Origin: a gamma proteobacterium HTCC2207
GTDB taxonomy: Bacteria > Pseudomonadota > Gammaproteobacteria > Pseudomonadales > Porticoccaceae
Length of the DNA stretch: 40,554 nt
Assembly: GCA_905182855.1 (NCBI GenBank)
Contig: CAJJDA010000001.1
Span: forward strand, 1 to 40,554
Direction: 5' to 3'
In this document: piece after piece, positions 1 to 40,554 of the stretch
Layout: every line of letters starts with the position of its first letter
How positions within the stretch are numbered: the first letter of the stretch is position 1
Made by a program: the position numbers and the translations under genes
The notes under the pieces: generated by a model
Told to the model about the DNA's origin: nothing
Seen by the model: only the letters and a program-made list of their open reading frames with translations
The model's database searches: none

Positions 1-143
1 TCCGGCAATATGGATAATAGCCTCCGGTCATGATTCATGTCTCGGGTTGACAGTATTGATCTGCTACCATCGCAGTCTAGCTAACGGCATGCTGACTCGC
101 TCTATTATAAAGCCATTGTTTCACACAATACTAAGGTACCATC

Positions 144-1457
144 ATGAATAACAAACAGATGCTCCAATGCGATATTATCGACCTCAGTTACGACGGTCGT
201 GGTATTGGGCGTATCAACGGCAAGACCTGTTTTATTGAAGGTGCGCTGCCCGCTGAGCAGGTTGAATTTAGGCTGATCAATCAAAAACGTAATTATGATG
301 AAGGGCGGGCGACTCAAATTCTGTCCAAGTCTGAGCATCGCGTCGAGCCGGCCTGCAAACATTTTAGCCGTTGTGGTGGCTGTAGTTTGCAGCATCTTGA
401 CCACCATCAACAGCTTGAGTTGAAACAACAACAATTATTGAATGATTTACAGCGCGGAGGCTTGACGCCCAAGCGCATATTGCCTGCGTTGAGTGCGCCT
501 CAGTGGGGCTATCGCCGCAGAGCGCGACTGGCTGTGCAGCGAGCGAAAGACGGTAAGTTTCTGATTGGCTTTCGCAACACGGGAAGTCAGCGTGTTGAGC
601 CCATTACCCAATGTCCGGTACTGACTGCCCCATTGCCGGATGTCGTCGCGGCACTGCCCGAATGGTTGGCGCTATTGCCGGTTGCTGTCAGAGTATTTGA
701 AGTCGAATTAGTGTCTGCTGACAGCGGTTTTGCGATCGCCATAGAGGCCAGTCGTCTGCCTGCGGATAGTGTTATAGCGAGGCTTGTTGAAGGTCTGCAG
801 GCTATGGGCCTAGGCTCTGCTCAGCTTTGGTGGAAGGTGGGTAAGCAGGCGCAATTTGCGCGCTTGATAGCGGCAGCGATAAGCTGAGTTTCGCTGTCAC
901 AGAGGGCATCACCGTCAATTGTTGAACCTGGCCAATTTATTCAGGTCAACGGTGAAGTTAATCGGCTGATGGTTGAACAAATACTCAGTCTTTTACCGCT
1001 TAAGGGTTGCAGAGCCATTGACCTATATTGCGGTACGGGTAATTTGTCGCTGCCTTTAACTCAGCGCTTTGAGCAGGTGATCGGTATTGAAGGTCTGCCG
1101 GTACTGGTCAAGGCTGCGATTGAAAATGCGCGGATCAATAATCTAAATAATGTACAGTTCCGTGTGGCGGATTTGACTAGTGACGATGCTCTGACATTGG
1201 CCTGTGGCCCCAAGGGGCCTATAGACTTGCTGCTGCTAGATCCGCCGCGAAACGGGGCGGCGGGAGTGATGCCCTGGATTGCTAAATCTGGCGCCAAGCA
1301 AATACTCTATATTTCCTGTCATCCGGCAACCATGATCAGAGACGCCGAAATGCTCACTAAACAAGGTTACAAGCTGTCTGCTATTGGGGTCATGGGAATG
1401 TTTCCCCACACTACTCACATCGAGGCTATGGCGCTGTTTGAAAAGTCAAAATTTTGA
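144..1457 (+). pseudogene. rlmD: 23S rRNA (uracil-C5)-methyltransferase RlmD, frame-disrupted
   Basis: RlmD makes m5U1939 in 23S rRNA with S-adenosylmethionine. The N-terminal part (144-887) has the TRAM-like region and the 4Fe-4S cysteines: CKHFSRCGGC (C-x5-C-x2-C) and a fourth in TQCPVL. The C-terminal part (to 1457) has the SAM motif DLYCGTGNLSL, LDPPRNGA, and the nucleophile Cys in ISCHPATM. Both halves are in the same frame but a TGA at 885-887 separates them. Between about 864 and 921 the next frame reads DSGSDKLSFAVTEGITVN, which fits the family, so I infer one missing base near 864-866 and one extra base near 921. After both, the protein would be about 437 residues, the normal length. 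The start has AAGGT upstream. Either a recent pseudogene or two sequence errors; identity of the family is secure. Confidence 0.85.
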
Positions 1458-1557
1458 GGTTATCTAGGGCTTATTAGACTGTAAGATTACTGTCGCTTCT
1501 GGTAGAATTTCGTCTCGCAAAATCATCTCCGTAAAACCGTCAAGGAATGTTAGTCCT

Positions 1558-2817
1558 ATGTTTGATAAAGACCAGACAATAGCAAAATTTGATCCTGAAT
1601 TATGGCAGTCCATCCAGCAAGAAGATCAGCGTCAAGAGCAGCATATTGAGTTAATTGCCTCAGAGAACTATACCAGTCCAGCGGTTATGGAAGCTCAGGG
1701 CGGCAAAATGACTAACAAATATGCTGAGGGTTACCCGGGTAAGCGCTACTATGGCGGCTGTGAGTTTGTGGATGTTGCTGAGCAATTGGCTATTGACCGC
1801 CTCAAGAGTCTGTATGGTTCAGAGTATGCCAATGTGCAGCCGCATAGTGGTTCACAAGCCAACAGTGCCGTATTTTTGGCATTGATTAAGGGTGGCGATA
1901 CAGTTCTAGGTATGAGTCTGGCAGATGGTGGTCACCTAACTCATGGTGCCAAGCCCAACTTTTCCGGCAAACTCTACAATCCTATTCAATATGGTCTAAA
2001 TGCTGAGACGGGTCTGATCGACTACGATCAGGTTGAGGCGTTAGCTCTCGAACACCGGCCCGCTATGATTATCGCAGGATTCTCCGCCTATTCTGGTATT
2101 ATGGATTGGGCACGGTTTCGTGAAATTGCTGATAAAGTGGAAGCCTATCTGCTGGTTGATATGGCACATGTGTCTGGTTTAGTTGCAGCGGGCGTTTATC
2201 CGAGCCCAATTCCCCATGCCCATGTAGTGACCTCAACCACTCATAAAACCTTGCGCGGTCCACGTGGTGGTATCATTCTGACCAACGACGAGGCGATTGC
2301 CAAAAAATGCAATTCTGCGGTTTTCCCTGGAATGCAGGGCGGCCCTCTGTGCCATGTAATTGCTGCTAAGGCAGTGGCCTTTAAGGAGGCGGCCAGCGAT
2401 GAATTTGTCGTCTATCAAAAGCAGGTAGTGGCCAACGCCAAAGCCATGGCGGCGACTTTCATGGCGCGTGGTTTGAGTATTGTGTCTAATGGCACAGAAA
2501 ATCATCTGATGTTGGTAAGCTTGATAGGCAAAGAGTACACCGGTAAAGACGCTGACGCGGCATTAGGAGAGGCGTTTATCACCGTGAATAAAAATGCAGT
2601 GCCCAATGATCCGCGTTCACCGTTTGTAACCTCTGGGCTGCGTGTTGGTACTCCGGCGATCACTACTCGGGGGTTTGGGCTGGATGAAACGATTCAGCTC
2701 ACCCATTGGATGTGTGATGTCTTAGATAGTCTAGATACGGGCAACTCGGTGCAGGTCATTGCTCAGACGAAAGCCAAGGTACTTGAGATATGTAGCCGCT
2801 TCCCTGTCTACCGGTAA
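1558..2817 (+). CDS. glyA: Serine hydroxymethyltransferase
   Basis: Cytosolic PLP enzyme that converts serine and tetrahydrofolate to glycine and 5,10-methylene-tetrahydrofolate, the main source of one-carbon units. The protein has 419 residues, the usual bacterial length. It carries the N-terminal [15 protein letters not shown] block, the GKRYYGG segment, and the PLP-lysine motif [13 protein letters not shown] near residue 230. It is followed by a strong intrinsic terminator at 2835-2863, so it is probably transcribed alone. Its position in front of nrdR and the riboflavin genes is a conserved gammaproteobacterial order. Confidence 0.98.
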
Positions 2818-2834
2818 TTTTTGCTAAGTTTGAT

Positions 2835-2863
2835 AAAAAGCCCCACCATCATGGGGCTTTTTT
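2835..2863. terminator. Intrinsic terminator after glyA
   Basis: A perfect hairpin, AAAAAGCCCC with ACCATCAT loop and GGGGCTTTTT, ends in a T run. Because the left arm begins with an A run it could also work on the minus strand. It lies 17 bases after the glyA stop. Confidence 0.92.
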
Positions 2864-2923
2864 ATTGGGGTTTTTCTCTCGCCTTAGCCCATTGATACGC
2901 AATAGCTTGGGAAGGTATAGCTG

Positions 2924-3637
2924 ATGGATGATGAGCAGGTTCTGGTTCGGCCGGCGTCTACGGTGGCGCTATTACGCGACTCCGAGCAGGGACTCGAAAC
3001 GTTATTACTGAAGCGTAATAATGCACTGGCCTTTGCCGGCGGCGCCTGGGTATTTCCCGGTGGCGCTATTGATCAGTCAGAACTGGATAATGCCCCTTCG
3101 GAGGCTTGGGCGGCGCAGGTTGCCGCGGTCAGAGAGACCCACGAAGAATGCGGCCTGATGGTGGCGCCGAAATCGTTAGTATATTTCAGTCACTGGACCA
3201 CGCCAGTGAGGCAGAAGAAGCGCTTTTCCACCTGGTTTTTTGCCGCTCATGTTATCGAAAGATCAGAGGAGATCGTGATTGATGGCGGCGAGATACAGGA
3301 TTTTAAGTGGATTTTAATAGAAGATGCTGTAAAGTCACACCTTGCCGCCGAGCTGAGGCTAATGCCGCCTACGCTGTTATCGATGCAGCTAATTAACCAT
3401 TATCGGACTGCCGCGGAGGCCTGCGCTGGCCTAGCAGAAAGAGAGCCCTATCGGGTGACGCCGAGGCTGTCTAAAATCGACGGTCAGCTAGTATCCCTAT
3501 ACCCAGGTGATGCTGGCTATGAAGCCTCTGATGCCTCGATCGATGGCCCCCGCCACAGGCTATTATTCGACCCGAAGGGACTGCAGTATATCTATTCAGG
3601 GGAAGATGTCTCTACGCCAGCAATGGACCGCCCCTAG
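2924..3637 (+). CDS. NUDIX hydrolase
   Basis: The protein has 237 residues and a NUDIX fold with a long insertion inside the box: FPGGAIDQSE, then about 18 residues, then VRETHEECGL, where RExxEExG binds the divalent metal. The family hydrolyses nucleoside diphosphates linked to another group; the long insertion and the length resemble the NUDT19-like (CoA-diphosphatase related) group, but the substrate cannot be read from sequence. It lies between glyA and nrdR with its own small upstream gap (2864-2923), and could be cotranscribed with nrdR. Confidence 0.88.
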   Translation: MDDEQVLVRPASTVALLRDSEQGLETLLLKRNNALAFAGGAWVFPGGAIDQSELDNAPSEAWAAQVAAVRETHEECGLMVAPKSLVYFSHWTTPVRQKKRFSTWFFAAHVIERSEEIVIDGGEIQDFKWILIEDAVKSHLAAELRLMPPTLLSMQLINHYRTAAEACAGLAEREPYRVTPRLSKIDGQLVSLYPGDAGYEASDASIDGPRHRLLFDPKGLQYIYSGEDVSTPAMDRP

Positions 3638-3719
3638 CGCCCTAAAAGCGTATGATTCTGATCGCTTTAACGCGCTTATCTTGTGATAGAATGAGCGGCC
3701 AAATTTTCGGTGCGCTGCT

Positions 3720-4196
3720 ATGTACTGCCCGTTTTGTAATGCTGATGACACCAAAGTTATCGACTCGCGGCTAGTTGCCGATGGCGGACAGGTTCGCCGC
3801 CGCCGTGAATGTGTTGATTGCAGTGAGCGTTTTACCACTTACGAGCAGGCTGAGCTGGTAATGCCGCGGGTTATAAAAACCGATGGTAGCCGCGAGGCGT
3901 TTGATGAAGATAAGCTGCGCGCTGGACTGCAGCGAGCGCTTGAAAAGCGCCCTGTACCCATAGAAAAAATTGAAGTTTCCGTCGGTCAGATAAAGCATTT
4001 TTTACAGGTGACAGGCGAACGCGAAGTGTCCTCGCGAATTATTGGTGAAGAAGTAATGCGTCAACTCCGTGAGTTGGATGAGGTGGCCTATATTAGGTTT
4101 GCTTCGGTATACCGAAGTTTCCAAGACCTTAGTGAATTTCAAGACGAGCTCAATCGTTTGACCGCTTTAAAGCCGTCGCTGGCTGATAACCCATGA
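3720..4196 (+). CDS. nrdR: Transcriptional repressor NrdR
   Basis: NrdR represses ribonucleotide reductase operons by binding NrdR boxes and senses ATP/dATP through an ATP-cone. The 158-residue protein shows the N-terminal zinc ribbon [17 protein letters not shown] with the second pair in [12 protein letters not shown], followed by the ATP-cone ([20 protein letters not shown]). The length is typical. It overlaps the ribD start by four bases (ATGA), so it is translationally coupled to the riboflavin operon, a common gammaproteobacterial arrangement. I saw no clear NrdR box pair in the window. Confidence 0.97.
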
Positions 4197-5314
4197 TGTC
4201 TAATGTCACTGATCGCGAGATGATGTCTAGGGCTCTGAAGTTAGCTGCCAAAGGTCGATTTACTTCATCTCCCAACCCTACCGTCGGTTGTGTTATCACG
4301 GTTGATGGCAAAGTCGTTGGTGAGGGCTTCACCCGCCCAGCTGGGGGAAACCACGCTGAGATCGAGGCACTGCAAAGTGCCGGCGATGTTACGGGGGCAA
4401 CGGCCTACGTAACGTTGGAGCCCTGCTGCCATCAGGGTAAAACGGGTCCATGCACTGACGCACTGATTGCAGCAGGTGTGGTGCGGGTGGTGGTTGCCTG
4501 TGAAGACCCGAATCCAAAGGTGGCAGGTTTGGGGCTTGCTGCGTTGCTGGCCGCGGGTATCGAAGTCCAAAGCGGTCTGTTGGAAGATCAGGCGCGAAAC
4601 ATCAATAAAGGCTTTATTAAACGGCATGAGCAGGGTACACCGTGGGTGCTGGTCAAAATGGCAGCCAGCTTAGATGGCCGCACTGCCATGGCAAGTGGTC
4701 AGAGTCAGTGGATTACCACGCCACCTGCCCGCCAAGATGTGCAGCGTCTGCGTGCGGCGAGCTGTGCAATAATTACCGGTATAGGCACACAATTAATGGA
4801 CGATCCGTCCCTGACGGTGCGTATAACCTCGGAAGAGTTGGGTATACCGGACAGTCTTCAGCAGCCGTTGCGAGTGGTTGTAGACAGTCAATTACAAATG
4901 GCAGACACCGCGCGTATGCTGCAGCAGCTGGGCCCTGTTCTGGTTGCGACTCTCGATGACGCGAGCCAGAGAGAAAAAGCCAAGGCGCTGACTAATGCTG
5001 GCGCGGAGGTGATTTTTTTACCTGCCTTGGGTCCGCACATCGATTTGCGGGCGCTGCTGGTTACGTTAGCTGCCCGAGGCTGTAATCAGGTGATGGTTGA
5101 AGCGGGTGCCGGCTTGGCTGGGGCCTTTGTCGCTGAGGGATTACTTGATGAATTGGTCTGTTATTGGGCGCCAAAACTGTTTGGTAGTGATGCTCGGGCC
5201 ATGTTTAATTTGCCGATCAGAACCATCGACGCGCATTTAGCGCTATCAGTGAAAGACTTGCGCATGATTGGTGAAGATATCCGAGTGACGCTCTATCCTG
5301 ACAAAGACTACTAA
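4193..5314 (+). CDS. ribD: Bifunctional riboflavin deaminase/reductase RibD
   Basis: RibD carries out the deamination and the side-chain reduction of the pyrimidine intermediate in riboflavin synthesis. The deaminase half (residues 1-145) has HAEIEAL and the zinc motif [12 protein letters not shown]. The reductase half starts near residue 150 with [13 protein letters not shown], includes [15 protein letters not shown], and ends with the [13 protein letters not shown] segment. At 373 residues it is full length. It overlaps nrdR by four bases and precedes ribE by 77 bases. No FMN riboswitch is visible in front of this or the next rib genes. Confidence 0.97.
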
Positions 5315-5391
5315 GACTCTGACAGAATAATCGACATTTGGCCTGACCATAGGTTACGTAAAAACAGCATTGTTACCGAGGTAAAAGAGAG

Positions 5392-6000
5392 ATGTTTACA
5401 GGAATTATTAGTGCTATTGGCGATATCACCAACCTCGAAGAAAGAGCAGGTGATGCGCGTCTAACCATTCGAACAGGCAATTTAAGTTTGACTGATGTAC
5501 AGCTTGGCGACAGCATTGCCTGCAACGGTGCCTGTCTCACGGTGATCGAACTGACCAGTCAAGGCTTTGTTGCCGACGTGTCAGTGGAGACATTAAACCT
5601 TACCACTATCGGGAACTGGCAGACTGGCAGCCGCATCAATTTGGAAAAAGCCATGCGGGCCACTGACCGTTTAGGCGGTCATATTGTGTCGGGTCATATC
5701 GACGGTATTGGTGAGGTGGTGGCGCTGGAAGAAGATGCGCGCTCCTGGCGTTTTCGCATACGTGCACCTCGTGAAATTGCTAAATATATAGCCCATAAAG
5801 GGTCAATCACCTTGGATGGCACCAGCCTGACGGTCAATATAGTTGATGGTGCAGAGTTCGAATTAAACATTATTCCGCACACTATGACTCATACCGTGAT
5901 GGGGGACTATAAGATTGGCAGCAAGGTAAACTTGGAAGTTGATCTGGTTGCCCGCTATCTAGAGCGATTACTGCTTGGCGATAAGGCTGCTGAGAGTTAA
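5392..6000 (+). CDS. ribE: Riboflavin synthase alpha subunit
   Basis: Riboflavin synthase dismutates two molecules of 6,7-dimethyl-8-ribityllumazine to riboflavin and the pyrimidine that is recycled by RibH. The 202-residue protein has the two lumazine-binding half-domains in tandem. Each carries its signature: MFTGII with ACLTV in the first (GDSIACNGACLTV) and GGHIVSGHIDGIG with GTSLTVN in the second. The length fits the family. The start is ATG at 5392 with an AAAAGAGAG-type ribosome site upstream. Confidence 0.97.
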   Translation: MFTGIISAIGDITNLEERAGDARLTIRTGNLSLTDVQLGDSIACNGACLTVIELTSQGFVADVSVETLNLTTIGNWQTGSRINLEKAMRATDRLGGHIVSGHIDGIGEVVALEEDARSWRFRIRAPREIAKYIAHKGSITLDGTSLTVNIVDGAEFELNIIPHTMTHTVMGDYKIGSKVNLEVDLVARYLERLLLGDKAAES

Positions 6001-6051
6001 TCATTAGGCCAACATTCAGTTAAGAGTAACAACACCACAAGAGAAAAAAGC

Positions 6052-7170
6052 ATGGTACTTAATACAGTCGAAGAGTTGCTCGAAGATATCCGTCAAGGCA
6101 AAATGGTTATCTTGATGGATGACGAAGATCGCGAAAATGAAGGGGATCTAGTGATGGCCGCGCCCATGGTGCGACCTCAGGATATCAACTTTATGGCAAC
6201 CTATGCGCGGGGCCTAATTTGCCTGACGTTAAATGAACATCGCTGCAAGCAGCTTGACCTGGGTATGATGGTTGAGGGTGATAGCAACAAATCGAGTCAT
6301 AGCACGCCATTTACACTCTCTATCGAGGCTGCCGAAGGTGTCACCACAGGGATCTCTGCTGCGGATCGCGCGCGCACGGTGCAGGCAGCCGTTGCCGGTA
6401 ATTCTCGGCCTGAAGATATCGTGCAACCAGGGCATATTTTCCCCCTTAAAGCGCAGCCTGGTGGCGTACTTAGCCGCGCAGGTCACACCGAGGCTGGTTG
6501 TGATTTGGCACGGATTGCGGGCTTTGAACCCGCCGCTGTGATTGTGGAAATTATGAATGATGACGGCACCATGGCCCGCCGTGATGATTTAGAAATCTTT
6601 GCGCAAAAGCACCAGTTAAAAATTGGCACTATTGCCGACTTGATTCATTATCGCTTGGTGACAGAGAAAACGACTCAGTGCACTAATGAGCGATTGGTGC
6701 AGACGCAATTTGGTGAATTTACGCTAAAAACGTATTTAGACAATGCGCGCAATGAAAAGCATTTTGCTCTGGTTATGGGCGATGTTAGTGGCGACGAGGC
6801 CGTCCTAGCGCGCGTGCATATCAACCGCTCCGCACGAGATCTGCTGGCACTGGAGTCTGATAAGGGCTACAACACCTGGTCATTCCATAAAGCTATGACG
6901 GCTATTGCCGCAGAGGGCCGGGGGGTTCTGGTCCTGCTGTACTACCCAGAGAGCGCTGAGGATATCGACCAGAGTATTGAACGCATTGTTAACCCGCACA
7001 GTATTAAGACACAGTCTGCGGGTGACGTGGTTTATCAACAGGTGGGTACGGGCTCGCAGATCCTGATGGATCTTGGAGTGCATAAGATGCGTCTTATGAG
7101 TGCGCCCTTTAAATTTACTGGCATCTCTGGCTTCGATCTTGAAGTGGTAGAGTACGTCGATTGCGAATAG
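6052..7170 (+). CDS. ribBA: DHBP synthase fused to a degenerate GTP cyclohydrolase II domain (RibBX-like RibBA)
   Basis: The N-terminal half (residues 1-205) is 3,4-dihydroxy-2-butanone-4-phosphate synthase: [15 protein letters not shown], the acidic loop, and [15 protein letters not shown] are intact. The C-terminal half (210-372) is related to GTP cyclohydrolase II, but the zinc-cysteine triad and the RQEGRGIGL loop are gone. In their place are [14 protein letters not shown] and [16 protein letters not shown]. So this half is very unlikely to hydrolyse GTP. This matches the known RibBX type of degenerate fusion, and the stand-alone ribA at 14101 would supply the missing activity. It is part of the rib operon, 19 bases before ribH. 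Confidence 0.93.
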
Positions 7171-7189
7171 CTAGAAACGGGAATTAACA

Positions 7190-7672
7190 ATGGGTGAATT
7201 TAGGCCTGAAGAAGGCAATTTTTATGTGGGCGAGGTGCGTATAGCGATTATTGCGGCGCGTTGGAATGCCGAGATAACAGACGGTTTATTAGCCGGTGCT
7301 GTGCGCACATTGGCCCGCCACGCAATTAGTGGTAGCGCGGTTGAAGAATTTCGGGTGCCCGGCGCCTTTGAGCTGCCTTTGGCGGCGCAGCAGGCGGCGC
7401 GGACTGGACGCTTTGATGCCGTTATTACCTTGGGCTGCGTGATTCGTGGAGACACGCCGCATTTTGATTATGTCTGTTCTGAGACCACGCGGGGTATTGG
7501 TGAGGTCGGTCTAAATGAAAACCTGCCAGTAGCTTTCGGCTTGCTCACCACGGATAACCTACAGCAATCGCTAGATCGCTCAGGTGATAATCCTGAGAAC
7601 AAAGGCGAAGAGGCCGCCCTGACTATTTTGGAAATGCTAGCGGTATTAAAGCAGATGCAGGGCGCTCACTAG
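7190..7672 (+). CDS. ribH: 6,7-dimethyl-8-ribityllumazine synthase
   Basis: RibH condenses the RibB product with the RibD product to give lumazine, and usually assembles into pentamers or icosahedral shells. The 160-residue protein shows the family motifs RWNAEITDGLL, VPGAFELPLAAQ, ITLGCVIRGDTPHFDYV (with the catalytic histidine) and FGLLTTDN. The gene ends one base before the nusB start, so they are tightly coupled. Confidence 0.97.
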   Translation: MGEFRPEEGNFYVGEVRIAIIAARWNAEITDGLLAGAVRTLARHAISGSAVEEFRVPGAFELPLAAQQAARTGRFDAVITLGCVIRGDTPHFDYVCSETTRGIGEVGLNENLPVAFGLLTTDNLQQSLDRSGDNPENKGEEAALTILEMLAVLKQMQGAH

Positions 7673-8113
7673 ATGTCTAAACCGAAAGAAAAACAGAAAG
7701 CCCGCAGAATGCTGTTACAGGCTCTTTACTCCTGGGATGTCGGGGGGACTGACTTGGTTGATATTGAGGCCGAATTTCACACTGACAATGATATGAGTAA
7801 AGTAGATACCGCCTTATTTCATACTATTTTATTTGGTGTACCTAAAAATCTTGCCCAAATAGACGGCACCTATTCGTCGTATCTTGATCGGGAGAACAAA
7901 CAGCTCGACCCCGTGTCTCGCGCCGTGCTGCGGCTGTCGTCGTATGAAATGGTGTTCAGTATTGATGTGCCTTACAAAGTGGTTATTAATGAAGGGGTCA
8001 ACCTCGCTAAAACCTATGGTCCCACCGATGCCTATAAGTTTATTAACGGCGTTCTAGATAAGGTGGCTATTGAGCATCGCGCAGCTGAGGTTGCGGCCAA
8101 TAAGCGCAGATAG
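7673..8113 (+). CDS. nusB: Transcription antitermination factor NusB
   Basis: NusB binds boxA RNA together with NusE (S10) and supports antitermination in rRNA operons. The 146-residue protein starts MSKPKEKQKARRMLLQALYS, a typical arginine-rich beginning, and carries LDPVSRAVLRLSSYEM and VPYKVVINEGVNLAKTYG, the most conserved part of the family. ribH-nusB-thiL is a standard gammaproteobacterial order. Confidence 0.97.
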   Translation: MSKPKEKQKARRMLLQALYSWDVGGTDLVDIEAEFHTDNDMSKVDTALFHTILFGVPKNLAQIDGTYSSYLDRENKQLDPVSRAVLRLSSYEMVFSIDVPYKVVINEGVNLAKTYGPTDAYKFINGVLDKVAIEHRAAEVAANKRR

Positions 8114-8143
8114 TCGAGCAACTTTGATAATGAGGGCGTCCCC

Positions 8144-9127
8144 CTGTCTGATAGCATAGACTCTAATCCCAGCGAATTTGAACTAATCGCGACCTACTTC
8201 AAAGACCTCACCGGTCAGCAGGGCGTGGCGCTGGGTATTGGCGATGATGCCGCGTTGGTTAACCCGAGTCCAAATTCCCAACTGGTGGTCGCGACCGATA
8301 CGCTAGTTGAGTCTGTGCATTTTCCGGTAGATGCCAGCGCCGAGCAGATCGCTACTCGGGCGCTCTGTGTCAATCTCAGTGATATGGCCGCGATGGGTGC
8401 AACGCCGCGCTGGTTTACTCTGGCGCTGACCCTAGAAAAAGCGGATGCCCCGTGGCTGGCTGGATTTAGCCGCGGTCTTGCTCAGGTTGCGGCTGAGTTT
8501 GATATAGCGCTAATTGGTGGTGATACCACAGCAGGCCCTTTGACGATTTCTCTTACCTTAATCGGCGAAGTCCCGATGGGGGAAACATTGCCGCGGGGCG
8601 GAGCAAAAGTTGGCGACAGTATTTATGTGACTGGTACGCTTGGTGATGGTGCTGCAGCCCTCAGTTTGTTAATGTCTAATGATAAAGATGGTTCATCGGA
8701 TAGTGAGCGATTACTAACACGATTTTATCGGCCTCATCCACAGATACAGGTGGGTATAAAGCTGCGCGGTATTGCCAACGCCTGTGTTGATATATCCGAT
8801 GGCTTGCTGGCAGATCTCGCGCATCTGTGCCGGGCCAGTGCAGTTAGCGCGAATCTTATTTCTGAGCGTCTGCCTATACACCCCGACGTAAAGCGGAGCT
8901 CTCCTCTGCTTTGTTTGGATTGGGCACTATTCGGCGGTGATGATTACCAGCTGTGTTTTACGGTCCCTCATGATAATTGCACTACAATTAACCAGTGGAT
9001 TGAATTGGGCGAGTTAGATGCAACAATGATTGGGCAGATACAACCATTGGAAGGAGACAAATTCCCCATACGAGTCGATAATGTCGCAACAGAATTGAAA
9101 AGGGGTTTTGATCACTTTGACGATTAA
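8144..9127 (+). CDS. thiL: Thiamine-monophosphate kinase (start uncertain)
   Basis: ThiL phosphorylates thiamine monophosphate to the active diphosphate. The protein shows GIGDDAALV, NLSDMAAMGATPRWFTLALTL, GGDTTAGPL, VDISDGLLADLAHL and the FGGDDYQLCF segment. The first ATG/GTG start in the open frame is GTG 8225, but that would remove the conserved N-terminus. The frame is open from 8114, and SNPSEFELIATYF just upstream of 8225 aligns with the usual ThiL N-terminus. There is no ATG, GTG or TTG in that stretch. I therefore use CTG 8144, which has GAGGG about 8 bases upstream; a lost start or sequence error is also possible. It overlaps pgpA. Confidence 0.88.
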   Translation: MSDSIDSNPSEFELIATYFKDLTGQQGVALGIGDDAALVNPSPNSQLVVATDTLVESVHFPVDASAEQIATRALCVNLSDMAAMGATPRWFTLALTLEKADAPWLAGFSRGLAQVAAEFDIALIGGDTTAGPLTISLTLIGEVPMGETLPRGGAKVGDSIYVTGTLGDGAAALSLLMSNDKDGSSDSERLLTRFYRPHPQIQVGIKLRGIANACVDISDGLLADLAHLCRASAVSANLISERLPIHPDVKRSSPLLCLDWALFGGDDYQLCFTVPHDNCTTINQWIELGELDATMIGQIQPLEGDKFPIRVDNVATELKRGFDHFDD

Positions 9128-9602
9128 TCCGAGTTTTTCACAGGTAATGCGTTCACCGCTACTACTGCTGGCTTTTGGCTTTGGCAGCGGGCTGTCACCA
9201 AAGGCACCGGGTACTATGGGAACCCTTGCTGCAATACCTTTATGGTACCTTTTAGCGCAACTATCACAGCCAGCCTATATTCTTGTGGTGGCTCTGTGCG
9301 CGATTGTTGGTATTTTTATTTGTGGCTCTGCAGCGGATAAACTTGGCGTGCATGACCATGGCGGTATTGTGTGGGACGAGTTTGTCGGCTTTTGGATTAC
9401 GATGACCTTTTTGCCGGCTACTTACGTATATGCGCTACTTGGTTTCGTTCTATTTCGTCTATTCGATATTTTGAAGCCATGGCCTATTAGCTGGTTAGAT
9501 AAAAACGTTGGTGGTGGATTGGGTATCATGATTGATGACGTGGTTGCTGGATTGGCAGCTGCGGCTGTCATTGCATTGCTACAGAGCACCAGTCTTTTAT
9601 AG
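9108..9602 (+). CDS. pgpA: Phosphatidylglycerophosphatase A
   Basis: Inner-membrane enzyme that dephosphorylates phosphatidylglycerophosphate to phosphatidylglycerol. It shows FGFGSGLSPKAPGTMGTLAA, the metal-linked VWDEFVGFW and the FDILKPWPISWLDKNVGGGLGIMIDD-type segment with the conserved aspartates, plus about four hydrophobic spans. The most upstream start is TTG 9108; TTG 9117 is better spaced from AGGGG at 9101-9105, and ATG 9147 would give a shorter form. It overlaps thiL by 11-20 bases, as in other gammaproteobacteria. Confidence 0.92.
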   Translation: MITLTINPSFSQVMRSPLLLLAFGFGSGLSPKAPGTMGTLAAIPLWYLLAQLSQPAYILVVALCAIVGIFICGSAADKLGVHDHGGIVWDEFVGFWITMTFLPATYVYALLGFVLFRLFDILKPWPISWLDKNVGGGLGIMIDDVVAGLAAAAVIALLQSTSLL

Positions 9603-9631
9603 CAGTAGTTTAATAATAGCGCACCTAAATA

Positions 9632-9650
9632 GCCCCTAGAGGCTAGGGGC
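9632..9650. terminator. Short hairpin after pgpA
   Basis: A perfect inverted repeat GCCCCTAG-AGG-CTAGGGGC stands 29 bases after the pgpA stop and in front of the RND genes. There is no T run after it, so it may be a Rho-independent-like pause or part of the leader of the next operon, not a classical terminator. Confidence 0.5.
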
Positions 9651-9665
9651 TCCTGGGGGACTCGA

Positions 9666-10847
9666 TTGAAAAATACATTAAGGCCATTTGCTATATTATC
9701 GGTGTTTGTACTGATCGCCGCAGTCATGACTGCTTTGCGCCCCGAGCCGGTTAAAGTTGAAGCTCCAGAAAATGCTTTGGCGGTCAAAATACTCAAAATG
9801 AAGCGTACTCAGGCGGTCCTGCTGATTCAGTCTCAGGGGTCGGTGCTACCGCGGACCCGTACATCCCTTATATCCGAAGTCTCAGGCGCAGTACTTAAAG
9901 TATCCCCGCAGTTTATGGTGGGGGGTGCGTTTGATAAAGGCGATGCGCTATTGACGCTAGACCCCACAGATTATGAGGTAGCCCTGCAAAGAGCTGAAGC
10001 TAGTCTAATTAGCCGACAAGCCCAGCTGACTTTCGAGCAGGCCCGTGCAACGCAGGCCAAAAAAGAATGGGCTATGACCGGTAGACCCTATGCCCAAGCC
10101 CCAATATTGGCGCTGCGAGAACCCTATCTAGATGAGGCTCGCGCCAACGTCCTGCAGGCAGAGGCTGAGGTTAAGCAGGCACGACAAAAACTGCAGCGAA
10201 CAACTATTCGAGCGCCCTATGCCGGTATGGTCTCAGCTAAACTGGTAGATGTCGGTCAGTATGTGACTGTGGGTACACCCTTAGGAGAAAGTTTTGCCAT
10301 TGATGTGGTCGAGATTAGGCTGCCGCTTACCGACAACGATATGGCCATGATGAATAAGGTCGAGTTTTCAAGTCCAGCCGATGCACCAAAGATCGTTTTA
10401 AGTGCTTTGGTGGCCGGTCAAACGGTGACATGGAATGCTGATTTAGTCCGCTCCGAAGGGGTAGTAAATCAGCTGAATCGCTCCCAATATGTGGTTGCTC
10501 AAGTGGCAGATCCCTACGGCATTATTCGCCCAGCCAGCGGTCCTGTCTTATTGGTAGGTACTTTCGTACGGGCCTCCATTGCAGGTAAGACATTGAGTAA
10601 TGTCTTCAGAGTACCGCGTCATGCAATGCTTGAAGGCAAACAGGTGGCGCTAGTTGATGCGCAATCCCGTTTGCGATTAACCAGTGTTAAAACGACCTTT
10701 GGAGATGATGAATTTTACTATGTGAGTGCCGGTCTAAAAGCTGGAGACGAGGTGATTGTTAGTGCCATAGGCACGGCGATCGAAGGTATGAAAGTTAATC
10801 CGCAGCGCAAACACATCGATATTGATACCACTGGGGCAGATAAATAA
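9666..10847 (+). CDS. RND efflux periplasmic adaptor subunit (HlyD/AcrA type)
   Basis: Membrane-fusion protein that links an inner-membrane RND pump to an outer-membrane channel. A hydrophobic N-terminus (residues 6-24) serves as signal or anchor. It is followed by the lipoyl/barrel-sandwich half-motif, an alpha-helical hairpin (about 95-175, rich in Ala/Glu/Gln with TTIRAPYAG after it), and a beta-barrel. The length (393) is normal. The start is TTG 9666 with GGGGGA just upstream. It overlaps the pump gene by one base (TAATG). The outer-membrane partner is not in the window. Confidence 0.93.
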   Translation: MKNTLRPFAILSVFVLIAAVMTALRPEPVKVEAPENALAVKILKMKRTQAVLLIQSQGSVLPRTRTSLISEVSGAVLKVSPQFMVGGAFDKGDALLTLDPTDYEVALQRAEASLISRQAQLTFEQARATQAKKEWAMTGRPYAQAPILALREPYLDEARANVLQAEAEVKQARQKLQRTTIRAPYAGMVSAKLVDVGQYVTVGTPLGESFAIDVVEIRLPLTDNDMAMMNKVEFSSPADAPKIVLSALVAGQTVTWNADLVRSEGVVNQLNRSQYVVAQVADPYGIIRPASGPVLLVGTFVRASIAGKTLSNVFRVPRHAMLEGKQVALVDAQSRLRLTSVKTTFGDDEFYYVSAGLKAGDEVIVSAIGTAIEGMKVNPQRKHIDIDTTGADK

Positions 10848-13800
10848 TGCAAAGCTCACAGTCTGGAATTATTAGCTGGTTTGCAAAAAACCCTGTTGCT
10901 GCCAATTTAGTGATGCTTTTTATTGTTGTTGCCGGCGCTATTTCTGCCTCTAGTATTAGCAAAGATATGTTCCCTCGCTCGGATATTCCTATTATTAAGA
11001 TTAGTGCACCCTATCCAGGTGCGGCGCCGATTGAGGTTGAGAAGGCCGTTATCTTGCCAATGGAATCAGCGCTAGAAGGTCTTAAAGGGGTAAAGAAAAT
11101 TAGCGCTAAGGCCAGTCGAGATATGGCCAGTATTACCTTAGAGATCGAGGCTAATGAAGACCTTAATGAGGTGATGGTTCAGGTTGAAAATCGTATCGAT
11201 GGAATCGTCAATTTTCCCGAAGATCTCGAAAAACCGACGGTAAAAAAGGCTGACTTCTTTGGCTGGGTTATGGGGGTCTCCGTGTCCGGTCCTATGGATG
11301 TGCGGCAGAGAAAAATACTGGGGCAGCAGGTATATGACGATTTGATGGCATTGCCCGAGGTTAAAAAGGTTTTTCTTTGGGGGGTTGATAACTATGAGAT
11401 TTCGATCGAAGTAAAAGAGGCTAGGCTACGAGAACTCAACCTAACACTGGGTGAGGTAGCTCAGGTATTGCGTGCATCTTCATTGGATTTACCCGCAGGT
11501 ATTATCAGAGCCGAGGCTGGCAACGTATTAGTCCGGACTCAGGGCAAGGCTTATGTGGGTGCTGAGTTTGCTAACCTAGTGCTGCGCAGCCAGGCTGACG
11601 GGACTCAGTTATTGCTGAGCGATGTAGCTGAGATCAAAGATGGATTTGTTGAATCAAATAGCATGGTACGGTTTGACCAAGAAGAGGCCTTTAATCTGGG
11701 TATCATGTCTTTAGAAGATCAAAATCTGCTGACGATCAGTGATTCTATCAAGAGTTATATTGAAAAGAAGCGCACAACTCTGCCGAAAGATTTGAGTCTT
11801 CATTATTTTTCCGACGAGTCCTATCACCTGCGCGGCCGCCTTGACATGATGATAGAAAATCTTGCAATGGGCGCCGTTTTGGTCGCTATAGTGCTGGGGC
11901 TATTTCTGAACTTGCGGGTTGCATTCTGGGTCATGCTAGGTATCCCAGTCAGTTTCTTGGGTGCATTTTGGTTGATGCCTGTCAACCCATATCCAGTTAC
12001 GGTTAATGTACTCAGTCTGTTCGCCTTTATTATGGTATTGGGGATAGTGGTTGATGATGCCATTGTCATCGGTGAGAGCGTTTTCGATGAAGTGGATGGC
12101 GACTATAAGAAGAAACTATCTGAGGGCATGGATCCTAATACTATTTATAAGGCCTCGATAGAGACTGTGGTTGCGGGAGCGCAGAAGGTCGCGACGCCCT
12201 CAACTATTGGCGTGCTTACTACGATTGCCGCCTTTGCGCCGATATTATTTATTGGTGGAAGTCAGGCTGCATTTCTTGAGTCTATTAGTGTGGTAGTCAT
12301 TCTATGTCTAATTTTCTCTCTGGTTGAATCAAAATTAATTCTTCCAGCGCATTTAGTGGGATTAGAATTTGGCCGTCCTTCCTCGTCGAAATTTGCCTTT
12401 ATTGGTCGCTGGCAAAAAGCTGTCGACAAAGGGCTCAGCAAGTTTATTAATGAGGTTTTCCAACCTAACCTTTTAATGCTAATTAAAAATCGCTATTCAA
12501 CATTGGCGGTGTTCTTAGGCCTATTAATTATTGCTTTCGCCACCCTCTCAAGCGGCATTGCGCGATTTGAGTTTTTCCCCAACGTGCCAGGAGATGATGT
12601 TAAGGCCCAAATTATTATGCAAGATGGTTCATCTACTGAGAGTTTGCAGGAGACTATTCTTGCCGTTGAGTCAGCGATCTACAGGGTGGATGCTGATTAT
12701 CGAGAAAAGTATCCGGAAAGTGTTGGTCTAGTCGAGCACGTACAATTTAATACTCAGAGTGACATTCAGGTGATCTTTCGCGTCATGCTAACTCATGCAG
12801 AGCTACGCGCAGTTGACGCCGTTGAAATAGAGCGCCTTTGGCGAAATGCGGTTGGTCCATTAGCAGGTGTGCGTAAACAGAGATATTACTCGTCAGAGGG
12901 TCCAGGTGGGGGGGCCAATATCAATTTATCATTGTCGGGAGCGGACCCAGATGAGCTAACGCTAGCTGGCGCTGAGTTGCAGGAGAAATTGGCCGAGTAC
13001 ACCGGGGTATTTGATGTTTATAACTCTCAGGGTTCGGGCGGACGAGAAGTGTTAGTCAGCCTCAAACCCTATGCCAGTCAGGTTGGTGTGAGTCTTGCTG
13101 ATGTGGCGCGCCAAGTCCGCCAGGCATTTTATGGTGAAGAGGTGCAGCGAATCCAGAGAGATACCGAAACCCTTAAAGTGATGGTGCGCTATCCGCTTGA
13201 AGAGCGCCGGTCCATTGCGACCTTAGAGAATATGCACATTCGTACTAATACCGGCGAAGCTATCGCTATCGGTGAAGTTGCAAATATCAGATTAGGTTTA
13301 GGACTCACTGCGATCTCGCGTATCGATCGCAAACGAACAGTAACTATCACCGCGAACAATGACCCTGAAATGGTGCAAAGCGGCACTGTGATTGGTGATA
13401 TTAAAGATAGCTTTATCCCTGCGCTGCTGGCTAAGTATCCCTCAGTGCAGTTTGGCTTGGGTGGCGCCAGTGAAGAGCAGGGGATTCTTATACAACGCAT
13501 GTTTATGAGCTTTGCCGCCTCCTTATTTTTAATCTATGGATTGTTAGCGGTACCTCTACGTTCTTATATGCAGCCGTTAGTCATTATGTCAGTGATTCCG
13601 TTTGGCTTTATCGGTGCGGTGATTGGTCATATTATTTTTGATGTATCAATCAATATGCTGTCGGTTTTTGGCCTCATTGCTCTATCAGGCGTCGTGGTGA
13701 ACGACAGCCTGATACTAGTGGAATTTGCCAATCGAGCCCGGGCCGACAATACCTCTATTGATGAGGCGCTATTGATCGCGGGTAAAAGGCGTTTTAGAGC

Positions 13801-14023
13801 GATTTTGCTAACGACCATGACAACCTTTGTAGGGCTGCTGCCAATGTTATTTGAAACCAGCGTACAGGCACAATTTGTTATTCCTATGGCGTTATCGCTG
13901 AGCTTTGGTATTTTGTTTGCCACCAGTATTACCCTGGTCATTGTACCTTGCTTATACCGAGTTGTTTACGACTTGCGTGACTCAAAGCGGTTTGTCGATC
14001 CGGTATTACAGGACGGGTTATAA
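10847..14023 (+). CDS. RND efflux transporter permease (AcrB/MexB-like HAE1 family)
   Basis: Proton-driven inner-membrane efflux pump, 1058 residues, with the twelve-helix RND layout: one helix at residues 17-35, two large periplasmic loops (about 40-330 and 565-860), and two bundles. The proton-relay aspartates are present in TM4, [18 protein letters not shown]. The second bundle has [22 protein letters not shown]. Substrates cannot be inferred; the neighbour adaptor shows it is a two-gene system that must recruit an outer-membrane channel from elsewhere. Confidence 0.95.
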
Positions 14024-14100
14024 GGTCAAAAAGTCTGCATAAAGGGGTCTTTGAGGCTACAATACACCTCTTTTTTTGGTTTATCCTTGGAGTCAGTCTG

Positions 14101-14694
14101 GTGCTTCGTTTTATCGAATCCTCAAAGTTACCCACCCGCTGGGGAATCTTTGATATTCACGGCTTTGAAGACCCCTTTAAGGGCAAGGAACATATCGCCA
14201 TCACTATGGGTCAATGTGCTGGGCCCGAACCGTTACTCATAAGAATCCACTCCGAGTGTTTGACGGGTGATGCACTGGGAAGTCTCCGCTGCGACTGTGG
14301 TGAACAGCTTCAAGAATCGATGGGACGTATCTCTGAGTTGGGCCGCGGCGCCATTTTATATCTGCGCCAGGAAGGTCGAGGGATTGGTCTGGTGAATAAA
14401 ATCCGCGCCTATAATCTCCAGGACCAGGGTGCCGATACCGTAGAAGCTAACGAGCGACTGGGGTTTGGTGCCGACATGCGTGATTATTCGATTTGCGCAC
14501 CTATGCTAGAACACTTGGGCGCCAAGCGAGTGCGGCTCATGACCAATAACCCACGTAAGATTGATGCGTTGAAAGCGCTGGGTATTGATGTGGTTGAGCG
14601 TGAGCCCATTGAGGCTGACAGCAACCCTCATAATGTTCAATATCTGTCGACCAAAGCCGGAAAATTAGGGCATTTATTTAAGGCAGAGACATGA
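14101..14694 (+). CDS. ribA: GTP cyclohydrolase II
   Basis: RibA opens GTP to the diaminopyrimidine that starts riboflavin synthesis. It is the active form: [17 protein letters not shown] carries the three zinc cysteines and [18 protein letters not shown] the catalytic arginine loop; [10 protein letters not shown] follows. The length of 197 residues is the stand-alone size. Start is GTG 14101 with GGAG at 14089-14092. It overlaps hisF by four bases (ATGA), so it is coupled to histidine synthesis and separate from the rib operon. Confidence 0.97.
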
Positions 14695-15461
14695 GTCTGG
14701 CCAAGCGGATTATTCCATGCCTCGATGTCGACAAAGGTCGTGTTGTGAAAGGCGTACAGTTTGTGGATATCCGTGATGCCGGAGACCCGGTAGAGGTTGC
14801 GCGCCGCTATAATGAGCAGGGCGCCGACGAGATTACCTTTCTTGATATCACAGCTAGTCACGAGGCCCGCGATACCACGTTGCATACGGTCGAACGGATG
14901 GCTGGTGAAGTATTTATCCCTTTAACCGTCGGTGGTGGTGTCCGTGAGTTACAGGATATTCGGAATCTGTTAAATGCTGGTGCCGACAAGGTCGCGATTA
15001 ACTCTGCCGCGATCCATCATCCCGAATTTGTTCGCGAGGCGGCACAGCGTTTTGGTTCGCAATGTATTGTGGTGGCCATTGATGCCAAACAGGTAGAGCT
15101 CGGCGATAATCCTGTCTGGGAAATCTTTACTCATGGCGGCCGTAACCCCACGGGCATTAATGCTATTGAATGGGCGGAAAAAATGACTATGTATGGTGCG
15201 GGTGAGATCTTACTGACCAGTATGGACCGCGACGGTACTAAAAATGGGTTTGATCTTGATCTCACCGCACGCATTAGTGATGCGGTTAATGTGCCTGTTA
15301 TCGCCTCGGGTGGGGTCGGTACTCTGCAGCATCTGGTAGATGGAATCATTCAAGGGAAGGCTGATGCGGTACTTGCGGCCAGTATCTTCCACTTCGGCGA
15401 TCATACCGTCCCAGAGGCCAAACAATATATGGCCGCACGCGGGGTTATTGTAAGGCTCTAA
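14691..15461 (+). CDS. hisF: Imidazole glycerol phosphate synthase cyclase subunit
   Basis: HisF closes the imidazole ring with ammonia supplied by HisH, giving IGP and AICAR. The 256-residue TIM barrel has [18 protein letters not shown] with the first catalytic aspartate, [33 protein letters not shown] with the second aspartate, and [10 protein letters not shown]. The other his genes are not in the window. It overlaps the ribA stop. Confidence 0.98.
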
Positions 15462-15572
15462 TTAGACTCACCGACCAGAGCAGCTCTGACACTGTGAGAG
15501 ATCGCACTTGGGTTTAGATGGAGTAACTGCTCGGCTAATCGGTATCGGCAGTAATTAATCCCGAAGCCGAGT

Positions 15573-16238
15573 TTACATAGGGTTGATTCTCAGCCAAGGC
15601 TTCATTAAAAATCCCAGCGGATGAGATAGCTTAATAGGTGCACTAAGTGCCGACAAGCATATACATTCGCCGTTCTGCGAACCCACAGGTTGATGAACAT
15701 CACCTGGCCGGCGGAATAAAAAGTCGCCTTCCTGATAAACCGCATTCTCGTCAGAAAAGCTACCTTTCAAAACTACAGTGTACTCTGACCCCTCATGATC
15801 ATGTTTTGGAGTCATACCACCAGCCCGAATTCTATGGAGAGCCACTTCAAAACCTGCCTGTCCGGTTTGGAACTGAGATATGTCAATGGACGGTGAAAGG
15901 CGTCGCCAAGTCAGTGCTGACTGCAGATCCTTCATCAATATATTGATTGATGAGGGAAAGCCTGTAACATTCTTTTGGGCTTTCTTTTCCGTTGAAGACG
16001 AAGAAGGGTTGTCAATTTTCGCCATCACTGCGTCTAGAAGATCATCGGCGATAGGCGCGGGGTCTATTTTGTCCATTATCTGTGACCCAACTTCATCGAG
16101 CCGCAACAACTCGTCACGGCACTTACGACAGAAGTGTATGTGTGCAGACACACAGATCGATGGTGCGACAGCCAAATTTCCAGCAGAAAACTCTATCAAT
16201 AGAGCGCTGTCTGGGTGAAATTTTATAAATTTACTCAT
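15573..16238 (-). CDS. ChrR-type zinc anti-sigma factor with C-terminal cupin
   Basis: Holds an ECF sigma factor inactive until a photo-oxidative (singlet oxygen type) signal arrives, by analogy to Rhodobacter ChrR. The N-terminal zinc anti-sigma domain carries H-x3-C-x2-C in AHIHFCRKCRDE; the C-terminal cupin (from about residue 110) carries HDHEGSEYTVVLKG and RPGDVHQP. The start is taken as MSKFIKFHP at 16238, eight bases inside the sigma gene; a longer frame to 16268 exists. Tight overlap supports coupled synthesis of sigma and anti-sigma factor. Confidence 0.88.
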   Translation of the reverse strand: MSKFIKFHPDSALLIEFSAGNLAVAPSICVSAHIHFCRKCRDELLRLDEVGSQIMDKIDPAPIADDLLDAVMAKIDNPSSSSTEKKAQKNVTGFPSSINILMKDLQSALTWRRLSPSIDISQFQTGQAGFEVALHRIRAGGMTPKHDHEGSEYTVVLKGSFSDENAVYQEGDFLFRRPGDVHQPVGSQNGECICLSALSAPIKLSHPLGFLMKPWLRINPM

Positions 16239-16899
16239 CTGAAAAACCGTCCTGAAATTCTGGGGCAACTAAAATTTGCATCTTTTGGAGCGCTAAGCGC
16301 ACTCGTGACTTGACCGTACCTAATGGCAACCCAAGCTCTTGGGAAGCCTCGGCATGGGATTTACCTTCCAAGTAGACCTTGCGGAGAATCTCAGCCTGCT
16401 CCCTCGGTAAATTGGCTAGACAGGCTTGAATCTTTTCCTCTCTATGCTTCTGGCTCAGAAGCGAGACAGGCGTATCCTCGTCTGGTTCATGCCAATAATC
16501 TTCGTTCTCAAGAGGAAGATGCTGGGTGTTGCTCTTGCGCCGCAGCATATCAATTCGACAGTTGCGCGCAACAGTGTATATCCAAGTGGTAGCAGAGGCT
16601 TTCGCAGGATTGTACCCAGCTGCCTTGTTCCATACTTTGATCATTACTTCTTGCACTAGATCGTCACCTAGACCGGGAATCCAACCTTCGTGGCGGCTGG
16701 CCTGCGCAAAACTTTTCAGTAACGGGCCGAAATGTCTAAACAGTTTGGCAAAGGCTGGGCGATCACGTGATTCACCGACCTTAACTAGCAACAGACTCCA
16801 CTGGTCTGACCGCTTTTCTGTCAGCATTAATACGGCACTGCGACCGATCTTCTCTATTTGTGTGTCCACCAATTTAATTTTCTTCTGCACCATGATCAC
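16231..16899 (-). CDS. ECF RNA polymerase sigma factor (RpoE/ChrR-group)
   Basis: Region 2 has DDLVQEVMIKVWNKAAGYNPAK followed by WIYTVARNCRIDMLRR; region 4 has LPREQAEILRKVYLEGKSHAEASQELGLPLGTVKSR, a helix-turn-helix that reads the -35 element. The length (222) fits the family. It is followed by a ChrR-like anti-sigma gene overlapping by 8 bases, so this is the ECF11-like photo-oxidative stress pair. Upstream lies a candidate ECF promoter (16925-16951). In this organism its targets beyond itself cannot be seen in the window. Confidence 0.92.
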   Translation of the reverse strand: MIMVQKKIKLVDTQIEKIGRSAVLMLTEKRSDQWSLLLVKVGESRDRPAFAKLFRHFGPLLKSFAQASRHEGWIPGLGDDLVQEVMIKVWNKAAGYNPAKASATTWIYTVARNCRIDMLRRKSNTQHLPLENEDYWHEPDEDTPVSLLSQKHREEKIQACLANLPREQAEILRKVYLEGKSHAEASQELGLPLGTVKSRVRLALQKMQILVAPEFQDGFSDE

Positions 16900-16924
16900 A
16901 CTGTAATTTACTACACTTTACCGG

Positions 16925-16951
16925 TTACGTAAATTTAAAGGCTTTAGATCA
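16925..16951 (-). promoter_or_regulatory. Candidate ECF promoter of the sigma/anti-sigma pair
   Basis: On the minus strand TGATCT (16951-16946) is followed after 16 bases by CGTAA (16929-16925), 26 bases before the start codon. This resembles the TGATC / CGTAA-type elements known for RpoE/ChrR sigma factors. Autoregulation is the expected meaning, but it is an inference from the motif and position. Confidence 0.5.
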
Positions 16952-17083
16952 TTCCATTTCCGTTAACAAGTATCCTTTAGGCGCTACGAACGCTGTGTTG
17001 TCAGCGTTAAAATAGTTACGGCCATTTCAAAATTGGCTAACAACCGCCCATAATCATGCTGCATACTTTAAAAACCACCGCCC

Positions 17084-17254
17084 ATGTATCCAGATTTAGA
17101 TGCGCAGCCGACGAACCTTCTGTCGTCCATGGCAACGTCAGCCTTGACGCAGATCCCAGCCAAAGAGTTAGCCTCATTGGGTATCGCTTTTAAAGCACTG
17201 CGTGTGCACCTGTTACGCTATCTCAGCGGTGAGATTTCCACCCTCAGAGCCTAA
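17084..17254 (+). CDS. Small hypothetical protein
   Basis: An ATG-TAA frame of 56 codons, below the length limit usually used. It begins MYPDLDAQPTNLLSSMA and ends with a basic stretch, ALRVHLLRYLSGEISTLRA. The first part is polar and the second looks like an amphipathic helix with Leu, Arg and His. I do not recognise a family. No strong ribosome site is visible (CCGCCC upstream). It may be a real small protein, a leader peptide of the symporter gene, or chance. Confidence 0.35.
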   Translation: MYPDLDAQPTNLLSSMATSALTQIPAKELASLGIAFKALRVHLLRYLSGEISTLRA

Positions 17255-17272
17255 ATCGATAGGGAACTAGGT

Positions 17273-17301
17273 TATACTAACGGTTTAAATATCATCCGTT
17301 A
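17273..17301 (+). promoter_or_regulatory. Possible promoter/operator of the symporter gene
   Basis: TATACT at 17273-17278 could be a -10 box, and TAACGG (17278-17283) with CCGTTA (17296-17301) is a six-base inverted repeat spaced by 12 bases just downstream. No good -35 was found. The distance to the start at 17391 is about 90 bases. Low-confidence reading. Confidence 0.25.
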
Positions 17302-17390
17302 ATAAGTCGATGTGATTAGGGCTACTAACCCCAAACGGGTGGGCAGCGCTCTCCACTAACCATCTACGCGCAAATGAATAGGATCAAATT

Positions 17391-18674
17391 ATGAGTTTAA
17401 CTCAACGAATAATCTCAGCGATGTTGATGGGCCTTCTATTAGGGGGTCTCCTTAATATTATCTCTAGCAGCAATATACTCCCGATAGCCATTCAGAGCTG
17501 GCTGGATATGTATCTCGTCAATGGCCTGTTTGACACTATCGGACAGATTTTTGTGAGATCGTTAAAGCTGCTAGTCGTACCTTTGGTATTTGTTTCGCTC
17601 GTCTGTGGTGTGTCTTCGCTAGGGAATAACTCCCGTATGGGTGCTGTTGCGAGTAAAACTATCGCACTTTATGTTGCAACCACCGCCATAGCTATAACAT
17701 TGGCTATTTCGGTGGCGGTGGTTGTTCAGCCGGGTGTTGGTATTGATCTGGCCAATGCGACCCAATTTGTCGCTAAAGATGCGCCGTCGCTGAAAACAAC
17801 CATTATCAATATATTTCCAAGTAACCCCGTTCAGTCGATGGCCAATGGCAGCATACTGCAGGTCATTGTGTTCTCCGTACTGATGGGTTTGGCCATTTCC
17901 AAAAGTGGCGAAAAAGGGCAGCGCATCAGTGATTTCTTCAATAATTTTAATGAAGTAATTATGAAGATGGTAATGATCCTAATGCAGCTAGCACCCTATG
18001 GAATATTCTGCTTGCTCGCTAAACTGTTTGCCGATGTCGGCATTGGGATGATTTTAAATCTAGCGAAGTACTTTTTCACTATGGTGTTTGTGCTGCTGCT
18101 GCACAGCCTCGGAGTGTATACGTTTATTTTTAAGTTTTTTACTGGCCTGAGTATCCGAGCATTTTTAAGTAAAATGCGTCCCGCATTAGCACTCGCGTTT
18201 AGTACAGCCTCTAGCGGTGCAACTATGCCGGTCACTTTACGCACGGTAGAGAAACGTCTGGGTGTTCACAATACCGTCGCTTCATTTACGGTACCCTTAG
18301 GTACGACTATTAATATGGATGGCACGGCTATTATGCAGGGCGTTGCCACAGTTTTTATCGCCCAGGCCTACAATATTGGTCTTGGAATCGACGACTATTT
18401 GATGGTGGTGCTCACCGCTACTTTGGCTTCTATTGGCACCGCCGCAGTGCCGGGGGTCGGCTTGGTAATGCTTGTAATGGTGCTGAATCAAGTGGGTCTG
18501 CCTGTTGAAGGTATTGGCCTTATTATTGGTGTTGATCGGTTGCTCGATATGACCCGTACGGCGACCAATGTTACTGGTGATGCCATGGTTACCGCCGTGG
18601 TAGCCAATAGCGAAGGCTTCCTCGATCGAGATGTGTTTAATGATCCTGAAGCGGGGGTTGTGCAAAACGTTTAA
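17391..18674 (+). CDS. Dicarboxylate/amino-acid:cation symporter (DAACS family)
   Basis: Inner-membrane Na+ or H+ symporter of acidic amino acids or C4-dicarboxylates. At 427 residues with 8 membrane spans plus two re-entrant loops it has the family layout. The serine-rich hairpin ASSGATMPVTLR and the NMDGT cation-site motif TTINMDGTAIMQG are intact, as is the last helix part DRLLDMTRTATNVTGD. It is followed by a prolidase-like and an asparaginase-like gene, so it may serve amino-acid uptake. DctA versus GltP-type specificity is not decidable here. Confidence 0.93.
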   Translation: MSLTQRIISAMLMGLLLGGLLNIISSSNILPIAIQSWLDMYLVNGLFDTIGQIFVRSLKLLVVPLVFVSLVCGVSSLGNNSRMGAVASKTIALYVATTAIAITLAISVAVVVQPGVGIDLANATQFVAKDAPSLKTTIINIFPSNPVQSMANGSILQVIVFSVLMGLAISKSGEKGQRISDFFNNFNEVIMKMVMILMQLAPYGIFCLLAKLFADVGIGMILNLAKYFFTMVFVLLLHSLGVYTFIFKFFTGLSIRAFLSKMRPALALAFSTASSGATMPVTLRTVEKRLGVHNTVASFTVPLGTTINMDGTAIMQGVATVFIAQAYNIGLGIDDYLMVVLTATLASIGTAAVPGVGLVMLVMVLNQVGLPVEGIGLIIGVDRLLDMTRTATNVTGDAMVTAVVANSEGFLDRDVFNDPEAGVVQNV

Positions 18675-18687
18675 GGCCTGTTTAAAG

Positions 18688-18713
18688 CCCCATGACTGAT
18701 TTAGGTCACGGGG
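18688..18713 (+). terminator. Possible hairpin after the symporter gene
   Basis: CCCCATGAC and GTCACGGGG can pair over an 8-base loop with one mismatch, shortly after the symporter stop codon. There is no T run, so termination is uncertain. Confidence 0.3.
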
Positions 18714-18761
18714 TCACTGGTGCTACAGTTACTCCAACAATTCTCTAAGGATGACAGGACC

Positions 18762-20074
18762 ATGATGGCCGAACTATACAAACAGCATATCGCGGAGAAA
18801 ATGTCTCGCTTTCAGAGAATTCTGGAAGCCACGGGTTATCGGGAAATATTGATTGGCTCCGGTGAGACCAAAATGCAATTCCAAGATGACATGGCTTATG
18901 CTTTTAAAGCTAATCCTTACTTTCGTGAATGGGTTCCCCTCGCGACTAGAGCTGACTGCTATTTACAGATTATCGCAGGTGTCAGCAAACCAAAATTATT
19001 TTTACTTGCCGTTGAAGATGTTTGGCATACCGCGCCGGAGAGTCTCCCTACTGGCTTTGATCAGGCTTTTAATATTATTGAATATGGCAGCATTGAAGAG
19101 CTTAAAAAACATCTAGGCAGCGCAGCGGCGGTCTTTATTAATGAGACTAATGCTCTGGGCACGGTGGCAGAAAACTGGAATACATTGGCGGTTCTACACC
19201 AAATTGATTATCAGCGGCGCGGTAAAACGGCCTATGAACAGGAATGTGTCCGCGAGGCTAATCGGCGAGCAGTGCCTGCGCATCGAGCAGCTCAACAGCC
19301 TCTTATGGCGGCGCATCGACGTACCGATTTCGGCCGCCTATCTGGCCGCCTGTGATTGCCGTGAGAGCGAAATGCCCTACGGCATAATCGCCGGCGTCAA
19401 CGAACATGCAGCAGTACTGCACCACCATAATTTATTTAAGCAGCCGCAGACCCCGCGCAGTTTTCTAATTGATGCGGGAGTGGAGAGTCTATGGCTACGC
19501 CTCAGATATTACACGGACCTATGCCTATGATCCGGGCTGTGATTTTGCCGCCATGATTGAGGCGATGGACAAGACGCAGCTCGCGCTTTGCGCAGAGGGC
19601 GGTATTGGTAAAAGTCCAGTGGATATTCATGCGCTGTCTGCGTATAAGATCGCTGAAGTGCTGATTGAATTTGATGTGCTGCAACTGTCGGCTGAAGAAG
19701 CGGTTGCCAAAGATATTGCTGGATCTTTTTACCCCCATGGTTTGGGCCATCACCTTGGCTGTAATGTGCATGATAAAGGTAGTCAGCTAGCCAATGCTCA
19801 GGGCGCCATTCTCCCAAGGTCAGAAAAATACCCTAAGCTCCGCTCTGGCGCGAAGATGGTTGCCAACCAGATTCATACCGTAGAGCCGGGGCTGTATTTT
19901 ATTCCGGTCCTTCTGGATAAACTCAAATCTGGCAAGCACGCTAAAGCTATTAACTGGTCGCGGATCGATGAATTTGTCCCCTACGGTGGAATCCGTATCG
20001 AGGATAATATAGTGGTGCATGTCGATAGCACACTAGAAAACCTCACCCGCGATGCTTTCAGAAGAATAAACTAA
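18762..20074 (+). pseudogene. pepQ: Xaa-Pro dipeptidase (prolidase, M24 family), frame-disrupted
   Basis: PepQ-like enzymes split Xaa-Pro dipeptides with two divalent metals. From ATG 18762 (MMAELYKQHIAEKMSRFQR, the usual beginning) the first frame reads to HRAAQQ near 19298. The next frame gives SYGGASTY to 19324, a third gives ISAAYLAACDCRESEMPYG to about 19485, and the last gives VYGYASDITRTYA to the stop. So three frame changes are needed: a base missing near 19298, one missing near 19325, one extra near 19486. All metal residues are kept (IDAG, ASDITRTY, HGLGHHLG, TVEPG, RIEDN). After repair it would have about 438 residues, the normal length. Pseudogene or clustered sequence errors. Confidence 0.85.
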
Positions 20075-20565
20075 TGCAGACGCTACAAATTTTCACCACC
20101 GGTGGCACCATTGACAAACAGTACTTTGATGCTCTAAGTGATTTTCAAATTGGCGATCCCGTTATCGGCGGAATTTTACAGCAGATGAATGTTGGCTTTG
20201 ATTATCAGGTTGATGAGTTGATGCGCCGGGATAGTTTGGACATGACAGATGAGGATCGTCGTCAGATCCAAACACAGGTTTGCGAATCAAAGGCGCAGCA
20301 TATTCTCATTATGCACGGCACCGACGGTATGGTTGAAACCGCTAGTAGGCTTAATGAATTGAGTGATAAAAAAATAGTACTGACGGGGGCCTTACAGCCC
20401 GCGGCATTCTCTGAGACTGACGCGATCTTTAATATTGGCTGCGCTATTGGCGCCATTCAGGGCCTGACGCCCGGAGTTTATATCGCTATGAATGGTCAGG
20501 TTTTTGCAGCTGATAAGGTCGTTAAAAATCGCGCCGAACATCGATTCGAAACGGCGCTAGTCTAA
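20074..20565 (+). CDS. Single-domain asparaginase-like protein
   Basis: A 163-residue protein equal to the N-terminal domain of type I/II asparaginases. It keeps FTTGGTIDK with the nucleophilic-type threonine, HGTDGMVETA with Thr-Asp, and LTGALQPAAFSETDAIFN. The usual C-terminal domain is absent. Such stand-alone forms are common in gammaproteobacteria, with unproven activity. The start overlaps the prolidase stop region directly (TAATG). A 3' fragment of a second copy lies at 21515-21607. Confidence 0.9.
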   Translation: MQTLQIFTTGGTIDKQYFDALSDFQIGDPVIGGILQQMNVGFDYQVDELMRRDSLDMTDEDRRQIQTQVCESKAQHILIMHGTDGMVETASRLNELSDKKIVLTGALQPAAFSETDAIFNIGCAIGAIQGLTPGVYIAMNGQVFAADKVVKNRAEHRFETALV

Positions 20566-20735
20566 GGGTGTTAAGGCGTGCTTATCGGCATAGGTCAACT
20601 TAAGAAATATTGAGTGCCCATGGATTAATGAGTAAACTATTGAGTGACAACCTAGGCACGCAGGATGATCGTTATAAGTTCCTGTCCGTCGACAGTTTTA
20701 ATGAACTGAGTCATTAACCAATGCGGAGAGAGTCG
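20566..20735. other. Gap before the SDR gene
   Basis: A 29-codon frame (20628-20717, MSKLLSDNLGTQDDRYKF...) is present but I see no support for it as a gene. No clear promoter or repeat was found. Confidence 0.3.
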
Positions 20736-21530
20736 ATGAGCGGCACAGGCAGAATTTCCAATAAAATAGCATTTGTAACCGGTGGCGCATCAGGCATTGG
20801 TGAGGGAATTGTAAAAATGCTTCTTGCTGAAGGTGCGAAGGTAGCCTTCACTGATATTCAGGTAGAAGCGGGCAACAAACTCGCCCAGACGCTGGGAAAT
20901 AACGCCTTGTTTATTGAGCAGGATGTACGTCTTGACCAAGATTGGAAGAAGGCCGTTGAGCTGACATCAGCGACCTTTGGTCCGATAAATATCCTCGTGC
21001 AGAGCGCGGGTATTTCCTACCCGGGAAATGTCGAGCAGGTCAGTCTTGATGACTGGCGTGATCATATGGCCGTTAACGGTGAAGGTGTGTTACTAGGTTG
21101 TCAGCATGCTATAGCTGTAATGAAAAGTAATGGTGGCGGTTCCATTATTAATATCTCCAGCATCGAAAGTATTCGACCGGGCGCGCCTTTCGTTGCCTAC
21201 GCAGCAAGTAAAGCTGCCGTCGATGCGATCACTAAAACGACAGCGTTACATTGTGCTGAGCATAATTATGGAATTCGTTGTAATTCAATTCACCCTGCCG
21301 CGATCAACACGCCGATTTTTGATGAGTATGTCCAAAAATCGTCCGATCCGGAAAAACAAATGGCTATCTATGCCGGCATGCAGCCTTTGAATCGCGTTGG
21401 CACGGTTGATGAAGTGGCCTATACGGTGTTATTTTTGGCCTCTGATGAATCGAGCTTTTTTACCGGTCATCAGATGTATGTTGATGGTGGTGCTCTCACC
21501 AAACGTCAACCGGCGTTTACATCGCTATGA
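20736..21530 (+). CDS. Short-chain dehydrogenase/reductase
   Basis: NAD(P)-dependent oxidoreductase of the classical SDR type, 264 residues from ATG 20736 (GGAG at 20725-20728; a start at 20721 would lie on the ribosome site). It has VTGGASGIGEG near residue 16, QSAGIS, NISSIES with the catalytic serine, and YAASKAAVDA with Tyr-x3-Lys. The protein ends VDGGALTKRQPAFTSL. Its last few codons overlap, in another frame, the 3' fragment of an asparaginase-like gene, which suggests that the C-terminus was formed at a rearrangement junction. The substrate is unknown. Confidence 0.9.
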   Translation: MSGTGRISNKIAFVTGGASGIGEGIVKMLLAEGAKVAFTDIQVEAGNKLAQTLGNNALFIEQDVRLDQDWKKAVELTSATFGPINILVQSAGISYPGNVEQVSLDDWRDHMAVNGEGVLLGCQHAIAVMKSNGGGSIINISSIESIRPGAPFVAYAASKAAVDAITKTTALHCAEHNYGIRCNSIHPAAINTPIFDEYVQKSSDPEKQMAIYAGMQPLNRVGTVDEVAYTVLFLASDESSFFTGHQMYVDGGALTKRQPAFTSL

Positions 21531-21607
21531 ACGGTCAAATATTTGCCGCTGATAAGGTCATTAAAAATCGCATTAAACATCGGTTTGAATCGCTCACGGA
21601 CAGATAG
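21515..21607 (+). pseudogene. 3' fragment of a second asparaginase-like gene
   Basis: From 21515 the plus strand reads VYIAMNGQIFAADKVIKNR and ends HRFESLTDR and a stop at 21605-21607. The intact gene (20074-20565) ends VYIAMNGQVFAADKVVKNR and EHRFETALV. By my hand count about 67 of 82 bases agree. No 5' part of the copy is visible, because the SDR gene adjoins it directly. Confidence 0.85.
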
Positions 21608-21617
21608 TTTAGCGTGC

Positions 21618-22508
21618 TCAGAGACCCCGTTGCCATTCCTCACGCAACGGGATAACTCCGGGCTGATTAATGGCTGTGTTGACAATAGATAGCAGTCTAT
21701 CTTTGTCCTTGCCTAAAACGCCTTTGAGCACCAAATAGTTAGATGCATGGTCACTTCTGAAAATGGTTTTATCCAGTTGAAGATTGCTAAGCAGTAGCTG
21801 CATCTCGTGAAATAATTCGAGTTTACCCAACTTGCGCCAGCGGCCTTCGAAGGCCTTTTCAAAACGTTCGCTCCCCGATGGGAATTCAACTACCAAGGTG
21901 CTCAGATAATCAGGTTGGGCGGCATTCATTAGCTTCGCGGAATTGAGTGCATGCTGCTCGCTAAGCTGAGGGCCACCCAAGCCATTTAATATCATCACTG
22001 AGCTTTTTATGCCCGCCCGTTTTATTTTTGTTAACGCGCTCAAAGATGAGTCATAGTCCTCACCTTTATTTACCAACCTGAGTACCTCATTATCACCACT
22101 CTCACAGCCTACATAGAGCAGGCTGAGACCAAGGTCAGCAAGATCTTGTAGATCCTCGACTGTTTTCTTTTTAATATTGCGGGGCAGGCAATAGGACGAG
22201 ACCCGTTGCACATCTGGGTAGTATTTATTAATCATCTGTAAAATATCTACTAACCGTCGTGTGCTCAATGTCATGGCATCGCCATCGGCGAGAAATACAC
22301 GCTTCACCGGATAGCCCGCTTTAGACAGACCACGCAGTTCCTTTTCTATTTCTTCGATAGGCTTGGGACTAAAGCGCTTCTGCTCGTCGGTATACATTTC
22401 GCAAAAGGTGCATTTATTGTAGGAGCAACCATTGGCGACTTGGAGAATGAGTGATCGGCCTTCGCTGGGAGGACGGAACACCGGCTGGATATAGTCGAGC
22501 GGGTACAT
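21618..22508 (-). CDS. Radical SAM protein
   Basis: A 296-residue radical-SAM enzyme. The 4Fe-4S motif is CSYNKCTFC, i.e. C-x4-C-x2-C with one extra residue compared with the usual C-x3-C-x2-C. It is preceded by LILQVANG and followed by EMYTDEQKRFSPKPIEEIEKEL. The barrel continues with VFLADGDAM, VGCESGDNEVL and LNGLGGP. The family (COG1032-like) has members with this spacing, as far as I remember. Function is unknown. The gene lies 9 bases after the acyl-CoA synthetase stop on the same strand, so it may be cotranscribed with it. Confidence 0.88.
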   Translation of the reverse strand: MYPLDYIQPVFRPPSEGRSLILQVANGCSYNKCTFCEMYTDEQKRFSPKPIEEIEKELRGLSKAGYPVKRVFLADGDAMTLSTRRLVDILQMINKYYPDVQRVSSYCLPRNIKKKTVEDLQDLADLGLSLLYVGCESGDNEVLRLVNKGEDYDSSLSALTKIKRAGIKSSVMILNGLGGPQLSEQHALNSAKLMNAAQPDYLSTLVVEFPSGSERFEKAFEGRWRKLGKLELFHEMQLLLSNLQLDKTIFRSDHASNYLVLKGVLGKDKDRLLSIVNTAINQPGVIPLREEWQRGL

Positions 22509-22517
22509 AGGCGCTGT

Positions 22518-24186
22518 TTATTCCTTGAGTATGGCAGTCCTAGCGTCCTGCCTTATCTGTAATTTAAAGATTTTTCCTGAGGCGATTCGGGGCAAGCTGT
22601 CATTACTCTGGCGAATATAACGCGGTATTTTAAATTTTGCTAATCGTGTTGCTAAGAACTCTCGCAGTTCTGCTTCATTAATCTGGCTATCGCAAAATAT
22701 TGTAGCGGCGACCTCTTCGCCCAGACGCTCGTCGGGTACCGAATAAACCGCCGCTTCTCTTATCTGGGGATGGTCCAGCAGAGCCGCTTCTACTTCGCCA
22801 CAGCCAATGTTCTCACCACCACGAATGACCACATCTTTAATACGATCGACGATAAATAGGTAGCCCTCTTCGTCTAGGTAGCCAAGATCACCAGTCTTAA
22901 ACCAGCCATCAACATGTGCGGCCGCAGTTGCCTCGGGATTGTTCCAGTAGCCTCGAAACATAGAGGTGCCACGAATCTGAATTTCGCCCTGTGTGCCAGC
23001 GGGCAATGCATGGCCCTCTTTACTGGCTATTCGGATATCTAGTACTGCGGCCGGCAGCCCCGAACTACCGGGGCGCTCAAGATAGTCTTCCCCGGCTATG
23101 GCCGCACCTATCGCGTTGGTCTCCGTCATTCCCCAGCCGGTATTAGGCATGGCGTTGGCAAATGCGACGTCTATATCACGCACCTGTTCCGGCGCCCTTG
23201 CGGCGCCACCACCGCCGACCATAACGAGACTGGACAGATTATGGCCACCCTTTTTTGCATGGTGTGTTAGGTCAGCTGTCATGGCGGCAGGTGCCGTAAA
23301 GCCAGTAATGTGTTCCTGCTCGATGAGGGCTGCGGCCTGAGTAGGGTCCCATTTACGGGTTAGAACCAACTTTGTCTGAGAGCGAAAAGCGGACAAAAAG
23401 ACGGCATGGCACCCAGACACATGGAACATTGGCACAGCGAGTAACGCTGCCGGCTGTTCCACGGGGGGCTCTATAGGAATGCCTTTGGTTAGGAGCCAAG
23501 TATAGATCGCGATCTCCCAACTTAATAGTGCGCTAATCACAGCTCTGTTACTGGAAACCTCGCGCGTCGGTCGGCCCGTCGAGCCGGAGGTGTAGAGAAT
23601 TATAACGTCGTCCATGGCAGAGATTGGTATCTCGGGCATACTCGCGCCTGTATGTCGTTGCTGAAGATCTTCCCAGCGAGCCAAAGTACTGTCGCTATCA
23701 CCTCGCACAACAAGCGTTGGGTATGATCGCTCAAGATTGGTCTTTGCTAGCAGATCGCATCGCTCTTGGTCGGCAATCAGCAGGCTACAGTCGCTGTCCT
23801 GCAATCCGTAGTAAATTTCATCAGCCTGCCACAATGAATTCATAGCGACGACGATAGCGCCCACCGAGGTAATTGCCTCAAAGGCTATAATCCATTCAGG
23901 ATAATTGCGCAGACAGATTGCTACACGGTCGCCTTTTTGAATACTATAGTCTGTCATCAAGTCCAGCCCCGAAGGCGCTGGCAGCCTCCCAGATATTGAG
24001 AAAGCTATAGCGCTCCTGTTCAAAGACGACGAAGGTTTTGTCGCTCAGATTCTGCTGGTACAGGTCTCGAAGACTTTGCGGAGCATATTTGTAATCACGA
24101 CAGGACCGACCATAAACGTCCACTTCGATCATCTCTAAGGGCTGCCCTGGTGCTGAGACCATGGCGAAGGCTTCTAGTCGATTCAT
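22518..24186 (-). pseudogene. Acyl-CoA synthetase / AMP-dependent ligase, frameshifted near the N-terminus
   Basis: Adenylate-forming enzyme that would activate a carboxylic acid to its CoA thioester. The N-terminus (24186 to about 23960) reads MNRLEAFAMVSAPGQPLEM to ASAFGAGL and then a stop. From about 23957 another frame continues MTDYSIQKGDRVAICLRNYPEWI to the end, so one base is extra (or two missing) near 23958. The repaired protein has about 555 residues. The P-loop-like A3 motif is YTSGSTGRPTREV; the usual Lys-Gly after Pro is replaced. The A8 region WFKTGDLGYLDEEGY...DVVIRGGENI and the A10 lysine PRIASGKIFK are normal. It stands divergent to the Dabb gene at the head of the oxygenase cluster. 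Confidence 0.85.
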
Positions 24187-24220
24187 GACAGTGATTTCCT
24201 TAAAGAATTAATGGTCCTGT

Positions 24221-24236
24221 TTGTCCGTACGGACAA
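24221..24236. promoter_or_regulatory. Perfect 16-bp palindrome, probable repressor operator
   Basis: TTGTCCGTACGGACAA is identical to its reverse complement. It lies 35 bases upstream of the acyl-CoA synthetase start (minus strand), in promoter position. Such GTCCGTACGGAC-type palindromes are typical of TetR-family operators. A single copy was seen in the window. Confidence 0.6.
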
Positions 24237-24321
24237 TTCTTATGTCTGACGCGGTGAGTGATGCCTAGTCCGAAGGTCTTTGGTAGCTGTTGGCTTCTAA
24301 AGCCGTCAGGAATCCGTAATA

Positions 24322-24341
24322 CAGTATAGGTTTTTATACTG
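24322..24341. promoter_or_regulatory. Inverted repeat CAGTATA-N6-TATACTG
   Basis: A perfect 7-base inverted repeat with a 6-base spacer (GGTTTT). The 7-6-7 geometry is the same as that of the three cluster operators, but the sequence differs. It may be a second protein site or a small hairpin. Confidence 0.35.
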
Positions 24342-24352
24342 CTCTTAAGGTG

Positions 24353-24397
24353 TCACGCAGTTTACAGTAAGATATCATAGAACCGTTCACGCAGTTT
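24353..24397. repeat. Direct repeat TCACGCAGTTT x2
   Basis: The 11-base word occurs at 24353-24363 and 24387-24397, 34 bases apart. This is about three helical turns, as expected for tandem activator sites upstream of the operator at 24424. Confidence 0.4.
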
Positions 24398-24423
24398 TAT
24401 AGATAGAATCGTCAAAATTTTAA

Positions 24424-24443
24424 GGTAGTAGTCTAGTACTACC
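24424..24443. promoter_or_regulatory. Cluster operator copy 1 (GGTAGTA-N6-TACTACC)
   Basis: A perfect 7-base inverted repeat with spacer GTCTAG, 104 bases upstream of the Dabb gene start. Two further copies with other spacers lie at 24913 and 31536, so the conserved part is exactly the two arms. This indicates a dimeric repressor or activator site. Confidence 0.75.
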
Positions 24444-24547
24444 AAGATTGATGCGGGTCTACTAGCATGCAGAGCGCCACCTAACACACGGAGTTTATCA
24501 GTGAAGCCATTCTATGCTCACAGCGAGCCCAGTAAGGAGTTTGAAAA

Positions 24548-24847
24548 ATGATTAAGCACATTGTATTTTGGAAATTCAAAGAGGTTGATGCAAAGACCAA
24601 GCAGTCCTACGCTAACGAAGTGAAGCAGCGTCTTGAGGCACTGTCGGGTCGAATTCCAGAATTACTCGCCATAGAGGTGGGTATCAACTATAACGCCACA
24701 TCCAATGCAGCAGACATAGCCCTGTATACCGAATTTGCGACCGAGGCGGACCTTCAGGCCTATCAGGAGCATCCTGAACATATGGCCTTAGTGCCATTTA
24801 TTGGCAGTATTACTGATGAGCGCAGAGTGGTCGATTACGAACTCTAA
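24548..24847 (+). CDS. Dabb-domain protein (stress-responsive alpha/beta barrel)
   Basis: A 99-residue protein with the ferredoxin-like Dabb fold: MIKHIVFWKFKEVDAKTKQ at the start, LLAIEVGINYN in the middle, and YQEHPEHMALVPFIG near the end. These proteins dimerise; some bind small organic acids or act as cyclases or decarboxylases, the role here is unknown. AAGGAG lies 8 bases before the ATG. It is the first gene after cluster operator 1 and is followed by a 205-base gap holding operator 2. Confidence 0.88.
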   Translation: MIKHIVFWKFKEVDAKTKQSYANEVKQRLEALSGRIPELLAIEVGINYNATSNAADIALYTEFATEADLQAYQEHPEHMALVPFIGSITDERRVVDYEL

Positions 24848-24912
24848 ATGATCATGGGCCAAGACCTCTGGGGTTTATTGGTCGAGTTGTTTCTGTGCTA
24901 GTTAAATTAACA

Positions 24913-24932
24913 GGTAGTAGCTATCTACTACC
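24913..24932. promoter_or_regulatory. Cluster operator copy 2 (GGTAGTA-N6-TACTACC)
   Basis: Same arms as copy 1 with spacer GCTATC, 120 bases upstream of the glyoxalase-fold gene. The gap between the two genes has no other gene. Confidence 0.75.
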
Positions 24933-25052
24933 ACAAAAAGTCGCTCGCGATTAGCATAGACGATATTGATAATCTTCCCGCTGATCATTGATTACATAAC
25001 GTAGTTGGGGGCTAGAAGATAAACTATTACGGACAGAAAAAAGGGCTTAGTT

Positions 25053-25553
25053 TTGACAACCAGCGGTTACAGATTAAATCATACGATGATAAGAGTGAGG
25101 GACCCAGAGGTGTCTTTGGCGTTTTACCAAGAGGTCTTAGGCATGCGTTTGTTGGAGCGGTTTGCGTTCGAGACGATGCAATTCTCACTTTACTTTCTCG
25201 GTTTTGATGACTCCTTAGAGGGCGACATGCCGATGGATCGGTCCGAGCGTATTGTCTGGCTAGCCCGCCAGGCGGGCGTACTTGAATTGACCCATAATTG
25301 GGGTACTGAATCCGATACAGAATTTTCGGGTTATCACAATGGTAATAGTACCCCGCAGGGCTTTGGACATATTGGCATTACGGTGCCGGACGTATATGCT
25401 GCCTGCGAACGTTTTGACGAGCTCAAGATCGAATTTGTTAAGCGGCCCGATGATGGTGGGATGAAGGGGTTGGCCTTTATCAAAGATCCGGATGGCTATT
25501 GGGTGGAAATATTTTCTCCCACAGGGCTTAGATCGATAATTATGGGAGACTAG
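25053..25553 (+). CDS. Glyoxalase I-like VOC-superfamily protein
   Basis: A 166-residue vicinal-oxygen-chelate fold resembling lactoylglutathione lyase. The metal ligands can be read as His in [10 protein letters not shown], Glu in [12 protein letters not shown], His in [11 protein letters not shown] and Glu in GYWVEIFSP. It may be true GloA (methylglyoxal detoxification) or a relative adapted to the cluster substrate; the presence in the operon favours the second or a protective role. Start is TTG 25053 with AAGGG 7 bases upstream. It begins the VOC - SnoaL - Rieske unit. Confidence 0.9.
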
Positions 25554-25643
25554 TAGGGCTGTCCTAGCGATTATTATGAGCTCGCTAGGATTGTTGGCGT
25601 TGAGGGTTTAGCAGCGCCCCGTTGGTGAATTGAGGAGAATGAG

Positions 25644-26204
25644 ATGGAGCAGTTACAGAGTATTTTACAGCGTTTGGATAAACTTGAGTCAAAGGAGGCT
25701 ATTCGCGGCTTAGTGACAGCCTATGCGATTGCTTGTGACGAACATGATATTCCAAGATTGGCGGACCTATTTTCTGTTGATGCAGTGTTTTGTTCGCCCA
25801 ATGGCGCCATGGTATCCAACGGTCGTGATGCGATCCGCGATATGTTTAATACGATACTTAAAACACGCGGCCCAGGGTTCCACTGGACTCATGACGTTCA
25901 TGCACACATTGATCCTGAAAACCCCGATCGTGCCAGCGGTCTAGTTTATGGTCATGCCGAGACCACGCCCCATGGCGTTGTCAGCTTGGCAGCCTTCAAG
26001 TACAAAGATGAATACCTACGTGAAGAGGGGATCTGGCGTTTTAGTCGCCGTGAAATCAGTTTTTTCTACTATATGCCTATTACAAAATATGCGGAGGGCC
26101 TTAATCAAGCTGACCGCGTCTACATCGATGGGGACTGGCACAAGGCCGATTTCCCAGAGACTCTCGACAGTTGGGTTCGCTTTGCGGGAGGCGATATCTC
26201 TTGA
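25644..26204 (+). CDS. SnoaL-like (NTF2-fold) protein
   Basis: A 186-residue NTF2-like protein with LESKEAIRGLVTAYAIACDEHDIPRLADLFSVDAVF at the start, the common signature of SnoaL_4 domains. In oxygenase clusters such proteins serve as small subunits, dehydratases or isomerases. Here it may be the partner (beta-like) of the Rieske protein, since the two genes overlap. GAGGAG stands upstream of the ATG. Its stop overlaps the TTG start of the next gene. Confidence 0.88.
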   Translation: MEQLQSILQRLDKLESKEAIRGLVTAYAIACDEHDIPRLADLFSVDAVFCSPNGAMVSNGRDAIRDMFNTILKTRGPGFHWTHDVHAHIDPENPDRASGLVYGHAETTPHGVVSLAAFKYKDEYLREEGIWRFSRREISFFYYMPITKYAEGLNQADRVYIDGDWHKADFPETLDSWVRFAGGDIS

Positions 26205-27385
26205 ACAAAGATGCCATGTCGCTAGTGCGAAGAGCGCTTCGGCATTTCAAGCAGAGCACCACAGATCAGGCCGACAGTACTATGGAGATTTCGTTGTCAG
26301 CCTATCGAGACGAAACACGCTATGGGCTCGAAATAGAGCGTATTTTTAAGCACTTGCCTATAGCCGTGGCCCTGAGCATCGAACTGCCTGAATCGGGCAG
26401 CTATAGAGCGATGACAGTGATGGGCGTGCCTCTCCTGCTAGTGCGGGGAGAAGACCTCAAAGTGCGGGCGATGCTTAATGTTTGTCGTCACCGAGGAGCT
26501 AAACTCTGCGAAGAGGGCGCCGGCAAGTCACGCTTGATTGTCTGTCCCTACCATGCCTGGAGTTATAACTATGAAGGCGCACTCGTGGGTCGCTACGGCG
26601 GCGATACCTTTGGTGAAATAGCCAGTGACAGCTACGGTTTAACCGGGCTGCACTGTGAGGAAAAAGCCGGCATTATTTGGGCATCTCTGACGCCAGGTGA
26701 TGTGTTTGATGTGGATCATTGGCTGGGCGACTTCGGCGAGGAATTAGAGACGCTGGATCTCAACAACTGGCATCTATATGAGCAGCGCGACCTGGCTGGT
26801 CCGGGCTGGAAAGTCACTATGGATGGCTATCTTGAGGCCTATCATCATCAGCTTGTACACCGTGAAACAGTGGGTAAATACACTGTCGGTAACCTGCTGG
26901 TTCTGGATACCTATGGGCCCCATCAACGTCTCACATTCGGACGTCGGACGTTGGGCGAACTGATTGACCAGCCGCAGGACGAATGGCAGCCGATGGAGCA
27001 TATTCGTCTTATTCACTCAGGATTTCCCAATCTTTCAATTTCAGGAATCCTCGGCGATCACTGTTTAGTCAGTCAGGTTTTCCCTGGAGAGACCAGTGAA
27101 ACAACGATTACCAGACAGACAGTTTTGGTAGCGAAGAAGCCAGTCACAGATGCAGAAATTGAGGCGACTGAGACGTTCAGTGCACTGACGCTGAAAGCGG
27201 TTAGAGATGAGGATTATCGAGTGGGTAACTCCATTCAATCCGGTCTCAAATCTGCCGCCAATGAGTATTTTATCTTTGGTCGCAATGAGCCAGCGGTGCA
27301 GAACTATCACCAGGCTATTGAAGAGTTTATGGCGATGGAGAGCAATCAGTGGGAGCGGCCTAAGAAGGATTCTGGAGGTCGCTAA
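26201..27385 (+). CDS. Rieske [2Fe-2S] aromatic-ring-hydroxylating oxygenase, alpha-type subunit
   Basis: Non-heme iron oxygenase, 394 residues from TTG 26201. I chose this start because GGGAGG lies 9 bases upstream and the TTGA overlaps the SnoaL stop; ATG 26216 is an alternative. The Rieske cluster is CRHRGAKLC... with CPYHAW (C-x-H-x17-C-x2-H, residues about 95-118). The mononuclear-iron site is DGYLEAYHHQLVH (about 208-220). Electrons would come from the ferredoxin and reductase at 33236-34798. The substrate is unknown. It is the last gene of the plus-strand unit, converging on the minus-strand SDR gene 12 bases away. Confidence 0.93.
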   Translation: MNKDAMSLVRRALRHFKQSTTDQADSTMEISLSAYRDETRYGLEIERIFKHLPIAVALSIELPESGSYRAMTVMGVPLLLVRGEDLKVRAMLNVCRHRGAKLCEEGAGKSRLIVCPYHAWSYNYEGALVGRYGGDTFGEIASDSYGLTGLHCEEKAGIIWASLTPGDVFDVDHWLGDFGEELETLDLNNWHLYEQRDLAGPGWKVTMDGYLEAYHHQLVHRETVGKYTVGNLLVLDTYGPHQRLTFGRRTLGELIDQPQDEWQPMEHIRLIHSGFPNLSISGILGDHCLVSQVFPGETSETTITRQTVLVAKKPVTDAEIEATETFSALTLKAVRDEDYRVGNSIQSGLKSAANEYFIFGRNEPAVQNYHQAIEEFMAMESNQWERPKKDSGGR

Positions 27386-27397
27386 TGATCGCCCGAG

Positions 27398-28141
27398 CTA
27401 CTCTCTGGGCAGGTGGGCAAAGACACTATTGGTGACACCACCATCGATGACCAGCTCATGACCCGAAATATACTGTGCACCCTGTGAGTCTAAAAACAAT
27501 ACCGCATTAGTCACATCGCAGGCTTGCCCCAACGCTCGCAAGGGCACGCCACTACTGCGTTTTTCTCGAACCTTTGGGTTTTTAAAGATCTCCTTTGACA
27601 TCCCCGCGTCGATAAATCCCGGCGCGATAGCATTGACGCGTATTCCCAGCGGTCCGCATTCAATTGACATTAGTTGCGTCAGTGAACTGAGCGCCGCTTT
27701 CGTCGGGGCATAGAGACCTACGCCGGGTGCAGGATGGATACCATTGACTGAGGTGATGTTAATAATGTGGCCGGAGCCCCTGTCGATCATACCGGTGACG
27801 GCGATACGCGAACAGATGGTTGCGCCAAGCAGGTTAACCTCTAAAACCTGGCGAAAATCTTCAATCGGCTGCTCATGTAATGGGCCAAAGCGGACAATAC
27901 CGGCATTGTTGATAAGCAGATCAGGGGCCTCACCAAACTGATTGAAGGCGGCCTGAACAGCGTCAGGATCACTAACGTTGGCGACTAAAGGAACTGTGCT
28001 ACCGCCAATACGAGCAGCGGTTTCCTCGGTCTGCTGTTGGTTCAGATCCATGATCCCAACATGATAGCCTGCGGCGACTAAAGCCTCCGCCATATCGGCC
28101 CCTAGCCCCGCGGCAGCTCCAGTTACAATTGCTCTTCGCAT
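27398..28141 (-). CDS. Short-chain dehydrogenase/reductase
   Basis: Classical SDR, 247 residues from ATG 28141 (MRRAIVTGAAAGLGADM); the longer start at 28159 would lie over the GAGGGA ribosome site. It has NNAGIV, ITSVNG with the catalytic serine, and YAPTKAALSS with Tyr-x3-Lys. It is the last gene of the four-gene minus-strand operon, probably oxidising an alcohol or dihydrodiol-type intermediate made by the Rieske oxygenase; this is inference from context. Confidence 0.9.
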   Translation of the reverse strand: MRRAIVTGAAAGLGADMAEALVAAGYHVGIMDLNQQQTEETAARIGGSTVPLVANVSDPDAVQAAFNQFGEAPDLLINNAGIVRFGPLHEQPIEDFRQVLEVNLLGATICSRIAVTGMIDRGSGHIINITSVNGIHPAPGVGLYAPTKAALSSLTQLMSIECGPLGIRVNAIAPGFIDAGMSKEIFKNPKVREKRSSGVPLRALGQACDVTNAVLFLDSQGAQYISGHELVIDGGVTNSVFAHLPRE

Positions 28142-28167
28142 TATCAGTCCCTCAGGCATATTGCCAA

Positions 28168-29169
28168 TTAATTAAAGCGTAGAAGTCGTCGGGCATTATC
28201 GGCCAGGCAATTGAGCCAGACGTCGTCACCGTGGATATGGTGTTGATCCCAGCCGGCAAAATTGGTCCCCAGTACTAGATTATCTTTGCCCAAGATAGTA
28301 ACTACAAAATCGAGAACCCGTTGATCATGAATATGAGCATCAAACCAAAGTTTGCTCAGGTAGGACTCGAAGGCCCCATCTTTACGCAAATTCTCACTGG
28401 CCCAGGGTCGTCGATTACCGGCTTCATTGAGTCGGCCAATTAACATGGGTATGGCGCCGCCGGCATGACTGAAGCAAACACTTAGCGTCGGATGCCGGTC
28501 AAGTACCCCACCAAAGATTAGAGTGGCGACAGCGATGGTCTCCTGCGCGGCGAACCCGGTCAAAATATCTAGGTCGAAACGATTTAGATTGCTATCCCCT
28601 TTAGGACCATCAATGCCGGCAGGGGCAGGATGGATAAATAGAGGCACGTCGAGGGCCACCAGCTTTTCATAGAATGGGTCCATCTCTGGGCTATCTAAAG
28701 GGCGGCCAATATCCGTACCAATGTAGGCACCTATCAGTCCTAATTCTAAAATGGCCCGCTCTAATTCTTCGCAGGCGGCGCTGATATCTTGCATGGGCAG
28801 AGCAGCAAGTCCTGCTAAGCGATGCGGAGCGTGAGCAACGCGCAATTGCAGTTCATCATTATGGCGCTGACAAAAGTTAATCGCTTGGGGCGATTCAATA
28901 AAATGGAAATAGGTTAAAGGATTGGGAGACAGTACCTGAAAATCTATGCCTGCCTTGTCCATTGCCTTAAGGCGCATATCCATATCCATAAAGGCGCTAT
29001 TTTCGTAACTAACACCCTGTAAGACATAATCGCCAATACGGAACCAGGGTTGGCCATCGGCATTGTGGCCAATCTCAGGCCCATAGGCCCCAGCACTGTG
29101 CATACTTTCGGACAGGACAATATGCGCATGCACATCAATGGTTTTGGCTTGCAGGATTGAATCTTTCAT
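28168..29169 (-). CDS. Amidohydrolase of the ACMSD / TIM-barrel decarboxylase type
   Basis: A 333-residue metal-dependent TIM-barrel protein of amidohydrolase family 2. It shows DVHAHI (His-x-His), LFIHPA and CFSHAGG. The segment where the family has a metal-binding aspartate (like GSDYPF) reads LGTNFAGWDQ, so Asn stands at the Asp position. Members decarboxylate aromatic or unsaturated acids, for example aminocarboxymuconate or carboxyvanillate. With the Rieske and SDR genes around, decarboxylation or hydrolysis of a ring-derived acid is plausible. The gene is 9 bases from its upstream neighbour in the operon. Confidence 0.87.
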   Translation of the reverse strand: MKDSILQAKTIDVHAHIVLSESMHSAGAYGPEIGHNADGQPWFRIGDYVLQGVSYENSAFMDMDMRLKAMDKAGIDFQVLSPNPLTYFHFIESPQAINFCQRHNDELQLRVAHAPHRLAGLAALPMQDISAACEELERAILELGLIGAYIGTDIGRPLDSPEMDPFYEKLVALDVPLFIHPAPAGIDGPKGDSNLNRFDLDILTGFAAQETIAVATLIFGGVLDRHPTLSVCFSHAGGAIPMLIGRLNEAGNRRPWASENLRKDGAFESYLSKLWFDAHIHDQRVLDFVVTILGKDNLVLGTNFAGWDQHHIHGDDVWLNCLADNARRLLRFN

Positions 29170-29177
29170 CAGAGACC

Positions 29178-29966
29178 TTAAAGTGTTTGCGCGCAGCCAC
29201 CGTCAACGGGTATCGCTGCGCCGGTAATATAGCTGGCGGCGGGTGAGGCAAGGAAAAGAGCGACCGCGGCAATTTCTTCTGGCTGCGCCATGCGCTTTAA
29301 GGGAATCATGGCGGTAATGGCATTGGCAATATCCTCAACAGGCACGCCCTCCGCCTTTGCTCGAGCCTCAAGCAGTTGATCGACACGCTGGGTTTTAGTC
29401 CAACCTGTGCAGATAGTGTTAACCAAAATATTATCAGCGGCTAGCTCATTGGACAGTGTTTTGGCCCAGCCCAGTCCCGCTAAACGTAAGCTATTAGATA
29501 ACATCATTCGTGGCATTGGCTGCTTTACTGAATACGATGATAGGTTGATGATACGTCCGTGACCGCTTTTTTTCATGCCGGGTAATACTCGGTTAGTGAC
29601 TCGCACTGCAGATCTCAAGGTCAGATCAAATGCCTGCTCCCAGTGCTCATCTTCCAGAGCGGTATGTTCGCCTGGAGGGGGACCACCAGCGTTATTGACC
29701 AGCACATCGATAGCACCCCAATGAGACTCGATATATTCAATGAGCTTATCGATATCAGCGGTCTGACTAAGGTCAGCGACCTCCGCTAGCACCGGTTGGC
29801 CGGTCAGAGCTTCAAGAGTGATTTTAGCCTGTGCCAGCTGTTCTTCGCCGCGAGCACAGATGGCAACTTTGGCACCTGCCAATTGAAAGGCACAGGCCGT
29901 CGCTAGGCCAAGACCGCTGCTTCCAGCGGTGATTAGTACGCGCTGTTCTTCTGTTTGACCGTTCAT
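29178..29966 (-). CDS. Divergent short-chain dehydrogenase/reductase without the usual Tyr-Lys
   Basis: A 262-residue SDR fold with LITAGSSGLGLATACAF at the start and NNAGGPPPG and LSSYSVKQ in the middle. The place of Tyr-x3-Lys reads MMLSNSLRLAGLGWAKTL, so neither residue is at the normal position. SDR members with this SNSLR variant are known to me only as unassigned proteins. It ends VDGGCAQTL. It lies between the two amidohydrolase genes, 44 and 8 bases from them, so it is part of the operon. Confidence 0.87.
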   Translation of the reverse strand: MNGQTEEQRVLITAGSSGLGLATACAFQLAGAKVAICARGEEQLAQAKITLEALTGQPVLAEVADLSQTADIDKLIEYIESHWGAIDVLVNNAGGPPPGEHTALEDEHWEQAFDLTLRSAVRVTNRVLPGMKKSGHGRIINLSSYSVKQPMPRMMLSNSLRLAGLGWAKTLSNELAADNILVNTICTGWTKTQRVDQLLEARAKAEGVPVEDIANAITAMIPLKRMAQPEEIAAVALFLASPAASYITGAAIPVDGGCAQTL

Positions 29967-30010
29967 AGATTGTCATGTCTCATATTCGTGGATGGCGTAT
30001 TACCGCTAAA

Positions 30011-31342
30011 CTAGGGCCGATGAGCCAATTCATAGGTAAGTACTTCGTCAGCGAATTGACCGGTGCGCCAACTGGGTATGTTCCAGGTATCGGGGATAGG
30101 GCGTTCTAAGTCGATTTTTTTGCCTGATTTAAAGATCGCACGAATATTGTCGCGCTGCCCCATTAAATTGAGATCTTGTTCGAGGTCACCTGCAACTAGC
30201 ACGAGATCGGCAATGTAGCCCGCCTCAATGCAGCCCAGCTCATTCTCTAAACCGAAGATTTTGGCTCCTGCCTCGGTCGCGCAGGCTATCGATTGTAGTG
30301 GCGTCAGCCCCAAATGTTCCGTAAACAGGCCCATCTCCCGATAGTGCCAGTCACCGTAGGGTGTGATGGCGAAACCAGATTCACTGCCACAGAGTAGCGG
30401 TACCCCTGCGTCGTAGGCGCGCCGGAGCATTGCCGCACTCTGGCTAATTTCATTCATAAATACTTTTTGCAGTGCCGGATCAGAGCCCACTTTATGACCG
30501 TAATCTATCAAGTTGGATAGGAATGTAAAGGTGGGTACCAGGGGTACGCATTGATCGACTACCGCCTCAAGCGTTTCCTCATCCATATAAGAAGCGTGAA
30601 GGATCATGTCAAAGCCAGCAAGAGCGGCGTCGCGGATGCTTGAGGTATTGCGGCAATGGCCGGCTACCGGAATTCCTAGAGCATGTGCGGTGTCACAAAC
30701 TAGACGCAGTTCATCTAACGTCCAGGCCTGAATTTCACCGCTACCGTGCATCGGGGTTCTGCGCACTGGAAGACCACTGACATGGACTTTAATCCAGTCG
30801 CAGCCCGACTTAATCTGTCGACGGATTTCTCGCACAATCTCATCAGGAGTCTGAACAATCGCGGCATAGCCTAGTTTCCCCGATTCGGGTAGTAGCCGGC
30901 CAGCGGTACCGCCGACACTAGTGATAAGAGCGTTGCCTCCGGTGGCCATGCGCGGCCCCTCCACCACCCCGCCCTCAATAGCATCTCGAAGGTCGACACC
31001 AACATCAAAAATACAGTCAGCATCAAAAAAGCTGGTAACGCCAGCACGCAATACCTTTTGGGCATTCACTGCAGCAATGACGGTAGCCAGACCGGGGCGT
31101 CGATGAAAAAACAGCTCATCATTAGATTTGGGTTCGTCAAAACTAATATGACAATGGGCGTCGACCAGCCCAGGAATGAGACTACAGCCGGCGCCATCAA
31201 TCTGCTCGGTAGTGTCAGTCGAAAGGCTGTCTGCCTCTGCTCCGAGGGCCGTAATGCGGTCATTGGTAATCAGCACTGATGTGATCGAATGCTGTTCCCG
31301 TGAAATGACTTTGGCATTTTTAATCAGATAAGATGAGTTCAT
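30011..31342 (-). CDS. Amidohydrolase, imidazolonepropionase/dipeptidase-like
   Basis: A 443-residue metal-dependent hydrolase with the composite urease-like fold. It has LVDAHCHISFDEP (His-x-His), WIKVHVSG (candidate carbamoylated lysine), VAGHCRN and LHASYMDEETL (the two further His ligands), and ends with the EAGYIADLVLVAGDL beta-segment. The usual Asp near GTDAG reads LLCGSESG, giving Glu. The family hydrolyses cyclic amides, lactones or dipeptides. It is the first gene of the minus-strand operon and its promoter region is shared with the bicupin gene. Confidence 0.88.
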   Translation of the reverse strand: MNSSYLIKNAKVISREQHSITSVLITNDRITALGAEADSLSTDTTEQIDGAGCSLIPGLVDAHCHISFDEPKSNDELFFHRRPGLATVIAAVNAQKVLRAGVTSFFDADCIFDVGVDLRDAIEGGVVEGPRMATGGNALITSVGGTAGRLLPESGKLGYAAIVQTPDEIVREIRRQIKSGCDWIKVHVSGLPVRRTPMHGSGEIQAWTLDELRLVCDTAHALGIPVAGHCRNTSSIRDAALAGFDMILHASYMDEETLEAVVDQCVPLVPTFTFLSNLIDYGHKVGSDPALQKVFMNEISQSAAMLRRAYDAGVPLLCGSESGFAITPYGDWHYREMGLFTEHLGLTPLQSIACATEAGAKIFGLENELGCIEAGYIADLVLVAGDLEQDLNLMGQRDNIRAIFKSGKKIDLERPIPDTWNIPSWRTGQFADEVLTYELAHRP

Positions 31343-31632
31343 ATTTTGGTCTCGCCTGAGGTCTTTAATTGAGTTTTTATTACCCTACAGGTTATCGGGG
31401 TCAAGCCGTGCATATTTGACAGGGATACTGAGTTGCCCGTCAGTCTGCGCCTGTGCAGCATCGTTTTTTTTGGGTCTAACATTACCAACAGTTTGAACCG
31501 CCGTGCGGATACAGTATCGCACCGGCAATTGTTTAGGTAGTATCCATATACTACCTGATTGGACTGCATTTGAACTAGGCTTAATGTACAGTCAAATTCT
31601 AATAATAAACTAATATTCACGCGGGGTATGTT
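31343..31632. promoter_or_regulatory. Divergent promoter region between the amidohydrolase operon and the bicupin gene
   Basis: No gene is seen in these 290 bases. They hold operator 3 (31536-31555) and, just upstream, an imperfect dyad centred at about 31512 (GCGGATAC-A-GTATCGCAC). A weak -35-like TTGAAC is present at 31570-31575. Both units would respond to the same regulator. Confidence 0.6.
31536..31555. promoter_or_regulatory. Cluster operator copy 3 (GGTAGTA-N6-TACTACC)
   Basis: Arms identical to copies 1 and 2, spacer TCCATA; here one further base pairs on each side (A...T). It is 77 bases before the bicupin start and 194 before the amidohydrolase start. Confidence 0.75.
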
Positions 31633-32715
31633 ATGAGTCAGTCGGCCGAACAATTTAATCCAGACTTCCAACCTACAGGCATAGAGGGTGGCGTAGATAC
31701 TAATCTATTGCCCTGGATCGCTATTGAGGCGGTCGATGGTATGTCGATCAAGACCATGAGAGCCAGTGGTGAAACGGGTGCGTTCTCCGTTATTATTAAA
31801 CTCGATAGTGGCACTACCATGCCTGCCGCTGTTTATCTGAGTGGCATGGACATGCTGCTACTATCGGGCAGCATCCGTTACACTCAGGGTGACCAAGTAA
31901 GCCTGCTCACTCCTGGTACCTGGGGATATATTTCCGCCAACTCCAAGGTTGCTGGAATACATGCGGAAACAGAGTCTGAACTGTTAGTCAATTTCTACGG
32001 AGCCGTGGCCTTTTTAGATCGCCAGCATGCGGTGTCAACTATTCTCACCAGCCTAGACATTATGCGCAAGGCTCTGGAACATGGCGTGGCGCTAGTGCCT
32101 AGCACCTTGGCGGGCTGCATACAGGACCGACCTGAGCCCTTGAAAAATGCGTCTGAGCCCCTAGCAATTTTTGCCACCGACGCTAGGAAGCTGGTGATTG
32201 CTGAAGCAGATAGTGCCGACGCAGGCGCCGGTTATAGTCACCCGCATTTTGTGGATACTAAGCAGGTACCATGGGGAATAATTCCAACTCTGCCAAATAT
32301 TGGACTGAAAATTTTACGAGTCAGTGAGGACAACGGCACGGTATCTTTGATCGTTCGACACTCTGGCGTTGCTGGGGGACACACCCACCTAGGCGCCAGC
32401 GATTTCTTGGTTTTGAACGGCTATATTGGCTATCGAGCAGGGCCACCGGAGGGCTATGGCCCTGGAGTATGGTTTTTTGAGCCCTCTGGCGCGCGACATG
32501 AAGCCACACAGAGTGTTGGTACGGACGACTTGATTTATACGGCGAATGTTTATGGGCCACTAGTGTTTGATGAAGGTAAGGGTACGCCCATAACGGCGGT
32601 GCTGTCTTGGATTGAGTATAAGGCGTTGGCCGAAGCATTTGGTGTGAATCTGGTTTCAAGTGCCAATCCCAATGACTCGAGCCTGTTGGCGTCAGCGCCC
32701 CTGCAAGGGAGCTAA
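31633..32715 (+). CDS. Bicupin protein related to ChrR/dihydroxyacetophenone-dioxygenase-type cupins
   Basis: A 360-residue protein with two cupin domains (about 25-155 and 200-330). The second has GGHTHLGASDFLVLNG and SGARHEATQ, a full metal site. In the first the matching stretch is AVYLSGMDMLLLSG, so the two early His are gone, though a late His remains (VAGIHAET). Each domain begins with a similar PWIAIEAVDGMSIKTMR / PWGIIPTLPNIGLKILR pattern, showing internal duplication. It may be a ring or diketone-cleaving dioxygenase. Its start follows operator 3. Confidence 0.85.
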   Translation: MSQSAEQFNPDFQPTGIEGGVDTNLLPWIAIEAVDGMSIKTMRASGETGAFSVIIKLDSGTTMPAAVYLSGMDMLLLSGSIRYTQGDQVSLLTPGTWGYISANSKVAGIHAETESELLVNFYGAVAFLDRQHAVSTILTSLDIMRKALEHGVALVPSTLAGCIQDRPEPLKNASEPLAIFATDARKLVIAEADSADAGAGYSHPHFVDTKQVPWGIIPTLPNIGLKILRVSEDNGTVSLIVRHSGVAGGHTHLGASDFLVLNGYIGYRAGPPEGYGPGVWFFEPSGARHEATQSVGTDDLIYTANVYGPLVFDEGKGTPITAVLSWIEYKALAEAFGVNLVSSANPNDSSLLASAPLQGS

Positions 32716-32837
32716 GACGGAGAGAAGATGCAGTCGCGGGTGTCTGCCTTGTCAGACCTCTAATCGCAAAAGTTGAACTCGACTTTCTTGTGTGGGAAAT
32801 TCATCATCAGTGAAATATACCTAAAGAAGCAAAGCAA

Positions 32838-33158
32838 ATGTGCGAAGTATTTTTGGACGGAGATGCCGCTATGTTCGAAAAAAGTCCCGCTATAGCCGCA
32901 TCGAGGGGTATGGCACGAGTGTCTGTATCAAACCAGTATTTTGGCGATTCTTAGACCATATTGCGGATTAGCAGAACACCCAGCTCTCTCAGTTTGTGTC
33001 GAGACCTTTACAATGAAGCCCTGATCAAAATGGGCGATGCAACCAACCTCAGTTCGGTTCTGCGCGTGTCCTGCATTAATTGCGTGCATCAGCAGCAGAG
33101 CCTAGCTCCCGAGAATGCAATGAGATTCATTGCGAAATTTACAGTCCGCTGGTGCTAA
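32838..33158 (+). pseudogene. Degraded ribbon-helix-helix protein gene
   Basis: ATG 32838 begins MCEVFLDGDAAMFEKSP, the typical N-terminus of a small family (COG4321-like) of predicted DNA-binding proteins. Then the frame changes to RIEGYGTSVCIKPVFWRFL and DHIAD, followed by an in-frame TAG where Gln is expected (ADQQNTQLSQFVSR). Another frame change gives LYNEALIKMGDATNLSSVLRV and the end at 33158. At least two indels and one nonsense change are present. The family is about 100 residues. A repressor is a possible original role. Confidence 0.75.
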
Positions 33159-33200
33159 CGCCTGATTCAGTCGTCAGCTGATATGGGTCGTTGGTGCGCT

Positions 33201-33226
33201 TACAAAGAGGCGTAAACTAACGCCTC
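33201..33226 (-). terminator. Terminator after the ferredoxin gene
   Basis: On the minus strand, after the ferredoxin stop, GAGGCGT-TAGTTT-ACGCCTC is followed by TTTGTA. A perfect 7-base stem with a short T-rich tail ends the ferredoxin reductase-ferredoxin unit. Confidence 0.7.
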
Positions 33227-33235
33227 TCGTCAGCC

Positions 33236-33556
33236 TCAATATTGTGATTCAGGTAACCTGACCACCATACCTTCCATCGAGGCAGTCACGGTCACTTGGC
33301 AGCTTAATCGACTATTGTCTTGGCGTTCGCTGAGCATCTCAAGTAGTTCATCTTCGCCGCTAGTAATGCTGCCCGCAGCATCTTTCCATTGTGGATCAAT
33401 CATGCAGTGGCAGGTGCAGCAAACGCAGCAGCCGCCGCATTCGGCAATGATACCCTCGATCATATTATCCAATGCTCCCTGCATTAGATTGGCGCCTTCG
33501 GCGACCTCTACGGAATATTTTGAACCGTCAAATTCAATGTAGTTGATTACTGGCAT
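33236..33556 (-). CDS. [2Fe-2S] ferredoxin, putidaredoxin/adrenodoxin type
   Basis: A 106-residue electron carrier. The cluster loop is AECGGCCVCCTCHC, which fits C-x5-C-x2-C of putidaredoxin, with the fourth ligand in RLSCQV. Three additional cysteines (two just after the first ligand, one after the second) plus one after the loop make it unusually Cys-rich. It accepts electrons from the reductase encoded 15 bases upstream and would feed the Rieske oxygenase or a P450 elsewhere. No P450 gene is in the window. Confidence 0.93.
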   Translation of the reverse strand: MPVINYIEFDGSKYSVEVAEGANLMQGALDNMIEGIIAECGGCCVCCTCHCMIDPQWKDAAGSITSGEDELLEMLSERQDNSRLSCQVTVTASMEGMVVRLPESQY

Positions 33557-33571
33557 TGCCCGCTCCGTGTT

Positions 33572-34798
33572 TTATTGTATGAGTGTCATAAGTTCAATGC
33601 TTTCATTCGTGAGCGTCTCAGGATCAGACTTAACGCCCTGCAAGATAAGCTTCTTTGCCAGCATAAAGTCTTTTGGCCGATTGATGCAGTCTGCTGCCAG
33701 TATGGTGCTGTCGTTTAAATAAAAGACGCTAAAGCTACGCCCTTTTTTATTGTCACCGCGCACCACGACGTCGGTATAACCCTGATTCATACCAACAATC
33801 TGTAATTTCACATCAAACTGATCTGACCAGAACCAGGGTAATTCAGCATAGGCTTTTTCAATACCACAGATGCTGGCAGCCGCGGCCTTGGCTTGCTCGC
33901 TGGCATTGGGCACAGATTCTAGGCGCAGATTTCTTTTTAAGAGGGGGTTAGGATGGTTGGTGCAGTCGCCCGCGGCAACAATGTCCGGATGGCTAGTTTG
34001 CGCGAACTCATCCACCAAAATACCATTATCAATGGCTAAGCCAGCCTCTGCCGCCAGCTCGGTATTGGCAATAACGCCAATACCGATAATAGCCATGTCA
34101 GCATCTATAGCCGAACCATCAGCACAGATAACCTGTGCCACAGTGCCATCGCCGGTTAGTTCAGCGGCCTGGGTATTCAGACGAATATCAATGCCTTCTT
34201 CGGTGTGCAGGCGCAGATAAAACTCAGAAACCTGAGGAGAAGCTACGCGCTTTAACAGGCGCGATTCCGTTTCTAGCACGGTCACCTTAACCCCTAACTT
34301 ACTGAGGGAGGCCGCCGTTTCTAGGCCAATATACCCGCCGCCAATAATGACAGCAGTTTTGGCGGCAGAGGCGGATGCTTGGATAGCTTTAACGTCGTCA
34401 AGGGTGCGTAGGTAATGTACGGCGCTCAGATCAGTGCCGGGGATCGGTAAGGGTCTCGCTCTGGCGCCAGTGCACAGCGCTAATTTGTCAAAGCTAAGGG
34501 TCTCGCCATTATCGAGATGCAGCGTCTTACTTTCCGCGTCTAAGCCGGTTACTCGGGTGCTCAGCATAAACCTCACGCCGAGTTTTTCGTAGGCGGCCGG
34601 TGCGCGCAGTGCCATCTGCTCGGTGTTGACCGTGCCAGCTAGATAGGCTTTTGATAAGGGTGGGCGCTGATAGGGCTGGTGATCTTCATCACTAACAACG
34701 GTGATGGAACCTTCCCAGCCGTGCTGCCGCAAGCTAATCATTAGCTGCACCGCAGCATGACTCGCACCTATAACAACAGCCCTATTATCTGTGCTCAT
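33572..34798 (-). CDS. FAD-dependent ferredoxin reductase (putidaredoxin-reductase type)
   Basis: A 408-residue NAD(P)H:ferredoxin oxidoreductase of the oxygenase-coupled group. FAD site: VVIGASHAAVQLM at the start; NAD site: VIIGGGYIGLETAASL near residue 150; second FAD motif: DIVAAGDCTNHP near 270. It also shows YQRPPLSKAYL. It precedes the ferredoxin gene and forms a two-gene operon, divergent from the Hsp70-like gene. Confidence 0.95.
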   Translation of the reverse strand: MSTDNRAVVIGASHAAVQLMISLRQHGWEGSITVVSDEDHQPYQRPPLSKAYLAGTVNTEQMALRAPAAYEKLGVRFMLSTRVTGLDAESKTLHLDNGETLSFDKLALCTGARARPLPIPGTDLSAVHYLRTLDDVKAIQASASAAKTAVIIGGGYIGLETAASLSKLGVKVTVLETESRLLKRVASPQVSEFYLRLHTEEGIDIRLNTQAAELTGDGTVAQVICADGSAIDADMAIIGIGVIANTELAAEAGLAIDNGILVDEFAQTSHPDIVAAGDCTNHPNPLLKRNLRLESVPNASEQAKAAAASICGIEKAYAELPWFWSDQFDVKLQIVGMNQGYTDVVVRGDNKKGRSFSVFYLNDSTILAADCINRPKDFMLAKKLILQGVKSDPETLTNESIELMTLIQ

Positions 34799-34817
34799 AT
34801 TGAATCTCTTTTAAAAA

Positions 34818-34873
34818 CGGCATTTTTTATTTACTGGTTGCAGCATAAATTCGATTGTTAGTTTAAAATGCCG
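34818..34873. repeat. Widely spaced inverted repeat CGGCATTTT ... AAAATGCCG
   Basis: Nine-base perfect arms at 34818-34826 and 34865-34873 lie in the divergent gap between the reductase and the Hsp70-like gene. The 38-base spacing would suit two half-sites of one regulator for the two promoters. Confidence 0.4.
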
Positions 34874-34904
34874 GCTCCCTATTATCTTCTAATGACTCAT
34901 TTTT

Positions 34905-36347
34905 ATGCAAGTCTCTAAGCACGTATCTGCAAACCGACCACCTAAACAAGTGGGTATCGGTATCGATTTCGGTACCAGTAACAGCGCGGCAGCAGTTTTT
35001 GATGGCGAACAGGTAACACTGGTGGAGCTGGCCAAGGACAGCGCCATTATGCCGTCGGCCAACTATGTGGATAGGGATTTTGTCACCTCCATTGGTCAGA
35101 AGGCGATTGACGATTACATCAAGGGTAATCAGGGTAGAAAGGTTGAGTTGAGTGTTGAGGTTTTAGGTGAAGCTAGAACCGGCACCGGCAGTGGTGAGGG
35201 CCCTGCTGATGAGGGAGAAACCAGTAAGGTTTATGGTCAGGCATTTAACGATTCCGGTTTGCCCGGGCGACTATTTCGCGGCACTAAGCGCTTGCTGGGT
35301 AATTCGAGTAGCGGTCGTACTCTTATTTTTGATCGCGCGTTTCGATTAGTCGCTCTAGTGACACCCATCCTCGTTGGTATTCGCAAGGCATTACAGGGCG
35401 CGGCGCATGACGCGACTCACGCCTGTATTGGCCATCCGGTGAACTTTGAGGGCGCGCAGCAGGGACGTAATAACGTCGCGCTTGAGCGACTTAGTGAGTC
35501 TTATCGGCATGCTGGTATCATTGGGCAATCCTTTTGTCCTGAGCCGACTGCAGCAGCCATAAGCTACCTGTTTAATCATCCTGAAAATGAGGGGCAGCGG
35601 GTATTAACCGTTGATTTTGGGGGTGGTACACTGGATTTTAGTATTCTCAGTCGCGCAGGTAGTACATTTAAAGTTGAGGCTACTCATGGTATTGCGTTGG
35701 GGGGCGATAAAATTGATCAAACCATTTTTCGCGAGCTGGTCTTTCCTTTGCTGGGTAAGGGCGAGCGCTGGAGTCGGGTTGTTGATGGCACAGAAGTAGA
35801 CACATTATTTCCTTTTGGTGACTTTGAAGACTGGCTCATAAATTGGCCCGTCAGCTACATGCTCAACCAGAATAAATACACGGCGCCCGTGATGCAGCGC
35901 ATGGTGGAGGTTGATCAGGCAGCGATAAAATTTAGGCGTTTGTATGATCTGATTAAGCAGAACTACAGCTATCAGGTATTTGAGGCGATTAAAGCCTTTA
36001 AAGCTGAATTATCTACGCAGGAATCAGCCATTTTAGACATTCCAGAAATTGACATAGAGGTCATTCTTGAGCGGTGGGAATTTGAGATCATGATCTCAGA
36101 CCAGTTATTTCAGCTGGAACAAGCTATCAGCCTGATACTGGCAAAGGCCGAGCTCGAGCCCTCAGATATTGATTTGGTTCTGCGCACCGGCGGGTCCTCA
36201 TTGATACCGGCGGTAAAGGATATTCTTGATAACCAGTTTCCTGGCAAGGTCGTTGAGCATGATCCGTTTACTAGTGTGGCTGCGGGCTTGGCGATTGCTG
36301 ATTATTTTAATTATGGCGACGAGGCTTTAGCCCAAGCTGGACTTTGA
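34905..36347 (+). CDS. Hsp70-like ATPase without substrate-binding domain (YegD-like)
   Basis: A 480-residue protein made of only an actin/Hsp70 ATPase fold. Phosphate 1: GIGIDFGTSNSAAAVF (residues 17-32). The IGHPVNFEGAQQGRNN segment and EPTAAAISYLF match YegD. Phosphate 2: LTVDFGGGTLDFS (about 235). Adenosine motif: LRTGGSSLIPAV (about 425). The C-terminal substrate-binding region of DnaK is absent. Function is unknown. No strong ribosome site is visible. The next gene is 128 bases downstream. Confidence 0.9.
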   Translation: MQVSKHVSANRPPKQVGIGIDFGTSNSAAAVFDGEQVTLVELAKDSAIMPSANYVDRDFVTSIGQKAIDDYIKGNQGRKVELSVEVLGEARTGTGSGEGPADEGETSKVYGQAFNDSGLPGRLFRGTKRLLGNSSSGRTLIFDRAFRLVALVTPILVGIRKALQGAAHDATHACIGHPVNFEGAQQGRNNVALERLSESYRHAGIIGQSFCPEPTAAAISYLFNHPENEGQRVLTVDFGGGTLDFSILSRAGSTFKVEATHGIALGGDKIDQTIFRELVFPLLGKGERWSRVVDGTEVDTLFPFGDFEDWLINWPVSYMLNQNKYTAPVMQRMVEVDQAAIKFRRLYDLIKQNYSYQVFEAIKAFKAELSTQESAILDIPEIDIEVILERWEFEIMISDQLFQLEQAISLILAKAELEPSDIDLVLRTGGSSLIPAVKDILDNQFPGKVVEHDPFTSVAAGLAIADYFNYGDEALAQAGL

Positions 36348-36387
36348 GAGGCGCTAACCGCTCAGTTGTACCTACCTACCGATAAAG

Positions 36388-36415
36388 ATACTTGCATGTA
36401 ACAAGCAAGATACTT
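36388..36415. promoter_or_regulatory. Repeat-containing leader upstream of the mutase
   Basis: The bases AGATACTTGC...GCAAGATACTT contain the direct word AGATACTT twice and the inverted CTTGC/GCAAG with nine bases between. The position, about 60-90 bases before the mutase start, suits an operator. Possibly for the TetR protein downstream. Confidence 0.3.
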
Positions 36416-36475
36416 AAACTAGCGAGCTAGCAATTTAATAAAGCACACATCCTGTGCAGGATAAACGGAGACAGT

Positions 36476-39400
36476 ATGAGCCTATCCAACAGCCAGACCG
36501 CTGAAGACATTAATGCCTTGGGTGCTAGTCAGCCTAAAAAGAAGGGTATCCCTTTACGATTTGTCACTGCAGCGAGCCTTTTCGATGGCCATGATGCCGC
36601 GATCAATATTATGCGTCGTATACTTCAGGGCGCCGGCGTTGAAGTTATCCATCTAGCCCATAATCGCTCTGTTGCTGAGGTGGTCGAAACTGCGCTACAA
36701 GAAGACGCTCAGGGTATTGCTATCAGTTCCTATCAGGGTGGCCATGTCGAATACTTTAAGTATGCCGTTGATCTTTTAAAAGAAGCTGGTGCGGAGCATA
36801 TTAAAATCTTTGGCGGTGGCGGTGGCGTGATAGTGCCTGAGGAAATCAAAGAGCTTGAGGCCTATGGAGTCGAGCGTATTTATTCATCCTACGACGGCCA
36901 AAATTTGGGTCTGGTAGGTATGATTGACGATATGATCGAGCGCTGTTCACTGGGTTCTTATGAGGACGTAACAGTGCAGTCGCCAGAATTGGCAGGTGAG
37001 GGCGGTGAGCGAAAATTGGCTCGCTTAATCACCGCGATTGAGCGTGGCGAGTTAACAGGACAGCAGAAAAAGTCGCTTAATGAGCAGGCGCAGTTTCTCA
37101 TCAACAAGGTGCCTGTTTTGGGTATTACGGGCACTGGTGGTGCCGGCAAGTCGTCTCTGACTGATGAGCTGATTCGTCGCTTCAGACAAGACAGTGACGA
37201 TGAATTAAAAATTGCCATATTGGCGATTGATCCAACCCGCAGAAAAACTGGCGGTGCGCTGCTGGGCGATCGCATTCGCATGAATGCCATTTATCACCCC
37301 AATGTGTTTATGCGTTCAATTGGTACCCGTGGCGCCCAGGGCGAGGTGCCTGACGCTCTGGTAGAAATTGTTAGCGCTATGCGCCTGGGTGGTTTTGATT
37401 TAGTGGTCGTAGAAACGCCGGGTATTGGCCAAGGCGACGCCGGTATTGTGCCCTATGTCGATATCCCGATTTATGTCATGACCCCAGAATTTGGTGCACA
37501 GAGTCAGCTGGAAAAGATCGACATGCTCGATTATGCCGAGCTGACAATTATTAATAAGTTTGATCGCAAAGGCAGTGATGACGCCTACCGTGATGTGTCG
37601 AAGCAGGTGCAACGCAATCGCGAGGCCTGGACGCAAATGCCTGATGAGATGCCCGTTTTCGGCACTATCGCCTCACGCTTCAATGACGACGGTGTGACGG
37701 GAGCCTATCAGACCTTGCTTGGTTTGCTCCAGGCGAGAGGGTTGCGCACCTTTGAACAGCATCTCCCCAAGGTCAGCTGTAAAACCCCCTCGGTAAAAAC
37801 GGTGGTTGTCCCGGCGGAACGGCAACGTTATCTAGCAGAAATTTCTGCCGGTGTCCGCAGCTATCATCAACAGGTGACAGTGCAGGCTACGCTAGCGCGA
37901 GAACAGCAGCAACTCGCTGCTACACAGCGAATGCTGACCGATGGCGGCAGTCAAGCGCCCGAGGCCATCGAAGGCTTGATTGCCGAGCGCAAGCAGGCCA
38001 TGGATATCCGTGCCAGTCAGTTACTCGCTCGTTGGCCCGAGATGGTCGAGTCTTATTCCGGTGATGAGAAAATTGATGTCCTGCCCAACGGCAAAGAAGT
38101 GGTCACTAAGCTAAACACCGTCTCGCTGTCAGGCAATAAAATTTCCCGCGTGTCCCTGCCAAGATATGAGGACCACGGTGAACTGGTTAAATGGTTGATG
38201 CTGGAAAATCTCCCCGGCGAGTTTCCCTATACAGCCGGTGTATTTCCGTTTAAGCGTGAGGGCGAAGATCCAGCACGTATGTTTGCCGGTGAGGGCGACC
38301 CCTTTAAAACGAATCGCCGGTTTAAAGCGCTGTCTGAACACAGTGATGCCAAGCGTCTCTCTACTGCGTTTGATTCGGTCACACTCTATGGCTGGGATCC
38401 CCATGAGCGGCCAGATATCTATGGCAAGGTGGGCAATGCAGGGGTTTCAATCTGCACTCTAGACGACATGAAAGCCCTCTATGATGGCTTCGACCTGTCC
38501 AGTCCAACTACCTCAGTGTCGATGACCATTAACGGTCCCGCACCGACTATCTTGGCGATGTTTCTGAATACGGCCATTGACCAGCAGGTTGATCGATTTG
38601 TTACTGAGCACAGCCGCGAACCAAAAGCTGCTGAGTACGAAACCCTGCGCAGCAACACCTTAAAACATGTGCGCGGTACAGTTCAGGCAGATATTCTGAA
38701 AGAAGATCAAGGTCAAAACACCTGTATCTTTTCAACAGAGTTTAGTCTGCGCATGATGGGTGATATGCAGCAGTACTTTATTGATCAACAGATCCGCAAC
38801 TTCTACTCAGTCTCGATCTCTGGGTATCATATTGCCGAGGCGGGAGCCAATCCGATCTCGCAGCTTGCCTTTACGCTTTCCAACGGCTTTACCTTTGTTG
38901 AAGCCTATCTGGCTCGCGGTATGAATATTGACGACTTCGCTCCTAATCTATCGTTCTTTTTCTCCAATGGTATGGACCCAGAGTACACCGTGATGGGTCG
39001 AGTAGCTCGGCGCATTTGGGCCGTATCTATGCGTGATCGCTATGGTGCTAACCCACGCAGCCAGAAGCTAAAATATCATATCCAGACGTCAGGCCGCTCT
39101 TTGCATGCGCAGGAGATGAACTTCAATGATATTCGTACGACACTGCAAGCTCTAATTGCTATTTATGATAACTGTAATAGCCTGCACACCAATGCCTATG
39201 ATGAAGCTATTACCACACCCACTGAAGAATCTGTGCGCAGAGCTCTGGCTATTCAGCTGATTATTAATCAGGAATGGGGTTTGGCGAAAAACGAAAATCC
39301 CAGTCAGGGCGCGTTTATTATTGACGAGTTAACCGATCTTGTTGAAGCCGCAGTCCTGCAGGAATTCGAGAAGATCTCTGATCGGGGTGGCGTTTTGGGG

Positions 39401-39769
39401 GCTATGGAAACAGGCTATCAGCGGGGCAAGATTCAGGAAGAATCACTGTACTATGAGCACAAAAAACACGATGGCTCATTTCCCATTGTGGGTGTGAATA
39501 CGTTCCTCAATGAAAACGAGCAAGAGACTGTAGAGATTGAGTTAGCTAGGTCGACAGATGAGGAGAAGCAGAGCCAAATTAAGCGCTTGCGGGAATTTCA
39601 AGGCATCCACACCGATGAGTCTGCCATTATGTTGAAGCGGCTTCAGGATACGGTAAGCGAAGGAGGCAATGGTTTTGAGGTGTTAATGGAAGCGGTTCGC
39701 TGCTGTTCATTGGGCCAAATTACTAATGCGCTCTTTGACGTAGGTGGCCAGTATCGTCGAAATATGTAA
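36476..39769 (+). CDS. icmF: Fused isobutyryl-CoA mutase (IcmF type)
   Basis: Adenosylcobalamin-dependent acyl-CoA mutase fused with its G-protein chaperone, 1097 residues. N-terminus (about 25-155): cobalamin-binding domain, [17 protein letters not shown] with the cobalt-ligating His. Middle (about 195-430): MeaI-type GTPase, [24 protein letters not shown] and NKFDRKG. C-terminus (from about 560): mutase barrel, [33 protein letters not shown] and [16 protein letters not shown]. These enzymes interconvert isobutyryl- and n-butyryl-CoA, some also pivalyl- or isovaleryl-CoA. Intact over 3.3 kb. A TetR gene follows 26 bases later. Confidence 0.96.
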
Positions 39770-39795
39770 TCACTGATCTACTGAAGAGTTTACAC

Positions 39796-40413
39796 ATGGC
39801 TAAAGCCCTGCGACTAACCCAGGTCGAACGCAAAGAAATCTCCGACGCCAAAATGCTTGAGGCGGCGGTTGAGCTTATTGTCGAACGGGGTACCGGACAG
39901 GCTACATTGAAAGATGTGGGCGAGAAGGCGGGATATTCCAGAGGTCTCGCGGGTTACAGATTTGGCAATAAAGAGGGCCTTTTTGATTTTGTACTGAGGT
40001 CGGTTGGCGATGAATGGCTAGCTGAGCTGACGCTTGTCACTAAAAACAAAACGGGCTATGACGCCATTGCGGCTGCGCTTGACGCGCATATCCAATTTTG
40101 CGAAGACGCGCCCAAACATGTAGAGGCTTTTTACCGTCTATGGTTTGAAGCGCTGACCCCAGAATCGAAGTTGAAACCGGTTATATTAGGTATCCATAAG
40201 CGCCGTCGTGCCGATGTGATTCGCTGGATAGAGCAGGGTGTTGGAGAGGGCTCGGTAGCTGGAACCATTGATGTTGAACTAGTTGCCGACCATTTCACTG
40301 CGTCAGTGAGCGGTATCGTTTACCACTGGATGAGTGACCCCGATAATCTCGACGAGATGCGTTCTTTGCACAGTGGCTTAAAGCAGGTTGTCGGGGCGAT
40401 GCTAGCTCGCTAG
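39796..40413 (+). CDS. TetR-family transcriptional regulator
   Basis: A 205-residue TetR/AcrR protein. The N-terminal helix-turn-helix is AAVELIVERGTGQATLKDVGEKAGYSRGLAGYRFGNKEGLF (residues about 24-66); the C-terminal part is a helical ligand domain. It is the likely cotranscribed regulator of the mutase and could bind an acyl-CoA. Whether it also reads the palindromes at 24221, 24424, 24913 or 31536 is open. It ends about 140 bases before the window edge. Confidence 0.92.
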   Translation: MAKALRLTQVERKEISDAKMLEAAVELIVERGTGQATLKDVGEKAGYSRGLAGYRFGNKEGLFDFVLRSVGDEWLAELTLVTKNKTGYDAIAAALDAHIQFCEDAPKHVEAFYRLWFEALTPESKLKPVILGIHKRRRADVIRWIEQGVGEGSVAGTIDVELVADHFTASVSGIVYHWMSDPDNLDEMRSLHSGLKQVVGAMLAR

Positions 40414-40549
40414 TTTCTGTGAGCGATGTTTTACACCCACCTTTTCGGATTTGCCATTCGGCCTGCCTGTCTCTGACTATTAAAAATGCCCCTACCAAAT
40501 TAATAGCGAAGAATCCAAGTAGCGCAAAACTTAAAATTACTTCCATCAT
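40295..40549 (-). CDS. Possible small membrane protein (doubtful)
   Basis: A minus-strand frame begins MMEVILSFALLGFFAINLVG, a good transmembrane helix, followed by a charged RDRQAEWQIRKGG. But its last two thirds run antisense through the end of the TetR gene, which is unlikely. Either the true gene is shorter through a frame change, or it is chance. Confidence 0.2.
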   Translation of the reverse strand: MMEVILSFALLGFFAINLVGAFLIVRDRQAEWQIRKGGCKTSLTETSELASPRQPALSHCAKNASRRDYRGHSSSGKRYRSLTQ

Positions 40550-40554
40550 TAATA

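Follow-up and report, generated by a model that had tools for sequence, protein, structure and literature searches.

Here, we analysed a 40,554-nt stretch of DNA (the window), in which a Rieske oxygenase gene cluster is interspersed with three copies of the palindrome GGTAGTA-N6-TACTACC (Table 1). The spacers of the three copies differ in sequence but not in length (N6), and the arms are unchanged. The gene that had previously been described as a VOC gene encodes a glyoxalase I, as its product scores 194 bits with the equivalog model TIGR00068 (cut-off 120) and matches lactoylglutathione lyases of solved structure (E ~4e-63). NCBIfam matches of the Rieske protein (GbcA, far below) and of one amidohydrolase protein stayed under the cut-off. 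The CoA ligase ORF is called only from position 24023; its frame is interrupted on the start side compared to the 554-aa copy on contig C14 of the same assembly, which carries a second copy of the window locus.

Table 1 Features of the oxygenase cluster in the window.
Feature	Position	Strand	Remarks
AMP-binding CoA ligase	22518..24186	-	PF00501 1.2e-57; C14 copy
Palindrome 1	24424..24443	none	spacer GTCTAG; between CoA ligase and Dabb genes
Dabb (stress-responsive A/B barrel) protein	24548..24847	+	PF07876 1.1e-26
Palindrome 2	24913..24932	none	spacer GCTATC; 5' of glyoxalase I gene
Glyoxalase I (lactoylglutathione lyase)	25053..25553	+	TIGR00068
SnoaL-like protein	25644..26204	+	PF13577 2.2e-21
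Rieske oxygenase alpha subunit	26171..27385	+	PF00848 and PF00355
SDR dehydrogenase	27398..28159	-	PF13561
Amidohydrolase (Amidohydro_2)	28168..29169	-	PF04909
SDR dehydrogenase	29178..29966	-	PF13561
Amidohydrolase (Amidohydro_1)	30011..31342	-	PF01979
Palindrome 3	31536..31555	none	spacer TCCATA; between bicupin and amidohydrolase units
Bicupin (ChrR cupin-like)	31633..32715	+	PF12973, two stretches; directly behind palindrome 3
RHH_4 regulator gene remnant	32838..33158	+	PF13467 28.7 bits; behind bicupin gene

An earlier note on this DNA had reported the three palindromes with these spacers and perfect arms at 77-120 bases in front of genes. Both statements hold: the coordinates and arms are exact, and the measured gaps to the next ORF are 104 bp for Dabb, 120 bp for glyoxalase I and 77 bp for bicupin. 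The start of the divergent amidohydrolase gene is 193 bp away from palindrome 3, and the divergent CoA ligase gene would begin ~238 bp away from palindrome 1 if its start lies near 24186, as the C14 copy suggests. No further copy exists in the window at up to two mismatches, which extends the previous count of full copies. At up to three mismatches the window yields five matches, compared to a mean of 0.98 and a maximum of 3 in shuffled sequences (0/100 shuffles reach 5). A search of the whole assembly (1.64 Mb, 76% complete) revealed that the palindrome is not scattered over the genome: five exact copies were found, three in the window and two on C14, where they stand before the same genes, and the reversed-pattern control gave none. 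In a BLAST comparison, matched genes of C14 and the window locus share 77-100% protein identity, and both arms of palindrome 2 are identical on C14 though the surrounding intergenic region is identical at only 128 of 193 positions. Allowing two mismatches adds one place in the assembly (contig C4), compared to four for the reversed control, and it is the exact copies alone that exceed the control. The three palindromes of the window are real and non-random.

Which regulator could recognise this element? The earlier note had suggested a TetR, MarR, GntR or IclR protein. A scan of the window (40 ORFs by Pfam, of 58 ORFs of at least 90 aa) brought up DNA-binding regulators of the TetR (39796, beside a mutase gene), NrdR (3720) and ECF sigma (16231) types, none of which has a palindrome close by. 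When RHH_4 and RpiR were compared as classes across genomes, it was RHH_4, a ribbon-helix-helix family (PF13467), that tracked the site instead. The window holds a remnant of such a gene, which a whole-genome search detects over the cut-off. Three-frame translation recovers it piecewise from two reading frames; the frame changes twice and an in-frame stop occurs once. The intact RHH_4 proteins of relatives match it with best tblastn pieces at E 2.5e-15 to 4.1e-17. Neither the window nor the 76%-complete assembly contains an intact RHH_4 gene; either regulation may no longer operate in this strain or the interruptions may stem from misassembly.

Relatives that carry the oxygenase cluster have an RHH_4 gene within it (L010, L011, L012, L015). 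For L010 and L011, the proteins score 77.5 and 73.9 bits with PF13467 (cut-off 25) as their sole Pfam match, and matches over the cut-off were also found in the genomes of L012 (G008) and L015 (G003). In each of these four loci, RHH_4 is intact and two to three sites with 0-2 mismatches stand at TonB receptor, RHH_4/SnoaL, glyoxalase I or bicupin genes. The palindrome is thus kept before transcription units in 4/4 RHH_4-bearing cluster loci despite a rearranged unit order, which supports the earlier proposal that one operator ties separate units into a regulon. Sister clusters provide a natural control: L013, L014 and L016 have the same Dabb-GloA-SnoaL-Rieske order, and they contain neither an RHH_4 gene in the 17 kb examined nor a site at up to two mismatches. 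Taking 23 cluster loci together (drawn from 25, with L033 and L034 left out at 40-41% identity), the site occurs in 4/4 loci with RHH_4 and in 1/19 without (Fisher 5.6e-4). The single RHH_4-negative cluster locus with a site, L031, is a 6.3-kb contig.

The association extends beyond the cluster. Within the genus, the site (up to one mismatch) is present in 7/10 RHH_4-positive and 2/40 RHH_4-negative genomes (Fisher 3.8e-5), a comparison weakened by the reversed control being present in 7/50 genomes and by two sites that do not lie near RHH_4 (that of G013, and one of two in G004); part of the 7/10 may be background. At the level of the order, the core GTAGTA-N6-TACTAC was found in 26/81 RHH_4-positive and 13/309 RHH_4-negative genomes (Fisher 4.7e-11, assuming that the RHH_4 scan and the core scan covered identical 390 genomes), and in 16/71 and 9/295 genomes after removal of the genus of the window and of a second genus, g28 (Fisher 4.3e-7). 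The strict core is absent from 55 of the 81 RHH_4-positive genomes, and no genome has more than five copies. As the genomes are related, the Fisher values overstate independence.

Among 44 RHH_4 loci outside the oxygenase cluster, 24 have the palindrome at up to two mismatches, compared to 0, 0, 0 and 1 for four permuted patterns. A 44-locus set differing from this one by a few loci comprises 28 loci recognised as DJ-1 loci, 27 of which have a site (up to three mismatches) 56-123 bp before the DJ-1 gene, one half-site being variable. The recognition rule missed L103, where the site precedes DJ-1, and L129, where it has three mismatches. A matrix built from 26 distinct DJ-1-locus sites ranks the three palindromes of the window first, at 20.3 bits compared to 9.2 for the next match; the best of 20 one-strand shuffles reached 15.8 bits. 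The palindrome also precedes RHH_4 operons on alphaproteobacterial plasmids. It was found in 7/16 RHH_4 loci on named plasmids, four times within the first 2.5-kb flanks and three times in the operon promoters (five in total) that were fetched beyond them, and the four permuted patterns gave none at these loci. The nine loci without the 20-bp form comprise four with a 17-bp relative beside RHH_4 (counted in the same plasmid loci from which the 17-bp pattern was derived), one with a weaker copy and four with nothing. The recurrent neighbours of the site are glyoxalase I or DJ-1/PfpI genes, and the predicted regulon is not confined to the oxygenase cluster. Other neighbours have no link to detoxification: they are EAL/GGDEF, Wzi, PEP-CTERM and integrase genes in g26 and include enolase-superfamily and beta-propeller genes in g28. 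In L132 and L135, the VOC proteins remain under the glyoxalase cut-offs.

Would a regulator encoded elsewhere explain these patterns equally well? An unlinked regulator of glyoxalase and DJ-1 genes might own the site, with RHH_4 as merely one more target, and the position of the site before DJ-1 in DJ-1-RHH_4 loci would allow RHH_4 to be such a passenger. We consider this improbable, since the presence of the site follows RHH_4 through otherwise dissimilar contexts (oxygenase cluster, DJ-1, GMC-VOC and small-protein loci), while the two DJ-1 genes available from 60 RHH_4-negative genomes (67-71% identity) have no site within four mismatches. Less probable still is binding by an RpiR-family regulator of the RccR/HexR type. 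RccR of Pseudomonas recognises TGTAGT-N3-ACTACA (15 bp) as well as a longer form of 28 bp (PMC5489143), with half-sites of nearly the same letters as the palindrome of the window, but its spacing of N3 and, judged from the 28-bp length, N16 differs from the N8 of the window sites and would hence place the half-sites on other faces of the helix. Moreover, RpiR (PF01418) is present in 48/50 genomes of the genus compared to nine with the site (up to one mismatch) and does not track it, and the RccR targets named in the accessible part of that paper are central carbon genes (PMC5489143); we thus rejected RpiR/RccR on spacing and distribution. That the element, a perfect inverted repeat, is instead a terminator, a recombination or another DNA or RNA element common by chance is hardly credible given the constant arms and N6 with varying spacers, the absence of five consecutive T, on either strand, in the 15 bases next to the window copies, the placement 5' of start codons in 27 DJ-1 loci and the low number of core copies per genome.

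Our analysis hence favours, with a probability of roughly 85%, GGTAGTA-N6-TACTACC as the predicted operator of the RHH_4 transcription factor, whose dicarbonyl-linked regulon would have captured the oxygenase cluster. Ribbon-helix-helix dimers contact DNA through a beta-ribbon, and repression is their usual mode of action. By analogy, the beta-ribbon of one RHH_4 dimer would contact each 7-bp arm, with two dimers per site, 13 bp apart. Because the sites precede start codons and ribbon-helix-helix proteins usually act in this way, we infer that the operator most likely mediates repression. An AlphaFold prediction of RHH_4 (helices only, mean pLDDT 63, based on only four sequences) was too poor to use. 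The RHH_4-like structure BP1543 (PDB 3kk4) matches residues 3-97 of the L010 protein (E 3.3e-16) including the MC start; its listing calls the protein uncharacterized and gives no DNA site or ligand. Cysteine occupies aligned position 2 in 44/45 RHH_4 proteins, a count favoured by the start-picking rule (45 proteins from 48 loci, three of which yielded no protein under the rule). As a hypothesis, the likely signal would be a reactive dicarbonyl or another electrophile sensed via this nearly invariant N-terminal cysteine. RHH_4 and its predicted operator recur together at genes of dicarbonyl-detoxifying families in several proteobacterial groups: many genomes of the order have the pair at DJ-1/PfpI, marine gammaproteobacteria at glyoxalase I, and alphaproteobacterial plasmids at VOC-GMC oxidoreductase operons. 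In the SAR92-like lineage of the window, RHH_4 would have gained control of a TonB receptor-Rieske oxygenase-amidohydrolase cluster plus a glyoxalase I gene. An uncultured marine lineage may in this way have placed a catabolic cluster under a stress regulator that it already possessed.

This proposal provides a widespread family of small regulators, for which no function was described among the literature matches listed, with a DNA site and a probable role in physiology. No title among these matches, which mostly did not extend to subscription papers, names the RHH_4/PF13467 regulator or its operator, and the accessible parts of PMC10418997 and PMC11987610 deal with other ribbon-helix-helix and PfpI proteins or name no regulator. 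In comparison to known systems, the resemblance to RccR is limited to the half-sites, whereas spacing, regulator and genes differ (PMC5489143). A closer functional parallel is NemR of the E. coli nemRA-gloA operon, a cysteine-sensing electrophile repressor that controls glyoxalase I (PMC5297802). Similarly, glyoxalase I is part of the predicted RHH_4 regulon, and a cysteine of putative reactivity is conserved across the family, subject to the start-picking rule mentioned above. In contrast, NemR is of the TetR type, whereas the L010 and L011 proteins match no Pfam family other than RHH_4. Moreover, the signal of RHH_4 is hypothetical, and its predicted sites are also located at DJ-1, GMC and oxygenase genes. 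In P. aeruginosa, glyoxal induces the arqI (ABM)-gloA2 operon together with the DJ-1 homologue PA4336, and the glyoxal-specific transcription factor was called unidentified in 2025 (PMC12274486). In the window, Dabb is paired with glyoxalase I and a CoA ligase, although Dabb and ABM are different Pfam families. With odds somewhat against it, our proposal could be extended to RHH_4 as an unrecognised, Proteobacteria-wide family of cysteine-based dicarbonyl sensors, whose operator might render glyoxalase I, DJ-1/PfpI and captured oxygenase clusters inducible by electrophiles of the glyoxal type and which might include the missing glyoxal-responsive factor of pseudomonads. RHH_4 is in that regard a concrete candidate for the regulator sought in P. 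aeruginosa (PMC12274486).

Three copies of the palindrome GGTAGTA-N6-TACTACC had been claimed for the window by an earlier note, and we found all of them in place: the arms are perfect, each spacer differs, and the window has no further copy at up to two mismatches. The whole-assembly search proposed at the time returned five exact copies, compared to none for a reversed control; the remaining two reside on contig C14, which probably represents a second strain within the same bin and from which the SDR of window 20721-21530 is missing. Window and C14 agree at 128 of 193 positions of the Dabb-glyoxalase gap, whereas neither arm of its palindrome shows any change. The other C14 copy gives no footprint because its flank towards Dabb is identical as well. 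According to Pfam and NCBIfam, the cluster comprises genes for a CoA ligase, Dabb, glyoxalase I, SnoaL, a Rieske oxygenase, two SDRs, two amidohydrolases, a ChrR-like bicupin, a ferredoxin and a ferredoxin reductase. The glyoxalase I gene, previously described as VOC, reaches 194 bits with TIGR00068 (cut-off 120) and matches solved lactoylglutathione lyases (E about 4e-63). Elsewhere in the window, an ECF sigma factor gene adjoins a ChrR-cupin gene (15573-16899; same on C14), looking like a sigma/anti-sigma pair, and a fused B12-dependent mutase (B12-binding, MeaB GTPase and mutase domains) is followed by a TetR regulator (36476-40413).

Which protein reads the palindrome? We propose a ribbon-helix-helix protein of the RHH_4 family (PF13467), which would bind it as an operator and act as a repressor. 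The sole PF13467 match of the assembly lies directly 3' of the bicupin gene, in a gene traceable only with two frame changes and passage of one stop. These breaks may be assembly errors, since several further genes of the window are likewise split or frame-broken (TRAM/RNA methyltransferase, 144-1457; PepQ-like peptidase, 18720-20074; CoA ligase, 22518-24186), some of which may be broken for the same reason; the PepQ-like peptidase lies in two ORFs on C14 as well.

Feature coordinates (sites in relatives and the 20-bp plasmid sites at up to two mismatches)
Feature	Locus	Position	Context
Palindromes	window	24424, 24913, 31536
PF13467 match	window	32885-33004
RHH_4 gene	window	32838 (start) to 33158
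C14 repeat (11.8 kb)	L005	1-11814	repeats window 14.7-27 kb; matched proteins 77-100% identical
Palindromes	L010	5372, 6781, 14112
Palindromes	L011	2044, 2636, 9335
Palindromes	L012	3215, 3805
Palindromes	L015	3084, 3649, 10198
Palindrome	L031	2415
Plasmid site	Shinella L220, Halomonas L234		5' of DJ-1
Plasmid site	Thioclava, Pararhizobium, Azospirillum		5' of VOC or SDR gene heading VOC-GMC row
Plasmid site	Methylocella		between RHH_4 and cytochrome-VOC-GMC row
Plasmid site	Pseudoalteromonas		directly 3' of RHH_4, no clear promoter
17-bp form	L225	2846-2862	alphaproteobacterial VOC-GMC locus
17-bp form	L227	2352-2368	alphaproteobacterial VOC-GMC locus
17-bp form	L228	2374-2390	alphaproteobacterial VOC-GMC locus
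17-bp form	L230	2353-2369	alphaproteobacterial VOC-GMC locus

When genomes were scanned for the Rieske protein, 25 loci emerged; the closest come from Porticoccaceae/SAR92-type MAGs, and five of the 25 carry the palindrome. The conservation at issue in the earlier note was observed: despite differing gene order, sites are kept at unit boundaries, namely 5' of a TonB receptor gene, in the RHH_4/SnoaL gap and 5' of the glyoxalase I or bicupin gene. In L010, L011, L012 and L015, an RHH_4 gene lies between the TonB receptor gene and the cluster; in the 17 kb fetched for each of L013, L014 and L016, which have the window's cluster order, neither RHH_4 nor the palindrome (up to two mismatches) was found. 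Over the 23 loci compared, the palindrome occurs in 4/4 with RHH_4 versus 1/19 without.

Within the genus, the site (up to one mismatch) was present in 7/10 RHH_4-positive versus 2/40 RHH_4-negative genomes. The reversed control occurred in 7/50, and RHH_4 is not nearby at the site of G013 or at one of the G004 sites; single genus matches are therefore at background level. Order-wide, the core GTAGTA-N6-TACTAC was found in 26/81 RHH_4-positive versus 13/309 RHH_4-negative genomes, the strict core being absent from 55 of the 81; as the genomes are related, p-values of all these associations are optimistic. It is very improbable that an RccR-type regulator (RpiR family) reads the palindrome: the half-site letters are nearly equal, but the RccR spacing of N3 or N16 (PMC5489143) differs from the window's, and RpiR proteins occur in 48/50 genus genomes with or without the site.

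Returning to RHH_4, its loci outside the cluster carry the palindrome (up to two mismatches) in 24/44 cases; with four permuted patterns the counts were 0, 0, 0 and 1. Upstream of RHH_4 and close to a palindrome, three genus genomes encode proteins of 58-64 aa that terminate with a LSDQQYVSLLTLLDEYSAPL-like motif (L065 and L072, both read in reverse; L066:290-484). A second set of 44 RHH_4 loci, mostly shared with the first, contains 28 in which DJ-1 was recognised (proteins of L184 and L185 exceed the TIGR01382 cut-off; solved relatives include DJ-1 homologue D), and 27 of these have a site (up to three mismatches) 56-123 bp (median 73) 5' of DJ-1, with an invariant distal GTAGTA and a proximal half variable at few positions before an invariant TACC. 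The site was not found at two DJ-1 genes from RHH_4-negative genomes. Scored with a matrix built on 26 distinct DJ-1 sites, the window's three palindromes rank first, 11 bits ahead. Sites in genus g28 precede glyoxalase I, an RHH_4-adjoining operon (encoding a GMC oxidoreductase and a protein with weak likeness to gluconate 2-dehydrogenase subunit 3), but also enolase-superfamily and other genes. Genus g26 (G123, G164; L174-L182) has five core palindromes per genome. The genes beside them (EAL/GGDEF, Wzi, PEP-CTERM, integrase) are unrelated and may form another regulon under an RHH_4 protein.

RHH_4 was also found on 82 and 83 plasmid records (tblastn, two queries). We opened 16 loci (13 Alphaproteobacteria, one each of Caballeronia, Pseudoalteromonas and Halomonas; two without gene tables) and fetched five extra promoter regions for operons whose head lay outside the first flanks. 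The 20-bp site occurred in seven loci (four in first flanks, three in added regions), with zero matches for four permuted patterns. Four others have the 3 bp shorter GGTAGC-N5-GCTACC beside RHH_4 (four matches at up to one mismatch versus 0, 1 and 0 for controls, the pattern being derived from these same loci), which suggests that operator half-sites can be re-spaced. One remaining locus has a weaker copy and four have neither form.

What links the operator to RHH_4 is a statistical association, but one seen in several gene contexts. The putative signal, a reactive dicarbonyl or other electrophile, is suggested by two things: glyoxalase I and DJ-1/PfpI recur as neighbours, and 44/45 RHH_4 proteins have a cysteine at aligned position 2, a count favoured by start selection. 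In E. coli, gloA can be controlled through cysteine sensing of glyoxals by NemR (PMC5297802). In P. aeruginosa, glyoxal induces both a DJ-1 gene and the operon for an ABM protein and GloA2, and the factor acting on that operon is reported as unidentified (PMC12274486). Fusions of ABM with a glyoxalase or with a CoA ligase are described in the same paper, and the grouping of Dabb, GloA and CoA ligase in the window is similar to them.
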